A stretch of 60,501 nucleotides of DNA from Candidatus Obscuribacterales bacterium. GTDB taxonomy: Bacteria > Cyanobacteriota > Vampirovibrionia > Obscuribacterales > Obscuribacteraceae. Positions 1 to 60,501 of this stretch are shown in pieces. The stretch spans positions 1 to 60,501 of the forward strand of contig JAGVKB010000099.1 of the NCBI GenBank assembly GCA_020050835.1. The letters are read 5' to 3'. The position numbers and the translations under genes were made by a program. The notes below the pieces were generated by a model that was given only the letters and a program-made list of their open reading frames with translations, had not been told where the DNA came from and did no database searches. Each line of letters begins with the position of its first letter. Within the stretch, counting starts at the first letter, position 1.

Positions 1-144
1 ACTGGAGCCGGGCTGGGTGCCAGACCCGGGCTGCGTGCTTGAGCCAGGCTGTGTACTGGAGCCGGGCTGGGTGCCAGACCCGGGCTGCGTGCTTGAGCCG
101 GGTTGCGTGCTTGAGCCAGGCTGTGTGCTGGACCCCGGTTGGGT
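1..144. repeat. 18-bp minisatellite encoding TQPGS(S/G) hexapeptides
   Basis: Eight consecutive 18-bp units in phase with the minus-strand gene. A higher-order pattern is visible: positions 1-54 recur almost unchanged at 55-126 with one extra unit inserted. Each unit codes Thr-Gln-Pro-Gly-Ser-Ser or Ser-Gly. The array may continue beyond the window edge. Such arrays change length by slippage or unequal recombination. Confidence 0.9.
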
Positions 145-3100
145 AGACGCATCCGATGGAACATTGGAGCCTGGAACGTTATCGATGGGGTTGCCCTGGT
201 CATCTGTGCGCACCGTTGTTGGAATGTCAGGCTCCCCGGTCGCTGGAATTTGGGGACCACCGGGTTGTCTGGTTCTGGGAGAGTATGTACCAGGTAGGAG
301 CGGCGTGTTTCGCTCAGTGCCCATTGTGCTTTCGCCCTTGCTAACTATCTTTAGGAAGAGTGTCAATGTAACTTGACCAGCACCCTTTTGTCGCACAATG
401 ATCGTGATCGGTGTCACTCCCGGTGGTGCTGTCTCTCTTGCTCGATACTGCTGAGATGAGGCGTGCTCCTTGTGGTAGTCTCCGCTGCCGCCCATAGACC
501 AGGATTCCATTGAGTGAGTGCCAGGGAATACTTGGCTTTGACCCGGAAGAGATCCCCATCCATCCGTAATCTGCGGATAGAAAACTTCAACACGATCGGA
601 TGTGTTTCTTCGGTACCCACTAATATAGATATTGCACGATTTTGTCTCACCCGGAGCAAGTGTCAGCATCGGATAGTCTAGGCGCGCGTTGAGCTGAGGC
701 TTCACCTCTTCCTCTAATACATCGAATGATACGCCGCCGTATAACGTTCTGAATCCTTGTGCGTCGATGACAAAATTCCACCGGTGTTTGCCTGAGTACT
801 TCGAGACAAATCCTGCTACTTTCATGGCGACGACTTGGGGTTCTTGAACTAAATGTGTGACAGTTGCATGCGTCTCCTGTTTGGAGTATTCGACATAATC
901 GTTCTCATGGACCTCGATTTTTTCATTGGGTTTCAAACCCACTAACCTGTAGCGCACTGTCAAAGTGTGGGTTGTCCCGACTACACCCTTTACAGGCGTG
1001 ACTGTCGCTGACAGGAGATCGATCGAACGAACTGTAGCGTCTTCAACCCTGAATGCTACCTTCCGCGATTCCATGCCATGTGGTCCAGCATCGATCGTAT
1101 AAGTCCAGACGTAGTCACCCGCGGTGGTACCAGAGTAACTAAACTCCATAACACCAGATGGATTCAAACTGCTTATGTTTCGCGGATTTTGCCTGAATGT
1201 GAGCGTTGCTGGACCGCTGATACTACTATCTTCAGTGACAGCCTGGCTACTCGAGGAATCCATACCAGCGAGGTGATACGCAACGCGCAACCTGAAAGTT
1301 GTGCCTGATGGTGCAGAATCCGGTGTCACGGTTTCTGAATCGATGACGAGCCTCTTATCTGCCTTAACAACAAATCTCTGGGTATCGGACAGCGTGCCAT
1401 ATCCTGGTACATCTATTTTGAAACGCCAGTCAAATATGCCTGCTTTAGTGGCTCTGTAGACAAGCGTTTTTGCACGCTCAGCGGAATCACCTGTCGAAAC
1501 CAACTGCTGTTGCGCGTCCGGAAAAGGTATCGTCGCCCCGTCTACCTGGACTATTTGAGATGATTCATTGGCTGTGACCGATGTTTCGCGCGGTACACCG
1601 GAAACTAAGTACTTGATGGTCAACTTGAAAGTGTCGCCTATTGCACCTTCAGTCTTTTCTAAGGTTCCAGTGCCTGAGACTCCTTTGTCAGCACGCGGTT
1701 TCACCTCGATCTCAACAACGCTCGATGCTTCTTCGTTGCGATTGGTAGTCAGCTTCGGAGTCCAAATGTATCGTCCGGATTTCGAAGGAGTCCAAGTCTC
1801 TTCATATGGAGGCAGGTCAGCACTTGGTCCTGCGCGAGTCGGATTCAGCTTCTGCTTGGCCAAAATGTGTGAATAACCAGTATGGTCATCCCTTTTTATT
1901 GCCCCCTCGCCAAACACGCTTGTTCCTGGAGCTGTTTCATCGTAGTCGTAAACAACTGTCAGCTTGGCGGTTTCACCAACAGACAGCGGATTTGGAGTAC
2001 ATGTTGCGGAGCGCAACTCCAATCCGCCACCCAGTGTGATTCTTTGCTTGTTGGGCTTGAATTGTGGATCACATTCAAAACTTGCCTTGGCTACGAGGTC
2101 GTATGCTCCCGATTTGTCGCCAATGACCAAGTTAAGTTGCTCCAGCGCTATGACCTGTTCCGGATCATCTTTGAATTCGAGAACCTTCTTGATTGCGTGC
2201 TGCTCACGCGTGTCTGGATCACCTGAAGGTTCAAGATACAACTTGAGTTCAATTTTGATTGGTGCGCGCATTGGCTTGGGCAGGTTGGCAACCTGTACGT
2301 GGACCGATCCTTTGACTGGCCTGTTGCGCGCCTGCTGCGTGCGATCGATTCTGATCTTCATTTTGATTTCGGGAATCGGATTGCCTTTTATTGCAGGCAG
2401 AATGAGAGCAGTACACCCCTCATATTTTTTCCAGGCCAACCTCTCAATAATGTTCCATTGTCTTGTTGTATCAATTGTTGCCATCCGTCTTGCAACGTCG
2501 AAGAGCTTCTCTCCATCAGGGGTAACAAGAGACCCTTCCATCTCGTTTTCGTCATCCTTGTTCAGTTCGTGATGGAGCATCGATCGCCCCTCATCTTTAA
2601 CCACATATTCGATAGCTGTGAAGAAATTGGAGTTTGCTCTGCGCTTTTGGTACTCTTCTTCTGAAGCAAACCTTGGTCTTGTGGTGTCCATTCTGCTTCT
2701 GTCTGTAGCTTCTTTGAGCATTTGGCTTCTGGACCCCTTAAGTTCAGAGTCGGCGAAATAGCCAGTTTTCAAAGCCGAAGGCCAACCACTCGCGCTCCAA
2801 CTCTTGGTGGCGAAGCTTTTGCTTTGGGGGTTCCATTCCCATGGGGAGTATATGTGCCAGGGAAATGGCGTGATCTGACCGGCAGGCGTACCGTCTTCGA
2901 ACTGAATTTCTATCCAATTCGCGTGCGAGTAAAAATCCTGCAAAGCATGATAGCCTTCACCAATTTTGTACCTGGCGTCGTCTTTGTGCGCTTGATCCTT
3001 GTACGCGTCCTGGGCGATTGTGAGGGCGTCTTCGATTGTCTTACGAAAGAAATCGAAACCACCTCGAATATTGTTGCTGTCGCAGTGGCGCTCGGTATCA

Positions 3101-3336
3101 TAAAACTTCTTGGAAAGCAACACGTCGTTGTCCGCATGCCCTTGGTTAATCTTGGCAAATGCCTCATCTTGAAACCCAAGAGGTTTGAGAGCATCTTGGA
3201 AAATCTGAAGGTGGACGTTTCGGGAGAACTTCATCCCGGCTACATTTAAGCCTGTCTTGAATGCAAGCGCTCTTGAAATGAGACCAAAAGTGGCCACAAG
3301 CATCACCAGCACTAGCAAGCAATGAGTTCTTCTCAT
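1..3336 (-). CDS. Secreted Het-C / zinc-phospholipase-C-like protein with C-terminal TQPGSS repeats (3' end outside window)
   Basis: An uninterrupted frame of 1112 codons runs from ATG 3336-3334 to the left edge with no stop, so the C-terminus is missing. The N-terminus is a typical signal peptide (two Arg, hydrophobic core, Ala-Leu-Ala near residue 25), so the protein is exported. Residues about 26-240 contain a His/Asp-rich helical domain with HALQDFYSHANW near residue 130, a motif I associate with Het-C and the related zinc-dependent phospholipase C fold; nearby HADND and HCDSNN segments supply more possible metal ligands. Residues about 330-950 are beta-rich with recurring Ig-like segments. 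The last 48 visible residues are TQPGSS/TQPGSG repeats. Frame agreement was checked near positions 1, 360, 1080, 2580 and 3120. It lies outside the mobile element. A cell-surface or secreted lipid-active or adhesion role is inference. Confidence 0.8.
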   Translation of the reverse strand, partial: MRRTHCLLVLVMLVATFGLISRALAFKTGLNVAGMKFSRNVHLQIFQDALKPLGFQDEAFAKINQGHADNDVLLSKKFYDTERHCDSNNIRGGFDFFRKTIEDALTIAQDAYKDQAHKDDARYKIGEGYHALQDFYSHANWIEIQFEDGTPAGQITPFPWHIYSPWEWNPQSKSFATKSWSASGWPSALKTGYFADSELKGSRSQMLKEATDRSRMDTTRPRFASEEEYQKRRANSNFFTAIEYVVKDEGRSMLHHELNKDDENEMEGSLVTPDGEKLFDVARRMATIDTTRQWNIIERLAWKKYEGCTALILPAIKGNPIPEIKMKIRIDRTQQARNRPVKGSVHVQVANLPKPMRAPIKIELKLYLEPSGDPDTREQHAIKKVLEFKDDPEQVIALEQLNLVIGDKSGAYDLVAKASFECDPQFKPNKQRITLGGGLELRSATCTPNPLSVGETAKLTVVYDYDETAPGTSVFGEGAIKRDDHTGYSHILAKQKLNPTRAGPSADLPPYEETWTPSKSGRYIWTPKLTTNRNEEASSVVEIEVKPRADKGVSGTGTLEKTEGAIGDTFKLTIKYLVSGVPRETSVTANESSQIVQVDGATIPFPDAQQQLVSTGDSAERAKTLVYRATKAGIFDWRFKIDVPGYGTLSDTQRFVVKADKRLVIDSETVTPDSAPSGTTFRLRVAYHLAGMDSSSSQAVTEDSSISGPATLTFRQNPRNISSLNPSGVMEFSYSGTTAGDYVWTYTIDAGPHGMESRKVAFRVEDATVRSIDLLSATVTPVKGVVGTTHTLTVRYRLVGLKPNEKIEVHENDYVEYSKQETHATVTHLVQEPQVVAMKVAGFVSKYSGKHRWNFVIDAQGFRTLYGGVSFDVLEEEVKPQLNARLDYPMLTLAPGETKSCNIYISGYRRNTSDRVEVFYPQITDGWGSLPGQSQVFPGTHSMESWSMGGSGDYHKEHASSQQYRARETAPPGVTPITIIVRQKGAGQVTLTLFLKIVSKGESTMGTERNTPLLPGTYSPRTRQPGGPQIPATGEPDIPTTVRTDDQGNPIDNVPGSNVPSDASTQPGSSTQPGSSTQPGSSTQPGSGTQPGSSTQPGSSTQPGSGTQPGSS

Positions 3337-3477
3337 ACCCTTATCGTCTATTGGGTGGGCGGTTGGACAATTCTACCGACAATGCGGTGTTTTTGCCCCG
3401 CTTTTGCTGTAAACACTGCTTTTTCTCATGGATCGACTAACTGCAGGAAATCGTCAAACCAGACCAGCTGCGTGCGC

Positions 3478-3675
3478 TCACCAGTCCTTGAAATCAGCTT
3501 TCGATCCCCATTCTGGCAAGATCTGCAGGATCTTAATCATTTTGCAAACCGTATCCTGCTTAATGCCGAGGTGGTAGGCAATCTCATCAACAGAGAGCCA
3601 ACGGTCATCTATCTTTTGTCTCCATCTACCATGTGTGCTGTCTCGTGACAGCCATTCCGTTCCAGATTGAACCAT
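3478..3675 (-). CDS. Small excisionase/MerR-type helix-turn-helix protein, probably truncated
   Basis: This 65-residue frame contains WLSVDEIAYHLGIKQDTV, the usual helix-turn-helix of small excisionase-like DNA-binding proteins. In that family the next segment normally reads like a Gly-Arg-hydrophobic wing and then an (E/D)(V/L)D-x-W(I/V) end. Here the frame instead ends abruptly after PEWGSKADFKDW, so a frameshift or truncation after residue 50 is likely. It sits about 400 bp outside the left attachment site, on the chromosomal side. It may be the relic of an older element that used the same tRNA site. A functional short regulator is the alternative. Confidence 0.5.
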   Translation of the reverse strand: MVQSGTEWLSRDSTHGRWRQKIDDRWLSVDEIAYHLGIKQDTVCKMIKILQILPEWGSKADFKDW

Positions 3676-4006
3676 GCCTTACATTTGAGGCCATGAGGGC
3701 TGATGTTTTACACTAGCGCGCAGTGGGATGCTATCGTCTTGAAAACCGTTTTCGGACGGTTTGTCTGATTATTCTGCCTCTTTATCCCGATATGTCCGCT
3801 TGTAGACATATCGGCTATCTATAAGGTTTGGGCATGTGCAGCGCCGTCATGTGCGCCAGATCTACTGTCGCCATACAAGCGGCAGATGTCTTGCAAATTG
3901 GCACCATATACGGTGCCGATAAAAATTGACCGAGGTTGGCCCAGGTTGATTGTTCAATCCTATTTCTCTCGGCTAGACCTCGAAAGTCCTCCACCCCAAA
4001 AAGAAA
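3676..4006. other. Intergenic region left of the attachment site
   Basis: No convincing gene is visible. Short inverted and repeated motifs occur around 3745-3815 (paired ACCGTTTTCGGACGGT-like and GACATATCGG segments) without clear function. The minus-strand frame at 3815-4060 overlaps the tRNA remnant and is not considered coding. Confidence 0.5.
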
Positions 4007-4024
4007 TTCCAGCTTTCGCTGGAA
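4007..4024 (-). terminator. Orphan tRNA-Leu terminator
   Basis: A 7-bp perfect stem (TTCCAGC / GCTGGAA) with a 4-nt loop is followed on the minus strand by a T-rich tract. It lies directly 3' of the tRNA-Leu remnant at the same distance as the equivalent hairpin at the intact tRNA (41016-41031). It was probably the original terminator of the host tRNA before the element inserted. Confidence 0.65.
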
Positions 4025-4030
4025 CTTAGA

Positions 4031-4084
4031 TGGTGGGCGAGGAGAGACTTGAACTCTCACGTATTGCTACACTAGATCCTAAGT
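4031..4084 (-). pseudogene. 3' half of tRNA-Leu(UAG), displaced by integration
   Basis: This segment matches the 3' part of the intact tRNA-Leu at 41040-41123: the CCA end, 3' acceptor strand, T arm, variable region and anticodon loop. Similarity stops at 4084, and no 5' half follows. Its T stem (GAGAG/CTCTC) is fully Watson-Crick but differs in sequence from that of the intact tRNA. It therefore looks like the pre-integration host sequence, not a copy made from the other end. Confidence 0.85.
4058..4084. repeat. attL core (27 bp identical to 41067-41093)
   Basis: Twenty-seven consecutive bases, from the variable region through the anticodon loop of tRNA-Leu, are identical to 41067-41093 in the same orientation. 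They are flanked by divergent sequence on both sides. The tyrosine recombinase gene starts about 255 bp to the right, on the element side. The crossover must lie within this block. Confidence 0.85.
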
Positions 4085-4223
4085 TAAGTGCGCGATGACA
4101 GAATCAGGGTTTCGGGACTTTTGACGAATTCACCGGAAATCCTCTTAAATCACATAGAACGAGCCTGTTATAATGGTTATAGGCTTTGTGAACACTTGCT
4201 CACTTTGATCCTGTTTCCTTCCG

Positions 4224-4246
4224 CCTCTGGGCTATTTCTGGGCTAG
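4224..4246. repeat. Subterminal 23-bp direct repeat, left copy
   Basis: These 23 bases are identical and in the same orientation at 40966-40988, so each copy lies just inside one end of the element. The unit itself contains a doubled TGGGCTA. The position between the att core and the integrase gene suits an arm-type binding site for the recombinase. This role is inferred. Confidence 0.7.
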
Positions 4247-4338
4247 AAAATTACCTAAGATGCCCATATATCTCCAAAAATGTCCAGCAAACTGGTATTT
4301 TATACCCTATTTTACCCTCAACGAGAGAATGCGGCTTT

Positions 4339-5637
4339 ATGAAAGGCAAAATCACCAAGAGATTCGTCGACGGGCTCGACAAGCCAGGAAAATGGAAGTG
4401 CACGGAGGTGCGTGGCTTTGGGGTCAAGGTGACGCCTGCCGGCAAGAAGATATATATCGTAGAGAACAACGTGCGCGGTGGCTCTGCAAAAATCACCGTA
4501 ACTATCGGACAGCACGGAGTTTGGTTGACGGACCCGGCGCGTGATGAGGCAAAGCGCATCCTGGCGTTGATGGCGCAGGGTATCAATCCCAATGAATTGA
4601 AGGCGAAGGACAGAGCGGAGCAGGAACGGCAGAAGGAGATCGAGCAGGCAAAAAGTAGAGATCTTGAGATTACGCTGGAACGTGTGCTGAACGACTATAT
4701 GCGATCGCGCGGTGACTCACTCAAGGAGAGCACCAGGTACATCTACAACTGTGTGATTTCGAGTAGTCTGTCAGAGTGGATGGCACTGCCCATCAAAGAA
4801 ATCACTCGCGAAATGGTTGAAGCTCGACACAGGGAAATGACTGACTCTGGGAAAAAGGGCGCTGCCAACCATGTGATGCGAGTTCTTCGAGCTTTATTCA
4901 CATACGCGATGACGACGTACAAAAGCTTTGATGGTGCGCGACTTCTCACTGAAAATCCTGTGCGTAGATTGTCGGAAGTGAAGGCCTGGAACAAACTGGA
5001 GCGCAGGCAAGGCGTGATCAAGACGCATGAAATGCACGCCTGGTATCAAGCGGTGAAGAAACTTCAGTATCAGTCATCCAAAGACTTGCTTGTTTTCTTG
5101 CTTTTCACTGGGCTTCGTCGCAATGAAGCAGCGAATCTGAAGTGGGCAGATGTCGATTACGATGGGAAGACCATCTTTGTAAAAGATACAAAAAACAGAG
5201 TGCCGCATATGCTGCCAATGACCTCGCAGTTGCGTGCTCTCTTGAAGAGCCGCCCGCAGGGAGCAAGCGATGATTTGATATTTCCATCCAAGAGAACAGG
5301 GCAAGCTATTCGAGATGTTCGTGCTGACCTAGATAAAATCAAAGAAGTGAGCGGCATCGAATTTGTTCTTCACGATCTTCGTCGGACTTTCATAACGATC
5401 GCCGAAAGCCTTGATATTCCCTATTACGCGATTAAGCGCCTGGCAAATCACAAAGACAGCACCGATGTTACGGTCGGCTATATAGTCGCAAATGTAGAGC
5501 GGCTGCGAGAGCCAATGGCGAAGATCTCAAATTTCATTGATGAGAAGATTCAGTTTACCGAGGAAACTGATGATGCCAAAAAAGGCAAGCCAAAGAAGGT
5601 AGTGGCATTCCGCAAAAAAGCTGGTACCGAGCGGTAA
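4339..5637 (+). CDS. int: Tyrosine recombinase / integrase
   Basis: This 432-residue protein is a phage/island-type integrase. The N-terminal 90 residues resemble the DUF4102 arm-binding domain (KxYxVENNVRGG..ITVTIGQHG). A SAM-like core-binding domain follows at about 110-215, then the catalytic domain. Catalytic residues are visible: R260 in TGLRRNE, H345 and R348 in HDLRR, H371 in LANHK, and Y381 in GYIV. It would cut and join within the tRNA-Leu att core to integrate and excise the element. It is the first gene inside attL and reads inward, as in most tRNA-borne islands. The 50-residue charged tail after the Tyr is longer than usual. Confidence 0.95.
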   Translation: MKGKITKRFVDGLDKPGKWKCTEVRGFGVKVTPAGKKIYIVENNVRGGSAKITVTIGQHGVWLTDPARDEAKRILALMAQGINPNELKAKDRAEQERQKEIEQAKSRDLEITLERVLNDYMRSRGDSLKESTRYIYNCVISSSLSEWMALPIKEITREMVEARHREMTDSGKKGAANHVMRVLRALFTYAMTTYKSFDGARLLTENPVRRLSEVKAWNKLERRQGVIKTHEMHAWYQAVKKLQYQSSKDLLVFLLFTGLRRNEAANLKWADVDYDGKTIFVKDTKNRVPHMLPMTSQLRALLKSRPQGASDDLIFPSKRTGQAIRDVRADLDKIKEVSGIEFVLHDLRRTFITIAESLDIPYYAIKRLANHKDSTDVTVGYIVANVERLREPMAKISNFIDEKIQFTEETDDAKKGKPKKVVAFRKKAGTER

Positions 5638-5642
5638 GCATT

Positions 5643-6161
5643 GTGAGCAGCAGACTGCGCAAAGCGGGTGAAACGTTCGTCTATGTGAACTGGCACGAGG
5701 ACGAAGACAGAATTTATGGAAGCCCTGTGGATCCAATTTCACTTGCCCAAGCAAAGACTGATGGTTTATGTCGTTGTAGCGAGCAGAAGGGTGTATTTTT
5801 CAAAGAACGAGGCGTGGCCTGGCGGCTAACGGATCGAATTGAAGTTCTGAGCATTCCGTCAAATGAAATCTATTGTAAGGCGTGTATGCTGACGGAGCCT
5901 GTCACCTACCCCGGCCCGCGAGGACGGACATGGACTTGCCCACGTACAATGCTTTTCCTGGTCAAAAGCAATGAAGATCTTCTGTTTCAAGTAAAACTTT
6001 GGAAAAGCGGACATAAGCTCCTGGAGACGGTCCGGACGAAGTATGGTGAGATCGCAGTCCTCTCGAAACGGATGCCGGATGGAGTGGACTATGTGTTGCG
6101 TTGTCCACACTGCAACAAAGGCATTGTGTTAGCGGTTGCTCCTGAAAGGGATTCGTTATAG
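5643..6161 (+). CDS. Hypothetical protein with two cysteine pairs
   Basis: I do not recognise this 172-residue protein. It starts with GTG five bases after the integrase stop, so it is probably co-transcribed with int. It has CRC near residue 43, CKAC near 79 and CPHC near 155. These Cys pairs could form a zinc site or treble-clef-like fold. There is no signal peptide or membrane segment. The position directly behind int would suit a recombination directionality or accessory role, but nothing in the sequence shows this. Confidence 0.6.
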   Translation: MSSRLRKAGETFVYVNWHEDEDRIYGSPVDPISLAQAKTDGLCRCSEQKGVFFKERGVAWRLTDRIEVLSIPSNEIYCKACMLTEPVTYPGPRGRTWTCPRTMLFLVKSNEDLLFQVKLWKSGHKLLETVRTKYGEIAVLSKRMPDGVDYVLRCPHCNKGIVLAVAPERDSL

Positions 6162-6534
6162 CCTCGGCGCGTCGGTGTGGTATTATCAATTTTATGAATA
6201 CCCGTCTGACAATATCAACAAGCATCAAACTGCAAAGAGCCAATAAGGGCTAGGCAGCAGCTTCGTCGTGTGTTCAGACCGGATCAAATCTTTTCACTCC
6301 TACTGTGCTACGGCGAAGCTGCCTGAATGGGCGGAGCGAAGCTCGTGGGAGGTTATTGCTATCTGTACAGAGTGAATTTGACTGAGCGGTCATCAACCTG
6401 ATGACTTGTAGATCGGTTGCTTGCTGGCCGCAGAACTGGCGCCACTATATGTGGTGCTGTCATTGTGCGCGTCTCTGCCAATGAAAGTTGGCACATCTCG
6501 CTTAAGTCCTAGTGACCTTAAGGAAAGTGAAGCG
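6162..6534. other. Non-coding gap with a large imperfect inverted repeat
   Basis: No good gene start precedes 6535. An inverted pair (AGGCAGCAGCTTCG near 6250 and CGAAGCTGCCT near 6315) could form a long stem with a roughly 50-nt loop. A Shine-Dalgarno-like AAGGAAAG sits just before the ATG at 6535. The frame is open upstream to 6421 through a TTG, but that extension lacks a ribosome-binding site. Confidence 0.35.
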
Positions 6535-6981
6535 ATGAAGGATTTTGAACGAGCCGAAAAGATTCTGATGGACTCCGGGTACTTCGCAGGAGATCCCGGC
6601 AGCCCGGGAGGTTTGTGTCCCGTTCAACATACTGCGCTGTTGAAGGATGGACGAACCTATTACTTCCGCTCGCGCGGAAGCGTTGCGTCCATAGAAATCT
6701 ATCCAGAGTGGGCGGAATGGAAGGAGGAAGGTGGACTCCCTGATGAGCAACCGGAGGGTGAGTATGAAACGTCCTATCGCTGGCCGGACGCCGGATATAT
6801 TTCGCCAGTCAAAGCGGCCCGGCTGATCGTCAAATGGCTAAGCTTTTTCTACAGCGATCCATTTCGTCGATACGACCAGAGATTGAGAGCTATGCGGCTC
6901 AAGGAGAATCAAGACAAAAATGCACAACGGAGCGATTCGAAGATAGCTGGTTGTGATTTGAGTTCGAAGGAGGAGCAATGA
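6535..6981 (+). CDS. Hypothetical soluble protein
   Basis: About 148 residues from ATG 6535, chosen because AAGGAAAG lies about 8 nt upstream. The centre (KDGRTYYFRSRGSVASIEIYP) is beta-rich and the C-terminal third is helical and strongly charged. The last codons overlap the next gene (ATGA at 6978-6981), so it is translationally coupled to the phosphoesterase. I do not recognise the family. No catalytic motif, signal peptide or membrane helix is seen. Confidence 0.6.
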   Translation: MKDFERAEKILMDSGYFAGDPGSPGGLCPVQHTALLKDGRTYYFRSRGSVASIEIYPEWAEWKEEGGLPDEQPEGEYETSYRWPDAGYISPVKAARLIVKWLSFFYSDPFRRYDQRLRAMRLKENQDKNAQRSDSKIAGCDLSSKEEQ

Positions 6982-7571
6982 CAATCTGGTTCACATCCGA
7001 CCACCATTTTGGACATGCAAACATCATCAAATACTGTGAAAGACCATTCAATTCGGTAGCACACATGAACGCCTCTATGGTGGGAGCTTGGAACGGGGTG
7101 GTTGCTCCGGGTGATACTGTGTATTACTTGGGCGATTTTGCCATGCAACCACATTTGGTGGCAGAGATGTTGCCCCAACTTAATGGCACGAAAATACTCA
7201 TTGCTGGAAATCATGACCGCTGCCATCCGAAAATCGGCAGTCCATACAAGTGGCTTCAAGCCTATGTTGAGGCTGGTTTCATTTCCGTGCACACCGAGAT
7301 GGACATGGAGATCGGCGACCAGAACGTTCTCTTACATCATTTCCCATACAGGATTGAGACAGAACCGAAGCAGAAGTATTATGGGCAACGCCCTGTCGAC
7401 AATGGCGGTTGGTTGATTCACGGACACGTGCACAACCGTTGGAAGTTGTCTGGACGGCAGATCAATGTGAGCGTCGAGAACTGGAATTTTGAGCCCGTGA
7501 GCCTGGAGACTATTGCCGCGGTCATCGAAGAAGGTCCGCAGCCGAGCGCCGTGTCTCGATCTTATGACTGA
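6978..7571 (+). CDS. Calcineurin-like metallophosphoesterase
   Basis: A 197-residue single-domain enzyme with the full set of metal-binding motifs: D-x-H in SDHHFGH near residue 8, GD in YYLGDFA near 51, GNHD near 76, a His in LLHHFPY near 117, and the closing GHVH near 149. Relatives hydrolyse phosphodiester or phosphomonoester bonds using two metal ions. The compact form with FTSDHHFGH is common in phage and plasmid phosphoesterases. The substrate is unknown. It overlaps the preceding gene by 4 nt. There is no export signal, so it acts in the cytoplasm. Confidence 0.9.
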   Translation: MTIWFTSDHHFGHANIIKYCERPFNSVAHMNASMVGAWNGVVAPGDTVYYLGDFAMQPHLVAEMLPQLNGTKILIAGNHDRCHPKIGSPYKWLQAYVEAGFISVHTEMDMEIGDQNVLLHHFPYRIETEPKQKYYGQRPVDNGGWLIHGHVHNRWKLSGRQINVSVENWNFEPVSLETIAAVIEEGPQPSAVSRSYD

Positions 7572-7644
7572 TGGCTCGTAACTCAGCGGGTTGGACGGAG
7601 GCGCAACCGTTGCGAGCGAATCCTCGGCCTCCGTCAGGCAGCGC

Positions 7645-7829
7645 AACACTGCCGGATTCGTTTCGTTCTGAGCGACGATGGTCGTGGCAAATGCTGCTGG
7701 GTGCTTCTTTGGCTCGCCTTGTCTGTCTTGACCGCTCCGCTAAAATGCGGCGGGCGAAGGCGCACAAGTTTCACTGCCGTCTATCGCCCGCCTTCGCTCG
7801 CAGACAAAAGAGCGGGGCGAGTCAAGACG
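7645..7829. repeat. Dispersed structured repeat, copy A
   Basis: About 185 bp similar to 27245-27428, in the same orientation. It starts with CACTGCCGGATTCGTT and carries a 30-bp identical block at about 7774-7803, then a 21-bp identical block to 7829. GTCTTGAC at 7725-7732 and GTCAAGAC at 7821-7828 form perfect outer inverted repeats. Inside them are GC-rich arms (GCGGGCGAAGGCG and CGCCCGCCTTCGC). The overlapping 88-residue frame at 7571-7837 is probably not a gene. This could be a structured RNA, a MITE-like repeat or a single-strand replication or transfer signal. Confidence 0.75.
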
Positions 7830-7858
7830 GGTTGTGAGATTGCAAAGTCTGCTGGCTA

Positions 7859-7980
7859 GTTGTCGGGAAAGTGTCGGGATTAATCTAAACTGCCGATTTA
7901 CGCCTGGAATCGCGACAAAATGTCGGGAAAAGTGTCGGGATTCAAGATTTTGGCCAGTTTGACCGACAAATCGCGACAAC
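7859..7980. repeat. Iteron-like double repeat
   Basis: Two units 60 bp apart each begin with TGTCGGGAAA(A)GTGTCGGGATT (7861 and 7921) and end with AATCGCGACAA (about 7909 and 7969). The first AATCGCGACA and the second TGTCGGGA almost form a dyad across 7910-7928. Repeats of this kind bind replication initiators or repressors. No gene is needed to explain the region between 7838 and 8081. Confidence 0.6.
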
Positions 7981-8081
7981 GAGTCCGCACATTCCTTGCA
8001 TTGGGGAGGAGGAGCGGCGGTGTGTTGGGGTGGGGGGCGGCACCACCTGCGCAGCAGGCTAGTGTGAAGGTTAATCCTCAG

Positions 8082-9914
8082 CTACACGTCGACGTCGACC
8101 TGTAGACTTCTCGGATTGTATGAACGTTCGGCATCTTTCGTGAACATCTCGTAGACTTGCTCGCGTACGGGATGCGTTGAGTAGATCTTATCGATTTGAC
8201 CATCTGAAGCGCTCTGAGCTTGGTATGTTTTGCCGTCAATCATTACTTGCAGCTCAGCTGGAGGCAGTTCGGTCGTGAAGCGGACCACGACCTTGCTTAG
8301 CTGCCTATCGGCATTGGGAATCAAGAATCTTCGGCATCTGATTTGGTCGAATGTGCCAAACCAATCGTGGGCTTGATAGGTATTAAGCCACTCTTCCAGG
8401 TGCACGAAGTATGCAATCGAGACATCATCATTGAAGTAGACCGGAGACTCAAGGTAGTGGAAGCCATTGCCGCGAACGAAGGATTTATATTCGCGTATTT
8501 GATTTTCAAGAACGGTAGTGAGGTTCATCTGTACGTTTGCCAAATTTGATTTGTCTGTAATTGAAATCGGAGCAGGTCCAACTCTGTGATAGGGATACTT
8601 GATTATTTCGTGTCCAGTGTTCAGCAAGGTTCTACATGAAGACAAGGCCAGCGCAACAGAGGTGCTACCAAGGATGGCCTGCTGCAACCTCAGATTAATC
8701 TCCGTTGGTTCGAGTTTAACCGTCGGATTGAAACTTGCTCTGGCTGCCATACGCACACACTCTTTGAGCATGGTATCGTCAATGGTGACAATACCAGTTG
8801 TGTGGAACTTCAGAATTACTGCGGTTAACCATTGTGGCAGTGCGCTTTCGAGCCGGGTTAAAAGTTCTGACAAGTTTAATTCATCGGACGGACTGAGTCC
8901 CAGTGCTGGATAGAAAGTGTCCACGAATTCGAAGAGCTGTTCTCGGCATAGTAAGTCTCCATAGAGAGGTAAAGCCCCAGCTTTAGCCACTTCCTGAAGA
9001 CCGTCATAGAGGAATTGCCGCCCGCGCCGTTCGGGCTGGTCTAGAAAATTTGAGTCATGCACATCCACCAGAGCGCTGGCCTTAAACAACCTGCTGTATA
9101 TCCCCAAGGGCGCTCGTTTAGCTTCCTTGACGCTCTCAAACCAATCGTCGATGTTTTTTTTCTCAGCTCTAATTAGGAGGAGTCCATTCCGCCCTTTTGG
9201 GATTCGATACAGTCGATGCGAGCTATTAATCCCATTTGTCTCGTAAACGCAAATCCCGAACTTCCAGACCCATGGATGCAATATGCGTTTGACCGGGTAG
9301 AATTCGCCATCAAGCCCATTGTTAACGGTGTCTATGAAGCGTTGATATCCCTCGACGTTTTCTGGAGTAAGACTAGACAATGAAATGTCTTTGGATAATC
9401 GCTCCCATAACCCCGGCCACTCTCTCGTGGCTTCAAGGTGATTATCAACCAGCTGCTGCCATCTTTCAAAGTACGGAAATCCGTCGCCGATTCCATCCAG
9501 CGTGGTATCAAAGTTCACGGTGACGCTTTGTTGGGTGTCGTTCGCATTTGCGAACAGCCCTTCATCGATTTGTTTCCAATATGCCAGTTTCTTATCTCGG
9601 TCGTAACAGATTAGAATGAATGGTAAACCTGCAGCTTTACTGTGGCCGACTAATGACGCATCAAGTTGGTAGCACGGTTTGGTTTTGCGCTGGCTATCGA
9701 TCGGTTTTACCTGTACTTCCAGTTTGCCTATAAATCGATTGTCTTCACGCAATTCCACAAAGCCGTCACGATCTTGGGTTTTGTCATTTCCTCCCAGCCT
9801 AAGTTTTATCTTCGAGTTCGAACTAGTGAGATTTCTGAGGATCAAGTTCCCCTCGTCCTCCTGATCGTCGGACTCGGAATATTGTTTTGGTTTGAACCTT
9901 TCATCTGATGCCAT
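8082..9914 (-). CDS. DUF4365-type predicted nuclease
   Basis: This 610-residue protein begins with a DUF4365-like domain. DRDGFVEL near residue 50 and KLEVQVKPI near residue 65 give the Asp / Glu-x-x-x-Lys pattern of restriction-like (PD-(D/E)XK) nucleases. It is followed by LPFILICYDRDKKLAYW, a typical continuation of that domain. Residues beyond about 150 are helical and unrecognised. The gene is last in a minus-strand set after XRE-ImmA and PIN, 40 bp behind PIN. A DNA-cleaving effector role is inferred from the domain and the defence-like neighbours. The start ATG at 9914 has only a weak ribosome-binding site. Confidence 0.7.
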   Translation of the reverse strand: MASDERFKPKQYSESDDQEDEGNLILRNLTSSNSKIKLRLGGNDKTQDRDGFVELREDNRFIGKLEVQVKPIDSQRKTKPCYQLDASLVGHSKAAGLPFILICYDRDKKLAYWKQIDEGLFANANDTQQSVTVNFDTTLDGIGDGFPYFERWQQLVDNHLEATREWPGLWERLSKDISLSSLTPENVEGYQRFIDTVNNGLDGEFYPVKRILHPWVWKFGICVYETNGINSSHRLYRIPKGRNGLLLIRAEKKNIDDWFESVKEAKRAPLGIYSRLFKASALVDVHDSNFLDQPERRGRQFLYDGLQEVAKAGALPLYGDLLCREQLFEFVDTFYPALGLSPSDELNLSELLTRLESALPQWLTAVILKFHTTGIVTIDDTMLKECVRMAARASFNPTVKLEPTEINLRLQQAILGSTSVALALSSCRTLLNTGHEIIKYPYHRVGPAPISITDKSNLANVQMNLTTVLENQIREYKSFVRGNGFHYLESPVYFNDDVSIAYFVHLEEWLNTYQAHDWFGTFDQIRCRRFLIPNADRQLSKVVVRFTTELPPAELQVMIDGKTYQAQSASDGQIDKIYSTHPVREQVYEMFTKDAERSYNPRSLQVDVDV

Positions 9915-9954
9915 ATTTTTCCCTATCTCTTTTTAGGCACTCCGGCCGGATCTG

Positions 9955-10443
9955 CTATGGACAATTGAGTGTCTCCTTCAAGATCGCGATCTCTTGCATA
10001 GGCAACCGCCGATCAAGATCGGACAAGATGTCCAACCATTCGCAAAGACTCTCCGCAGGGCAAATCTGCCGAGCGTGCACTTCGGCTATGACCCACAAAG
10101 TTCCATGGACTCCAACACCTTGTGCCTGGCAAGTCAGCCGAAGTTGACGTTCATTTGTTAGAAGTGTGCGAGAAAAGGTTTGCGCATAATAGAAGTTGAG
10201 GCGATCTTGCAAACTAAGTCGTCGACTAATATCGGGGGCGATCGAGCTGAGCCAAGATAGTTGGGACTTTATCTCCTTAACACCTGCGGCCCTGATTTCC
10301 TCGACCAACCCTGGTTGGGAATGGTGATGGCATTCAGTTAAAACGACATCCAGAACCTCGACAGCCGTTAGCTGCGTAAGCGCACTCAAGCCGCGCACAT
10401 GTCCGAGATCCATAAGCACGTTCGCATCAGACAGCAAGATCAT
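9955..10443 (-). CDS. PIN-domain protein (toxin-like RNase candidate)
   Basis: About 162 residues from ATG 10443. A longer open frame reaches 10548 but lies wholly inside the upstream gene. LLSDANVLMDL at the start supplies the first PIN acidic residue. LLTNERQLRL and VHGTLWVI match the third and fourth conserved blocks of PIN proteins; the third block has Asn-Glu where Asp is usual. PIN domains are metal-dependent RNases, often toxins. The start overlaps the XRE-ImmA gene by 17 bp, so the two are translationally coupled. XRE-ImmA proteins paired with PIN-like proteins are known as toxin-antitoxin candidates. Confidence 0.75.
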   Translation of the reverse strand: MILLSDANVLMDLGHVRGLSALTQLTAVEVLDVVLTECHHHSQPGLVEEIRAAGVKEIKSQLSWLSSIAPDISRRLSLQDRLNFYYAQTFSRTLLTNERQLRLTCQAQGVGVHGTLWVIAEVHARQICPAESLCEWLDILSDLDRRLPMQEIAILKETLNCP

Positions 10444-11524
10444 TCTGAGGTGACTCCCGGTCCATCCAATTGCGCAGTTCGTCCCGCACTTCGGCGAGAG
10501 GAATTCCAAGAATTTCCGCTGCCCGAGAGGTGGTGATTTCTTCATCAATCAAGGCGCGATACGTGAGCCGCTCTAAGCGTCCTAGCCGCTTGGGAGCTGG
10601 AGGAAGCTTTCCAGGTTCCTCTGTCGGATACTTCTTTTTCAACGCACCAAACTGTATGCCCGCTTGCTTTTCCGTTAGGATGCCAGCCTGCCCCGCTCTT
10701 AGAAGAATCATTTGCATGCTGACCCAGTACCGTTGTTTTATGTCGAGAAGTAATGGTTCAGGAATCCAGCGATCCTTATATGGATGAAGCTCCGCTCGGA
10801 CAACCGCGTCAGGTAGCATCACTGCGCCAGCCAATCGATTAGCAGCCATCTCGCGAGGATCGCCTCGCTTTGCCTTGACGGCCTGAGCGTTAGCGTATTC
10901 GCGGCGGTGGAAAATTAGGTGACCCAACTCATGAACTGCCGTCAAATACTGCCTTTCGGTGGGATGAGTGGCGTTGATGACAATGATGCCACCTGACTCC
11001 TCGGTGTAACCAGAGAATCCGGATAGCTCAGTCGGCAATTCATGCAAGATGATCTTCAGTCCACGGTTTTCGAGGAGTGTGAAGAGATCACGCAACGGGG
11101 ATGCATTGCCCATTCCAAGCCAATCCCTGACTGTAACCGCCGTATCGTAAACAGTATAGTCATCATAAGCATCTAGTGGACGGGACTCAGGCAGGCCAGG
11201 CGCTTCGCCCAGCAGATGTTCGAGGGAAGAATAATCGGCGGCTTTTTGAGATAGCAATGCCCGAACAGCTGAGGTCAAGGTAGTCGGGTCGTCGGCGCGA
11301 AACAGAAGTCCGGCAGGAGCCTGGTCATACTGGTCTTCTCCGAGCAGTACTGACACAGGTACCTGCAGAGAAACAGCAACGTTCAGCAGCTGGGAGAGGT
11401 CCGGCATTGTGTCGCCGTTCTCCCAGGAGGCAATGGTCTGCCGTGTCACTCCCACGCGAATCCCCAGCTGTTCCTGGGACAGCCCTCGGTGATCTCGGTA
11501 TTGCTTGATCTTGACATTTTTCAT
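10427..11524 (-). CDS. XRE-family regulator fused to an ImmA/IrrE metallopeptidase
   Basis: Residues 5-62 form an XRE helix-turn-helix (GLSQEQLGIRVGVTRQTIASWENG). Residues about 150-260 form an ImmA/IrrE (COG2856) domain with the zinc motif HELGH at 198-202 preceded by TAV. In relatives the peptidase cleaves a repressor, or the same chain, in response to stress. The frame begins at 11536, but the likely -10 box overlaps that ATG. I therefore favour ATG 11524, which would give a nearly leaderless mRNA. The 3' end overlaps the PIN gene. It is divergent from the DUF2188 gene with a very short shared intergenic region, so it may control both directions. Confidence 0.9.
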   Translation of the reverse strand: MKNVKIKQYRDHRGLSQEQLGIRVGVTRQTIASWENGDTMPDLSQLLNVAVSLQVPVSVLLGEDQYDQAPAGLLFRADDPTTLTSAVRALLSQKAADYSSLEHLLGEAPGLPESRPLDAYDDYTVYDTAVTVRDWLGMGNASPLRDLFTLLENRGLKIILHELPTELSGFSGYTEESGGIIVINATHPTERQYLTAVHELGHLIFHRREYANAQAVKAKRGDPREMAANRLAGAVMLPDAVVRAELHPYKDRWIPEPLLLDIKQRYWVSMQMILLRAGQAGILTEKQAGIQFGALKKKYPTEEPGKLPPAPKRLGRLERLTYRALIDEEITTSRAAEILGIPLAEVRDELRNWMDRESPQNDLAV

Positions 11525-11571
11525 GGTACAATCCATTATATCAGTTGTCGAGTGTTAAGCCAACCTAACAG
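11511..11571. promoter_or_regulatory. Overlapping divergent promoters and possible operator
   Basis: For the minus strand, a perfect TATAAT covers 11535-11540 with TTGGCT 17 bp upstream. For the plus strand, TTGACA at 11511-11516 stands 17 bp before CATTAT at 11534-11539. The two -10 elements occupy the same bases, so the promoters should compete. TGTTA and TAACA at 11554-11571 form an inverted repeat (8-bp spacer) next to the DUF2188 ribosome-binding site AGGAG and could be a repressor operator. This is based on inspection only. Confidence 0.5.
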
Positions 11572-11580
11572 GAGCATTAT

Positions 11581-11817
11581 ATGTCAAAGTCGCGAAATCA
11601 ACACGTAGTTAGGCATAATGACAGCTGGGCTGTTCGTGCCGAGGGTTCCCAAAAGGTCTCCAAGGAGTTCGATATTAAAGCCGATGCTGTTAACTGGGGG
11701 CGCAAAGTGGCTCAGAATCAGCAATCTGAGCTGTTCATTCATGGCAAGAATGGACAAATTCAGGACAGAGATAGCTACGGCAACGATCCTTGTCCGCCCA
11801 AAGATAAGAAACACTAG
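11581..11817 (+). CDS. DUF2188 small protein
   Basis: This 78-residue protein matches DUF2188: an N-terminal HVVRHNDSWAVRAEGS strand pair, then a KADAVNWGRKVAQNQ helix, and the characteristic RDSYGNDPCPPKD ending. The family is widespread and its function is unknown to me. AGGAG six nt before the ATG is a good ribosome-binding site. It is the first gene of the plus-strand operon leading to the MBL, E2-E1-JAB and patatin genes. It ends in His, with no C-terminal Gly, so it does not look like a processed ubiquitin-like modifier. Confidence 0.85.
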   Translation: MSKSRNQHVVRHNDSWAVRAEGSQKVSKEFDIKADAVNWGRKVAQNQQSELFIHGKNGQIQDRDSYGNDPCPPKDKKH

Positions 11818-11837
11818 ATTAGATGGAGTATAGAAGG

Positions 11838-12989
11838 ATGTCTTTCGAATTACCTGCCCAAGGCTTTGTATTCTGGAATGTCGGAACCGGCGATAGCACA
11901 ACGATCGCTATTACTGAGGGCGTCGTTATGCAGGTCGACCTGCACCACCTTTGTGCCGCTGATGACGAGGACGATCCCCGATGCGCGGTGGTGGATCGCC
12001 TTGAAGAGTGCCTTCCTTCGAAAGACGGAAACCCCTACCTATCGGTGTTCGCTCTGACACATCCCGACCTCGATCACTGTCAGGGATTCAAGGATCTTCT
12101 GGGCCGCGTAACCATCGGCGAGCTGTGGTTTACACCCAGGGTTTTTCGCGAGTATCACAAGGATCTCTGTGAAGATGCGCAGGCATTTAGACGGGAAGCG
12201 CATCGAAGGTTGAAGAAGGTTATTGAAAACAAGGGAAGCGTAGCAGCAGGTGATCGAATCCGAGTCATCGGTTATGACGAGCTGCTTGAGGAAGATAACT
12301 ACAGAGAACTGCCTCGGTCCTGTTTTTCTGTGCCTGGGCACGAGGTCACAACCATTGATGGGGTGGATCGGTCCGACGTATTTCGTGCTTTCATTCACGC
12401 GCCATTCAAGGACAATGCGGAAGGCGAGAGAAATGATACCAGTCTCGCCATGCAAGTTACGCTCAGGAACGGCGATGCGACTGGGAAGGTAATGCTTCTG
12501 GGAGACCAATGTTACCCCACAGTCAAGCGGATTTTTGATCTGAGCGATCGCGAAGATACTCAATGGAATGTTTTTCTGGCACCGCATCACTGCTCTAAGT
12601 CGGTAATGTACTGGAGAGATGCTGGCGAAGAGGAAGCATCGCGGAAGCAGGACATATTGGATGAGATCGAGGCATCGAGCGAGCTTACTGGTTACATTGT
12701 CTCTAGCTCAGCTCCAGTCCCCGCGTCTAATGGACCTGGTGACAATCCGCCTCATGCTTTAGCGAAGGAACGGTACGAGGAGATCGCTCCCAGCGGGTTT
12801 CTGTGCACGCAAGAGCATCCGAACGAAGAGTCGCCTGAGCCAATCGTATTCGCCGTTGACGAGGAAGGCTTTAAGTATGTTGAGCCGTCCACAGAATCAG
12901 CCGGTGAGAAGGCGAGATCACTTCACATAGCAGTGGGAGCTGCGCGCGGAAGCAACGATGCGCCCGCGCATCGCGTGGGACACGGTTAA
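11838..12989 (+). CDS. Metallo-beta-lactamase-fold hydrolase (ComEC-like MBL domain) of the ubiquitin-like/patatin operon
   Basis: About 383 residues from ATG 11838, chosen because GGAG lies 9 nt upstream; the frame is open to an ATG at 11823 without one. FWNVGTGDSTTI opens the domain. THPDLDHCQGF (residues 74-84) is the metal motif, followed by LLGDQ and APHHCSKS, as in MBL hydrolases related to the ComEC C-terminal domain. The last 40 residues are low-complexity, apparently disordered and end His-Gly. The stop is 2 nt before the next gene. MBL genes next to E2/E1/JAB genes have been reported in bacterial ubiquitin-like operons. Substrate is unknown; nucleic acid, nucleotide or a conjugate are possibilities. 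Confidence 0.85.
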   Translation: MSFELPAQGFVFWNVGTGDSTTIAITEGVVMQVDLHHLCAADDEDDPRCAVVDRLEECLPSKDGNPYLSVFALTHPDLDHCQGFKDLLGRVTIGELWFTPRVFREYHKDLCEDAQAFRREAHRRLKKVIENKGSVAAGDRIRVIGYDELLEEDNYRELPRSCFSVPGHEVTTIDGVDRSDVFRAFIHAPFKDNAEGERNDTSLAMQVTLRNGDATGKVMLLGDQCYPTVKRIFDLSDREDTQWNVFLAPHHCSKSVMYWRDAGEEEASRKQDILDEIEASSELTGYIVSSSAPVPASNGPGDNPPHALAKERYEEIAPSGFLCTQEHPNEESPEPIVFAVDEEGFKYVEPSTESAGEKARSLHIAVGAARGSNDAPAHRVGHG

Positions 12990-12991
12990 CC

Positions 12992-15271
12992 ATGAGCGAC
13001 CAGGGTCTTTCGTGGGCCTTAGAACAACTGGAGTCTGTCGAGCGAGCTTCCGACGGATTGTTGAAGATTGTCAGGGTGCACAGGAAGCCGTTCGACGCCT
13101 ATCCGCTCGCCGTCGAGATTTCATTGAGCACAAAACATTTACGTTATGACGAGGCCGGAGTCAGGCTTCGAGATCGGGAACGGCTACTTCTGCTGGTACC
13201 AGATGACTTTCCGTTTCAGCTGCCGGCGGTAGGCGTACCCCATGTTCGATTCGCCGGACTTCCGCACGTTCAGTGGGGCAGCCACATCTGCCTGTATCTG
13301 TCGCCATCAACGGAATGGAACCCAGCAGACGGTCTCTTCGGCTTTCTGGAACGGATCGAAGATTGGCTGTCAGGGGCTGCGTCCGGGACGTTGGTCGATG
13401 TTGTCGGTCCGATACACCCACCAGTTGCTTACACATCCCCAAGACTCGGTGCGAGGGCAGTAGTCATTTGTTCGAACACGCCAGACCCGGGTTCGAACGC
13501 ATGGTTTGGAATCGCTCGACTCAAAGAACGGCACGATCAGCGAGTCGACGTTTGTGGATTCATGCCGACAAGCAACATATCTCTGGCGGATGATGAGATT
13601 GCTGGTGCGGCTATTCTGTTGTCCGCTGCTTTGCCATTTGAGTATCCATCCACGTTTCAAGATCTTGTGGTGTGCTTAAAGCCTGGCGGCGTCACCACGA
13701 AGGATTTGCTGAAGGTGCTGGCGCACGCTGCTAAGTTGAACAATCCAATCTATCCACTGTATGTTCTTATCGGGGCGCCTATGCGCCGTATGCCAGGCTC
13801 CGACAGAAAGTACCAACATCTCGCGGTATGGTACCTAAATCAGGGCACTGTCAGTGCAATCAGGCGCATCTCCGAATTGCTGGATGCAGGTGAGGAGAGA
13901 AATGTAGATGACTACATCAGAACACTAGAGGCTGCTCCAAAGGCACCAATAGAGTGGTGCAAGATGATGGAAGCGAGGCCAGAAGTGACCATTCGACGAG
14001 ACGACCAAACTCCCATGAATTGGTTCAAGGACAAGTGCGTTGCCGTACTTGGAGCCGGGGCGCTTGGAGCGACGGTTTGCGAATTTTTAGTGCGCGCGGG
14101 TGTGAAGAAGCTGAGCATATACGATCGAGGGATTATATCGCCAGGAATTCTGGTTCGGCAGCCGTTTACAAACGGAGATATCGGTAAGCTCAAGGTCGAA
14201 GCGTTAAAAACCCGACTGAAGCAAATTCGGCGGGATCTCGAAATTGATGTGTACGATGCTGATGTCTTAAAGCGTCCATTGGGCTTGGATGACTGGACCG
14301 AGGGGGCCGATGTGTTGATCGATGCCACAGCGAACACGTCTGTTTTGGCGAAGCTTGAATCAGTCCGACAGCAGCACCAGACAAGGCGAATTCCTACGGT
14401 ATCGATGGTCGTCGGACCGAAAGCTGAGCGAGGAGTTGTCCTTTTATCTGGACATGAATATAGTGGCGGCTTGCTGGACGTCAGTCGAAAGGCGAAGCTC
14501 GCTGCGTGCAGCACTAATGGGATGTCTGAATATCTGACAAACTTTTGGAGTGGCAATAATCCTGCTCAGCCATTCCAGCCAGAGCCCGGTTGTTCGGAAA
14601 GCACCTTTGTGGGTTCTGCAGCAGACGTTGTTACGCTCGCTGGAATGATGATCAACTGCGCTGCAAGAGATTTAGCCTCCATTGCGCCATCGCAGGCGAG
14701 CGCCTTTTTCGTTACGCAGCCATGGCTCGGTACGGCGGCGAACAGTGCGGCACATTTAACTTGGGAAAGGGATGTAGTGCTATCAGCCGACGCAAGCGGT
14801 TATGAAATCCGCATGGAACATAGTGCCGCCGAGGATTTACACAAATGGATAGACCAAGGCGGCCGCACCGCATCTAGTACTGATGAGACTGGGGGTGTGC
14901 TATTTGGAGAAATAAATGACGCATGTCAAATTGCATGGATTACCGAAGTTACCGGACCTCCTCCTGACAGCTCGGCTTCGCCTGTCGAATTTACCTGCGG
15001 CACTGTCGGGGTGCAGGAATCCAACGAAATGAAACGTGCGCAAAGCAAGAATTCAGTCCATTTTCTGGGGTTGTGGCATACGCATCCAGATTCCGTTGCT
15101 CTGCCAAGTACCATTGATCTCAATAGTGCTCTCGAACTGCTTTACGAAAAGAATAGCGGACTCTCCAAAGTGTTGATGCTAATCTCCGCAGGTAAGAATG
15201 GAAAAGGGCAGCTAGGCTGCGGCGTATTCAGAAGGAACATTGGGACAACACAATGGTTGATGCAGAACTAG
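12992..15271 (+). CDS. E2-E1-JAB triple fusion (ubiquitin-like conjugation and deconjugation enzyme)
   Basis: A 759-residue chain with three enzyme modules. Residues 1-150 are E2-like, with SHICLYL giving a candidate catalytic C100 followed by STEWNPADG. Residues 345-590 are an E1/ThiF-like adenylation domain with GAGALGATV (354-362), VLIDATAN (441-448) and a candidate catalytic C534 in PGCSESTF. Residues 630-750 are a JAB/JAMM protease with E640, WHTHPD (H696, H698) and STID (D709). CBASS splits these activities between Cap2 (E1+E2) and Cap3 (JAB); here all are in one chain. One protein could thus attach a protein C-terminus to a target and also remove it. It overlaps patatin by 19 nt. Confidence 0.9.
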   Translation: MSDQGLSWALEQLESVERASDGLLKIVRVHRKPFDAYPLAVEISLSTKHLRYDEAGVRLRDRERLLLLVPDDFPFQLPAVGVPHVRFAGLPHVQWGSHICLYLSPSTEWNPADGLFGFLERIEDWLSGAASGTLVDVVGPIHPPVAYTSPRLGARAVVICSNTPDPGSNAWFGIARLKERHDQRVDVCGFMPTSNISLADDEIAGAAILLSAALPFEYPSTFQDLVVCLKPGGVTTKDLLKVLAHAAKLNNPIYPLYVLIGAPMRRMPGSDRKYQHLAVWYLNQGTVSAIRRISELLDAGEERNVDDYIRTLEAAPKAPIEWCKMMEARPEVTIRRDDQTPMNWFKDKCVAVLGAGALGATVCEFLVRAGVKKLSIYDRGIISPGILVRQPFTNGDIGKLKVEALKTRLKQIRRDLEIDVYDADVLKRPLGLDDWTEGADVLIDATANTSVLAKLESVRQQHQTRRIPTVSMVVGPKAERGVVLLSGHEYSGGLLDVSRKAKLAACSTNGMSEYLTNFWSGNNPAQPFQPEPGCSESTFVGSAADVVTLAGMMINCAARDLASIAPSQASAFFVTQPWLGTAANSAAHLTWERDVVLSADASGYEIRMEHSAAEDLHKWIDQGGRTASSTDETGGVLFGEINDACQIAWITEVTGPPPDSSASPVEFTCGTVGVQESNEMKRAQSKNSVHFLGLWHTHPDSVALPSTIDLNSALELLYEKNSGLSKVLMLISAGKNGKGQLGCGVFRRNIGTTQWLMQN

Positions 15272-16497
15272 CAAATGGTTTTTCAGAGCGGGATCCGCAC
15301 TCATGCGAGATTGGCTTGGCGCTTTCCGGAGGGGGATCGCGAGCTATTGCATTTCACCTTGGTTGCTTGCGAGCCCTAGACGCAGCCGGAGTCCTGCAAA
15401 GAGTGAGCGTCATTTCGGCAGTATCCGGTGGATCTGTCGTAGCGGCAATGTACGCCTACAGCAACGACTCCTTCAGTGAATTCGATGATCGGGTGTGTTC
15501 ACTTCTTCGCAAGGGTATCCAGTGGAATATAGCGAGTCGCTTTCTTCGTCTTGATTTCCTGTTGGGCAGTTTGATTACAACGGGAATTGCTGGAACTTCT
15601 GCTGTTGCGGCAGATCTTGCACGGGACACGCTGACTGGAATCTGGAGGCACTTCGCCAACAGCCGTGGGCAAACGCCAGCATGGATAGCGCGCATGCATG
15701 CGCCATTCCCCAGGTGGATTAGCAGGACAAATGCTTTTGAACAAATCCTGCATGACAAGGTATTCCGGGATTTGCGGATGACTTCATCCCGCAGACACGA
15801 TCTCAACATTGTGATCAATGCTTGCGAGTTGCGGACGGGAACGGCGTTCAGATTCGGCAGCAGGGAAAGCGCCTCATGGAGATTTGGCAAGGTTGACGGA
15901 AATGCAGTCAACGTTTCGAAGGCGGTCGCAGCATCAGCTGCATATCCGTTCTTGCTTCCAGCACTCGACACAGAATTTACATTTCAAGATCGCTCCGGGG
16001 AGAAAGAGACTAAGAGGGTGATTCTTACAGATGGGGGGATTTATGACAACCTTGGAACGTCCTGTCTTGAGCCGCATCGGTCAGCGGATTTCAGCTATAA
16101 CATCTTTCATCCACGGCATATTGTTTGCTGTTATGCAGGACATGGACAACTTGATGATTCGACTCATCCCTATTGGTGGTCATCACGCATGACTCGTGCG
16201 TTCGGCGTGACGTTCAAAAGGGCCCAGGAGGCATCTCTAACTCGCCTGCACGATTATGTGCACCATGGTGAGATCGAAAGCTTCATCCTTGCATACCTCG
16301 GACAGCAAGATTCGAAGTTATTGGATGTGCCCAGCGACTTGGTCCGGAGAGAACAAGTGGCAAGTTATCCAACTGATTTTGCTCCGATGACAAACAAAGA
16401 CATTGAGTTGCTTGCCCTTCGTGGTGAGCAACTTACAAGCCTGCATCTCAAGCGTTACGGCGAGAAGTTGCTTAGGGCTGAAGTTCAACCTGGATAG
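15253..16497 (+). CDS. Patatin-like phospholipase (probable membrane-damaging effector)
   Basis: A 414-residue patatin-fold protein. The oxyanion loop SGGGSRAIAFH is at 25-35, the nucleophile S58 lies in AVSGG, and the catalytic D260 is in LTDGGIYDNLG. A hydrophobic stretch near 100-125 may help membrane contact. Patatins hydrolyse membrane phospholipids and are a known CBASS effector class (CapV), normally activated by a cyclic nucleotide. No cyclase gene is present in the operon, so activation here must differ. The start overlaps the E2-E1-JAB gene by 19 nt. The chain ends Gln-Pro-Gly, a C-terminal glycine that could be a substrate for the fused E1-E2. The gene overlaps the convergent 16485-17072 gene by 13 nt. 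Confidence 0.9.
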   Translation: MVDAELANGFSERDPHSCEIGLALSGGGSRAIAFHLGCLRALDAAGVLQRVSVISAVSGGSVVAAMYAYSNDSFSEFDDRVCSLLRKGIQWNIASRFLRLDFLLGSLITTGIAGTSAVAADLARDTLTGIWRHFANSRGQTPAWIARMHAPFPRWISRTNAFEQILHDKVFRDLRMTSSRRHDLNIVINACELRTGTAFRFGSRESASWRFGKVDGNAVNVSKAVAASAAYPFLLPALDTEFTFQDRSGEKETKRVILTDGGIYDNLGTSCLEPHRSADFSYNIFHPRHIVCCYAGHGQLDDSTHPYWWSSRMTRAFGVTFKRAQEASLTRLHDYVHHGEIESFILAYLGQQDSKLLDVPSDLVRREQVASYPTDFAPMTNKDIELLALRGEQLTSLHLKRYGEKLLRAEVQPG

Positions 16498-17072
16498 TTC
16501 TGTTCACAGACGACAGGCGTTCCCTTGCCCAGTGCTGCATCGATGCTACTTGAGACTGTCGACACGATAGAGTCGCAGGCGGCATAATTTACACCTTCGA
16601 CTTTAGGTGAGAAATCGAGCTGAATGACCGTAGTGCCGCGTTCGGTGCTGCGTACCTGAACGTCTAGCGCGAGGAACCGGTGCACACGCTCTTTGCGGGT
16701 GTGGATGTTGCCGCGGGCGTCGCCTTCGATGCGGGTGAATTCATCCATGAACCGCAGGTTTGCTGTGATCCGGCCGGACTGTGTATCGGCGGTGACGACG
16801 TGCCACTTGTCGCCGTAGTTGTAGGATACTTCCGCGAGGTAGTCGCGAATCTTTGCAAAGGCCAGTTTGGCAGGGACGTTGTACTCGCGTGGTGCCGGGT
16901 GCAGGAAGTTTGATCGTTCTTGAGCGGCGAGCTTGAAGAGTGGAGCGGCTGCCAGGAAGCCGAGAACTAGTCCTGGCAAAACGCCTGCTCCTGGATCGTG
17001 AGTGAGTTCGTTGGTTAGTGCTCCGGTGATAAGGAACACAAAGATTCCGGCTGCTATTGCTAGGATGGCCAT
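16485..17072 (-). CDS. Membrane protein coupled to the coupling-protein gene
   Basis: A 195-residue protein with two hydrophobic segments near the N-terminus (about residues 2-20 and 32-50), then a soluble beta-rich domain of about 140 residues. Its start overlaps the end of the VirD4-like gene by 13 nt, so it is the last gene of the mobilization operon. The coupling protein upstream lacks the usual N-terminal membrane helices. This product may provide its membrane anchor; that is inference from context. No family is recognised. Confidence 0.7.
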   Translation of the reverse strand: MAILAIAAGIFVFLITGALTNELTHDPGAGVLPGLVLGFLAAAPLFKLAAQERSNFLHPAPREYNVPAKLAFAKIRDYLAEVSYNYGDKWHVVTADTQSGRITANLRFMDEFTRIEGDARGNIHTRKERVHRFLALDVQVRSTERGTTVIQLDFSPKVEGVNYAACDSIVSTVSSSIDAALGKGTPVVCEQNYPG

Positions 17073-19063
17073 ACGTCATCTACCTCCGGTGAGTTGTCTT
17101 CTGGCTGTGAATATGTGGAGTGATCAGCGTGCGGGCGTTCTTGCTGGGTTGCACGCGAGTTTGAATTGCGCTGTCGATTGTCGCGGTTTCTGTCGTCGCG
17201 CCCTTTGTTATTGCGGTCTTTATTTCTGCGGTTTCTGCTGGTTCCGCCAGATTGATTTTCGGCGGCGCTGTTTGGCGATTGTTGTTGGTCCTTTTGCTCG
17301 TTTGTTCTGCCGCGTCTGCGGACGTGCTCAGTGATTTCGTGAGCCGGACGCTCCGGCGCGGGATATGCCATTGCATGTTCATAGGCATAAGGTGTGGTGA
17401 GTGGAAGCTTGAGCGGCCAGGTGTCGTTCGTGAATGCAATTACTTCGCCGCTGAGATTTATCAGTTCGTCTGGTGTGGCGAGCGCCCGTCCCTGAATGAA
17501 CTCGTGCACTCTGCCGGTATCATTTACGGTGACTTCTTCGATTGTGGTTCTGCCGAGCGCTTCGCTTAATGCGCGGGCTTCGCGGAAGTTCTTCTGTCTG
17601 AAGTAGATCTGCGTTGCCGGCTGGTCGAAGATTATCTGCGCCTCCTTTTGTGAGTAGATTCGTTCGAGCTGGAAGTAATTCTGGAATCCGAGCACGAGAC
17701 TTATCTTGGCTTTTCTGACGATTGATAGGACATTGGCGATGTTGGCGATCTTTCCGAAGTTTGTGAATTCATCGAGGAACATCGCTGTCGGATACTTCAT
17801 CGTCGCTTTGGTGTCGAGCAAGTAGTCGAGGAGGAAGTTCACCAGAAGGGAGCCAATTAGTTTGCTGTCTCGCGACCGGCTTGGCACCGCTATGTAGAAG
17901 GTGAACAGCTGATTCCTTAGTTCTTCGAAGTCGATGTCTGTCTTCTCCGTTAGCGCTACGAGCTGGTCGGTTATCCATGGATTAAGCTTTGTCATCAGTC
18001 CCGACAACACTCCGAATCTGAAGTTCTCGGAAGTCGAGCCGAGCCATCCCTCGAATTCCATTTGCGCGAGGTCTGATTTGCTCTTTGCCATCGTCTCCCG
18101 GACTCGGTTGATTCCAGAGAGAAGAAGCCATCTTATGGCCCCGATGTGACCCATCTCTGGTTCGGTTGCTGCGGCGTGAAGTATCAGTGATACCAGGAGC
18201 TGCTTTTCTGATCGGTCCCATGTCGGGTCGACTCTCGTTTCCTCGCCGCTGCCATTCATGATGATCAAGTCGGCGAGTTTCTCGGCTTCTCTGGCTTTCT
18301 CAAGTTGCGGTGCCATTCTTACTCGGTCAACGGGGTTGATTCGAGTTGATGACATGTCGGCTGGATTGAATGAGTAGATTCTGTGACCTGCCTGTTTCCG
18401 CCAGCCTGAAGTGAGCGTATACAATTCGCCTGGTTCGTATCCGGGTGTTGCCTCGGTGACGAGCATGTTGGTTCCGAGACGCTCCATCAGGTTCGGGATG
18501 AAGAAACCTCTGGACTTGCCTACGCCGGTTCGGCCGCATACTATCGCGTGCGCGTTTGTCACTAGCTCTGGCACCGAGATGTACTCGTTTTTCTGGGTCT
18601 TGCCGATGATTAATCGAGTTGCTTCGGGCTTGTTCGTGATGTATCCAGCTTTGTGTAGTTCGTTTTCATCTCCCCATGTTGCGCCACCATGGATGGTGGA
18701 TTTCGCTTTTGTTGCGGAGACTCGCTTTGCTCGACTTGCGTCTTCTTGAAGCTTGACGATTACCTGTTCGCATCGGCGCCGGCAATCTTCCTGAGTACCA
18801 CCTCCTTTCTTCTCTGAGATCTCAACGTCGACTAGCGAGCCGCCGGTTGATGTTTCAGACCATCGGAGAACGACTCTGTATTCGTGCCTCCACCAGTCTC
18901 TTCCAACTTGCTCGTCCAGTCTCTCTACGGCGAGTATTTGATCGAGTTGTTTACTCGCTCTGGAAACCTGGTATCCAAGTCTGTCCAGGACATTTACTGC
19001 GAGTACCGGTAATTCTTTGGGCGTCGTGTCCACGATGCCCATGTCGTGTGCTGTTGTTTGCAT
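17060..19063 (-). CDS. VirD4/TraG-like type IV coupling protein without membrane segment
   Basis: This 667-residue ATPase contains Walker A CGRTGVGKSRG near residue 178 and Walker B TAMFLDEFTNFG near 440, with GFQNYFQLE (sensor-like) after it, as in TraG/VirD4/TraD proteins. These hexameric motors bring the relaxase-DNA complex to the secretion channel. The usual two N-terminal transmembrane helices are absent; the first 150 residues are soluble. The last 110 residues are a disordered tail rich in Arg, Asn and Asp. It lies 6 nt behind the relaxase gene. Confidence 0.9.
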   Translation of the reverse strand: MQTTAHDMGIVDTTPKELPVLAVNVLDRLGYQVSRASKQLDQILAVERLDEQVGRDWWRHEYRVVLRWSETSTGGSLVDVEISEKKGGGTQEDCRRRCEQVIVKLQEDASRAKRVSATKAKSTIHGGATWGDENELHKAGYITNKPEATRLIIGKTQKNEYISVPELVTNAHAIVCGRTGVGKSRGFFIPNLMERLGTNMLVTEATPGYEPGELYTLTSGWRKQAGHRIYSFNPADMSSTRINPVDRVRMAPQLEKAREAEKLADLIIMNGSGEETRVDPTWDRSEKQLLVSLILHAAATEPEMGHIGAIRWLLLSGINRVRETMAKSKSDLAQMEFEGWLGSTSENFRFGVLSGLMTKLNPWITDQLVALTEKTDIDFEELRNQLFTFYIAVPSRSRDSKLIGSLLVNFLLDYLLDTKATMKYPTAMFLDEFTNFGKIANIANVLSIVRKAKISLVLGFQNYFQLERIYSQKEAQIIFDQPATQIYFRQKNFREARALSEALGRTTIEEVTVNDTGRVHEFIQGRALATPDELINLSGEVIAFTNDTWPLKLPLTTPYAYEHAMAYPAPERPAHEITEHVRRRGRTNEQKDQQQSPNSAAENQSGGTSRNRRNKDRNNKGRDDRNRDNRQRNSNSRATQQERPHADHSTYSQPEDNSPEVDDVWPS

Positions 19064-19069
19064 ATGTGT

Positions 19070-20356
19070 TTACTCCATAAAGTCAAGATCGCGATCGCGT
19101 TTTCTCTCTCCGATTTCTCGCTCTTTTCGCGCATCTTTGCGTGTGTTCTTGTTGTCTTCGATTGCATCATCAATCTTCTCGATGATTTCTTCGTCGGCTG
19201 CCTTGTGATCTGGATTGCCGCGAGTCCGCTGCTTTGCTTCAACGTCTCGCTTCGCATCTTCGAGATCGTCTCGGTTCTCTTTGAGGCGGTCTCGCTGATC
19301 GGTAAGCGGGATCATTCTCACTATCTCGGCGGCAATTGCCGCCTCGGTCAGGAAGAGTCCCATGATTGGATTCCGCATCATCTCCTGCTGTAGCGGCGAT
19401 ACATACCGATTTGCCGCCGGCGAATTGCGCGCTTCGTCTCTTGCTGTTTGAGATGCCTTAGCGCTTGTTAGTTGGCGATCGATTTCGCCGGAGAATCTGG
19501 CACGGTCTTTTTGTTCAATCCAATTCGCCAGGCGTTTGTAATCCTCCTTTGGTAGCCTGAGCGATTTGTCAGTGTTCTCATGCAGATGACGCCGGAGACC
19601 TGCCAGCCGTTCGTAGCCGTCGTCTTTTGAATAGCGTTCTCCCAGATACTCGAATGAGTCCTTCGGATCTCGTGGCTCATCCTTGTTCCATTGCTGATAT
19701 GGCTCAAGTTGTTCGCGGACGATTTTCTTGTGCAGCCATGGAAGCTCTTCTCCGTTCCTTATTCGTTCTTGTCTCTCCTTTTCGAACTGTTGCTGACGTT
19801 CCTTGTTGCGCTCCCGCTGTTTCTCCTGGCGTGCGAGTTCCGCGATGCGACAGTCCGAGTATTGGGTGCGTTCCAGGTAACGATCGCCGAATTCCTTGAT
19901 GAGGTCATAGTCTCGTTTGTCGAACTTGACTAATCGACCGTTCTTGTCCTTTGAGAGAACAACCACATGCATATGGCGATGCTCCGTGTTGTCGTGAGTT
20001 ACCGCCCAATACTGAAGATCGAGTGCCTTCTCTGAGCCGAGCTGGTGCATCACCTCCCTTGTAAATTCCTTCGGATCATTGGGGCTTACCTCCGGGGAGA
20101 GCGTCAGCTTGTGGATGACGACTCCCCGTCCTTCGTATTCGCGGACTATGTCCCGCAGCTCTTTTGCATCTACCGAATCCTCCGTATCGGTGAAGACATC
20201 TCGACCACCTTGTTCCAGATCTTTGCCGGGTCGGTGCTGGATGTATTTCACGTGTCCCAGCGCTGTACCGATCGCTAATCCTCTTGCGGCCTTCAAACTG
20301 ACTCCACCTCGCTGCTTCGCCTTGACGGAGATGTAGCTGTGGCGAACGATCATCAT
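19070..20356 (-). CDS. MobA/VirD2-type relaxase
   Basis: A 428-residue relaxase. The N-terminal third has the candidate nicking tyrosine in HVKYIQHRPG near residue 38, HKLTLSPE near 82, and the three-histidine metal motif HDNTEHRHMHVVVLS near 120-134, as in MOB-P/VirD2-type enzymes. It would nick oriT and stay bound to the 5' end. The C-terminal half is highly charged and helical, with a short hydrophobic stretch near 335-355. It overlaps the MobC-like gene by 4 nt and precedes the coupling-protein gene by 6 nt. A second Met follows the first, so the start may be one codon later. Confidence 0.9.
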   Translation of the reverse strand: MMIVRHSYISVKAKQRGGVSLKAARGLAIGTALGHVKYIQHRPGKDLEQGGRDVFTDTEDSVDAKELRDIVREYEGRGVVIHKLTLSPEVSPNDPKEFTREVMHQLGSEKALDLQYWAVTHDNTEHRHMHVVVLSKDKNGRLVKFDKRDYDLIKEFGDRYLERTQYSDCRIAELARQEKQRERNKERQQQFEKERQERIRNGEELPWLHKKIVREQLEPYQQWNKDEPRDPKDSFEYLGERYSKDDGYERLAGLRRHLHENTDKSLRLPKEDYKRLANWIEQKDRARFSGEIDRQLTSAKASQTARDEARNSPAANRYVSPLQQEMMRNPIMGLFLTEAAIAAEIVRMIPLTDQRDRLKENRDDLEDAKRDVEAKQRTRGNPDHKAADEEIIEKIDDAIEDNKNTRKDARKEREIGERKRDRDLDFME

Positions 20357-20757
20357 TTTTCGACTACCTTGCCCATTCGTTCAGCGATTGCCTTCTCGTC
20401 ATCCTCCAGGCGCTTTCGCATCTTCGTCTTAACGAGATTGGCTGCGGAGATGAATCGTTCTTGCATTTTGTTTTCAGCATGGTTTTGCCAGGCTAGTTCG
20501 TATAGTGTTCCGGTTTGCGCGCCCTGGCGTGCGAGCATGCCGCATATTCGATCAGTCATGTTCTTGATGTTTTTTGATAACTCGGTGTCTTTCCTGTCTC
20601 CTTTGAGTTTGTCGTGGTTCGCGATATACCATCGGACTGCTTCACGGAAGATGGCTGATTGTGATAATTTCCGTTCTTTGGCCATCGTGATTAGCTTCTG
20701 ATATTCATGTGGCGATAAAAGAGTTTGAATTCGACAGTTGTTGATTTCCTGTTTCAT
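20353..20757 (-). CDS. MobC-like accessory protein with ribbon-helix-helix N-terminus
   Basis: A 134-residue protein. Residues 1-50 read like a ribbon-helix-helix DNA-binding domain (RIQTLLSPHEYQKLITMAKERKLSQSAIFREAV). The rest is a long charged helix pair. Small RHH proteins directly before a relaxase bind oriT and help open the nick site. It overlaps the relaxase start by 4 nt. Confidence 0.8.
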   Translation of the reverse strand: MKQEINNCRIQTLLSPHEYQKLITMAKERKLSQSAIFREAVRWYIANHDKLKGDRKDTELSKNIKNMTDRICGMLARQGAQTGTLYELAWQNHAENKMQERFISAANLVKTKMRKRLEDDEKAIAERMGKVVEK

Positions 20758-21058
20758 GATGTTGTTGCCTCACTCGCATTGCTCACCAGTTGTGGCATTG
20801 CATGGTTTTGAGCTATGTTTCGACCGACGCGGAGGATTTCTGAGCTACGAATTAGCCCCACATATGGTGCCTTGCGAGCATTTTGAGCATTCTCTTTATC
20901 TTGCCTTACCTCCGGTAAACCGTTCAGTAAGGGCTCGCTTCGCTCGGTATTTGTTGCGCGTCGTTGCCTACTCCGCGCGGTCGGTGCATTGATGTTGGAT
21001 CTGTATTTGCGCAGTGTGCGCATAATTGCTTTTCGGGGATGAAGCTTTCTGTTGCTTC
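20758..21058. promoter_or_regulatory. Candidate oriT region
   Basis: A 301-bp gap between mobC and the small membrane protein gene, in the usual place for oriT. It holds small inverted repeats: TTACC-TCC-GGTAA near 20906-20918 and TGCGCA-GTG-TGCGCA near 21008-21022. I found no convincing match to a known nick sequence, so the assignment rests on position and dyads. The 89-residue minus frame across it looks non-coding. Confidence 0.4.
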
Positions 21059-21328
21059 TTACCTATTGATGTTGCGTGAGTTGGCTAGCATGGCTATGAG
21101 AGCCTGTAACCCTGACGTCAGTAACGTGATTAACGCTCTGAACACTGTTAGGATCAAACTGCATAAGAGACTCAGTATTGTGCCGAACAGCTGTCCTACG
21201 ATATCGAAGACTGGCTTGATGATCATTCCGGGATTTCCGCCGGCGATTCCAGCGAATAGCATCAGCATGAAGATGATCAGAAGAATCTGCTCGATGAATC
21301 CGAGCGGTGAGTTAGCATGTGCTTCCAT
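21059..21328 (-). CDS. Small two-helix membrane protein
   Basis: An 89-residue, very hydrophobic protein with two predicted membrane segments (about residues 13-32 and 45-78). It is preceded by a good GGAGGAA-type ribosome-binding site and lies 14 nt behind the AlpA-like gene. It belongs to the mobilization operon. The Gly-rich turn and size recall small pilin- or TrbC-like membrane components, but identity is not shown. Confidence 0.65.
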   Translation of the reverse strand: MEAHANSPLGFIEQILLIIFMLMLFAGIAGGNPGMIIKPVFDIVGQLFGTILSLLCSLILTVFRALITLLTSGLQALIAMLANSRNINR

Positions 21329-21342
21329 TGTTGTTCCTCCTA

Positions 21343-21612
21343 TCAGCGACCATCGCCTGGAAAGACATTGCCGAATGCAGAGCGTGGTTGTTCGGTTCCT
21401 TGCAAGTGCTTGTTGATGAAGTCATCCAGATCGCACTTTCTGTAGCGAACCAGGCGACCTATTTTTATGCAGGCCAGTAAATATCTGCCCGAACATTTCC
21501 AGACGGCAAGCGTCTGTTCGGCGACACCGAGATACGCAGCGGCTTGTCTGCGCGTAAGCAATTCGGAGTGAGCAGCGCCCTCTCCACCCGGAAAGTTATC
21601 GTGTGATTTCAT
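21343..21612 (-). CDS. AlpA/excisionase-like helix-turn-helix protein
   Basis: About 89 residues from ATG 21612, chosen for AGAGGT 7 nt upstream; the frame is open to 21717. Residues 18-62 form the HTH and wing (RRQAAAYLGVAEQTLAVWK ... IGRLVRYRKCDLDDFI). Related proteins act as excisionases or transcription regulators of integrated elements. It heads the minus-strand mobilization operon. About 32 of 45 residues in this domain match the protein at 29483-29731, so the element carries two paralogues. Confidence 0.85.
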   Translation of the reverse strand: MKSHDNFPGGEGAAHSELLTRRQAAAYLGVAEQTLAVWKCSGRYLLACIKIGRLVRYRKCDLDDFINKHLQGTEQPRSAFGNVFPGDGR

Positions 21613-21895
21613 TTGTTTTACCTCTATGAGCGTTCGCAAGAATTCGGCGGCACTACTGATGAAAAGTCGTGCCGCACGGATTGCGAAAGGGGAGAAAGTT
21701 GTTGCAAAAAAGCTCAAACCACAAACATGATTTGAGCGTAAAAGAATATTTGATGGTGTTGGTCTACCTAATGGGCCGCAGCGCCATCAATCTCGCCGCA
21801 TAATTTCATTGTAGCGTGCCGTTTCGATTTTCTGGCTAGGGGGTTTTTCGCTGAGCCGAACCTGGGGTTATGGATAGGGATGGTTGCGAGCAGTC
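21613..21895. other. Upstream region of the mobilization operon
   Basis: No gene is supported in these 283 bases. The stretch probably holds the promoter for the minus-strand mobilization operon. It also contains the 3' flank of the P-loop kinase gene. I see no strong hairpin terminator. Confidence 0.4.
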
Positions 21896-22582
21896 TTAGG
21901 ACCGCAATAGCTCAATTATTCTTTCAAGCTCAGCCCGACCCTGCTCGGATTGCCAGCGAAATCCATCCATGTTTATGGTGTGGATTGATGATGCTTGGTA
22001 AACGGGTGCCCAACCATTCATGAGCTGTTCGATATTGGCTAATTGAGTGAAGTCCGGCAGGCGGGTCCACTTCCGATTTGAGTCGTGGAAGTACGTGAGG
22101 ACGAACTCATTCCATGAGCCAAACTGCCAGTATTGGCGGAGTTTCATGTTGTTAATCGTTTTATTGCCGTGGGCGGTCTGGCGTTCTGTGAGCCGATCTA
22201 GGGTTGTCTGTGCGTTAAGCCGAAGCCAAATACACTCAGGATTTATCCGTTCTCGAAAGCGTTGCCAATGAGGTTGACGCATCGGCATGATCGGGCCGGC
22301 AGCGATAAGTGTCGGTATATCGCTTTGCTCGTAACCATCCAAAAACTGGCACTCTCGCTCTTGTAGATACGCTATTGCAGCCGAGCGATCTCCGTTTCGC
22401 TTGACGTGTTCGAGAAAGATCTTATAGATCAATCCCTCGTGGCGATCTGCAATAACTTTGTCTGTATCAACCCAATTCCAGTTATCTAGGACGCCCGGGC
22501 GGTCTCTCAGATATTTTCTTAGCTGTGAGCGGACAGTACTCTTGCCTGCGCACGAGAAACCGATTAGTATTACGGTTGCCAT
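21896..22582 (-). CDS. P-loop kinase-like ATPase (shikimate/AAA kinase fold)
   Basis: About 228 residues from ATG 22582. The N-terminus ATVILIGFSCAGKSTV is a clear Walker A with preceding beta strand. WVDTDKVI supplies the acidic substrate-binding motif of shikimate-kinase-like enzymes, and RLNAQTTLDRLTERQ resembles their lid region. The frame extends upstream to 22654 but with residues untypical of the fold. The protein is cytoplasmic. The substrate is unknown. It stands alone between two intergenic gaps, in the segment that probably enters a recipient first. Confidence 0.75.
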   Translation of the reverse strand: MATVILIGFSCAGKSTVRSQLRKYLRDRPGVLDNWNWVDTDKVIADRHEGLIYKIFLEHVKRNGDRSAAIAYLQERECQFLDGYEQSDIPTLIAAGPIMPMRQPHWQRFRERINPECIWLRLNAQTTLDRLTERQTAHGNKTINNMKLRQYWQFGSWNEFVLTYFHDSNRKWTRLPDFTQLANIEQLMNGWAPVYQASSIHTINMDGFRWQSEQGRAELERIIELLRS

Positions 22583-22740
22583 GAGGGGATTCCGCGAAGG
22601 GATGCTGCAGAAGAATACCAAATTAAGATTGGGGCCAGGGCGCAGCGAGAGCAACGCCTGACTCCCAACTTGCTAAGAAGTTCCCAGCCTATTGCAGGGA
22701 CTGCCTCTAGGGTTTTCCCTGTAACACTTTCCAGCCCGAT

Positions 22741-23229
22741 TTGAAATACTGGTCTTTGGTGGAAGGAGCGGAATACCGCTCGCCCAACAGTGACGCCCCA
22801 GAAGTCGTGCACGTTTTCCGGTCGCTCGCGGCGCTTTGTAATGCGCCGGCGGCGGCTCTTAAACAGAAAGAGAGATGCAAATCTCTGGAGGAACGAATTT
22901 TGGAAATTAAACTGACATTGGTCACTAAACGAAACCCTTTGAAGGTCAAAGGATTTGATTCTACGGTCGGCGCAATCATTGATTGCGATGACAATCTAGT
23001 CTGTATCGTGCCCCTAACCCGCATGGACTGGGTCTTCGATTGCCTATCGGCAAAGACGCATACAGATAAGCTGTTCACTATCCTGTCGAAAATGACAGAC
23101 GACGAGGTTCGGCTATGCACCGGGTGTAAGCGAAATGCTGCTGAACCACGAGATCAGGAAAGCAAGAGCGATAAAAAAGTGCTTCGCTTTCCTCCTGTGA
23201 GACGCAAGACACCTCCCCTGGTGTCATAG
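22741..23229 (+). CDS. Hypothetical protein, start uncertain
   Basis: A frame of up to 162 residues opening with TTG. There is no clear ribosome-binding site. Its composition looks protein-like (KLTLVTKRNPLKVKGFDSTVGAIIDCDDNLVCIVPL), while the opposite-strand frame at 22707-23120 is rich in Ser, Arg and Thr as antisense shadows often are. A CTGCK pair near residue 127 and a basic tail are the only distinctive features. Possibly a nucleic-acid-binding accessory protein; that is a guess. Confidence 0.4.
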   Translation: MKYWSLVEGAEYRSPNSDAPEVVHVFRSLAALCNAPAAALKQKERCKSLEERILEIKLTLVTKRNPLKVKGFDSTVGAIIDCDDNLVCIVPLTRMDWVFDCLSAKTHTDKLFTILSKMTDDEVRLCTGCKRNAAEPRDQESKSDKKVLRFPPVRRKTPPLVS

Positions 23230-23428
23230 CATGCAGGCGATGATTCGCCGCTAACGTCTCCCCTCAACTAATCTTATTCGTGCCGACTTCTGATGGGTGC
23301 CACCAACGTTTCTAAAAATGTTATTGCAAGGCAACTGTTCCACCGCTTGGTAGCGCAGTTGCCTTGTTGCTATTGTCTTTTTGAGCAGCCCGCCAGGACA
23401 AACCTGACGGGCTGTTCATCTATTGTAG
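23230..23428. terminator. Two consecutive strong hairpins
   Basis: The first has an 11-bp perfect stem (CAAGGCAACTG at 23327-23337, CAGTTGCCTTG at 23356-23366) with an 18-nt loop, followed by a T-rich tract on the plus strand. The second pairs 23387-23397 with 23403-23413 (AGCCCGCCAGG / CCTGACGGGCT, one mismatch, 5-nt loop). They separate the plus gene ending at 23229 from the minus-strand RadC gene ending at 23429, so they probably terminate both. Confidence 0.6.
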
Positions 23429-23896
23429 TTACGCCCAGAGGTAGCCGTGTGTCTCCCTTAGACTGCAGAAGCCACTAGAGTTTACGATGAGATGGTCGAT
23501 GACTTTCACACCAAGAATGTCGCCTGCCTTTATCAGCATTTCGGTTGTCTCGATATCCTCGCTGCTCGGAGTCATTGATCCAGCGGGATGATTGTGCGCG
23601 ACAATAATTGCATGCGCATTGGACAGCACGGCAGCTTTAAAAACCTCGCGAGGGTGAACCAAACTGGCTGAGGCTGTGCCATGCGAAACAACGTGCACGT
23701 TCGCCACGTGGTTGCGGCAATCCAAATGATAGGCGACGAAATGCTCCTCGCTCAGTATCTTAAGTGGGGCCACAAATTGTTCCAAGTCGTCGGGACATCC
23801 GATGGGAACGGGCTGTCCACCAGGTTCTCTTATTAGAGCCAAGCGTATTTCGGGCACGATGTATTTTAGTTGTTTCTTCAATGTTTTGCTATTCAT
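23429..23896 (-). CDS. radC: RadC-like JAB-domain protein
   Basis: A 155-residue JAB/MPN-fold protein of the RadC (DUF2466) type. VAHNHPAGSMTPSSEDIETT gives the H-x-H-P and S-x-x-D metal motif, with E in the LVHPREVF segment region. It lacks the N-terminal helix-hairpin-helix domain of chromosomal RadC, which is usual for the short forms on plasmids and islands. Biochemical function is unsettled; it is common in leading regions and anti-restriction gene clusters. It overlaps the GP88-like gene by 4 nt. Confidence 0.85.
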   Translation of the reverse strand: MNSKTLKKQLKYIVPEIRLALIREPGGQPVPIGCPDDLEQFVAPLKILSEEHFVAYHLDCRNHVANVHVVSHGTASASLVHPREVFKAAVLSNAHAIIVAHNHPAGSMTPSSEDIETTEMLIKAGDILGVKVIDHLIVNSSGFCSLRETHGYLWA

Positions 23897-24720
23897 GATT
23901 GCACCTCCACAACAGTTGAAGCGCTATGTGACGGCAAGCAGAATGAGCATGACTGACATGGACGTGGGTTGCGGAAGTTGGACTCAAGCTTGTATACCCC
24001 TAAGACAGCCGGACACGTGAAGAGAGTCTTGTGCTTGATTGGTGGAACGTGATACCTTCCGCGGTGCACCGGAAACGAGACGACTTGTTTTGCCGTTGCA
24101 ATTTCATCCAGCGCAGGCAATACGTTTTCGTTCAATTGTTCTTCGCTCTCCTGAAGCAAAGCCAGCTCCCATATACCAGATCGCTGTGCATACGCGAGAA
24201 GGCCCAGCTCGAAGTTGTGCGAGTCGATGCTGAGCCATCCTCGGCAGTTATGTAAAGAAGCCAGTTCCGTCAACGCGTCGAAGATCGAGGGTTCCACGAA
24301 GCTTCTCGTATAGAACCAGAGTGAGCATTGAGGGCGTTGTTTAGCGGCGATCCACCAGGCACGCGCGTAAGAAGGGACATGGAAATCGCCTGTATCGTGC
24401 AGACGAATTGTCCAGGGTGTTCGAGTCTGCTTGCCGGTGATGGAGGCTGCAAGCCAATCGGCGGGTCTGACTTGATCGATCAAGCTCACCAGGTTTTCTG
24501 CGAGCAGTTCAGGTCCGCCTTTCGATAGGAGCAATTCAACCGTCCGAAAGTTGCGCTGACGTTTGGCTCTCTGTCCGGCAGTCTGATAGCGGACGCCATT
24601 TCCGTAACACACTTTTTTGCAGATGTCCGTTGCGCCGATGCAGGTTTCACTGCGTGGCAAGCTGAATGCCCATGATGCTTTACTATTGTTGGTCAATTCG
24701 AGACCGTACTCTTTATCCAT
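23893..24720 (-). CDS. GP88-like phage/plasmid protein with cysteine clusters
   Basis: A 275-residue protein resembling the phage gene-product-88 family. ETCIGATDICKKVCYG near residue 25 supplies three Cys, and CPAV near 247 plus CQSCSFC near 265 supply four more, suggesting an iron-sulphur or zinc site. TIRLHDTGDFH and YTRSF in the middle are conserved-looking. The family is found on phages and conjugative elements; its role is unknown to me. It is coupled to radC by a 4-nt overlap. Confidence 0.7.
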   Translation of the reverse strand: MDKEYGLELTNNSKASWAFSLPRSETCIGATDICKKVCYGNGVRYQTAGQRAKRQRNFRTVELLLSKGGPELLAENLVSLIDQVRPADWLAASITGKQTRTPWTIRLHDTGDFHVPSYARAWWIAAKQRPQCSLWFYTRSFVEPSIFDALTELASLHNCRGWLSIDSHNFELGLLAYAQRSGIWELALLQESEEQLNENVLPALDEIATAKQVVSFPVHRGRYHVPPIKHKTLFTCPAVLGVYKLESNFRNPRPCQSCSFCLPSHSASTVVEVQS

Positions 24721-24786
24721 ACTGTGAACCTCCGGTTAGTGAAGGCTTTTCGCCTCAAACCCGGGGCACGGGGTTGGCTCCGTGGG

Positions 24787-25011
24787 TCAAGCGGATGGAT
24801 CTGGCTGCTTCGGAACAAGTTTGAGCTGCGTGCGCTTGACGCGCGGTGGCGCCGACCCCGTAGACTTGAAGAAATAGAAAAGCCCAGGTTGACTGCTTCT
24901 CTTTGTGATTTCGGCAAACATCAGACCTAGCCCCAGTGCTCCTAACAGGACTGCTTCCAAATAGGACTGCGGGGCGAGCGGCGAGTGAGCATGCGTCTCA
25001 CAGTGGCGCAT
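24787..25011 (-). CDS. Possible small membrane protein
   Basis: A 74-residue frame from ATG 25011 (open to 25062) with one hydrophobic segment (SYLEAVLLGALGLGLMFAEI) and a basic C-terminal tail. No good ribosome-binding site is seen. It lies between ssb and the GP88-like gene on the same strand, which makes it plausible, but it could be chance. Confidence 0.35.
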   Translation of the reverse strand: MRHCETHAHSPLAPQSYLEAVLLGALGLGLMFAEITKRSSQPGLFYFFKSTGSAPPRVKRTQLKLVPKQPDPSA

Positions 25012-25104
25012 AAGGATTTTGGAAGATAACAATAAAGAGAAACAAGTCGAAAGCAGGGACATGTGCCCCTGCTCTCAACGTTGTGTACTGTGGATAGATG
25101 GAAT

Positions 25105-25461
25105 TTATGCGCTCTGCGATTCCTCCTTTGCCGGCTTCTTCCCACAGAGATGGAAGCTGGTGAGCTTGATGACCGGCTTTGTCATCTGAACTTTGACGCC
25201 GTTCACTTCTTTGGGATACGTCGAGATTGCCAGTCTGCCATTTACCACCACCTCGCGCCCCTTAGTTATGGCTTTGAGTACTCTTTCGCCCAGCCCATTC
25301 CATGCATCCACGTCGATCCACAGAGTTTTGTCCTCGTCAGTATTCGAGGAGAACTCTTTCACCGCGACCGAGAACTTAACTACCTTGTTGCCTGTGTCTC
25401 CGAAGGATACTGTGTGCGGCGCTTGTCCGACGTGTCCTACAACTGTGATCTGATTATTCAT
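25105..25461 (-). CDS. ssb: Single-stranded DNA-binding protein
   Basis: About 118 residues from ATG 25461, chosen because GGAGGT lies 6 nt upstream. MNNQITVVGHVGQAPHTV, VVKFSVAV, WIDVDAWNGLGERV and KGREVVVNGRLAISTY are the OB-fold strands of bacterial SSB. It is shorter than chromosomal SSB and lacks the acidic DDDIPF tip, ending KKPAKEESQSA. It therefore may not recruit the usual host repair partners. Elements often carry ssb to protect the transferred strand after entry. Confidence 0.9.
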   Translation of the reverse strand: MNNQITVVGHVGQAPHTVSFGDTGNKVVKFSVAVKEFSSNTDEDKTLWIDVDAWNGLGERVLKAITKGREVVVNGRLAISTYPKEVNGVKVQMTKPVIKLTSFHLCGKKPAKEESQSA

Positions 25462-25991
25462 TCGGCACCTCCAGTGCGTGTCTGTGCGTCTAAAAAGACA
25501 CAAGCGTCAGCCGCGATAGCGCTTTTGCACGGTGCATGGACGCGTAGCGCCCTTTAGGGTTTGCCATTGCAGCTTGCAAAAGTTGTGTTAGCCTCCGCAC
25601 TTTAAGACATGCACGGGAGGTCGCCAATTGGATGAGCTAGTGTCACATGTTGGATCGGTCGATTGACTGCGCCGCCACTACCCACGGTGCACACATCAAG
25701 TAGATTGTCCTTATCGCGATTTGAAAGCAATTAGACCGGCTTGACGGCAAGCACTGCTGATCGGGTGTTGACGTTTGGGCTTGGGCGAGACTCGATGCCC
25801 AACATTCTCAGCGAGGTGGGAATCAGGCGCGGGCAATTTATTAATCAGAAGAGGGACGGCGGAAATTGGATGGCTATTGGCGGTGAGATCGGCATGCTTT
25901 GCTCCCCGAATGGATATGCGTCCGGCGGTCTTGAAGCGCACGTCGCTTGAATTCTATAATCGCCTTGAGGTACACGCTTAGGTGGAATGCA
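25462..25991. other. Non-coding gap upstream of ssb
   Basis: About 530 bases with no supported gene. The overlapping frames at 25711-25981 have no ribosome-binding site and read as shadows. Several short palindromic GGTGCA-type motifs occur near 25530 and 25686. The ssb promoter must lie here. Confidence 0.4.
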
Positions 25992-26303
25992 ATGCGGGCA
26001 GACGAATTCGGTATGTTCGATTCGGTCAAGCTGAAAACGAACCTTGACGGCGACGATATCTATGGTGGTGAAATTCAATTGCGAAAAGGCAAGAATGGCT
26101 GTGTTCTTGAAATGGGCAAAGAATCAAACACCGTCATTGTCGAATTCAAGATCGGTCCTGGAATGAAGGGCAGCACCGACTTTACCGCCGTTGAAATTGA
26201 TGCTGATAGCCTTGAAATGGTGTCCAAGATTGGACGCAGGTTTTCCGAGCCGAACCCATATTTAGAGACAGCCATGGTCATCAAGGCTGGCAAACTCAAG
26301 TAA
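25992..26303 (+). CDS. Hypothetical small beta-rich protein
   Basis: A 103-residue protein from ATG 25992, chosen because AGGTGG lies 7 nt upstream; the frame is open to a TTG at 25947. It alternates short beta strands (VKLKTNLDGDDIYGGEIQLRKG, NTVIVEFKIG) and ends with a helical segment. No family is recognised. It is followed by a strong hairpin. Confidence 0.6.
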   Translation: MRADEFGMFDSVKLKTNLDGDDIYGGEIQLRKGKNGCVLEMGKESNTVIVEFKIGPGMKGSTDFTAVEIDADSLEMVSKIGRRFSEPNPYLETAMVIKAGKLK

Positions 26304-26322
26304 AAGAGCAGCGAAGTTTTTG

Positions 26323-26354
26323 AAGAGCTGGGCGAGGAAATGTACCCAGCTCTT
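26323..26354. terminator. Hairpin between convergent genes
   Basis: A 10-bp perfect stem (AAGAGCTGGG / CCCAGCTCTT) with a 12-nt loop stands between the plus gene ending at 26303 and the minus gene ending at 26376. Flanking T runs are weak, so it may be a bidirectional or Rho-assisted terminator. Confidence 0.6.
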
Positions 26355-26375
26355 CTTGCGAAATGACCGCTTTCC

Positions 26376-27071
26376 TCAGTTTCGTTCAGAACTAGCCGTC
26401 AGTGGCTGTTCCTGAGAGCCTTGCTCTTTGAGGTAGTCGCGATTGACGGTGCCAACTACGTCTATCTCCGGCTCTTCAAAAGCGATGCGACCGGCACAGC
26501 GAGGCAAGTGCACGGTAATCTCCATATCGATCGAGTCACCGGAAAAGTCTTTGTCATCGAGCGAATAGCCAAAATAAGAACCAGTCACTGTAACGGTTAT
26601 GCTGTTGCGAGTTTCCTCGACGTCTGCCCTGTCATAACTGATATCTTCAAACACCGCATTGGTGGAAGCAATTACTTTCTCCAGCTCGATGTCCAGATCA
26701 GGACTGAGGTGCTCGGGCAAATACTCATCAATCAAGAAGTCCCCGATATCGTCGCACTCCCAGACGGCACCAGTGAACAGCTCCTCGGACTGCAGGAATT
26801 GGGTCAGTTCATCAACAAGCTTGTATGAATGTGGCAACTGTTCAGGCAGTCCGTTCAAGCAATCTCGCCTTTCGTTGATAATGTAAACGTCAGGAACGAG
26901 CACCGCAGCCATATCCAAGAACTCAAGCGAGTTGGCCTTATCGGCGAGTAACGCTGCGTGGCTCTTGTAACCGAAATAGGCAGCGACCAGCTCGCGCGCG
27001 TGCGTAGCCTTGAGACCCGGATAACATTCGCGTAGAAAATCGGAACAAACTTTGGAAATATCATCGGCCAT
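26376..27071 (-). CDS. Hypothetical protein with a plasmid-type helical N-domain
   Basis: About 231 residues from ATG 27071, chosen because AGGTG lies 6 nt upstream (a GTG at 27080 is the alternative). The N-terminus (HARELVAAYFGYKSHAALLAD) matches a short helical motif that I know from the start of several plasmid- and island-encoded proteins of unknown function. The rest is acidic with no recognised motif. It may be a DNA-element accessory gene. Confidence 0.6.
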   Translation of the reverse strand: MADDISKVCSDFLRECYPGLKATHARELVAAYFGYKSHAALLADKANSLEFLDMAAVLVPDVYIINERRDCLNGLPEQLPHSYKLVDELTQFLQSEELFTGAVWECDDIGDFLIDEYLPEHLSPDLDIELEKVIASTNAVFEDISYDRADVEETRNSITVTVTGSYFGYSLDDKDFSGDSIDMEITVHLPRCAGRIAFEEPEIDVVGTVNRDYLKEQGSQEQPLTASSERN

Positions 27072-27244
27072 GACAAACACCTCATGTCATTGCTGGACTT
27101 GAGACGGTAGAGAAGAGCGTTTAAGCACTACCACGCCAGCGGACCTATCCGAAGATGTTCTGTATGGCACGAGAACGTGTTGTTCAAAGCGTCGTCTTTT
27201 TGGTCGCTCATAACCAAGGCAATCGACTCCATTTGAGATTCTAT

Positions 27245-27428
27245 CACACTGCCGGATTCGTTCCGTTTGAGCGAAACTCAAAGTCGTGTGCAGCAGGATG
27301 CTGCTTCGCTCGCCCTGTTTGTCTTGACCGCCCTGCTAAAATCGAGCGGGCGAAGGCGCGCCTGTTTTGCATCTGCCGTCTATCGCCCGCCTTCGCTCGC
27401 AGCTAACAGAGCGGGGCGAGTCAAGACG
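27245..27428. repeat. Dispersed structured repeat, copy B
   Basis: Second copy of the repeat at 7645-7829, same orientation, with identical 30-bp and 21-bp blocks near its right end. GTCTTGAC at 27321-27328 and GTCAAGAC at 27420-27427 keep the outer inverted repeat, although the sequence between differs. Conservation of the pairing arms between diverged copies suggests that structure matters. Both copies lie in gaps between genes. Confidence 0.75.
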
Positions 27429-27477
27429 AGTCGTCAGGCAACAAATAAATTTTGCTGAAACAGCTATTAGTAAAGAG

Positions 27478-27514
27478 AAAACCGGCTCGGCACGTAAGAG
27501 TGCCGGCCGGTTTT
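27478..27514 (-). terminator. Rho-independent terminator of the DnaJ operon
   Basis: AAAACCGGC at 27478-27486 pairs with GCCGGTTTT at 27506-27514, with further inner pairing CGGCAC/GTGCCG. The stem is GC-rich with a T run at either end, so it can work in both directions. It lies 20 bp after the stop of the DnaJ-domain gene. Confidence 0.85.
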
Positions 27515-27533
27515 GAAGCGCTAGGACAGGTCG

Positions 27534-28643
27534 TCAGGCAGCGACTTCTTGGAAGTCCTTCTTGAGTTCGACCAGAACGGAATCTGCAATCTTCTTACAG
27601 GAGAATGAGTTGATTGGAGAGGTAGTTCTTATTTCGAGTCCAACCAGTCGTCCTACTGTTGAATCTTTGACTTCGAAGCGCAGAACGATTCGTCGTGGGC
27701 GCTTCAGGTCAGGGAGCACTTCTTCTACGAATTCCAGAATGGCTTCTTGAGCGGTTCCGCTTGAGATAAACTTCCATTCTGCATTATGTCTAGTCTGCTT
27801 GCCGATCGTCATTTTGAGATACTCAATCGAGTTCTGAACAGTTCGATCAGTTCTGAAATATCGCGCATGCTCTTGAAGCTTGATGACTTCAGCCTCTGCA
27901 AAGTACCAGCGGAACAAGTAAGTGGTGATGTATCCTGAGCCTCCTAAGAGGAAGGGCACTAGCCAGTCTGGATAGTGTCCAGGAAGGTCTGGAAAGATCA
28001 GACCTATAGTTGCCGTGATAATCCACAGCGGGCCGAATACCGCAGCGAATCCGAGAGCCATTGCCAGTGCCGTTGCTGAGTCACTATTGGGGCGATTGCA
28101 ATATGCATCGGTCTTCTTCACCCATTCTTGCAGCGGAGTTAGTTTGAGGTCTGTCGTTTTGAACCAGCTGGTGGTGGCACTTGTGGTCCCGGTGCTTTGA
28201 GAAGAGGAAGTACTGCTGTGCGGGTGTTTTGTATGGTCCCAGTGATAGTGTTCTGAATGTGTCTGTTGTTGACTTCGGTAGGACTGCCCAGAACTTTGCT
28301 GAGACCTGTTATTTGTTGAGTGGGATTGATGACCGGTTTGCTGACCATGCGTTGAATTCGAACCAGCAGAGTTGCTGTGTGAGCTGTAGTGTGTAGAGCT
28401 ACTCGGCGTCTTAGGCGGCGAAGTATGCGGATTTGCTTCAAACCATTTCTTGAGTATGTCGCGCGCATTGTTGAGTTGTTTTTGTTTCTCCAGCGCCTGG
28501 CGATACACTTTTGGATCGCTCATGTGCCGATCGGGATGATGAATGCGCGATAACTTTCGCCATCGTTCGTTTATCTCTTTTAGACCGGCACCAAAATTCA
28601 ATTGCAGTGCTGCATAACATGCTTCATAGTCCATTACTGCCAT
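27534..28643 (-). CDS. DnaJ-domain membrane protein
   Basis: A 369-residue protein. Residues 1-70 form a J domain with HPDRH near residue 36, which should stimulate an Hsp70 partner. Residues 70-160 are a disordered Ser/His/Gln/Thr-rich linker. Two membrane segments follow at about 190-215 and 225-245, then a soluble C-terminal domain of about 110 residues. It would place a J domain at the membrane. It is the last gene of a minus-strand set with the TPR-like protein and two HTH proteins. J proteins are unusual cargo on mobilizable elements; the client is unknown. Confidence 0.8.
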   Translation of the reverse strand: MAVMDYEACYAALQLNFGAGLKEINERWRKLSRIHHPDRHMSDPKVYRQALEKQKQLNNARDILKKWFEANPHTSPPKTPSSSTHYSSHSNSAGSNSTHGQQTGHQSHSTNNRSQQSSGQSYRSQQQTHSEHYHWDHTKHPHSSTSSSQSTGTTSATTSWFKTTDLKLTPLQEWVKKTDAYCNRPNSDSATALAMALGFAAVFGPLWIITATIGLIFPDLPGHYPDWLVPFLLGGSGYITTYLFRWYFAEAEVIKLQEHARYFRTDRTVQNSIEYLKMTIGKQTRHNAEWKFISSGTAQEAILEFVEEVLPDLKRPRRIVLRFEVKDSTVGRLVGLEIRTTSPINSFSCKKIADSVLVELKKDFQEVAA

Positions 28644-28693
28644 TGTTTGTGTTCCTCGTATTTACGCTTTGCAAGAGCGAAAAGAGGGGGCAC

Positions 28694-29107
28694 TTAGTGC
28701 CTCCCTCGGATTGATAGTGGTTGTGGATTGATCTGCAGCAAGAGGGCTAAGGCGTTGTACTTCATCGCCTCTCTGTGCTTTCCTTGTCTGCAGCAAACGT
28801 GCCCGAGCATTTTATAAACAACAGCGATTTTGGCGTTGTCGTTGGGCGTGGTTTTGCTGATGATGCGATAGGCTGTAAGCAAAGCCTTTTCAGCGAGCCT
28901 GTAGCCATTGCGTCGACCGAGATGCTCGTGCGCAGCTTTGATGAGCGCATCAGCAACTCGCTCTGGACACTCGATGCGCAATGCGACGTCTTCACCCAAG
29001 GCGTAGAGCCTTTCGACAATCTGCTCGTAAAGAGCTTCTGCTCTATCGAGTTTTGTGAACGCGGAGTTGCCGAATGCAACTGCGTCTTTAAGATTCAGTT
29101 TTTCCAT
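28694..29107 (-). CDS. TPR-like helical protein
   Basis: A 137-residue all-helical protein. AEALYEQIVERLYALGEDVALR and YKMLGHVCCRQGKHREAMKYNALALLLQ read as tetratricopeptide-like helix pairs. A GGAG ribosome-binding site lies 7 nt before the ATG. It stands between the HTH genes and the DnaJ gene on one transcript. A scaffold or adaptor role is likely for the fold; the partner is unknown. Confidence 0.65.
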   Translation of the reverse strand: MEKLNLKDAVAFGNSAFTKLDRAEALYEQIVERLYALGEDVALRIECPERVADALIKAAHEHLGRRNGYRLAEKALLTAYRIISKTTPNDNAKIAVVYKMLGHVCCRQGKHREAMKYNALALLLQINPQPLSIRGRH

Positions 29108-29182
29108 TTGATGTTCTCCTATGCAGGAAGGAGAGAGCGATGATTTGCACTCTCTCCTTCAGGGATTTGTTTTTGTGATTTA

Positions 29183-29419
29183 TTAGCGGTAGCGGAAACA
29201 GATTGCTGTGTCCGACGGAACAGCCCGAGGTATCGGGTATGTGTTCCTTTTGATTAGGTGGGCGATTCCGCTCTCAGTGAGCATGATGCGCTGCTCGATG
29301 CGAACGACTGCCAATTTGCGTTGTTTGATCAACCGGCGAATTGTGTGTTCGGACATGTCGAGAAGTTTGGCTGCATCACGCACAGTGTAGAGCTGAAGAT
29401 TGCTCTTTGCCTGTGTCAT
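29183..29419 (-). CDS. Small excisionase-family helix-turn-helix protein
   Basis: A 78-residue protein with YTVRDAAKLLDMSEHTIRRLIKQRKL ... IEQRIMLTESGIAHLI, the winged HTH of excisionase-type DNA-binding proteins. GGAGGT lies 3 nt before the ATG. It is the second gene of the minus-strand set starting at 29731. Confidence 0.8.
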   Translation of the reverse strand: MTQAKSNLQLYTVRDAAKLLDMSEHTIRRLIKQRKLAVVRIEQRIMLTESGIAHLIKRNTYPIPRAVPSDTAICFRYR

Positions 29420-29482
29420 GCGACCTCCAGTGATCTTGAGAGCGGGAGCTATTGATACTCCCGCTCGTTTCGAGTATTGTTC

Positions 29483-29731
29483 TTATTGACCGCCGTGCAG
29501 GCGGTTCATGATGAATGCATCCAAATCGATTCGACGATACTTCACTAATCGCCCAAGCTTAATGTAGGGTAATGAGTATCTACCGCTCGATTTCCAGATG
29601 GCAAGCGTGTTTTCAGCGATTCCTAGATAAGCAGCTGCTTCCCTGCGGGAAAGGAGTTCGTTGTCGATGCGCGAGAAACTTGCCTTCGCATCAGCTTTTT
29701 GCGAAGGTGAAAAGAGTATGAGATTGTCCAT
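29483..29731 (-). CDS. AlpA-like helix-turn-helix protein (paralogue of 21343-21612)
   Basis: An 82-residue protein with RREAAAYLGIAENTLAIWK and LGRLVKYRRIDLDAFI. About 32 of 45 residues in the HTH and wing match the protein at 21343-21612. A GGAGTA ribosome-binding site precedes the ATG. It is first in the set leading to the DnaJ gene. The two paralogues may recognise related operators at the head of two different operons. Confidence 0.85.
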   Translation of the reverse strand: MDNLILFSPSQKADAKASFSRIDNELLSRREAAAYLGIAENTLAIWKSSGRYSLPYIKLGRLVKYRRIDLDAFIMNRLHGGQ

Positions 29732-30312
29732 TGTGTTACTCCATTGTGGCCAGTTTAAAAAGAGGAGCAGCTATTCATGCTTGCTCCTCAGAAGAGTGAA
29801 ATTGCGATCAAAGAAAGGGGATGAAGATGAATCGAGATAAATGTGTTCGCCGTCAGAGGCTCGATTCGTACTGTGACTTTGCGTGGCGAAGTGGTGCGTT
29901 TCCAGCACTCTATTTCAATCATAAGGGTGCTGGGTGAATTCCGTAAATGGGGTAAATCCCAGGAGTGTCATCAAATGTGGTGCCCTTCTGCCAATGCTTA
30001 TCCACATCAAGGAATGACCGTCAAAGAGAACATGCCACAAGTAAGTACGCGATATATCTGGCAGAACCCTCCGGCATGGAACACCATGGAGTGCCTGGCT
30101 GGATATATGAAGGATATGCCAACAACCGCCAATGTCCACCCACTTGTTGACATCAGGCACAGATCGATCAATGCTAGAGTTTTGCTCTGTTCGGCAGAAA
30201 GTCCGTCAACGTGAGGATGGCATTGCGGAAGAGCGTCGGGAGCAGCACTCTCGGAAGTAACTGCGGAAACAGAAACGGATCTGGAGAAGCCTAAAAGCTT
30301 GATGGCGTTGGC
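29732..30312. other. Intergenic region with possible gene remnant
   Basis: About 580 bases without a well-supported gene. Plus frames at 29843-30214 and 29965-30150 overlap each other and have no ribosome-binding site. The second contains a protein-like stretch (LAEPSGMEHHGVPGWIYEGY) that could be a remnant. Promoters for the divergent operons on either side should lie here. Confidence 0.35.
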
Positions 30313-31599
30313 ATGAAAAAGCTGGCATTGAACGAGGCGGCAATCGATATGCCGCGCACCGAAATCTCTAAATACAGAGATCTACTGGAGAGTAGTTTCC
30401 CGCACCATAGGGTGAGTAAGACTGCACATGTCCACCGCTTACGGCAGTTATGGACAAGGGAAGATTGGCTGGCAGCTGTAGAGCTGCTGACGCTGGCGCA
30501 TGCGATAGAGACAATGAACGGCATAGATCAACGCTGGACGAAGAAGCATGTGGACAAAATAGTTGGTAGAGATACAAACGAATTGATCGGCAGCACGTTC
30601 GAACTGAATTGCGCCACTATGCTTTTCGATGCCGGCTTGAAACCAAAGCCCGGCAAGAATAACTCTCCCGGCTATGATCTTGAGCTGGTTTATCCAGACA
30701 GCTACAAAGCTTTTGTCTCGTTGAAGAACCACGACCTATCCTCATTTGAGGCGGACTTCAGAGTAAGATGCCGCCGCTTTAAAGAGCAGATGAAGAGCAT
30801 CTTTGAGCCGAAAGGTGTGCACCCATTCGTCATGATCGAAGCGTCCAGACTGCCAAACGACAGTGATTGGGCAGCATTGGAAAAGCATCTTGCCGGGGTA
30901 AGCGAACTTGCGCAAGAACTAGTCCTAGCACAGCCCTGTGAAGGCATCGCGCTCGGATACAACCTGCTTCGGCCGAAGCCAGGAACAACCTTCGCGGACA
31001 AGCCGATCTCAAGCCAACTTATTGTGAAGAGCAAGTTCCATGATAACGAGCAGAATAACTTCGTGAGCAAGCTTGAGAGAGCGGCGCACAACATGCGAGA
31101 CAAGCTTGGCAAACATGATAACACCAGCAATATTGTCTGTATGCGGGTCAACCCGACCGCATCAGTTGCATACCTGGAGCGATTTGCCAAGGAGTTTCTT
31201 GAATCCGAGCATGATCACGGCATAGACGGAGTTATCTTCTATCAACCATCCGTTGTTCGCAATCCGAACAACACGTCAGTTGTGTCCCACTACACGCGTG
31301 TAATCGGATCGAGCCGCTGGGACCAGGACAAGCATCCAATTTTGTTTCGTCCATTCATCGGAGTGCCCGGAAAGAATCCATCCCGCATAGTGATACAGGG
31401 AGACGGCAAGCAGCTTTTGGACAATATTGAAGGGTACTTTTTCCAGGAAGGCGACTACTATCAGCAGTTTGTGCTGAAGGAAGGAACACAGTCGCTATCA
31501 AATCTCGCGCCCGGTATACGGTCTCACCTAGCCATCGGTGATGGCAGTGCAATCAGCGGAAAGCTATTTGCTGAACAAGAAGATCTGCTCATATTGTGA
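30313..31599 (+). CDS. Unknown protein with a nuclease-like segment, first of a two-gene operon
   Basis: A 428-residue soluble protein that I do not recognise. Residues about 93-145 (ELIGSTFELNCATMLFDAG ... GYDLELVYPDSYKAFVSLKNHD) have the helix-beta-beta layout of PD-(D/E)XK-like nucleases: an early Glu, an Asp in the second strand and a Lys in the third. The usual Glu before that Lys is replaced by Ser-Leu. The neighbour downstream shows a matching segment. The two genes are 2 nt apart and sit next to a type I restriction system. A defence role is inferred from this. Confidence 0.65.
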   Translation: MKKLALNEAAIDMPRTEISKYRDLLESSFPHHRVSKTAHVHRLRQLWTREDWLAAVELLTLAHAIETMNGIDQRWTKKHVDKIVGRDTNELIGSTFELNCATMLFDAGLKPKPGKNNSPGYDLELVYPDSYKAFVSLKNHDLSSFEADFRVRCRRFKEQMKSIFEPKGVHPFVMIEASRLPNDSDWAALEKHLAGVSELAQELVLAQPCEGIALGYNLLRPKPGTTFADKPISSQLIVKSKFHDNEQNNFVSKLERAAHNMRDKLGKHDNTSNIVCMRVNPTASVAYLERFAKEFLESEHDHGIDGVIFYQPSVVRNPNNTSVVSHYTRVIGSSRWDQDKHPILFRPFIGVPGKNPSRIVIQGDGKQLLDNIEGYFFQEGDYYQQFVLKEGTQSLSNLAPGIRSHLAIGDGSAISGKLFAEQEDLLIL

Positions 31600-31601
31600 C
31601 A

Positions 31602-33134
31602 ATGAAAGACAAGGAGATCATGGCTGAGTCCGAAGATATAAAAGAATACCGTCGTCAGCAGTTACAAGGGCTGGGAAAGTCTATTGATTCGTGGCTCGAC
31701 GGTTCCGTTCGGTGCGTGCGCGTAAACGACAAAGTCTATCGGAGTCCTAATTGGAAGACTTTCGAAGATTTCTTGTTCGCGTTCATCCAAGAAAAACTGA
31801 CTGCAGATTGGGCTCGTGCCGAGATGAAAAAAACGATTGGCTCTCGGCATCCGATCATGCAGTGGTACGATCGGGTCGCCAACTTTCAGTCCGACCAGGC
31901 TAAACAGAAGATGGCATCGCCACTCTATTTTACTGAGCCGACTGGAGCCATACAAGGCTTTCTCAATCTTGCATATTACCTGTATCTGTGCGAGCACCAT
32001 GGCGTTCTTACGGAAAAGATGTTGCAGCGCCTCAGAAATCCAGGGAATTTTGAAGGCGCGCTCTACGAACTGTATGTTACGGCTAGTTTTTTGAAAGCTG
32101 GATTTTTGCTTGAGTTGGAAGATGAGAACGACTCGACAGGTTCCCATCATGAATTTACTGCCACGCACTCAACGAGCGGGCAGAAATTTTCGGTCGAAGC
32201 GAGGACCAGGTATTCGTCGTCCAAGAGAGCTGGCCACAATGCGCACCCTCCCAGAGTAAAAGATAAGCTATGCGAAGCCTTGAAGAAGAGTGCTCTGCAC
32301 GAGCGAATTGTTTTCATTGAGCTGAATCGCGCCGAATATGCAACCGACGGCATGCCGCCAGCATGGGTAAAACAAATCGAGAAGGATTTCGGCGACGCGG
32401 AAACTGAATTCCTGACTCAGGTGCCTGAAAATCCATCCGCTTACGTGTTCGTTACCAACCAGAGTTTCATGCACTGGCTTGACCAGGCACCCAAGCCGCC
32501 GCTGCAGTTCGCGACCGGCCATAATATCGTAGACTTCCCTGCGAGCAAAAAGCCATCTACGATGGAAATGGTTGTAGAGTCGCGAGAAAGGCATGGTGAA
32601 ATGTATGACCTGCTCGAATCGTTAGGAAGGACCAGCGTACCGAGTAGCTTCGATCATCGGACGGCCGAGGAGTATTTTGGAGTGATTGATAGGCCAATGG
32701 TCGGAATGACTTTTCTGCTTCCTGATCAAGAAGGAAACATGATTGCGGGCGAGCTGCTCGACGCGCAAATTTTGGAGCAAGAGAAATCTCTTTTTGGACA
32801 ATTTAAGACTGACAAGGGCGTACTGCTTGCGACTTTCCCGCTAACCGATTTCGAGATGGCTGCATATTCCCGTTCACCGGAAACATTTTTGGGTGTTTTC
32901 AAACAGAACCCTCGAAAGATTTCCGATCCTTATCACTGCTACGAATTTGCCCACCAGAGCTACCGCCGGTCGACAAGTGAGTTCTTGATTGAACATTTGA
33001 AGCAGTGGTTTCCGCAGGATGAGTTGAAAGAGTTGAGCCATGGAGAACTTGTAAAACGGTACTGCCTCAACGTCGCGGCGATGATGTGGTCCAACGCACA
33101 TCCGGAAAAGATAGTAGCTAACGAGGTGCAATGA
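31602..33134 (+). CDS. Unknown protein with a matching nuclease-like segment, second of the operon
   Basis: About 510 residues from ATG 31602; ATG 31620 with AAGGAG 3 nt upstream is the alternative. Not recognised as a known family. Residues about 150-205 (FEGALYELYVTASFLKAG ... HHEFTATHSTSGQKFSVEARTR) copy the layout of the segment in the preceding protein, with Glu-Ala-Arg where the Lys motif would be. The C-terminal half is alpha/beta without motif. Translation is probably coupled to the upstream gene. The pair may act as a heteromeric complex. Confidence 0.65.
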   Translation: MKDKEIMAESEDIKEYRRQQLQGLGKSIDSWLDGSVRCVRVNDKVYRSPNWKTFEDFLFAFIQEKLTADWARAEMKKTIGSRHPIMQWYDRVANFQSDQAKQKMASPLYFTEPTGAIQGFLNLAYYLYLCEHHGVLTEKMLQRLRNPGNFEGALYELYVTASFLKAGFLLELEDENDSTGSHHEFTATHSTSGQKFSVEARTRYSSSKRAGHNAHPPRVKDKLCEALKKSALHERIVFIELNRAEYATDGMPPAWVKQIEKDFGDAETEFLTQVPENPSAYVFVTNQSFMHWLDQAPKPPLQFATGHNIVDFPASKKPSTMEMVVESRERHGEMYDLLESLGRTSVPSSFDHRTAEEYFGVIDRPMVGMTFLLPDQEGNMIAGELLDAQILEQEKSLFGQFKTDKGVLLATFPLTDFEMAAYSRSPETFLGVFKQNPRKISDPYHCYEFAHQSYRRSTSEFLIEHLKQWFPQDELKELSHGELVKRYCLNVAAMMWSNAHPEKIVANEVQ

Positions 33135-33355
33135 CGCTCAGCTTCTTGATTTGGCAATCAATAACCTGTCTGTAGGCGCAACAAAGTTGCTCAATGAGAG
33201 TTCGGTGGGCAGGTCACAGTTGCTCCAAATCGATTTACATCGCCACTAACAATAGCAGTAGTGATCCAACAATTGTGAACTTTCACAGCCCAGACGTTGC
33301 GACTTTTACCTGCGGCGGCGGCAGTACAAGTTAATGGTGGCGCGCAATAGTCATG

Positions 33356-34615
33356 TTAATTTGCTTGGTGAGCTTCTGCCTCTATGTCCCAGACGAGCAT
33401 ATTTGGATAGGCAAATGTTCCGCTACAGCCGAATCGCGACAAGATGACTTTGTATAGGAATTGAATGACCACATAAAGATGTTCCATTTCTTCAACGATG
33501 AACTGGTCATCTATTGATCTGCTCACTGTCCTTGTGACATCGAGTGACTCGACTTCTTGCATAAGACCTTCTGTCGGGCTGGGAGACAGTTCGATCTCGC
33601 ACAGTTGCGCAAGGGCAGGAACAACGTTCACGTTGTCAATTGCCGGATCAATCTGCCTACCAATATTTTCTAGCAGTAGTATTAATGCCGCTGCTTGTAC
33701 CTCTGGGTAGCATGTATTCGCACTCCACCAGCCTTTGAGATGCCGAATGATCTCTAGCCCATCGAAAAAGAAGTATTCGGCAGCCTTTGTTATCAACGCG
33801 AGAGGATTTCTGCCGCGGTTAGGAAAAACTCTTATAGGCGGAAGAAAGCACCTGTTTTTAGCCATGGACGGTCGTCGCGAGGGAACGTCAGTAATGTCTG
33901 CAGTCGATGTCTGGGTGAACGTTGCTAAAGGTCTTACAGTTTCTCCCCACAAGAAGCTCAGAGTATCGATCAGAGCGTCACGATGCCATGAGATGTTTTC
34001 GTCGAACTGCTGCTGGACTTGAATACGAACCCAGGCTTGGTTATCCTGCAACAAGAGGGCGTACTGGGAATTTGAATTCTCCGGAGAAAAAGAAAACAAC
34101 ATTTGACAGTCGCCGAGTTCATCGTCCGCAATTGGCTGTTTAGTGAATAATTTCAAAAACTCGGCTGGGATGATATCGCTGTCGAATACCGCGTAGGCAC
34201 GCGCCAATCCATCCGGCAAGGCTTGTCTCCGCACTTGCTGAAACGCCACGCGCTGCAAAAAGGCATGCCCGTCAGCAACTGGGCCTTCCAGTCCGTATCC
34301 TTCAGTCATGGTCCAATTACCGACGCGGCCGGAGACTAAATCACCCCCGCATCTCGCGAAAACATTAGGGGCCGGTGCTGGTCGTCCTACGCGAGGCGCG
34401 CTGGCCGCAAAGACCATATCTTGCACGTTGAACGTTGGGGTATTGCCGAGGGTTCCATTGGCTCTGAACAGTATGTCGCCGGACTCTTGCACTCTAATCT
34501 CCCCGGCACCGTCATTCAGAAACCGCTTTGTTCCAAAGTCCCAATCTTCGCTAAAGAAGACGCCGGTTAGTGGTCTTTGTAATTGACCGGCGAGGAATTC
34601 TCTCAAGTACTGCAT
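33356..34615 (-). CDS. Unknown protein downstream of the type I restriction genes
   Basis: About 419 residues from ATG 34615, chosen because AAAGGTG lies about 8 nt upstream. The N-terminal half is beta-rich (residues about 15-230), and the C-terminal half is helical. The layout recalls ApeA-type abortive-infection proteins, but I do not see the R-x(4-6)-H of a HEPN RNase, so that is not claimed. It follows hsdR by 69 bp on the same strand and is probably co-transcribed as a fourth gene of the restriction island. Confidence 0.6.
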   Translation of the reverse strand: MQYLREFLAGQLQRPLTGVFFSEDWDFGTKRFLNDGAGEIRVQESGDILFRANGTLGNTPTFNVQDMVFAASAPRVGRPAPAPNVFARCGGDLVSGRVGNWTMTEGYGLEGPVADGHAFLQRVAFQQVRRQALPDGLARAYAVFDSDIIPAEFLKLFTKQPIADDELGDCQMLFSFSPENSNSQYALLLQDNQAWVRIQVQQQFDENISWHRDALIDTLSFLWGETVRPLATFTQTSTADITDVPSRRPSMAKNRCFLPPIRVFPNRGRNPLALITKAAEYFFFDGLEIIRHLKGWWSANTCYPEVQAAALILLLENIGRQIDPAIDNVNVVPALAQLCEIELSPSPTEGLMQEVESLDVTRTVSRSIDDQFIVEEMEHLYVVIQFLYKVILSRFGCSGTFAYPNMLVWDIEAEAHQAN

Positions 34616-34684
34616 GGATTTTTCACCTTTCAGGATTGGCTGCAACCATATCTATGCCAGTGCGCGTGTTGTGATAGTGCTCAG

Positions 34685-37600
34685 TTAAGCGGCGGCATTG
34701 TTATTTATGCTGCGAATTACGGCGACGATTCGGTTGGCGGCATCATCCCCGAATATGCCATCAAGTCCGTCATTACTGAAATCCGTAAACGGAGGCTCGT
34801 AGAGACGTCCTGGATCCATGATTCCGTTTTGAGTCAGGTAGTCTATTATCTGATTGACAAATTGAATTTGCTTGGCATTGTACGTTGTGTTACTGAGGAA
34901 TTCGCCGAATGCCTGGACGGCTGCGCCGCGATCGAGCCCGACAATTGAGCGGACAAGTTCTCCGAGTGACTGTGCGGCGCCAAAGGCTCTTTCGAAGTCC
35001 TGTCTGTCGCCGAGCTCACCGGACTCAAACAGTAGGCGCTCTAAGTCTTGCAACTCTGAAGTTGTGATTGGAAGATTCCTCTTTAGTTTGTTGACCGTCA
35101 GGTGGTCTTGATGCGACCGCAGAAAATGACGCATGCGCTTGCGGTATTGCTCTATGTTGTATTCAGTGCCAAGCCAGTGGGATGCAACCTCCGCCACATG
35201 TCCAAGCGTGTCTTGAAAGTCTGCGTATACTATTGTGCGCCTGCGCTTTTCGATAAACTTGACGAGGTCTCTCAGCCGAATTCGGACGAGTTCAAGCATT
35301 GGGACAGTAACGTCGGTCCAGTAATCATTCTCTTGAATCTGGCGAATGAGATCAATGTGGTCATTGACCATGGGAATGCTTGCCTTTTCTTCCAGTTGGT
35401 GCGCTATTTCGCGCACTTGTGTTTCCCATCGGTTGAAATCCGGAGTGTGGTTTAGGCGAGCAAGCTGTAGCCGCAGAATGAGGAGGTCGAACTGTTTTGC
35501 GGTCTCTTCCTCGGACGGAAGTTCGGTGGGGAGCCGAGAAACATTGTCCGTCAATTGATCCACGTCTTCGTGCGGAATTTGATGCCATGCTTCCCAAGCG
35601 GCTCTCTCACGAAACTTCTCAACTTGACGCCGATAAGGTCTAACCAGAAAGTTGTCTACATTCATTGCAGCAACATTCTTGTGGAGAACATCTACTACAG
35701 ACGTAGCAAACTCGCTTAAACCTGGGTCTCCATCGACCGGTGAACAAATTGTGCTCAACATAGTCAGCCTAGCCTTAAAGAGCCTTGTGGAAAGTGGCTC
35801 TGATAGCGAACTATCCGGTGCCTCAGGATTCTGATTGAAGAACTCGAAGTTGCGACAACAGTCAAAAATATAGAAGCACTTCTTATCCTTGCCGGGGCCG
35901 AAGACGTTTTTGCACAGACGAGTGCCTCTGCCAACCATTTGGAAGAATTTCGTTTTTGACCAAACTGGTTTGAAAAAAACAAGGTTAACGACTTCCGGAA
36001 CGTCAACACCAGTATCGAGCATGTCCACAGAAATGGCTATGTGTGGTGCTTTTTCGGGCGTTGAGAAATCATCCAAAAGACTGTCAGCATAAGTTATTTC
36101 GTTGTCGATAACTTGGGCGAAGCTTCCTTTCGAATTCTTGTAATGTTCATCGAATCTCTCCTGGATGAACATGGCGTGTTTGTGATTCCGAGCAAAGATG
36201 ATGGTCTTGCCGAGTCGGTCTCCGCCGGCAACTTTTTGACCGCGATCCATGAGAGTTCTGAGCACCTTATCCACAGTGTCACTGTTGAAAAACCAAGTGT
36301 GAATAGCTGGGGCTTCGACTGTACGTGGAGGCGGAGCGCCATCTTCGCCCCATTCCATCACGTCCCATTCATCCTTTTCATCGTCAGACAGATCATCGTA
36401 ACGAACGCCGCGAGCAGGAAATTGAATGGGCACAGTGATGGACTTTGGCTCCACTAGATACTCGTCGTTGATTGCCTGGCTCAACTCATAGGCATAGGTT
36501 GGGTTGCCATCTTCCAAGTCGAATAAAGAGTAAGTGTTGTGATCGATGTCGTCTCGCGGCGTCGCTGTGAGTCCGATTAGCAAGCTATCGAAGTAGTCAA
36601 AGATTGCCCGATACTTTTGGTAGACGGATCTATGCGCCTCATCAATCACCAGCAGGTCGAAGTGTCCCGGACCAAAACGACGAGCGCCTGAATCGGTTTC
36701 ATCGATTAGTCCCATCATAGTGGGATATGTTGATACATAGACTCGACTTCCGGTTTGTTCTTTCTCGTTGAGCAGATTGACTGGACTTGAGTCGGGCAGA
36801 TGCTTTTTAAACTCTTTCACCGCCTGTTTCACAAGCGCTCGCCGATCAGCAAGAAAGAGTACTCGCTTGACCCAGTTTGCGCGCTGCAGCAACTCACAAA
36901 GGGCAATAACGGTTCGTGTCTTTCCAGCACCAGTCGCCATTACCACGAGTCCTCTGCGATTTCCGTTCGCAAGCTCTTCGGTTATATGCCGTATTGCCTC
37001 GTGTTGGTAGTAGCGCTCGACGATAGAGGTATTGATCGCAAGAGACGAAGGTTTAGTCTTCGAAGTGCGGCGTTGTATAAGCAGTTCAAGCTCTTTTTTC
37101 TTGTAAAAACCTTGCACTCTACGAGGTGGATAATTTTGATCGTCCCAGATCCAAGTGTCGTAGCCGTTGGTATAAAATAAAACAGGGCGCTGTTTGAACT
37201 TGGATTCAAGGCAGTCTGCGTAAAGCTTTGCTTGCTGTTGACCGATTCGCGGGTCTTTCTTTGTGCGTTTTGCTTCAACAAGCCCTAGTGGTAATCCGTC
37301 GTCGCCCCACAGAACGTAATCAACAAATCCTTGGCCGCTTGTAGTCGGCATGCCGGTTACGGGATACTCCCGATCTTCATTCTTGTCCAGAGGCCAGCCG
37401 GCTTCCCTCAGCATCAGGTCGATGAAGTAATCTCTTGTCTCGGCTTCTGAGTAATCGTGATCGTCTGGTATCTTTTGGTTGCGCTTCTTCGCTTCTGCGA
37501 TCTCTGCACGGAGCTTCTGAATTTCAGCGTCCGTATCTATGAGTGCCTGCTGCTTTTCGAGAAGATCCTTGTCTTTGTTGTGCAGTTGCTCCTGTAGTTT

Positions 37601-38071
37601 CTGCAGCTCGTCACGGGTCTGCTGAATGACCTCTGCGGGCGGGGGTGGAAGCAAAGCAGGGTTGAAGGTGAGCCCGTCGAACTTTCTAGGATCTTCGCGC
37701 GTATAAGTTCGCGCCAGCCAGTACAGAAAATGGAACAGCTCAGAAATGGCTCGCAGTGCATCATTTGTCGTTATCGGTCTTGAACTGTGCACAGCGAGAT
37801 TGCCGATATCCTTGATAGTCCGAATCTTTAGAAAGAGATCGTTGGATAGAAGCCGGCGAAAACTGCTCTCATGAATGAGGGCATTGAGCTGATCGTCGTA
37901 AGGACGGCGAACTGAATTGTCGTTGGCGTAAATCCATTGAACAGCAATCTCCAATGTTCGCCTTGTATGGAAACAGGCCGCGCGCGGATCATAGTTAACC
38001 GAGAGCTCAGCTTTGGAGGCAGCCTTCCTTAGGCCATCCCATTCGTCTTTGAGGAAAGCAAACATACTCAC
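34685..38071 (-). CDS. hsdR: Type I restriction enzyme, R subunit
   Basis: A 1128-residue motor-nuclease subunit. Residues 1-130 resemble DUF4145. A coiled coil is at about 150-200. The nuclease domain at 215-330 has DYVLWGDD and LVEAKRT (the D / E-x-K motif). The helicase domain has Walker A MATGAGKTRT near 382, DEAH near 476 and LTATPRDD near 503. The C-terminus resembles EcoEI-type R subunits. With HsdM and HsdS it translocates and cuts DNA lacking the host methylation. GTG 38071 is the likely start, with AGGAG 8 nt upstream; it begins directly after the hsdS stop. Confidence 0.95.
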   Translation of the reverse strand: MSMFAFLKDEWDGLRKAASKAELSVNYDPRAACFHTRRTLEIAVQWIYANDNSVRRPYDDQLNALIHESSFRRLLSNDLFLKIRTIKDIGNLAVHSSRPITTNDALRAISELFHFLYWLARTYTREDPRKFDGLTFNPALLPPPPAEVIQQTRDELQKLQEQLHNKDKDLLEKQQALIDTDAEIQKLRAEIAEAKKRNQKIPDDHDYSEAETRDYFIDLMLREAGWPLDKNEDREYPVTGMPTTSGQGFVDYVLWGDDGLPLGLVEAKRTKKDPRIGQQQAKLYADCLESKFKQRPVLFYTNGYDTWIWDDQNYPPRRVQGFYKKKELELLIQRRTSKTKPSSLAINTSIVERYYQHEAIRHITEELANGNRRGLVVMATGAGKTRTVIALCELLQRANWVKRVLFLADRRALVKQAVKEFKKHLPDSSPVNLLNEKEQTGSRVYVSTYPTMMGLIDETDSGARRFGPGHFDLLVIDEAHRSVYQKYRAIFDYFDSLLIGLTATPRDDIDHNTYSLFDLEDGNPTYAYELSQAINDEYLVEPKSITVPIQFPARGVRYDDLSDDEKDEWDVMEWGEDGAPPPRTVEAPAIHTWFFNSDTVDKVLRTLMDRGQKVAGGDRLGKTIIFARNHKHAMFIQERFDEHYKNSKGSFAQVIDNEITYADSLLDDFSTPEKAPHIAISVDMLDTGVDVPEVVNLVFFKPVWSKTKFFQMVGRGTRLCKNVFGPGKDKKCFYIFDCCRNFEFFNQNPEAPDSSLSEPLSTRLFKARLTMLSTICSPVDGDPGLSEFATSVVDVLHKNVAAMNVDNFLVRPYRRQVEKFRERAAWEAWHQIPHEDVDQLTDNVSRLPTELPSEEETAKQFDLLILRLQLARLNHTPDFNRWETQVREIAHQLEEKASIPMVNDHIDLIRQIQENDYWTDVTVPMLELVRIRLRDLVKFIEKRRRTIVYADFQDTLGHVAEVASHWLGTEYNIEQYRKRMRHFLRSHQDHLTVNKLKRNLPITTSELQDLERLLFESGELGDRQDFERAFGAAQSLGELVRSIVGLDRGAAVQAFGEFLSNTTYNAKQIQFVNQIIDYLTQNGIMDPGRLYEPPFTDFSNDGLDGIFGDDAANRIVAVIRSINNNAAA

Positions 38072-39274
38072 CTAAAGATCTCCTCGAAATGCTCTGTCTT
38101 GCAGTGATTCAAACAACGCGTTTAGCTGTCCATGAGATTGATCGAGTGTCATTGTGAGGGCTTCGACTTGCGCCAGGCAATTGACAAAACGTGCTTGTAA
38201 CGCCAACGGTGGAAGCGGCACGGGCATGGAACCAACAATGTCTTTATTTAAGTTCGACATTGTTACTCCTTGGGCAACGTTCTCTAGATACCGACGCATG
38301 GAATTGGAAGAAACGACAAAACACAAGTACGTTGAATTCAACATACTTGCGTTAGGTCTGACAAAGAGACTGCCGGTGCCACAGAGCCAACCATGCTCCT
38401 TCTGAGATATGACTGCACAGCGGCCCATTTCTCCTCGTCTGCCCAGGATCAGATCGCCAATAGATAAATGGTATTGACTAAGCTGTTTATATTTGTCGCC
38501 CGGCACAGTAAGCGAGGAATCGGTCAAAATCTTGCCGCCTTTGATGTGTGTGGGGTTTATTAGCGGAATGCCATTGTCAACATAATCCTCTTCATGCAGC
38601 TGACTACCGAACGGTCCTATTTGAATTCGATCTGCTAGTTTGTTAAGCGGCTGCACATCCCAGCCTTTTGGATTAATGATCGGATCGCCAAAAAGATCGT
38701 CAAAGGTCGACTGAGCAAATGATTGAAGCAGACGCAAGGTCTCCCGACGCTTAGCCCGGAGTAGTTCAGCATTATCTAAGAGAGTCGCTATGTGTTTTTG
38801 TTCGCTTAGCGATGGTAACGGGATTACTACCTGTTTCACCACCTCGCTATTTAGGTTTTTCACAACAGCCCCAACAGCCATTCTACTAAACTGTGCATAA
38901 ACGAAGTCCGAGCTAAGAACGTGGTACAGATAATCTTCTGTCAGCAATTCGGCATCATACCTAAGTACCAGCCATCCGTCGTGAATACATCCACTCGTTT
39001 GCAGAATATACGGACGGCCGAAGCTCATCGAATTCGATAACAGAAAGTCTCCGGGGTAGACTTCTCTTGAGTATCTTGTGCCATCAGCTGAAATTTTTTC
39101 CGCTGTAGAGTAAATATATTTTGCGCCTTCCGCGACATCACCAATCTTGATCCAATTGACGCCGTCGCTGGAATTCGTGATGTAGTTGCTTATGGGTCTG
39201 GGAGAGCCGCCCCTCTGAATCTGGCAGACATCACCCAATGATACTGTTCGCCATTTATTTGTGAGTACGATCAC
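38072..39274 (-). CDS. hsdS: Type I restriction enzyme, specificity subunit
   Basis: A 400-residue protein with two target-recognition halves. Each half ends in a conserved helix: SLGDVCQIQRGGSPRP starts the first, PLPSLSEQKHIATLLDNAELLRAKR ends it, and PLPPLALQARFVNCLAQVEAL ends the second. It defines the two half-sites of the DNA target. GTG 39274 overlaps the hsdM stop by 4 nt (GTGA), giving translational coupling. The target sequence cannot be read from the protein alone. Confidence 0.93.
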   Translation of the reverse strand: MIVLTNKWRTVSLGDVCQIQRGGSPRPISNYITNSSDGVNWIKIGDVAEGAKYIYSTAEKISADGTRYSREVYPGDFLLSNSMSFGRPYILQTSGCIHDGWLVLRYDAELLTEDYLYHVLSSDFVYAQFSRMAVGAVVKNLNSEVVKQVVIPLPSLSEQKHIATLLDNAELLRAKRRETLRLLQSFAQSTFDDLFGDPIINPKGWDVQPLNKLADRIQIGPFGSQLHEEDYVDNGIPLINPTHIKGGKILTDSSLTVPGDKYKQLSQYHLSIGDLILGRRGEMGRCAVISQKEHGWLCGTGSLFVRPNASMLNSTYLCFVVSSNSMRRYLENVAQGVTMSNLNKDIVGSMPVPLPPLALQARFVNCLAQVEALTMTLDQSHGQLNALFESLQDRAFRGDL

Positions 39275-40800
39275 CGTACCAACTCCTCCAGGCGCTTTAT
39301 CCCGTCTCGGATTTCATCTTCAAGCGCTGTCAATCTTAAGAGTATTTCGCTTGGTGGGCTGTGCTCGATTCGCTGATGAATTACTTCCTTATACCGACTT
39401 ATGGAAAGATCGTAGCCTTGCGCAGCAATGTCAGATTTTGGAACGCAAAAACTTTGTTCAGTACGCAATCGAGTTCGTTCGGATGAGTCGCGCTGAAGCC
39501 ACCGTGTTAAGAGATCGGGAAGATTGTTCTTGGCTTGCTCAGCAGCAGTCAGCGGAGCAGCCGGTTTGGCGCCAAGTTTGTCGTCTGGCAAAAGAGGCTG
39601 ACGCTTATCATCAAGGCTCCAGCCGTCCGACTGCATTTCATAAAACCAGACATTGTCCGTTCCGCCAGAGTTGGTTTTTGTGAAAATGAGAATGGCGGTG
39701 GAGACGCCAGCGTAGGGTTTAAAGACCCCAGATGGAAGTGATATGACACCGTCTAGCTTTTGCTGTTCGACGATCATTTTTCGAAGCGATTTGTGTGCGT
39801 TAGACGAGCCAAATAGAACGCCGTCCGGTACGATAACCGCAGCGCGCCCACCGGGCCTCAGCAAACGAAGAAAGAGAGCTACGAAGAGGAGTTCCGTCTT
39901 TTTGGTCTTAACAATTTTCAGCAGATCGTTGGCACATGACTCATAGTCCAAAGAACCTGCAAACGGAGGATTGGCGAGGATAACAGTGTAGTGCTCCTCC
40001 TCGCCAGCGTGGTCTTCAGATAAGGAGTCTTTGTAGGAAATATTTGGATTCTCAACGCCATGGAGCAACATGTTCATGCTCGCAATGCGCAGCATGGTGT
40101 TATCGAAATCGAAGCCATTGAACATCTTTTCGTGAAAGTGTTTCATGAGCTTATTGTCGGTGCGAATGTCCTGGTGACGGGATTGTAGGTATTCGCTAGC
40201 ACTAACTAAGAAACCTGCAGTGCCGCAGGCAGGATCACAGATGATGTCTGTGGGTTTGGGTGCAATTACTTCGACCATCATGTTGATGATGTGCCGCGGT
40301 GTACGGAATTGTCCATTTTGACCAGCTGAAGCGATTTTTCCAAGCATGTATTCATATACATCACCCTTGGTATCACGATCTTCCATCGGAATATCATCTA
40401 CGAGCTCGACAACCTTCGCTAACAAACCAGGAGTCGGAATTGTGAAGCGCGCATCCTTCATATGATGTGAGTACGTCGAGTGCTCAACGTCGCTTCTGAG
40501 CTCTTTGATAAACGGAAAAACCTTTGTGGACACAACATCAAACATTTCTTGTGGCGACAGGTTCTTAAAGCGAGACCACCGGAGCTTTTGTCCTTCGCTG
40601 TCAGACTGAAAAACCGGACTCTCAATTTGTCGTCCGAGCCGATTTGCCTTCTTCTCTTCGCGTGTGTGCAGCTCATCAAGTCTGCGAATGAAGAGCAAGT
40701 ATGTTATCTGTTCGATCACTTCCAGTGGGTTTGAGATGCCACCAGACCAAAAGGCATTCCAGAGAGCATCAACCTTAGATTTCAGTTCGCCAGTGATCAT
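39271..40800 (-). CDS. hsdM: Type I restriction enzyme, DNA adenine methylase subunit
   Basis: A 509-residue N6-adenine methyltransferase. ITYLLFIRRLDE lies in the N-terminal HsdM domain. CDPACGTAGFLVSA near residue 188 is the AdoMet-binding motif, and ANPPFAGSLD near 275 is the catalytic NPPF motif. It methylates the site chosen by HsdS to protect self DNA. It is first in the hsdM-hsdS-hsdR order and lies at the inner right end of the element. Confidence 0.96.
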   Translation of the reverse strand: MITGELKSKVDALWNAFWSGGISNPLEVIEQITYLLFIRRLDELHTREEKKANRLGRQIESPVFQSDSEGQKLRWSRFKNLSPQEMFDVVSTKVFPFIKELRSDVEHSTYSHHMKDARFTIPTPGLLAKVVELVDDIPMEDRDTKGDVYEYMLGKIASAGQNGQFRTPRHIINMMVEVIAPKPTDIICDPACGTAGFLVSASEYLQSRHQDIRTDNKLMKHFHEKMFNGFDFDNTMLRIASMNMLLHGVENPNISYKDSLSEDHAGEEEHYTVILANPPFAGSLDYESCANDLLKIVKTKKTELLFVALFLRLLRPGGRAAVIVPDGVLFGSSNAHKSLRKMIVEQQKLDGVISLPSGVFKPYAGVSTAILIFTKTNSGGTDNVWFYEMQSDGWSLDDKRQPLLPDDKLGAKPAAPLTAAEQAKNNLPDLLTRWLQRDSSERTRLRTEQSFCVPKSDIAAQGYDLSISRYKEVIHQRIEHSPPSEILLRLTALEDEIRDGIKRLEELVR

Positions 40801-40965
40801 TTTTCTGTATCAGCTCCGTTGTTTTGGTCGGGTGCCTGCTTCGACTTCGCTCGGCATAGGCCTATTAGTGTACTAAAATCTGGTAGCGCCGAAAGCAAAA
40901 CATTTGCAGCAAGTCGCTCACACAATGGTGGCAACATTCACTGAAGTTGTTTGAAATTATTTTCT

Positions 40966-40988
40966 CCTCTGGGCTATTTCTGGGCTAG
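40966..40988. repeat. Subterminal 23-bp direct repeat, right copy
   Basis: Identical and in the same orientation as 4224-4246. It is 51 bp from the 3' end of tRNA-Leu, on the element side. With the left copy it brackets the element and may be an arm-type integrase site. Confidence 0.7.
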
Positions 40989-41015
40989 CCGTAAAAATCC
41001 TCCCCCAAAAAGAAA

Positions 41016-41031
41016 TCCGCCTTTCGGCGGA
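41016..41031 (-). terminator. tRNA-Leu terminator supplied by the element
   Basis: TCCGCC / GGCGGA stem with a 4-nt loop, followed on the minus strand by a T-rich tract (TTTCTTTTT). It lies 9 bp after the tRNA 3' end. Because it is inside the att boundary it arrived with the element and replaced the host terminator now at 4007-4024. Confidence 0.75.
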
Positions 41032-41039
41032 AACTTAGA

Positions 41040-41123
41040 TGGTGGGCGAGAGAGGACTTGAACCTCCACGTATTGCTACACTAGATCCTAAGTCTAGCGC
41101 GTCTGCCATTCCGCCACTCGCCC
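41040..41123 (-). tRNA. tRNA-Leu (anticodon UAG)
   Basis: An 84-nt class II cloverleaf. The acceptor stem GGGCGAG/CTCGCCC is perfect, CCA is encoded, and the anticodon stem CTAGA/TCTAG holds loop CTTAGGA with anticodon UAG. The T stem GGAGG/CCTCT has one G-U pair. The element is inserted at its 3' end: the part from the anticodon loop to CCA is element-derived, the 5' part is host-derived. Confidence 0.95.
41067..41093. repeat. attR core
   Basis: Identical over 27 bp to 4058-4084 and in the same orientation. It spans the variable region to the anticodon loop of the intact tRNA-Leu. Beyond this block the two ends diverge. Confidence 0.85.
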
Positions 41124-41480
41124 GAGTACGGGAACGCTAGCTGGGCTAACGGATTAACCAGCATACCATAGTACGATTTCGCCATTTGACATCGAACAGT
41201 CGCTGAGCTCTCTTAACCCAGGAAAGTCGGAACCCCTTGGCGATTCAGCTCATCTACCCACGAATTAGTCGTCGATTAACACCGAACCAAGAGTCAATAC
41301 CTCGATTCCAAGCAAACCCTCTAGTGAAGGCAGCAAGGAAGCTTTGGGACGCCCTTGCTGCCTAATCCCGCCGGCGAATTGCGACAGTACCAGCTTCTCT
41401 GGAACTTTTGCGAAAAAATCTCGCCCTAGCAAGCAGATATTACCGGAGTCCACACGATGAATCTGAAAGTCCAAATCTAA
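41124..41480. other. Intergenic region right of tRNA-Leu
   Basis: About 357 bases of chromosome. The minus frame at 41265-41474 has no ribosome-binding site or recognisable features and is not called. The tRNA-Leu promoter lies in the first 60 bp. Confidence 0.4.
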
Positions 41481-42036
41481 ATGAATACCGCTTTGTTAGC
41501 AATTGCCCTTAGTTTCTTTGTTTTCCCATTCGAAGGACCTGCGAAGGAGGCAGTCCAAGAGGAGCGTAGCGTCTCTACCCGGTTAGTCCCTTCCGGCTAC
41601 AAGGAAGTAATCCAACGGGTCGAAAGTAAGTTGCAACCCACCGCTGTCCAGGTTCATGAAACGGTGGATCCGACAACTGGAGCAAGCAAGCAAGCAAGCT
41701 GTAGCTCACATAATCATGGAACAGAGAGAACGACTTTTACAAACAACGATACTCGAACCGCAAACGCTAGAGACTACGGACACAAAAACCGGGGTAACAA
41801 CCTCCAGCGCGGTACATTCCAATCACGTGCAGAGTTCTCAACTGCAAAGCATTGCTTATCGAAATGCACCATTGACTCGGACGAGGGTCTCGGAAAGAAC
41901 AAAAGTCCGAGCAACTGACATTACGCGTGAGCCGGTCATGAAGAAGACAGCAATCACACCTCCACTGACCCAGTTTCCGGTCGAAAGTCCGCAAATTATT
42001 CAGAAGGTAGAAGAAGTTAGAACGTCACAACCATAA
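41481..42036 (+). pseudogene. Frameshifted secreted-protein gene (slippage at AAGC repeat)
   Basis: The first frame (41481 on) begins with a signal peptide (MNTALLAIALSFFVFPFEG) and reads sensibly to about 41700. The protein-like sequence then continues in the +1 frame to a stop at 42036. The switch falls exactly at four tandem AAGC units (41684-41699). Loss of one 4-bp unit would join the frames into one protein of 183 residues. It may be a recent slippage mutation or a phase-variable gene. In the current state the first frame runs out of frame to 41918 with an unlike composition. The function of the secreted product is unknown. Confidence 0.65.
41684..41699. repeat. Tetranucleotide repeat (AAGC)x4
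   Basis: Four perfect AAGC units, preceded by a partial AGC, within the coding part of the gene at 41481-42036. Each unit gained or lost changes the reading frame. The current number puts the downstream part out of frame. Confidence 0.85.
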
Positions 42037-42153
42037 AAGTATCCACATTACAGCCTGTTCGCACAACAATGGCGAGCTGCGTCAAACTAGCACCACCAAT
42101 AGTGCCCACCAACCCCAAAGCAAACGAATCGAAACACCCACAGTCAAGAACAC

Positions 42154-42678
42154 TTACTGCCAAGAACTGCTGTAAGCCTTCCCTTTTGACGACATAGGAT
42201 CCACACAAGGATTCGCCAACAAGCCGTTTCGTCCAACAGGCTGAGACATACTTCCTTGCTCATCCTCACCAACGGTAGTCTCTGGATTGACCATCGGCTC
42301 AGCCTCGCTGTCAATAGCTCTTCCACCAGTGTAAATCGGGTACCCGCTGCTAGATTCAGAATACGTAGTCCCTGGTCTTAAGATGATTTGTTCGCCCGCA
42401 GCTGGACTCTTACTAGTCTCAGCCGACTGAGTCATGACGCCCGGCTCCGGGGCAGCGCCACCATCGGCACTCGCTCCGGTTCCTCCAGTGGACTCAGCCA
42501 AACTTGCCGTTTTTACCGGCACATCTGCGGCCGTAACAGCTGCCGCAGTTTCGGACTCGCTCCCTAGTTCGTTCGATAGCCAGTACTGCACGCCGATGGT
42601 ACTTGCTATGCCAACCAACAAACCAACAAAAATCCACACAAAATTGTTGTTGGGCTCTTGAACTTCATCACTTCGCAT
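42154..42678 (-). CDS. Single-pass membrane protein with disordered tail
   Basis: A 174-residue protein. Residues 13-35 form one membrane helix (FVWIFVGLLVGIASTIGVQYWL). The remainder is low-complexity, rich in Ala, Ser, Gly, Glu and Thr, with no recognised domain. AGGAAGTG before the ATG supports the start. The tail is probably periplasmic or outside the membrane. Confidence 0.7.
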   Translation of the reverse strand: MRSDEVQEPNNNFVWIFVGLLVGIASTIGVQYWLSNELGSESETAAAVTAADVPVKTASLAESTGGTGASADGGAAPEPGVMTQSAETSKSPAAGEQIILRPGTTYSESSSGYPIYTGGRAIDSEAEPMVNPETTVGEDEQGSMSQPVGRNGLLANPCVDPMSSKGKAYSSSWQ

Positions 42679-42850
42679 TTCTATTCACTTCCTGGAACGA
42701 TCTGGGATAGATCGCGCGATTCAGCCCACCGTCGTACACTCTAGCTATTAATAGCCAAATGTACAGTGGCACAGGTTTAAGCTTTAGACCACACGGTAAT
42801 TCCCACTCCGCGCCAACGCGAGCCAACATCCACTGCGACGTCTTTCCAGC

Positions 42851-43612
42851 TCATTTCGGAAAGGGATAGCGATAACCTCGATAGAGCGCAGCAAAAAATA
42901 GAATCGCAAGCCCAAACCACGAAAGTATCAACAAGATCATCTCCACACTCGGGTTAGTGGATGTTCTCGTAATCAGCCAAACGACGCAAAATGCAATCTT
43001 TCCACCATCAAGAATTGGTATTGGAAACAGATTGAAAATGCCTTCGCTGAGCGCCGTAGAGCAGAAAGCCCGAAAGACATTATGCATACTCCCGGATGCC
43101 ATCCACGGCAGCTCCAGAAATGTGTAGTAGTCAAAATCTTCACGAAGTGAATTCAAATTACGGAAAGTCAGTAAAGCCGCAAGCGCACGCAGAATTTCGA
43201 ACGAAAACCTTCGGCAATAGGTGAGCGCACCACGAAATCCCGCGGCAGGAAATAGGACATATGCGAATCCTACGCCCATAAGACAACTCGCAACGGGACC
43301 AGCAAGCAGCACAATCATCTGCCGCAGCACAAATGCTGGCTCGGTCTGGGCAGACACTTCAGCTCTGAGCTCCTCTATATGTACACCGCCACCGATGAGC
43401 CACGGCGTAAGCCTGAACTCGGTACTTCGTACTTGCCCCAAACTCACATATGGCTTCCCTTGACCAATCGAAAAAACTGATGGGTGGAATCCCACTGCCT
43501 GTGCGGCGATCCAATGACCGAGCTCATGACCGCAAACGACTGCCATGTACAACAGCGCACAAACAATTACCAACGCTATGCGCCTAGTAATTTGCTCTAC
43601 AAAAATCTTCAT
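42851..43612 (-). CDS. M50-family membrane metalloprotease
   Basis: A 253-residue integral membrane protein. HELGH at 29-33 lies in the first long hydrophobic segment and NLFPIPILDGGK near 195-207 gives the second metal motif. These two are diagnostic of site-2-type (M50) proteases, which cut membrane proteins within the bilayer. No PDZ domain is present. It stands alone. The substrate is unknown. Confidence 0.9.
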   Translation of the reverse strand: MKIFVEQITRRIALVIVCALLYMAVVCGHELGHWIAAQAVGFHPSVFSIGQGKPYVSLGQVRSTEFRLTPWLIGGGVHIEELRAEVSAQTEPAFVLRQMIVLLAGPVASCLMGVGFAYVLFPAAGFRGALTYCRRFSFEILRALAALLTFRNLNSLREDFDYYTFLELPWMASGSMHNVFRAFCSTALSEGIFNLFPIPILDGGKIAFCVVWLITRTSTNPSVEMILLILSWFGLAILFFAALYRGYRYPFPK

Positions 43613-43763
43613 GCAAACGATGACCCCCTCCCTTTTTTACCCAGAGAAGGTCAATCGGTGACCTCGCTGTTCGGATACCGCGACAACACCGCACTCTTAC
43701 GTGCCTGATTCAGCTGAGGCAGACAAAGTGCCAGCAAGCCAATTTGTCGAAGCCGAAAAAACT

Positions 43764-43835
43764 TGGGTCATGATGGATTCGAACCATCAACCAATTGCTT
43801 AAGAGGCAACTGCTCTGCCGTTGAGCTAATGACCC
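43764..43835 (-). tRNA. tRNA-Lys (anticodon CUU)
   Basis: A 72-nt cloverleaf with acceptor stem GGGTCAT/ATGACCC, D arm AGCTCAACGGCAGAGC, anticodon loop CTCTTAA and T loop GTTCGAATC. CCA is not encoded. Confidence 0.93.
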
Positions 43836-43856
43836 GACATTAGGAACATTATAGCG

Positions 43857-43929
43857 CGCGCCCGGTTGGATTCGAACCAACGACAACCCGCTTAGAAGGC
43901 GGGGGCTCTATCCACTGAGCTACGGGCGC
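43857..43929 (-). tRNA. tRNA-Arg (anticodon UCU)
   Basis: A 73-nt cloverleaf with acceptor stem GCGCCCG/CGGGCGC, anticodon stem CCCGC/GCGGG around loop CTTCTAA and T loop GTTCGAATC. CCA is not encoded. It is 21 bp upstream of tRNA-Lys and probably co-transcribed with it. Confidence 0.94.
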
Positions 43930-44041
43930 ACGTAATCTCCATTTTGGAAACAGATTTTATTGAATCTGCTTCATGCTGGCTACCCAGATAACTGAACGTT
44001 GCAGCGGAGAAATGTTCCCAGTAAAGAGCCGAGAGCGGACA

Positions 44042-44326
44042 TTATAACTCATCCGGCGCCGCAGACGGGAGCCGGTCTACCAGTCCGCCGATTAGACCGG
44101 CGAACCAGTCAAGAACTCCACTCCAACCCAACGTGACATTTCCACCCAATTCAGACACGATTAATCTGGCGACCAGCCCCAGCTCAACAGAAAGGACTTC
44201 GATTATCGACCGCGCAAGCAACAATCGACTGCACTGCAGTTTCCTGCCGCGCACGCAGGACCGCAATCGTCCACTTCGCAAGCAATAATCACGGTTGCCG
44301 CAATCTCCGCAACCGCAACAATCCAC
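44042..44326 (-). CDS. Possible small protein with Cys-rich N-terminus
   Basis: A 94-residue frame beginning DCCGCGDCGN, with further Cys residues to position 32, then a hydrophobic, amphipathic C-terminal half. It lies 13 bp behind the DUF429 gene on the same strand. No ribosome-binding site is evident and no family is recognised. Confidence 0.35.
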   Translation of the reverse strand: MDCCGCGDCGNRDYCLRSGRLRSCVRGRKLQCSRLLLARSIIEVLSVELGLVARLIVSELGGNVTLGWSGVLDWFAGLIGGLVDRLPSAAPDEL

Positions 44327-44339
44327 TGGGACTAGCTGC

Positions 44340-45206
44340 TTAGCCTGGAGGCTTGATCTTTACCGGAGCGTAGAGCCAGCCTTCAAGCAGCATGTCCTCG
44401 CTGTCGCAATCGAACGGATCTTCGAATAACTGAGGCGACGCCATCCACATTGCGGTCGCATAGCAAGCGATGATCGCATCGAGCGCGTCATCGGACTCGA
44501 CTGCGAAATGCTGTAATTTCTTATCTACGGCAAGCCTGGGAACCGCTCGCCAGAACTCCTCTTTGCGGTCTCTAAGCCCAAGCAGCTTGTTGAGAAGATC
44601 GCGCCGAATTTGCTGCATCTTCTCCGTGTCCTTCTTCTCTTTGCTCTTGTAGCCTGTGTCGGGCAACCCGCAACACCACAAAGTGGCGCGCGGAAATACT
44701 TCAAGGACGATGCAACGGCCAGGCTCCTTGTCATGAAACGGCAGAACGCTGAATTTCTTCGGGTCCAAACTCGCCAGAAACCGCATGCCCTGATAGGTCA
44801 TCGCCGAGTTGGTACGGTGAATCGGACTTTGAGCCATCCCGCGAAACTTGGAATCCGTGAGCCTTTTGCTCTCCTTTTGAAACTCCTTGGTGAGAGCAGC
44901 CAAATCATCAAGGCTCTTAAAAATCAGGAACTCCACTACCTCTTGCCAGGATTGGAATTCCTTCGCTTCATTTTTCTGAGCGCAGAACCGGACGAAATCA
45001 GCCGGGAGCGAAAACGGGAAATCCATCCCAACCGCAGCCAGCGTGGGTAAATTTGCCAATTCAGCAGCAAGTCGATGAGACCCAACCCGGGCCAGCCCGG
45101 TCACTTCCAGCCCAAGCCCGTCGAGCCGCCCCGTGGCTAGCCACGTTTCGTTCGGCACTTCCTTTGAGCCGCTGTAATCTACGCCACCAATTAGCTGTCC
45201 AGTCAT
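44340..45206 (-). CDS. DUF429 predicted RNase H-fold nuclease
   Basis: About 288 residues from ATG 45206 (open to 45233). GGVDYSGSKEVPNETWLA opens the RNase H-like fold with its Asp, AVGMDFPFSLP is the second conserved block, and ESDDALDAIIACYATA near the end supplies the last acidic residues. This pattern is DUF429. The family is predicted to act on nucleic acid; biochemical evidence is lacking to my knowledge. Confidence 0.85.
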   Translation of the reverse strand: MTGQLIGGVDYSGSKEVPNETWLATGRLDGLGLEVTGLARVGSHRLAAELANLPTLAAVGMDFPFSLPADFVRFCAQKNEAKEFQSWQEVVEFLIFKSLDDLAALTKEFQKESKRLTDSKFRGMAQSPIHRTNSAMTYQGMRFLASLDPKKFSVLPFHDKEPGRCIVLEVFPRATLWCCGLPDTGYKSKEKKDTEKMQQIRRDLLNKLLGLRDRKEEFWRAVPRLAVDKKLQHFAVESDDALDAIIACYATAMWMASPQLFEDPFDCDSEDMLLEGWLYAPVKIKPPG

Positions 45207-45632
45207 CCCTAAAGTGTAACCAATGCCCCCCACAATATTCAGCAGATTATCAGCATTAAGTTTGTGACGCTCTTGACGCCTGGTTTCGAAGAGATCCCGA
45301 ACGCCCGCGCTACGAGAAATTGCTATAGCGCAAGGCGGTAGTCAATCGCCGAAGACCTTACGTACAGCCTCGACCGGGACACCAATCATCATTTTTGCGA
45401 ACACTTTGCGACCGGCTCCAAAGAGGAGCCAAAAGGTCAGCCCCGCACATAAAAGGTTATGATCATTAGGTGTAAACCTTTCTCTATATGTTGGGGTGGC
45501 TGAGATCCCGGGAATGAGGACTGCAGGATCTCCTGGCATCAAAGTTAGAAATGTTCGAGCCCGGTCAGCCGGATCAATTGCTCAACCGACCGGACCACGC
45601 ACCAGATATGATGGCAATTTAGGAAAAGATTA
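45207..45632. other. Intergenic region between divergent genes
   Basis: About 426 bases. A 66-residue minus frame at 45342-45542 has one hydrophobic stretch but no ribosome-binding site and is not called. A GC-rich imperfect hairpin surrounds 45495-45545 (GAGATCCCGG ... AGGATCTCC); I could not match it to a riboswitch class. Confidence 0.4.
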
Positions 45633-46535
45633 ATGGCAGATTTACTGACAGAACAAGGATTTACTGAGCACCTCGTCGAGCGCCTCAAGCCGTTTAACAT
45701 TGAAATTGTCGTCCCGGAGTCACTGGTAGTAGAGCTTCACTACGGTCCGGACGAGCCTGTATTGTCGATACCGTTGAAGGCCACCTACGAGCAATATTTG
45801 ACTTCACCGGATAACCTCGATGGTTTGGTCATCCCATATGTCACAGAGATTAGCTGGACGGTGCAACCTCCTCGTTTTAAAGCACGAGAGATCTTCGAGC
45901 GCACTATGCCTTTGATGCGCGACCTGACCCGAGATCCAATTCTTCAAGACGGCGAAAAGATTGTGCGTGAAGGCAAAGAGATGGTCATGCGCCTGCCGAA
46001 AGGACCAGTTCTCTACAACGATTTGATCACCAGAGACGACGAACACCTAGTCGTACAGTATATGCTCGAAAAGGATGATGAACTCCTGGAGTTGTACCGC
46101 GGTGACGTACTGACATGCTTCCCGGAGCCGACTCAGATTGCCGAGATCTCTATGCAAAATCTCGCCCGGCGAGCGTTGGAATCAGGTCTGACCACTAGAG
46201 TCTACAAAATTGAGAATTTCCAGACCGAGCCGGTCTTAGTCGGCTTCCGCGAAGAAAGTCTGGCTAACTACGCCGCATCCTTGATCAACATACACGATGT
46301 GATGCTTGCCTTGGAAAAGAATCTCGAAGCGCCGGACGGACTGATTGCCGCCATTCCGGCTCGTAATCAGCTGTTTATTGGAACCAAGACTGATGAGCAG
46401 GCAGTTTGCGAACTTTGGCTGCTTGCACGACATTTGAAAGGCGAAGCGTCGGCTCCGGCCAGCAGTTTGATTTGGAAGTTCAAGGAAGGAGAAATTACGG
46501 GAGTTCAAACCGTAAATTTGAAGGAGCAGCAATGA
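45633..46535 (+). CDS. DUF1444 family protein
   Basis: A 300-residue soluble protein whose pattern fits DUF1444 (LKPFNIEIVVPESLVVELHYG ..., PRFKAREIFERTMPLMRDL, VQYMLEKDDELLELYRGD). Function of the family is unknown. AGGAAAA lies before the ATG. The stop is 43 bp before the next gene's likely start, so the two may form an operon. Confidence 0.75.
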   Translation: MADLLTEQGFTEHLVERLKPFNIEIVVPESLVVELHYGPDEPVLSIPLKATYEQYLTSPDNLDGLVIPYVTEISWTVQPPRFKAREIFERTMPLMRDLTRDPILQDGEKIVREGKEMVMRLPKGPVLYNDLITRDDEHLVVQYMLEKDDELLELYRGDVLTCFPEPTQIAEISMQNLARRALESGLTTRVYKIENFQTEPVLVGFREESLANYAASLINIHDVMLALEKNLEAPDGLIAAIPARNQLFIGTKTDEQAVCELWLLARHLKGEASAPASSLIWKFKEGEITGVQTVNLKEQQ

Positions 46536-46578
46536 TCAAGCTTGCACAGAGATTGAGGACAAGGTCTGTTTGAGGCCG

Positions 46579-48753
46579 ATGCAGAGATACACCCAGGCAC
46601 CAACAAACATCAGTCAATATGCAGGCTCGGTAGGCTGCTTGATCGATCGCTGCTTGAAACACGACGGCACGATTGGAACCGCTTGGATGATCGATCACGA
46701 CAAGGTGGCCACTTGCGCACACCTGGTGATCCTTTACTCTGATTGCCTCACTGCTTTGAAGGTGCGATTTCCAGCAGCCGGACTGGAAAGATCGATTCAG
46801 TCGGTTGCTTATCATCCCAAGTTCAATGTCAAGCAAGCCGATCAGATGGCTCGCAAAGCTCTTACCGGAGCGGTTCCAGCTCTGCCCCTGCAGGAGCACA
46901 ACCTGGCAGTCCTGACACTTGGCGGCGGGCTGACTGATCTCTCTTCGGAGCTTACCGCATCAATCAATGAGCGGCTTTCGTCGCCAGCACCACCCCGCGA
47001 CAAAGGCTTGGGCGGAAGTCTGGCAGACATAGATCTGCCACTGGTGATCCAGACTATCACCAATGCTCGCAAAGAAGGAATACTCATCCTCTCTGATGAG
47101 CGCAATCGAGCGCTCGCCAAGTTGTTTTGCCGGGACGGCAAAATCGTGTACGCGACTTACGGACCACTCGCCAACGAAGTGGCCATTTACCAGATAGTCA
47201 ATCAACACTTAACCGGCAACTTTTATTTCAACTCGAGACGGGAGCCCGATTGGCCGGTTCAAACTGCAATCGGACGACCGACCGACATGCTTTTGATCGA
47301 GTCGCATCGACGACTGGACGAGATTCCCAAACTGCTGCTCGAACTGGGCGGCGACACAACTATCTACCAGAGAGCGGCAAACGCGCCGAATTATGGGGTT
47401 CTTCCGCCCGACATAAAGCGGGACGTTGAGGCAATCTGGCCATATCTCGATGGAAGTACACCGATTGGACAGATCTGGCGATTGGCTCTGCTCGATGACT
47501 ATGCCGTCTTCCTGACCTTAAGCGAATTGCTCAAAGCAAATCACATTCAAGAAGTTCAGTCGTACACACCGTCTTCATCAAGCAACTTGCTACCGTTGAG
47601 CATGGCGCCGGAGCTGCCGCTCACTCCGTTCGACGATATTCAAAACTTGATTGTCGACCCGGTGGCCGGTCAACCGTTGATCAGTTCGGGTCATCTTCTA
47701 GGAAGTCTCCGACCGGGAGATCCCTGGCACCTTTTGCACAACTTGAGTTTACCTTTGGACGCAGCCGGCTGTCCGCTCTTCAAAGAGGGAAAGGTGATCG
47801 GCATGCATTGCGGTACGCTGCCTGCCAGCCCGAATGCGACTTCGGGTGCATCCAGTTTGAATCAGCTGCTCTGGGTGGAATCTGTTTACGAGTGCTTGGA
47901 CCAGAATGGCACCGGCTCCTCTACTCAAACCAGCTCTATTCCGACCCGCATGCTTCCTGCCGGTTGCACCGAGGTCGCCCGCATAGACTGCCCGCGCTGC
48001 GGCGCCTCGAGTTTGGACTCGGCCAAGTTCTGCAAGCTGTGCGGCACTGCGTTGATTCAAGACCTCGAGTTTCGCGCGCCCGGCGGCGACAAGAAGGTTT
48101 TATTCATTTTGGCCGGTCTGATCCTGATCTTGGCTCTGGCAGGAGGAGGTTACTGGTACGCAATCAACTCCCACCCGGCGGACAAACCGCCAGTCGCAAC
48201 GCCGGCGCTTGAAGCTCGGCTGGAAGCAGGTATCTTAAGGGCCGATCAAAAAAACGCAAAGTGGCAATTGGTACCTGCCGGGACTCATTTCCACAACGGC
48301 GAGCTTCTCTCACTGCAGATCAAACTCTCCCGCGATTCATTCCTGTATATATTGCATCGCGGCACAAATCCGACGGACATTGATTTGCTTTTCCCTGATA
48401 GCGCTTCCGCCGACATTAGATACCCCAAAGGGGAAACTATCACCTACCCGCGCGAGAACACAATCAAAACTCCCCACGGTACCGCCCTTAGCGGTCTGAC
48501 CGTCACCGGCGCGCCCGGTGCCGAGGACCTCATTTTCCTGTCCAGCGAAACACCCTGTAATCTGTTTACTGCTCCAGCCACCATCGCGAAGGTGTATGAG
48601 AAGGCAGCCGCAGCGCTCAGCAGCACCACCGGCGCCAAGGGTGTAGAGCTTCCGGCCAGCGCCTTTGGCGAGGAAGTATTTCCCAAAACCAGCACTCTCG
48701 AAGCGTCGTCCAATGTTTACATCACTAGACTTGAGCTAGCGCACAGCGACTAA
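46579..48753 (+). CDS. Trypsin-like (probably inactive) fold split by DUF4388, with zinc ribbon, membrane helix and DUF4384
   Basis: About 724 residues from ATG 46579 (a TTG three codons earlier is possible). Residues 15-120 look like the first half of a trypsin-like fold, with GTAWMIDHDKVATCAH and HNLAVLTL. A DUF4388-like domain occupies about 145-370. Residues 375-445 look like the second half (GCPLFKEGKVIGMHCG). The catalytic Asp is Asn and the Ser position reads DAAGCP, so it is probably not a protease. CPRCG...CKLCG at about 474-490 is a zinc ribbon, then one membrane helix at 507-530 and a DUF4384-like domain. This looks like a membrane signalling or scaffold protein. Confidence 0.75.
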   Translation: MQRYTQAPTNISQYAGSVGCLIDRCLKHDGTIGTAWMIDHDKVATCAHLVILYSDCLTALKVRFPAAGLERSIQSVAYHPKFNVKQADQMARKALTGAVPALPLQEHNLAVLTLGGGLTDLSSELTASINERLSSPAPPRDKGLGGSLADIDLPLVIQTITNARKEGILILSDERNRALAKLFCRDGKIVYATYGPLANEVAIYQIVNQHLTGNFYFNSRREPDWPVQTAIGRPTDMLLIESHRRLDEIPKLLLELGGDTTIYQRAANAPNYGVLPPDIKRDVEAIWPYLDGSTPIGQIWRLALLDDYAVFLTLSELLKANHIQEVQSYTPSSSSNLLPLSMAPELPLTPFDDIQNLIVDPVAGQPLISSGHLLGSLRPGDPWHLLHNLSLPLDAAGCPLFKEGKVIGMHCGTLPASPNATSGASSLNQLLWVESVYECLDQNGTGSSTQTSSIPTRMLPAGCTEVARIDCPRCGASSLDSAKFCKLCGTALIQDLEFRAPGGDKKVLFILAGLILILALAGGGYWYAINSHPADKPPVATPALEARLEAGILRADQKNAKWQLVPAGTHFHNGELLSLQIKLSRDSFLYILHRGTNPTDIDLLFPDSASADIRYPKGETITYPRENTIKTPHGTALSGLTVTGAPGAEDLIFLSSETPCNLFTAPATIAKVYEKAAAALSSTTGAKGVELPASAFGEEVFPKTSTLEASSNVYITRLELAHSD

Positions 48754-48836
48754 TCCTCCTATTTTCCAGACCCAATCAAGTAGTTAGTAATGGCCCCCAT
48801 CGTCGTCAAAAATTCCCCCAAAGAGGATCTATTACT

Positions 48837-49790
48837 ATGAAAGCCCTCAGAGCCAGCCGACTTCTCGCAGCATTGGCAGCCGTTTCCGTCTGTACTACTT
48901 GCCCAGCACTGGTCCAGGCGGAAGAGGAGGGAGCGAAGAGCCTGTATGCGGCGCAGATGAATAATCAGAGTGAGGCGATGAATCTGGGCGTTCAATATTG
49001 GATTGAGCTTCATCGCGGCAAGCAAACCATTCGGGTCAACAACAAGCTGTCCTTCAAGTCTGGCGACAAGATTCGTTTCCACGTTCGCCCAAACATCAAT
49101 GGGTACGCTTACATTTTACTGAGAAGCGGCAGTCGCGGCGAGCAATCAGTGCTTTTCCCGGATCCCGCGCGCGGCGAATCTAACAAAGTGGTCGCCGGAA
49201 TCGATTACTCCCTTCCCTCTGACGACTTTCTTCAGTTCGACGACAATCCAGGTCAAGAAAAGCTGACTCTTCTGGTATCTCGCACTCCGGTCGACGCAAC
49301 TGCCTACTTGCGCACACCCGAGACGGAACGAATCTTAGTTGCCTCAGCTATGACCGGCAGCAAAGATCTGGTTCCCTCCAGAATATTGCTCGCTTATGCA
49401 CCACAGCCACCGGCAGTTGAGCATACATCGACACCGGCACCGGAGAAACTGAAAACACCACCGGTAATAGCTAAAAGTAAAGCCATCCGCACCGAATCAG
49501 GAAAGACCAAAATCGCCTCAACCACTGCCGAAAAGGGAATGGCATCCGTGTCGACCAGCTCCACAAAAGTGAAGTTCTCGAGCAAGTCCTCAAAGAAAGC
49601 CACAACACAAGAAAGTAAGCCTTCAATGAAGACCCAAGTGGCAGTTAAACCGCCGGCTGCCGAGCAACCAGCGACTCAGCCACCGGTCGAAGTACCAACT
49701 CAAATCGCCTCCAACGAAAGCGCCGTCACAATCGTCAAACGAGATCCGAGCGGTGTTCTGGCAATAGACATCGCGCTCGATCACGACTAG
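48837..49790 (+). CDS. Secreted DUF4384 protein
   Basis: A 317-residue protein with a signal peptide (residues 1-29, ending VQAEEEG). Residues about 60-180 form a DUF4384-like domain (KSGDKIRFHVRPNINGYAYILL ... SVLFPDP). The C-terminal 120 residues are a Lys/Ser/Thr/Pro-rich disordered tail. AGAGGA lies 9 nt before the ATG. It follows the gene above by 83 bp and shares its C-terminal domain type, so they may work together. Confidence 0.8.
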   Translation: MKALRASRLLAALAAVSVCTTCPALVQAEEEGAKSLYAAQMNNQSEAMNLGVQYWIELHRGKQTIRVNNKLSFKSGDKIRFHVRPNINGYAYILLRSGSRGEQSVLFPDPARGESNKVVAGIDYSLPSDDFLQFDDNPGQEKLTLLVSRTPVDATAYLRTPETERILVASAMTGSKDLVPSRILLAYAPQPPAVEHTSTPAPEKLKTPPVIAKSKAIRTESGKTKIASTTAEKGMASVSTSSTKVKFSSKSSKKATTQESKPSMKTQVAVKPPAAEQPATQPPVEVPTQIASNESAVTIVKRDPSGVLAIDIALDHD

Positions 49791-50058
49791 GTTCTAAGGC
49801 TAACTATTAGAGGCGGTCCTGACCGGCAAGTCCCGCCAACCATAATCACGCTCGAAATCGACTAGCTACCAAGAACTGCCTATTCGCTAGATGAGGCCAA
49901 CCCGGTTGCTAGGATTCCAGTCAAGACTGTTGCAGCAACGCGCGGACACCCGCTAGACATCAACCAAGCACTCTTAACCTGTCCTTTAACGCTCCTGTTG
50001 GATCATTTTGCGTGGCTGGTAGTTAATGAATTAATTGATTACGTAGAGAATAGCAATC
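49791..50058. other. Intergenic region
   Basis: No gene or clear structure is seen in these 268 bases. The plus frame at 49998-50381 is a shadow of no recognisable protein. Confidence 0.4.
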
Positions 50059-50190
50059 ATGATCTGGATACTCACTTTTATCTTGTGTACAGGATTGATG
50101 ACCGCAGTCGCGGCCCTAATGCACCCAGCTCTGATCGAAGCGACGATCGGAAAGTACTGGCGCAACCATACCTTTTACCGCCGACGCTGA
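50059..50190 (+). CDS. Possible 43-residue membrane protein
   Basis: A short frame from ATG 50059 to TGA 50190 encodes one hydrophobic helix (MIWILTFILCTGLMTAVAAL) and a basic end (YWRNHTFYRRR). AGAGAA lies about 9 nt upstream. The composition and topology are those of small membrane proteins, but the evidence is limited. Confidence 0.4.
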   Translation: MIWILTFILCTGLMTAVAALMHPALIEATIGKYWRNHTFYRRR

Positions 50191-50462
50191 TTGACGCGGC
50201 ACTGATTATCGCCGCCCCTGCTAGTGTGCTGAGCGCAAGGCTGCGAGGGCAGCTGACTGAGCGTTCAATTCGCCTGAATGGAAAAACGCCTGAGCATCGT
50301 CCGGACGGAAAACCGTTGCGAGACCAGCCGCTCGCGGGCCCTGTCCCTAAAAGTCTACTTTGCAGTCTTTACGAATTATAAAGAGGATTTTATTAACGTC
50401 GGTTCGTTTTCAAGTAGCTATGCCTTAAGATACTCCAGCCAAGTAGTAAAGGGGTGGAGTAA

Positions 50463-50630
50463 ATGCCTGGTACTGGTGTTGGGCTGATCCTGATCGACTT
50501 CGTAGCCAGACCGTTCGCCAAAATCCTCGAGAAGATGCCGATCTTGATGATCGTGTTCTTGATGATTCTCTACGGCGCAATCGCTTTTATGGTTCTGCGG
50601 TCCGCTTACAGGGTCGACGAGCACAGCTAA
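50463..50630 (+). CDS. Small membrane protein (55 residues)
   Basis: ATG 50463 to TAA 50628-50630, with GGGGTGGAG directly upstream as ribosome-binding site. A strongly hydrophobic central segment (ILMIVFLMILYGAIAFMVL) forms one membrane helix, with an amphipathic N-terminal part before it. No family is recognised. Confidence 0.6.
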   Translation: MPGTGVGLILIDFVARPFAKILEKMPILMIVFLMILYGAIAFMVLRSAYRVDEHS

Positions 50631-50656
50631 TCAAGACAAGATTGGCCGATGCCGCA

Positions 50657-51046
50657 TCATTCACGCTGGACCGACAGCAGCTTGATGCTCAAACGGTCCG
50701 TATATAGGCTGGTCAGACCGAGATAGAGCTCGATGAAGTTCTTGGTTTGCCCCGGTGCAACTGCGCCTTCCATCGTATACGTGCCCTGGTCCAGTGGGTT
50801 ACCAGCTGTGTCCATCGTGTTGTATTGCACTATTATGTCTTTGATCGGCACCTGATTGTAATTAGTCACCCGAATCCAGGCCACCGGGCAATTAATCACC
50901 CAGAACCCGGAGATGTGCCAGTCCATCAGTTGAACCCTGGTATTCTGCATCAGCTGCGGATCGCCCTGCGGGACACCGCAACCAGCAATCAAATTGCAGA
51001 TCATCAAGGCAACAATGGCTAACAGTGGGACGCCGGCCCGGCTCAT
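50657..51046 (-). CDS. Predicted lipoprotein
   Basis: A 129-residue protein whose signal peptide ends in the lipobox LIAGC (Cys 23). The mature part is a beta-sandwich-like domain (WIRVTNYNQVPIKDIIVQYNTMD ...). Its ATG overlaps the stop of the 34-residue gene upstream (ATGA at 51043-51046). It should be membrane-anchored and face outside the cytoplasm. Confidence 0.8.
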   Translation of the reverse strand: MSRAGVPLLAIVALMICNLIAGCGVPQGDPQLMQNTRVQLMDWHISGFWVINCPVAWIRVTNYNQVPIKDIIVQYNTMDTAGNPLDQGTYTMEGAVAPGQTKNFIELYLGLTSLYTDRLSIKLLSVQRE

Positions 51047-51147
51047 ATTGGACCAAAGAACCCTTGATTAGCGGCAATCCCGATAATTACGAGCACTGCA
51101 AAGAAGAAGATGATGGCGAAAAATCCGAGTTCTCCCTCTCTGAACAT
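51043..51147 (-). CDS. 34-residue membrane protein coupled to the lipoprotein
   Basis: ATG 51147 to TGA 51043, encoding a short polar start, one hydrophobic helix (FFAIIFFFAVLVIIGIAA) and NQGFFGPI. The stop overlaps the lipoprotein start by 4 nt, which is the best support for it being translated. GGAG lies 14 nt upstream, a rather long spacing. Confidence 0.5.
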   Translation of the reverse strand: MFREGELGFFAIIFFFAVLVIIGIAANQGFFGPI

Positions 51148-51288
51148 GCAAGAAATACCGACTCCGGATGCCTGAGAGAATACGCAACGTTCATTTTATT
51201 AGTTTTTTTAGCCGGCGAGAGTCTCAGTTCGTGAAGCTCCTGAATATTCTGCCAAGATTTGCCATTGCCAGCGCGCTAGGATATTGCC

Positions 51289-52323
51289 ATGCAACTTCAC
51301 AGCTGTCTGGCCCTGGTGGCGCTCGCGCTCGCATACACCTTCGATTTCGTGAACGGCTTTCACGATACTGCCAATGCTGTGGCAACCGTAATATATACAA
51401 AGGCTATGCGCGCCCATGTCGCAATTGCAATGAGCGCCATCCTGAACTTTCTTGGCTGCCTGTTGATCGGTACGGCGGTCGCTCAAGTGATGACCGAAGT
51501 GATTCCAAGGGATCACATAAGTCTCTCAATCATCCTTGCCGTGCTGGTAGGCAGTCTGACCTGGAACCTTTATACCTGGTATCACGGCTTGCCAGTCAGC
51601 TCTTCGCACTGCTTGATTGGCGGACTTTTCGGCGCTGGCGTAGCTGCTCACGGCATGGCTGGCGTTAACTGGAGCAAGCTCAGCGAAGTGATTGCGGCCC
51701 TGGCCATTTCACCAATTGCCGGCTTCGTCGGCGGGGCAATCCTGGCCGGGATAGTTCACAAAATCATCTCAAAAAGCTTTCCCGGCTCCGATTCTAACTG
51801 GCGCCAGCAGCCTAAATTCATGCGTTGGTTGCAAATCCTCTCGTCAGCGGCAGTCAGTTTCTCCCACGGGAGCAACGACGGTCAAAAAACTATGGGTTTG
51901 ATCACACTCATTTTGGCCAGCCAATTCCCGCGCGGCGGGTTTACTTACGACCACATCCCGCTCTGGGTAATCGCCTCCGCCGCCGCTGCGATTGGGCTGG
52001 GCACCACCGTCGGTGGCTGGCGGGTCATTCGTACGGTCGGCACTAAGATAAGTAGAGAGAAGCTGCAGTACACCCATGGATTTGCTGCCGAAGCAAGCAC
52101 GGCTGCCATCATTTTGACCGCCTCTTTCACTGGAGCCCCGATTAGCAGCACCCATACATTGACGTCAGCTGTCGCTGGCGGCACGCTTTCGCTCCATGGT
52201 CGCGGAAAGCTGAACACTAAGATGTTGAGCATCATTTTCTCTGCCTGGCTTTTGACATTGCCTGCCGCCGCCATGCTTTCATTCACCTGCTATCACATTG
52301 TCAGCGCTTTTGGCATTCCATAG
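51289..52323 (+). CDS. pit: PiT-family inorganic phosphate transporter
   Basis: A 344-residue integral membrane protein of about ten helices. The two PiT signature repeats are visible: DFVNGFHDTANAVATVI near residue 19 and FSHGSNDGQKTMGL near 192. SSSHCLIGGLFGAG and ISSTHTLTSAVAGG are the paired helical motifs of the two halves. It takes up phosphate (often as a metal-phosphate complex) driven by an ion gradient. AGGA lies 7 nt before the ATG. No PhoU-like partner gene is adjacent. Confidence 0.95.
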   Translation: MQLHSCLALVALALAYTFDFVNGFHDTANAVATVIYTKAMRAHVAIAMSAILNFLGCLLIGTAVAQVMTEVIPRDHISLSIILAVLVGSLTWNLYTWYHGLPVSSSHCLIGGLFGAGVAAHGMAGVNWSKLSEVIAALAISPIAGFVGGAILAGIVHKIISKSFPGSDSNWRQQPKFMRWLQILSSAAVSFSHGSNDGQKTMGLITLILASQFPRGGFTYDHIPLWVIASAAAAIGLGTTVGGWRVIRTVGTKISREKLQYTHGFAAEASTAAIILTASFTGAPISSTHTLTSAVAGGTLSLHGRGKLNTKMLSIIFSAWLLTLPAAAMLSFTCYHIVSAFGIP

Positions 52324-52474
52324 TCAGCAAGCGAATCACAATCACAGGCCCTATGCAATTTCGTCGGCAGCCGTGCAGAAGCTAACAACACAGCCCGATT
52401 CAAACATTTCGCAGGCACGTTAGGCAGCGAGCTCGCCCAACGGTGTAGACTGGCAAAGTTGCCTGGGAAGACCG

Positions 52475-53494
52475 ATGGAAGCCAATCAGTTCATTCCAAT
52501 TCCATTCCTGAAGAATGCTCATGTCATGACGGTTGCCGCCGCCGTCTGGCCGCGCCAATTCAAAATCTCTGAAAGCAGCGGCGAACGACGGCTGTTTCAA
52601 GTCGAGCCGGAATCAAAGGTATTGACTCATTGTCACTGGCAGACGGATCGCACGGACCGGCCGACGCTGCTCATCCTGCACGGAATGGAAGGCTCCAGCT
52701 CCTCTCACTACGTGCTTGGGCTAACCCAAAAGGCGTTGAGCTATGGTTTCAACGTTGTTCGCATGAACATGCGAAACTGCGGCGGCACAACCGACTTGAC
52801 TCCAACCCTGTACAACGGCGGGATGAGCCCGGACGTCCTGGCTGTCGTGCGTGAACTGAAGGATAAGGATAAGTTGGGCAGAGTCCTTTTGTCAGGCTGC
52901 TCCCTGGGCGGAAACATCGTCCTCAAATGTGCAGCCGAGCTTGGAGCCGAAGGACCAGCGCTGATCGCTGGTGTTTGCGCCGTCTCGCCATCGATTGATC
53001 TTGCGCTCTCTGTGGCATGTCTCGAGCAGGGATTCAACCGTCTCTACCAGTGGCGATTCTTGCAAGGCTTGAAGATAAAACTCAAGGACAAGAACAAGCA
53101 GTTTCCTCAACTCTATGACTTTCGTCCGCTCGATTACATAAAGTCGATCAAAGAGTTCGACGACACTTATACCGCGCCGCTAGCCGGGTACGGCACTGCC
53201 GATAACTACTATCGCCTGTGCAGTTCATCGCCCATGTTGACCAATATCCGAGTGCCGACACTGATAGTTCACGCTCAAGATGATCCGCTGGTGCCATTCG
53301 CTTCCTTTGCCCAGCTGGACAACCAGTTGATTACACTCCTGGCTCCGGAGCACGGTGGGCACGGCGGATTCATCCACCACAACCACGAGGAGCCGCCTCT
53401 GCTCGACCGATTCTGGGCAGAGAATCGAGTTGTAAAATTTTGCGCCGGAATTGCGTTATCGGAACTTTCGAGATTCGGACCCACAACCCGCTAG
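52475..53494 (+). CDS. YheT-family alpha/beta hydrolase
   Basis: A 339-residue alpha/beta hydrolase. LLILHGMEGSSSSHY is the oxyanion region, VVRMNMRNCGGT is characteristic of the YheT/EMB8 family, the nucleophile is the Ser in SGCSLGGN near 147, the acid is in AQDDPLVPF near 269 and the His in HGGHGGF near 292. Family members hydrolyse esters or lipids; the substrate is not known. A GGGAAG ribosome-binding site precedes the ATG. Confidence 0.9.
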   Translation: MEANQFIPIPFLKNAHVMTVAAAVWPRQFKISESSGERRLFQVEPESKVLTHCHWQTDRTDRPTLLILHGMEGSSSSHYVLGLTQKALSYGFNVVRMNMRNCGGTTDLTPTLYNGGMSPDVLAVVRELKDKDKLGRVLLSGCSLGGNIVLKCAAELGAEGPALIAGVCAVSPSIDLALSVACLEQGFNRLYQWRFLQGLKIKLKDKNKQFPQLYDFRPLDYIKSIKEFDDTYTAPLAGYGTADNYYRLCSSSPMLTNIRVPTLIVHAQDDPLVPFASFAQLDNQLITLLAPEHGGHGGFIHHNHEEPPLLDRFWAENRVVKFCAGIALSELSRFGPTTR

Positions 53495-53689
53495 TCGGAT
53501 GACGCTTTGCCACCCCCGGCCTCCTGGAAGCCGGCCCAAAAGGTTCTAAGCTGAGAGAATACTTCAGTCCAAATCAAGCTGCCAAGTAGATATTATCTAC
53601 TAGTCGACGCTGTGGAATGATCTGCCGGCGTTTCGGCCCACAATGCTCGTGGAATGATGGCCTGGTAACTTGTCGGGAGGATGACAACA

Positions 53690-54103
53690 GTGAAAAGATC
53701 AAATGTGGCAGCAGCGCTTTCGTTGCTGTTTGCGATCGCGAATTTAGCGCCGGCACTGGCAGCTGACGGCGACAGTGCTCTGGAAAAATCGGTCCAAGGC
53801 GGTCTGATGGTCACTCGCGTAGGCGGCGTAGGCGCCGGAGTTGTTCTCGGCACTCCAGCTGCGGTAGTGCGTGAGACAGTTTCCTCCTATATCAGCATGA
53901 CTGGTGCTCTGGCTGATAAAGCCGGCGGCAAGGACTGTGGCCCGTGCTGTGCATTGGTCAGTCTGGTTACTATCCCCGGAGCGCTCGTTGTGGGCGGAGC
54001 CAAAGGACTCTTCTACGGCGGTAAGAACGGCATTATGCACGGTTTCAACGAGCCGTTCAGCCCAGCGTCCTTCAGCATCGCCAAGGAATTGGAAGAGAAG
54101 TAA
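53690..54103 (+). CDS. Exported small hydrophobic protein
   Basis: GTG 53690 is the likely start because GGGAGG ends 9 nt before it; the ATG at 53681 directly abuts that site. The 137-residue product has a signal peptide (ending PALAADG) and two glycine/valine-rich hydrophobic segments, separated by KDCGPCC. No family is recognised. The next gene follows after 16 bp. Confidence 0.65.
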   Translation: MKRSNVAAALSLLFAIANLAPALAADGDSALEKSVQGGLMVTRVGGVGAGVVLGTPAAVVRETVSSYISMTGALADKAGGKDCGPCCALVSLVTIPGALVVGGAKGLFYGGKNGIMHGFNEPFSPASFSIAKELEEK

Positions 54104-54119
54104 ACGCAATCCGGGTTAG

Positions 54120-54359
54120 ATGAGCTCCGATCTGCAAATTTGGTTGAAAAACGTCAACGCGGCCAAAAGTCGTGTTGACGTTTTCCGACTGGTGGAACAG
54201 TTTCGCCCGATGGACTGGACGGACGAGCAGAGAGCTGCCCTGGCAAAGACCTACATGCGAGCGCTCGATCGGCTGGCACCGGGCGAAGGTAGCAAGTCGG
54301 AGTCCGCTACCAGCGAGGCAGAAGGTCCTGACGGTCCGGTCTGGTACGAAAAGATGTAA
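54120..54359 (+). CDS. Small hypothetical protein
   Basis: A 79-residue soluble, mostly helical protein without recognised motifs. It lies 16 bp after the preceding gene and just before a hairpin terminator, so it is the last gene of a two-gene unit. Confidence 0.55.
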   Translation: MSSDLQIWLKNVNAAKSRVDVFRLVEQFRPMDWTDEQRAALAKTYMRALDRLAPGEGSKSESATSEAEGPDGPVWYEKM

Positions 54360-54364
54360 TCGCC

Positions 54365-54392
54365 GGTGTGACACCGTATGTGGTGCCACACC
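54365..54392 (+). terminator. Hairpin terminator
   Basis: GGTGTGACACC and GGTGCCACACC form an 11-bp stem with one mismatch and a 6-nt loop, 5 bp after the stop at 54359. There is an A-rich, not T-rich, stretch after it, so it may be only partly Rho-independent. Confidence 0.55.
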
Positions 54393-54471
54393 GAAAAAGC
54401 GCCGAACTGCCAATGATTCGAAATAGCATCGGCTTAAAGAACACACAACGTCACTGCGCTATTCTCTTGGG

Positions 54472-55149
54472 ATGAACAGAGTCAACATTGTCATGCTGGG
54501 ACTTGCCGCGGCTTTACTGCCGACTAGCTCGGTCGTAGCCTGCCCATGCGGCGAATTCACCTTGCCAAAAGGCGATCACATCGCTACATCCGTCAGCCTG
54601 GAAAAAGGCTTGAAATTTAGCGATACGCCCCAGTACAAAGAACAGTTCGAGGCTGCCATCAAGGGAGCGACCGAAACCTGTCGCAGACAAACCGGTAAAA
54701 ACCGGCTTGCAATCGTATCCGACATCGATGAGACGCTGCTGGATAATCGAGCGTTTTTCCGCAGCCAGGTCCAAGCGAAAGACCCCTGGGAAGCATTCCC
54801 GGACTGGGTGAAAGAAGCGAAGGCGCCGCTGCTCCAGCCAACTGCAGAATTCCTATCCTGGGCGCGCAAACAAGGAATTGCAATTTTCCTGGTCACCGGA
54901 CGAACGGAAGATCTAAGAGCAAGCACGATCGCCAATCTGATTCATGCTGGAATCAGCTATGACGGTCTATACATGCGGCAGATCGGCGACAAGAGGTCGG
55001 CTGTCGACGTAAAAACCGAATACAGAAAAGAAATCGAGCAGTGCGGATTTAAAGTCGTCGTCAATATTGGAGACCAACCAACCGACCTCCTCGGCGGACA
55101 GTCAGAAGACTGCCAATTGTTGCCCAACGAGATGTACTCGATACGCTAA
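54472..55149 (+). CDS. HAD-family acid phosphatase, lipoprotein-type
   Basis: A 225-residue phosphatase of the class C acid phosphatase / lipoprotein e(P4) type. The N-terminal signal ends VVAC, a possible lipobox with Cys 24. VSDIDETLLDN (D84, D86) is HAD motif I, FLVTGRTED motif II, and KRSAVDVKTEYRKEIE with NIGDQPTDLLGG motifs III and IV. Such enzymes hydrolyse nucleotides and other phosphoesters outside the cytoplasmic membrane. Confidence 0.88.
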   Translation: MNRVNIVMLGLAAALLPTSSVVACPCGEFTLPKGDHIATSVSLEKGLKFSDTPQYKEQFEAAIKGATETCRRQTGKNRLAIVSDIDETLLDNRAFFRSQVQAKDPWEAFPDWVKEAKAPLLQPTAEFLSWARKQGIAIFLVTGRTEDLRASTIANLIHAGISYDGLYMRQIGDKRSAVDVKTEYRKEIEQCGFKVVVNIGDQPTDLLGGQSEDCQLLPNEMYSIR

Positions 55150-55275
55150 TCCCAGGCTATTGTCAAGCGTTTAAGCCACTTCTCAGTCTGGGCATAATCT
55201 GTTCAGAAAGCCTGAAGAAGCCGACATCTGCTGTGGACAGGCAATGTAATTGGGCATCATTTGGAGGAATCATCC

Positions 55276-55587
55276 GTGGAACGAATGCAGATTTACCAGC
55301 ATGTACTCAACACATACAGCAACGCACAGAAGGCCGGCAAGAAAGTAGAACTTCCTCCGAGCATCGACAAAGTGGTGGGCATCCTTCAAGAAATGCCTGA
55401 CAAATATGTGCTTTCAGTGATCGAACTGATCGTTTGTTGCGAGCACGAGCCGAAGGTTCTCGAGTCAGTGCAGAAACTATTTCGCGAAAGGGGGTTGACC
55501 GGGAAACCGGTCTCCAAAAGTCCCCCGAGCGAATCCGAATCACCCAAAGAATTGATGGCGTCGCTCGGAAGCGCGTCCAATCAGTAG
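55276..55587 (+). CDS. Small hypothetical protein (GTG start)
   Basis: About 103 residues. GTG 55276 is chosen because GGAGGA lies 7 nt upstream; the frame is open back to a TTG at 55261 that overlaps that site. Mostly helical (QIYQHVLNTYSNAQKAGKKVELP ... DKYVLSVIELIVCCEHEP), soluble, with a Ser/Pro-rich end. No family is recognised. Confidence 0.6.
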   Translation: MERMQIYQHVLNTYSNAQKAGKKVELPPSIDKVVGILQEMPDKYVLSVIELIVCCEHEPKVLESVQKLFRERGLTGKPVSKSPPSESESPKELMASLGSASNQ

Positions 55588-55785
55588 GTTACTCCCAGAA
55601 AAAATCAAAGCAGGTCAGCCACTTAATGGCAGGCCTGCTTTGGTCTATGCGAAAGACTGCCTTCCTGCTTAACGCTTCCCTCATACTCCAATGCCCGACT
55701 GCCGTGGTCATGTAAAATGGAGTCTTTCCGGTAGGCAACGCCTGCTCTTTCAAGAGCGAATACCGGCACGCAGTGAGGGCGAACA

Positions 55786-56844
55786 GTGCCAAGCGACCAA
55801 CCCAAGTCCGGCTCCAGCCTGCTCAAGCAGCTAATCGGAATTGTCTTTGCCGGACTCTTTCTGTGGCTGGCATTTCGAGGCACCGACCCAGCGAAGCTCT
55901 GGAGCTACATCAAGGACGTCCAGCCGTTCTACCTGGTCCTTGTCTGCCTGTCTGGACTAGTCAGTCACTTCTTGCGAGCGCTTCGCTGGGTGCTTCTGTT
56001 AAGCCCGCTATCCGAGAAGAAGATCAGCCTGTGGAATTCGTTTTGCGCCGTTATGTACGGCTATGCCGTCAACGTTGTCGTCCCGCGCGGCGGCGAAGTA
56101 GCGCGACTGGTATCAATCAGCAAGACAGAAAAGCTCCCTTGGGTCGGCGTGCTGTCCACCATGTTCATCGATCGCCTGCTGGACATCGCGCTTCTGGTAT
56201 TGCTTTTAGGCTTCACACTGACAGTATTTCCGACCACAGCCTTCGCCGATATGAAATGGCTAGTGCCAGGAGGTATCTCGCTGTCGATCGCCACCGTGCT
56301 TGGGTTGCTCGTTTTGCCGCAAATGGCCGGCATCATCAACTGGATAATCGCTCAACCGGCAGTTTCATCAAAACTGCCAGCTCCGATTGTTGAGAAGGTG
56401 GAGAACCTTTCAACCCAATTCGATACCGGTTGTCGCTCCCTCAAGAATCCAGTTACATATCCCGCAATCGCCGGTCTGAGCCTGGCAATTTGGGTGTTCT
56501 ACTGGCTCAACTTTTACTTGATGATTTATGCCTTCGGACTTCAAGATAAGGTAAGTCCAAGTCAATGTCTCGTCGTCTTCACGATTGGATCGGTGGGAGT
56601 GCTTGTACCGACTCCAGGCAATGTCGGCAGTTTCCATTTCCTGGTCAGCCAGGGACTGAGCATGGTCTCGGGCGTTAATCACGAGCTAGCCCTGGCCTTT
56701 GCGAGTCTACTGCACGTCATGTGTTTCGTGCTGGTTACCTGTGTTCCGGCCGCTGTTTGTTTCGTAGTCCAAACTTACAAGGCTCGCCCGGACGAGCCGG
56801 CTGCTGCGCCAGCCTATCCGCCCGCAGCAAGTCGCCGAGACTGA
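55786..56844 (+). CDS. Flippase-like integral membrane protein (LPG synthetase TM-region / UPF0104 family)
   Basis: A 352-residue protein with about eight membrane helices. FLRALRWVLLL, NVVVPRGGEVARLVSIS and PTPGNVGSFHFL are the conserved blocks of the family, which covers the membrane part of lysyl-phosphatidylglycerol synthase and AglD-like proteins. Members act on or move lipid-linked substrates. GTG 55786 is the likely start with GAGG 8 nt upstream. No synthase domain is attached. Confidence 0.88.
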   Translation: MPSDQPKSGSSLLKQLIGIVFAGLFLWLAFRGTDPAKLWSYIKDVQPFYLVLVCLSGLVSHFLRALRWVLLLSPLSEKKISLWNSFCAVMYGYAVNVVVPRGGEVARLVSISKTEKLPWVGVLSTMFIDRLLDIALLVLLLGFTLTVFPTTAFADMKWLVPGGISLSIATVLGLLVLPQMAGIINWIIAQPAVSSKLPAPIVEKVENLSTQFDTGCRSLKNPVTYPAIAGLSLAIWVFYWLNFYLMIYAFGLQDKVSPSQCLVVFTIGSVGVLVPTPGNVGSFHFLVSQGLSMVSGVNHELALAFASLLHVMCFVLVTCVPAAVCFVVQTYKARPDEPAAAPAYPPAASRRD

Positions 56845-57044
56845 CGCAACTATCAGGGCAATCGGACTGCCACCAGCCGCGGCGGCAGTGGCACCAACCA
56901 GCAGATCATGAGCTGTCTTGCTTACGACTTCGATCGCTTGCCCCGGCGGTATTCTTCAAAATCAAACGGAGATGGACCGCGGACCTGTTGCCAAGTCTCC
57001 ACTGTATCTACTCGAGACTTTTGTCGATCTTTGCAACAGAGCAC

Positions 57045-58679
57045 TTAACTGTCCAGACTGCCGCGATCGCGGAAGCACATGAGCGGTTTGTTGCTCTGCT
57101 TAGCCAGCTCCTTAGCCTTTCTAGCTGCCGCCAAAAGGACACCAGGCTCGTCACAATCTTCCGGTACGGCTGCTATTCCGAAGTAACCGATGATCTGGTG
57201 AGCATGAATTGTGTTCATGAGGGGATCGCCAGATATCAAACGCTCCAGTCTTCTGACCAGCGTCGAAGCTCCTTCGATATCGGTATGGGGAAGCAACAGA
57301 GCAAAATCCAACGTCTCAAAATGCGCAAGACTATCGAGATCTCGCTTGGCGCTCCGGATGCGAATTGCCATCTCGCGCAAGGACTGAATCGGTAGAGCAC
57401 GCACCCCATTCGGTTGGCGACTATCGGTGGCGCACATATCGAATACAACCAGCGAAAATGGCTGGCCTCCTCGCTTGAATCTGTAGAATTCCTGCGTAAG
57501 CAGATAAAGCAGGGCGGGATAGCTCAAGATTCCGGTTTCAGAGCGAGATAGAGCCTTGGTGACACTATCTAAAACAGACTCTTCGATCACCATCGCCTCC
57601 GGCATCTTTGGTCCGGAAGCAGGCAGGCTATCGGCAGCAGCGACTAGATCGCGGCTGACCAGGTTGTACAGCATCGGCACCCACTGTGACTTGGGCATCT
57701 GATGGCGAGCCAATACTTGATCAAGAGTGCTCTTACCATCGATCCGCTCGTAAAGCTCTTTCAAGTCGGACAGCTCACCGCCGGCGCGATCCAACAATGA
57801 CATCGAAAAATCGGAATCTGAAATATCAGGCTGTTTTCGAACAAGATACGAAGTCTTGCGAATGCCGGAAGCCACCAGGTACACCCATTGGTCGAGCAGA
57901 GTAATACCTTCCATCAACAGTGAATCGAGCCTTCGCTTGGTCGTCTGGTGCAAAAACCGTTCGCCTTCATAGAAATGGAAATTGCCATCCTGCCAGGTGA
58001 GCAGCTCCAGGACCGCCTCATCGCCGGTCGCCTCCACAGTCGATGCATGCCACAACGCACCCTCGTCGAAGAAAACGTCTCCAGTCTGGCCAGCCCTTTG
58101 AAATTCGAGCCGGCCGGTCATCTTTTCCATCTGAATGGACTGCAAGAGGGTCGGTACCTGCAACCGCGCGAGATCTCCTTCGAGACTGGCGTCTTCTCGG
58201 GTCAAGGGCGTGTTGAAGGTCAATTGCCCGTCACCTTCTCCGCTTGCTGGTGCAGTGGCCGAAAACACATCGATCACTCGCGAGTCGGACAACGCCATCG
58301 CGTCGGCAGTGGCGGGGTCCGGAATCCAAACTTCTTCAGACAATTCGCCTGCGCCGGCCGCGGCTGCGCATTCGGTATGCACGAGATTTCGCAATAAGTG
58401 AACATCAAGGCTGACAAAACTCCAGATCATCGAAGATCCGCCAGGATCGTTTCGATAAAGCATCCAGCAAGGCTCGCCTGAACCCATGTCGCACTTGACC
58501 GTCAGGATAAAGAGATAGCTGGAATCCGAATACTTGAAGGGCAACTCGACTGCGGAGCGCCAGTTTCGCTGAGCCTTCCCGAGCATGAACTGAAGGTCTT
58601 GCGTACCAGGAACTGAAGACATCTGCGGCAATCTGACGTTGGCGAGCGGATTATAACTTGGTTTTCCGATTCTAAGCAT
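57045..58679 (-). CDS. DUF4388 protein with degenerate GGDEF-like C-terminal domain
   Basis: A 544-residue soluble protein. Residues about 165-260 form DUF4388 (LQSIQMEKMTGRLEFQRAGQTGDVFFDEGALWHAST). Residues about 370-530 have the secondary-structure pattern of a GGDEF domain (FYRFKRGGQPFSLVVFDM; IRSAKRDLDSLAHFETLDFALLLPHT; AARKAKELAKQS), but the GG(D/E)EF motif reads HFETLDF. It should not make cyclic di-GMP and may bind a ligand or partner instead. DUF4388 is also in the gene at 46579-48753. Confidence 0.8.
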   Translation of the reverse strand: MLRIGKPSYNPLANVRLPQMSSVPGTQDLQFMLGKAQRNWRSAVELPFKYSDSSYLFILTVKCDMGSGEPCWMLYRNDPGGSSMIWSFVSLDVHLLRNLVHTECAAAAGAGELSEEVWIPDPATADAMALSDSRVIDVFSATAPASGEGDGQLTFNTPLTREDASLEGDLARLQVPTLLQSIQMEKMTGRLEFQRAGQTGDVFFDEGALWHASTVEATGDEAVLELLTWQDGNFHFYEGERFLHQTTKRRLDSLLMEGITLLDQWVYLVASGIRKTSYLVRKQPDISDSDFSMSLLDRAGGELSDLKELYERIDGKSTLDQVLARHQMPKSQWVPMLYNLVSRDLVAAADSLPASGPKMPEAMVIEESVLDSVTKALSRSETGILSYPALLYLLTQEFYRFKRGGQPFSLVVFDMCATDSRQPNGVRALPIQSLREMAIRIRSAKRDLDSLAHFETLDFALLLPHTDIEGASTLVRRLERLISGDPLMNTIHAHQIIGYFGIAAVPEDCDEPGVLLAAARKAKELAKQSNKPLMCFRDRGSLDS

Positions 58680-58942
58680 AGGAATTCACCCGAGCGTGGG
58701 ACTATCTAAGTTGTGCCCGTTTCTAGAGAACAACCACATTTTAAATTGTTCATCTATTGAAAATTTCTCTAATGCAAGCCTCTAACCCTCAGCTGGTAAG
58801 CCAAACCGCCGCTGCCAAGAAAGCGAATCACTAGTCGAACCGACGAACAGCAAGCAGACTGACGCCACCGCCGGCAGTATCAAGCAGCAAGCAAGCAACT
58901 CTCCGGTTCAAAGATTTCGGATGGCACGAGCGATGCCCGGAA

Positions 58943-59800
58943 TCAAAACCCCTTCTTGCGCTTCTTGCCCCGAGCCGGCTGGCACTGCTTGCAAAAGTGG
59001 GTTGAACGCCCCACCAGCCGAATGCGCTCGATCGCTGTTGCACATACACGGCAGGGCTGCCCTGCTCGTCCGTAAACCAGTGATTCGTGCTGATAGCTGC
59101 CATTGACACCGCTGCTGTCAGTGTAATCTCTGATGCTCGACCCGCCCAGCGCGATCGCCCGCTCTAATACAATCTTGATCTTCTCAGCCAATCGAACCAA
59201 TTCATCCAGCGAAAGGTCGCGAGCGCTTCTCAGCGGATTAATACCGGCCTCGAACAATGATTCGTCGGCGTAAATATTTCCGATGCCGGCAATTACAGTT
59301 TGATCGAGCAGCGATGATTTGATTGCTTGACTCCGATTCGCTAAGGCGACTTTGAGATCGCTAGCACTCAATGCCTCGAGCGGCTCGACCCCCAGCTCCG
59401 CAAGCCCGGACACAATTTTTTCGAATTGAGAACCGGAGGGAACATACCAGAGCCGTCCGAAGACGCGCATGTCTTCAAATCGCAACTCTCGCCCACCGGA
59501 AATCTTGATTCTGACGCGAAGATGAGGACCAGCCTTTACCTTCTTATCCACCAGCAACAGCCGGCCGGACATCCGCAGATGCACAGCCAAACCGGCATTG
59601 CGATCCAACTCGATCAAGAGATACTTGCCGCGCCGCATCAACTTTTGAAACCGGTGCCCGACCAAAAGCTCGCAGAATTGCCCTACTTCCGGGTATGCAA
59701 TCGAATCCGAGCGCAGGACCTCTACAGCAAGGACAGACTCCCCAGGCAGCTGGCGCTCCAGCCCTCTGCGAACCGTCTCGACTTCTGGCAACTCGGGCAT
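58943..59800 (-). CDS. mutM: Formamidopyrimidine-DNA glycosylase
   Basis: A 285-residue complete enzyme. It begins PELPEVETVRRGLE, with Pro 2 as the catalytic nucleophile and Glu 3 beside it. LDQTVIAGIGNIYADE is the helix-two-turn-helix, and four Cys (CRVC ... CKQC) form the C-terminal zinc finger. It removes oxidised purines such as 8-oxoguanine and cuts the backbone. The start matches the N-terminal Met-Pro exactly. Confidence 0.97.
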   Translation of the reverse strand: MPELPEVETVRRGLERQLPGESVLAVEVLRSDSIAYPEVGQFCELLVGHRFQKLMRRGKYLLIELDRNAGLAVHLRMSGRLLLVDKKVKAGPHLRVRIKISGGRELRFEDMRVFGRLWYVPSGSQFEKIVSGLAELGVEPLEALSASDLKVALANRSQAIKSSLLDQTVIAGIGNIYADESLFEAGINPLRSARDLSLDELVRLAEKIKIVLERAIALGGSSIRDYTDSSGVNGSYQHESLVYGRAGQPCRVCATAIERIRLVGRSTHFCKQCQPARGKKRKKGF

Positions 59801-59853
59801 CGCTCAGGCACCGCTGGTGATATCAATCTTCATTTCAGGAAAGCGACAACTGC

Positions 59854-60249
59854 TTAATCAGCAGCTTCTGTCCTGGAGGAATGATCGTTGTCCGCGCGCT
59901 CACGCTTCGGAAACTGGTAGACATTATTCTTGTTGCGGCTGCGACTTTCGGTGCGAGTCGACTGCAACTGTGGAACCGAACGCTTGCGAGTGATCGGTCG
60001 CTCTATACGCTCAGCCTTCTCATCGATTTCGTCAATCAAAAGAAATTCGCCGGTCTCTTTGCGGCGCGCTCGCTCAGCCCGGGCGCGCAAGCGGTCCTTC
60101 TCCGACTCGGCAAGCCAGCTCCAGAAGCCCCAACCCACGCCAGCCAGAACAAACAAACCGAGCACATACTGCCAGGTCATTGATGCCAAAAGAAAGCAGA
60201 GAGCCGAAACGGCTACGCCTGCACCGAAGAAGCGGAAGCGGGAACCCAT
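59854..60249 (-). CDS. Small membrane protein with charged tail
   Basis: About 131 residues from ATG 60249, chosen because AGGGAC lies 7 nt upstream; the frame is open to 60351. Two hydrophobic segments (about 8-25 and 26-44) are followed by a highly charged, Arg/Lys/Glu-rich cytoplasmic tail. No family is recognised. It precedes mutM by 53 bp on the same strand. Confidence 0.65.
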   Translation of the reverse strand: MGSRFRFFGAGVAVSALCFLLASMTWQYVLGLFVLAGVGWGFWSWLAESEKDRLRARAERARRKETGEFLLIDEIDEKAERIERPITRKRSVPQLQSTRTESRSRNKNNVYQFPKRERADNDHSSRTEAAD

Positions 60250-60394
60250 AGAATTCGTCCCTTGAAAATCAAAGTATTGCGACGGTGGATATACGATACA
60301 CCGCTTGGGGATATGACAGCTTCTTGGAAAGATCAGGATTAATCTAAGCAAGCTAATTTCGACTTAAAGTTGCGTTCTGCTCGCACCGGTGCGG

Positions 60395-60501
60395 CTAGCC
60401 GCCGGAGTCAAACGAATCGCCACCGCCGCCGGACGGACCCGCCTGGTCGGGTCCTGAAGCTCGCGGCGCGGCTTGCTCAGCCGGAGCGGCCTCAACCGGT
60501 G
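60395..60501 (-). CDS. C-terminal end of an unknown protein (5' end outside window)
   Basis: Only the last 34 codons and the stop TAG (60397-60395) are in the window. They encode a Pro/Ala/Gly-rich tail ending GPSGGGGDSFDSGG. Such tails are common and do not identify the protein. Confidence 0.5.
   Translation of the reverse strand, partial: PVEAAPAEQAAPRASGPDQAGPSGGGGDSFDSGG

Follow-up and report, generated by a model that had tools for sequence, protein, structure and literature searches.

A conserved C-terminal glycine on the MBL-fold protein of a 6A-MBL operon as the candidate residue activated by its E2-E1-JAB partner

The operon and its surroundings

The window, which is the whole stretch of 60,501 nucleotides that was analysed, carries a four-gene operon on the forward strand at positions 11581-16497. 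Its products, in gene order, are a DUF2188 protein of 78 aa, an MBL-fold protein of 388 aa, an E2-E1-JAB fusion of 759 aa and a patatin of 414 aa. The features of the operon and of its divergent regulator are as follows.

10427-11536, reverse strand: divergent regulator with HTH and ImmA/IrrE peptidase domains (HTH_3 and Peptidase_M78)
11581-11817, forward strand: DUF2188 protein (PF09954, 6.6e-22)
11823-12989, forward strand: MBL-fold protein, 388 aa, '6A-MBL enzyme', the proposed conjugated protein (NF058524, 304.6 bits, cut-off 220)
12888-12986, forward strand: flexible C-terminal tail of the MBL protein, residues 356-388 (pLDDT about 59-67; length and sequence vary among homologues)
12984-12986, forward strand: GGT codon of Gly388, the conserved C-terminal glycine of the MBL protein (46/46 and 92/92 homologues)
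12992-15271, forward strand: E2-E1-JAB fusion, 759 aa, Cap2- and Cap3-like (NF058523, 360 bits, cut-off 320; Prok-E2_A, ThiF, Prok-JAB)
13289-13291, forward strand: E2 catalytic cysteine C100 (invariant, n = 41 sequences)
14591-14593, forward strand: C534, the catalytic cysteine of E1, within a mobile loop (invariant, n = 41 sequences; loop 532-535 with pLDDT < 50)
14885-15118, forward strand: JAMM metalloprotease motif E632, H696, H698, S706 and D709 (invariant, n = 41 sequences)
15253-16497, forward strand: patatin-like phospholipase, probable effector (PF01734, 9e-19; GGGSR, SAVSGGS and TDGGIYDN motifs)

The MBL protein and the fusion both exceed the curated NCBIfam cut-offs for '6A-MBL enzyme' and '6A-MBL cap2_3', which are both labelled as anti-phage system. 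The two-gene core, an MBL gene beside a single E2-E1-JAB polypeptide, is that of operon row 6a of Iyer, Burroughs & Aravind (2006; PMC1779556), and the window operon additionally has the DUF2188 and patatin genes. On sequence grounds, the window operon is therefore of the known 6a or '6A-MBL' anti-phage type, and the finding made here concerns the substrate of the E1. The description in the accessible part of PMC1779556 contains neither a C-terminal glycine nor the MBL protein as a substrate. No papers under the name '6A-MBL' were found, nor was the source of the NCBIfam name.

The fusion places E2, E1 and JAB on one polypeptide in this order (Prok-E2_A 12-151, ThiF 347-467 and Prok-JAB 627-733 in Pfam). 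Its closest solved protein by sequence is Cap2 (3e-29), and its best structural matches are Cap2-CdnD02 complexes with Z scores of about 23.5, some of which have the C-terminus of the cyclase bound at the E1 site. Besides the catalytic cysteines and the JAMM motif, the ATP-site residues G354, G356, D378, R389 and K401 are also invariant in the 41 E2-E1-JAB proteins compared.

Of 92 loci, 29 have the patatin joined to the C-terminus of E2-E1-JAB, 36 have it as a separate protein, and in 27 none was found. The fused polypeptides measure about 1130-1215 aa (L043, L045, L046, L048 and others). In the patatin-free operons L037, L040, L130, L131, L136 and L137, the third gene often codes for a small protein predicted to have 2-4 membrane segments, which is likely an alternative effector. 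Since some loci without a patatin have such a small gene in its place, the third gene seems to be an effector that can be exchanged. DUF2188 relatives are present in L057, L065 and L138, and in L138 the gene occupies the same operon position as in the window.

Divergent regulators of the HTH/ImmA-IrrE or WYL type precede many such operons (L037, L038, L039, L130, L131, L138 and L139), as they do in CBASS; in L037 and L138, the HTH and ImmA/IrrE parts are separate genes. The window operon is flanked by a phage-type integrase on one side and by a coupling protein and a MobA/VirD2-like relaxase on the other (4339-5637, 17060-19063 and 19070-20356), and is probably carried by an integrative mobilisable element. 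Upstream of the operon lie a DUF4365-containing protein with a weak PADLOC REase-PNTD match and a calcineurin-like phosphoesterase (8082-9914 and 6978-7571).

The MBL protein, its tail and the conserved glycine

The start of the MBL protein is probably the second ATG at 11838 (MSFELPAQG), which fits the homologue alignment better than the one at 11823. The predicted structure has a pLDDT of 89 and a pTM of 0.87, and the core is well folded up to about residue 355. The closest fold is the ComEC MBL domain (PDB 9ic4), with a Z score of 24.0 and an r.m.s.d. of 2.9 Å over 252 residues. The metal-binding residues H80, D82, D84, H85, D228 and H255 are of the same HxDxDH type as in ComEC and are invariant in 55 sequences. 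Judged by its fold, the core is probably a ComEC-like metal hydrolase, acting as a nuclease or phosphodiesterase. Unlike ComEC, the window MBL protein stands alone, lacks the membrane channel domain and carries a tail with a conserved C-terminal glycine. Its fold differs from the β-grasp in structure comparison. The protein had no match in the Pfam scan or in PHROGs, and none of the INPHARED phage records matched.

The final segment of the gene (12900-12989) encodes residues 360-388, ...AGEKARSLHIAVGAARGSNDAPAHRVGHG, followed by the TAA stop codon. The C-terminus reads ...ARGSNDAPAHRVGHG, with RVGHG as its last residues. In residues 356-388, the predicted model has a weak helix (358-374) followed by coil. 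The sequence-only reading had described a disordered tail ending in glycine; the low confidence of this region bears that out, although the tail has about 33 residues in the model rather than the roughly 40 that were claimed. It had also read the patatin end as Gln-Pro-Gly and the DUF2188 end as His, and the translations agree (...RAEVQPG and ...DKKH). DUF2188 was rejected as an E1 substrate on account of this end.

Relatives of the MBL protein were gathered by whole-protein similarity, not by tail similarity, from 80 genome loci, 7 viral-contig loci and additional plasmid loci; L092 and L120 were excluded as their MBL genes are frameshifted. Removal of redundancy left 92 proteins below 90% identity and 46 below 60% identity, from operons of many phyla. 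Every MBL locus examined has an E2-E1-JAB partner. A glycine followed by 0-6 residues is present in 92/92 and 46/46 of these proteins, respectively. The number of residues after it is 0 in 13 proteins, 1 in 16, 2 in 35, 3 in 11, 4 in 15 and 6 in two. The 92 ends fall into a GFG group (60), a TYG/GYG-like group (13), HG (9), PRAG (8) and two others, and the HG end in the window belongs with the GFG group as a variant, with VGHG in place of VGFG. When the tails are aligned on this glycine, the entropy is 0 at the glycine and about 2.8-3.7 bits at 19-29 residues upstream; therefore, the linker is free and the end is fixed. Thus, the glycine is kept while the tail is not, which is the pattern that the sequence-only reading had proposed looking for, and its loss among homologues, named there as grounds for abandoning the idea, was not observed for the MBL protein.

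A glycine-rich tail could produce such a residue by chance. This explanation was rejected using 2000 shuffles of the last 40 residues, in which any glycine in the last seven was counted: the shuffled tails gave 28.5 ± 3.2 of 46, and none of the 2000 reached the observed 46/46. This count is independent of the preceding residue, whereas the pattern '[FYHAQ]G' is post hoc, having been picked after the tails were viewed. The other C-termini of the same operons behave as expected by chance, with a glycine in the last seven residues in 9/28 patatins (8.6 expected) and 15/34 unfused E2-E1-JAB proteins (15.7 expected). The same count gives 0/5 for MBL homologues without an E1 neighbour, which are distant relatives, every close one having an E1, and 4/28 for ComEC-like proteins, also distant relatives of the MBL protein.

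Comparison with type II CBASS, Bil and Bub

The nearest comparison is type II CBASS, which likewise has a Cap2-like E2-E1, a Cap3-like JAB and a partner encoded in the operon whose low-complexity tail finishes in a small, conserved residue; patatin effectors are found there as well. The partner differs, being a CD-NTase cyclase in CBASS and an MBL hydrolase in the window system. Pfam, PADLOC and NCBIfam scans of the operon proteins and their neighbours gave no CD-NTase. The Cap2- and Cap3-like active sites are intact in the window but lie in one fused protein, so that the JAB is joined to E2-E1, and in the 29 fused loci the patatin is too, whereas these are separate in type II CBASS. The conserved C-terminal glycine is carried by the MBL protein instead of a cyclase.

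Type II CBASS cyclases are conjugated via a C-terminal Gly or Ala (PMC10097602), and they keep this residue only in systems that have Cap2 and Cap3 (Jenson et al., PMC10097602). The B. cereus cyclase ends in KPGGFA (PMC11153139), which is close to the MBL consensus VGFG. We also examined five type II CBASS cyclases, taken from plasmid operons, as a search in the phylum of the window yielded E1-JAB pairs in which no cyclase end could be read. Four of the five end directly in Gly or Ala, and the tails are similar (for example, ...APVVGRSTSG). Type II CBASS accepts Gly or Ala, whereas only Gly is seen in the MBL system, where 1-6 residues usually follow it. The sequence-only reading regarded a link between the conjugating enzyme and its own operon partner as a new variation; in itself this is not new, since type II CBASS makes such a link with its cyclase (PMC10097602, PMC11153139).

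In Bil and Bub, E1, E2 and JAB-type enzymes likewise act via the C-terminus of a protein encoded in the operon. The modifiers in these systems are β-grasp proteins, whereas the candidate in the window has an MBL fold. Pfam identified no β-grasp modifier in the window operon, where DUF2188 has no C-terminal Gly.

Proposed role of the glycine and competing explanations

We propose that the MBL protein, very probably, rather than the patatin, is the one activated by way of the glycine at its C-terminus, because the glycine is kept throughout the MBL proteins, the patatin and E-protein ends are at chance, the catalytic residues are invariant and the fusion matches Cap2-cyclase complexes in structure. 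The sequence-only reading had allowed either C-terminus to be adenylated; the MBL half of this proposal stands and the patatin half does not. In the proposed reaction, the E1 domain would adenylate the MBL protein at its terminal glycine; the protein would then pass from the E1 cysteine to the E2 cysteine and be joined via the glycine to a target, probably at a lysine. Most MBL proteins have 1-6 residues after the glycine and so are not activatable as made; a trimming step must be assumed, and the fused JAB domain probably removes these residues first. The window MBL protein ends exactly at the glycine, so trimming is not needed there. Later, the JAB would release the MBL protein from its targets. 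The MBL core would be a metal hydrolase on a flexible tail, with conjugation placing its activity or switching it on, and the patatin, once activated, may be the membrane-damaging effector where the operon has one. We give a probability of about 0.85 to this explanation as a whole, that is, a 6A-MBL operon whose E1 and E2 conjugate the MBL protein through its glycine, with the JAB trimming and deconjugating.

The strongest competitor, though an improbable one, is that the motif around the glycine serves E2-E1-JAB or another partner for non-covalent docking or recognition and is not a conjugation site. Weak upstream conservation (RG..PP..VGF) in one large group would suit such a motif. However, the glycine alone is common to the GFG, TYG, HG and PRAG groups, it always has just 0-6 residues behind it, a near-terminal position that E1 chemistry requires, and the conjugation and isopeptidase residues are all intact. 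It is less probable still that E2-E1-JAB uses a separate β-grasp ubiquitin-like protein encoded elsewhere, with the MBL protein only a co-factor. Bil-type systems do employ a β-grasp protein, but no operon protein matched a ubiquitin-like family in Pfam, and a separate modifier leaves the invariant MBL glycine unexplained. Operons with only the MBL and E2-E1-JAB genes also occur (L039, and row 6a of PMC1779556), which argues against this explanation as well.

Two further explanations are very improbable. Activation of the patatin at its QPG end fits the window, where this protein does end in Gly, but not the other operons, where the patatin ends vary (PEL, LSD and AHR among them) and carry glycine only at the chance level, and where the patatin itself is fused to the E protein in 29/92 and not found in 27/92. 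The MBL glycine could also be a by-product of translation signals, if the ribosome-binding site of E2-E1-JAB forced GG-rich codons into the end of the MBL gene; the two genes do overlap by 4 bases in 38/80 operons, but the codons at the glycine (GGC 19, GGT 12, GGG 8, GGA 7) are like other Gly codons in the gene, the distance from the glycine to the E start ranges from -2 to 44 bases, and an SD-like string covers the glycine codon in only 6/39.

According to a 2025 review (PMC12355090), Cap2 with its cyclase substrates is the one ubiquitin-like transfer system known to act on a non-β-grasp protein, and the review expects more. Under the conjugation reading, the element that would be new is an MBL enzyme as the conjugated partner, made with a short post-glycine extension in most homologues. 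MBL conjugation is not mentioned in the searchable papers but may have been reported elsewhere, so priority is uncertain. The wider picture, to which we give even odds, is that an MBL-fold enzyme is a second, independent non-β-grasp protein used like ubiquitin, that most homologues make it as a precursor whose 1-6 residue extension is cut by the JAB, that conjugating, trimming and, in some operons, killing by the patatin are combined on one polypeptide, and that a ComEC-like nuclease is covalently placed without a diffusible messenger. The conserved MBL glycine offers a specific second candidate substrate, present in many phyla, and singles out the residue on which mutation should bear. If the proposal is true, an operon that was described in 2006 with no substrate assigned becomes a testable pathway, and E2-E1 fusions would appear retargetable to unrelated enzymes by a change of tail.

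Relatives of the MBL protein at about 31% identity are common on plasmids of Enterobacteria, with 124 Klebsiella and 25 Escherichia records (for example, L039, L133 and L140). The enterobacterial plasmid loci examined are of the two-gene form, and PRAGVSNQ is one example of how their MBL proteins end. In Streptomyces scabiei (NC_013929.1; L102 and L104), a copy of the operon lies near each end of the linear chromosome.

Follow-up and report, generated by a model that had tools for sequence, protein, structure and literature searches.

Two putative Mrr-like nuclease genes lie side by side on a conjugative element of an Obscuribacterales bacterium

Two adjacent open reading frames (here termed gene 1 and gene 2) in a contig of Candidatus Obscuribacterales bacterium appear to be independent cargo genes for Mrr-like PD-(D/E)XK nucleases that have come to lie side by side once (probability roughly 0.6). 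The contig is analyzed here in its entirety (termed the window, 60501 bases of a 7.0-Mb genome). The host element is a conjugative one, and each gene travels alone elsewhere. Each protein would cut invading or modified DNA by means of its own metal-dependent active site. Both proteins, distantly related to one another, are probably new and as yet unnamed additions to a known superfamily; with them, two mobile families of restriction-like proteins, neither of which has a name, join those worth testing. Observed directly are the conserved residues, the likeness of both profiles to an established nuclease family, the absence of co-occurrence and the element backbone held in common. We infer the fold, nuclease activity, DNA target and anti-DNA or anti-phage defence role of both proteins from comparisons of sequences, gene neighborhoods and distribution.

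Position and surroundings of the two genes

The open reading frame list, together with Pfam and PADLOC assignments for the restriction-modification (RM) genes, gives the following loci:

30313..31599, + strand: gene 1, 428 aa, ATG start
31602..33134, + strand: gene 2, 510 aa from ATG
33356..40800, - strand: type I RM operon, convergent to genes 1 and 2
39271-40800, - strand: HsdM of this operon
38072-39274, - strand: HsdS of this operon
34685-38071, - strand: HsdR of this operon
33356-34645, - strand: unclassified 429-aa gene of this operon, directly after HsdR

Genes 1 and 2 are co-directional, and the ATG start of gene 2 (position 31602) is 2 nt past the stop codon of gene 1, as a preliminary description of this DNA had it. 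An alternative GTG start for gene 2 at position 31596 gives a 512 aa chain and overlaps the gene 1 stop by 4 nt. The 2-nt spacing implies that the two genes are co-transcribed in the window, and thus a joint function is allowed in this one genome.

The type I RM neighbor had also been correctly placed; HsdM, HsdS, HsdR and the 429-aa gene adjoin on the opposite strand. This operon is treated here as context only. The 429-aa protein has no match in Pfam, NCBIfam or PADLOC, and relatives of it were not found in the gene 2 loci examined. Genes 1 and 2 have no methyltransferases of their own beside them, the only nearby HsdM being that of the separate, convergent operon. Scans for flanking repeats, promoters and terminators gave nothing above chance. 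Scans of both window proteins yielded no match to any Pfam, NCBIfam or PADLOC model, the latter including the models for known anti-phage systems.

A nuclease-like core common to both proteins

The preliminary description pointed to a matching segment in the two proteins. In gene 1 it reads E97-LNCATMLFDAG-108 and in gene 2 E158-LYVTASFLKAG-169, with the same E-to-G spacing (11). The downstream motifs are YD122LEL ... VS136LK138 in gene 1 and HHE186F ... VE201AR203 in gene 2. The consensus proposed for the segment, (E)LxxxAxxLxxAG, does not fit both sequences letter by letter.

When the profiles of the two families are aligned, the score is 33.0 over 143 columns, and the E, D/E, S/E and K/R positions are all in register. 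Of 200 column shuffles the highest-scoring reached 29.5, and the reversed alignment scored 14.4. The matching segments are real, and their likeness, scoring above all 200 shuffles, is more than chance. The profile comparison was not significant with six gene 2 sequences, but it was with 58.

A set of 21 Mrr_cat domains (PF04471) from related genomes was used as an outside yardstick. Gene 2 aligns with these in register at E = 1.2e-4 (score 36.4, best shuffle 22.0), and gene 1, likewise in register, at E = 0.0022 (score 27.3 vs. 18.5); all of the 100 column shuffles made for each comparison were exceeded, column shuffles being a lenient control. As the shuffles are lenient and the hhalign probabilities low to moderate (55%, 13% and 11%), a predicted restriction-like core is well supported in gene 2 and fairly supported in gene 1. 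The expectation of such a core in both chains is thus upheld by the profile matches of the two proteins to each other and to the Mrr_cat relatives, at the level of sequence profiles. Neither window protein reaches the gathering score of Mrr_cat. Both families display the residue order of the PD-(D/E)XK superfamily (E, D/E, D/E/Q/S-x-K), with R in place of K in the window copy of gene 2, and both have a profile similarity to the superfamily above that of shuffled controls.

Conserved residues of the gene 1 family

The gene 1 family is rare and unnamed. Invariance of residues was scored in an alignment of six diverse members, and the core was placed by this alignment and the Mrr_cat profile:

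30580..30852, + strand: PD-(D/E)XK-like core of gene 1, residues ~90-180
30601-30603, + strand: E97, invariant in the 6 family members
30676-30678, + strand: D122, invariant in the 6 family members
30718-30720, + strand: S136, invariant in the 6 family members
30724-30726, + strand: K138, invariant in the 6 family members
3 residues after K138, + strand: D141, candidate extra acid, invariant in the 6 members
30748-30750, + strand: E146, candidate extra acid, 8 residues after K138, invariant in the 6 members

The C-terminal half of the protein is also conserved (H243..E246Q247, R278, D305 and Q311P312). S-x-K is an invariant motif of the family. Because E97...D122...S136-x-K138 is invariant in all six members, gene 1 is not a half site. 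The earlier statement that each protein lacks part of a site is therefore misleading: the S-x-K of gene 1 is family-invariant, and the Arg of gene 2 is found in the window copy only (see below). Catalysis by gene 1 would proceed through E97, D122 and K138, with Ser replacing the usual second acid. It is a guess that D141 or E146 stands in for that acid.

The gene 2 family and the Lys to Arg change

The gene 2 family is likewise unnamed and occurs in ~60 species of several phyla. Its relatives comprise 61 loci in the species collection, 3 viral-contig loci and 8 plasmid records, the carriers among plasmids being rhizobial and Caballeronia plasmids. An alignment of 63 sequences and the Mrr_cat profile place the following features:

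32043..32330, + strand: PD-(D/E)XK-like core of gene 2
32067-32069, + strand: E158, present in 63/63
32151-32153, + strand: E186, E or D in 63/63
32196-32198, + strand: E201, present in 63/63
32202-32204, + strand: R203, codon AGG; Lys in every other aligned member

Lys is found at position 203 in 62 of the 63 members and the sole exception is the window copy. Its AGG codon is one transition away from AAG. Thirty columns are conserved in at least 95% of the relatives; window gene 2 keeps 29 of these and is changed only at K203. With an intact frame of 510 codons and 29 of 30 conserved columns kept, the window gene is not eroded, but with its catalytic Lys replaced by Arg it may have weak activity or none. 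A second copy of window gene 2 that would permit a check of codon 203 was not found. A reading in which the window copy has lost activity, or K203R is an assembly error, so that only gene 1 matters, would account for the near-universal Lys and the single transition; the intact frame and the retention of the other conserved columns speak against it, and it appears doubtful.

Most gene 2 family members (49/58) have an N-terminal SEC-C zinc motif, which window gene 2 does not have. Since full-length similarity still puts the window copy in the family, SEC-C is common but not defining. Members from the cyanobacteria group that were examined are also without the SEC-C part. Direct Pfam matches among the relatives consist of four members with weak matches to Mrr_cat and one with a match to PDDEXK_9. 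A sequence search of the PDB with gene 2 gave matches to SEC-C stretches only. Loci L023-L083 display the SEC-C zinc motif fused to an Mrr-like PD-(D/E)XK core as a widespread, unnamed family, and searches of the available literature found no paper on this combination.

Relation to Mrr_cat and CCGG-family enzymes

Both families have the core order of Mrr_cat, alpha(E)-beta-beta(D/E)-beta(x-x-K), in register. They differ from it in that both window proteins have long additional N- and C-terminal parts, and in the motif itself, which is SxK in gene 1 and ExK in the gene 2 family vs. QxK in most Mrr_cat relatives.

CCGG-family restriction enzymes (NgoMIV, Cfr10I and BsaWI) have a Lys without the usual preceding acid and use a downstream acid, in the pattern PDX21-53KX12-13E (PMC4652773); the active site of BsaWI consists of E92, D145, K165 and D175 (PMC4652773). 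The second acid is thus supplied from further along the chain (PMC4652773, PMC6344858). Gene 1, with E97, D122, SxK138 and the invariant D141 and E146, resembles this arrangement. The likeness is one of arrangement only: the downstream acids of gene 1 are closer, 3 and 8 residues past the Lys, and a PDB search shows no sequence similarity of gene 1 to any solved structure. Because Mrr_cat relatives use Q-x-K and CCGG enzymes take a downstream acid, the SxK of gene 1 together with D141/E146 fits known variation.

It could be argued that both proteins reuse a restriction-like fold for DNA binding or regulation and are not nucleases, in that gene 1 does not have the acidic residue of (D/E)xK and that in the gene 2 family Glu mostly takes the place of the usual Asp. 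Both families, however, keep the E, D/E and K columns strictly, as catalysis predicts, and the same departures in the (Q-x-K) Mrr_cat relatives and in the CCGG family (PMC4652773) lessen the force of the missing acid. A non-catalytic role for both proteins is therefore unlikely.

Distribution of the two families

The preliminary description proposed a heteromeric pair, possibly a new two-gene defence system, and named co-occurrence in other genomes as a check. The two genes were found together nowhere else. None of the 71 gene 2 open reading frames has a relative of gene 1 in its locus, and the reverse search was also negative. A gene 1 profile search of 50 genomes carrying gene 2 gave no hit (0/50); this profile recovers a held-out relative (genome G401) at E = 3e-51, although very diverged relatives could escape it. 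Of the 53 genomes of the order, three have gene 1 and three have gene 2, not counting gene 2 matches restricted to SEC-C stretches, and the overlap is the window genome only. Gene 2 is absent from the gene 1-bearing genomes G001, G030 and G401.

Gene 1 has two relatives in the bacterial family of the window, one with 52% and one with 30% identity, and a further one elsewhere in the phylum that is split between contigs. Copies are present on plasmids of Burkholderia glumae, Rahnella, E. coli and Salmonella and on IncHI2-type plasmids of Enterobacteriaceae, and there gene 1 stands alone. Its neighbors vary, e.g. a metal-transport ATPase in genome G001, and toxin-antitoxin genes and IS elements on the plasmids. 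Genome-contig and viral scans showed no gene 1 relatives, nor did 350 species genomes of the class to which a Xanthomonas relative belongs (0/350). Phage records contain no relative of either gene. The gene 2 loci are varied as well and have no shared partner; a recurring or fixed neighbor was found for neither family. As the genes were found together nowhere else, they have the appearance of separate items of mobile cargo, not of a new two-part defence system.

The Type IIT restriction enzymes (BbvCI, Bpu10I) offer a model for a heteromer, in which gene 1 would do the cutting and K203R gene 2 would be silent or play a structural part. They also have two related nuclease-type subunits encoded by two genes, and there are known heterodimeric restriction enzymes whose two catalytic sites differ (PMC4081073). 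The 2-nt spacing and the related cores agree with such a model. So does the finding that the lone departure of gene 2 among its 30 highly conserved positions is at the catalytic Lys, which would suit a partner relieved of catalysis. Type IIT enzymes are, however, generally accompanied by two methyltransferases (PMC4081073), and genes 1 and 2 have none dedicated to them; the pair was encountered a single time, each family is otherwise found by itself, and K203R amounts to one transition in a single draft genome. A heteromer of this type is improbable, and a variant in which gene 2, as a portable subunit attaching itself to varied defence modules (HmaABC in one element, gene 1 in the other), has become the silent (K to R) partner of active gene 1 in a heteromer recently assembled from two stand-alone families is highly improbable.

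A composite active site, also proposed earlier, was considered and rejected. With E..D..SxK retained across the gene 1 family, and E..E/D..ExK in 62 of the 63 gene 2 members, each family has its own full catalytic positions when it stands alone and a composite site is unnecessary.

Two independent nuclease genes remain the preferred reading. Each protein most likely cleaves DNA singly, perhaps as a restriction-type barrier, to judge from the conserved catalytic columns, from the mobility of both genes and from the RM or Hma genes that occasionally lie nearby. It is possible that self DNA is spared through methylation by a neighbor.

Defence genes near gene 2

Of 65 gene 2 loci, about 5 have type I RM or Hma genes nearby, and recombinases and unrelated genes are equally common. 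Among the nearest neighbors are recombinases, HsdS, SMC and numerous housekeeping genes, and no one family dominates. A control of 113 open reading frames at 15 loci gave no RM or Hma matches and is too small for judging enrichment. As the neighbors are mixed, no enrichment for defence genes is claimed; a defence role is no more than suggested.

The conjugative element and a related element

The conjugation genes of the window, assigned by Pfam, are as follows:

17060..20757, - strand: conjugation/mobilisation backbone (coupling protein, relaxase, accessory protein)

A genome of the same bacterial family (G046) has an element (L150/L015) whose backbone shows identities to that of the window of 79% (coupling protein), 75% (relaxase) and 60% (accessory protein). 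Several other genes are common to the window and the G046 contig. This contig also has the closest complete relative of gene 2 (41% identity), situated ~5 nt behind HmaC in the order HmaA-HmaB-HmaC-gene 2. Relatives of gene 1, HsdM and HsdS were not found within the ~56 kb examined. Such a difference between related elements in the companions of gene 2 is expected from exchange of cargo and speaks against genes 1 and 2 being an obligate unit. Related conjugative elements can thus bear different defence-type cargo on one backbone.

The Hma system has been described with three proteins, and gene 2 is not among them (PMC8565338). In contrast to the G046 element, the window has no Hma genes adjoining gene 2. 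The role of gene 2 would be that of a nuclease module able to sit behind varied defence genes, HmaABC in the sister element and gene 1 in the window.

In L015 (G046:C9:411000-430000), positions 23-12222 encompass HmaABC, then the gene 2 relative, then an unclassified 565-aa gene. It is possible that these genes form an extended Hma operon.

Two small helix-turn-helix proteins of the window (positions 21343-21717 and 29483-29731, - strand) are 78% and 64% similar, respectively, to one protein of the G046 element. The second of these resembles MAD1/excisionase, below the cut-off. An open reading frame at positions 8082-9914 (- strand) encodes a protein of 610 aa that matches DUF4365 (E = 5.5e-8) and also, weakly, a PADLOC class of Argonaute-associated nucleases; it is possibly another nuclease-like cargo gene.
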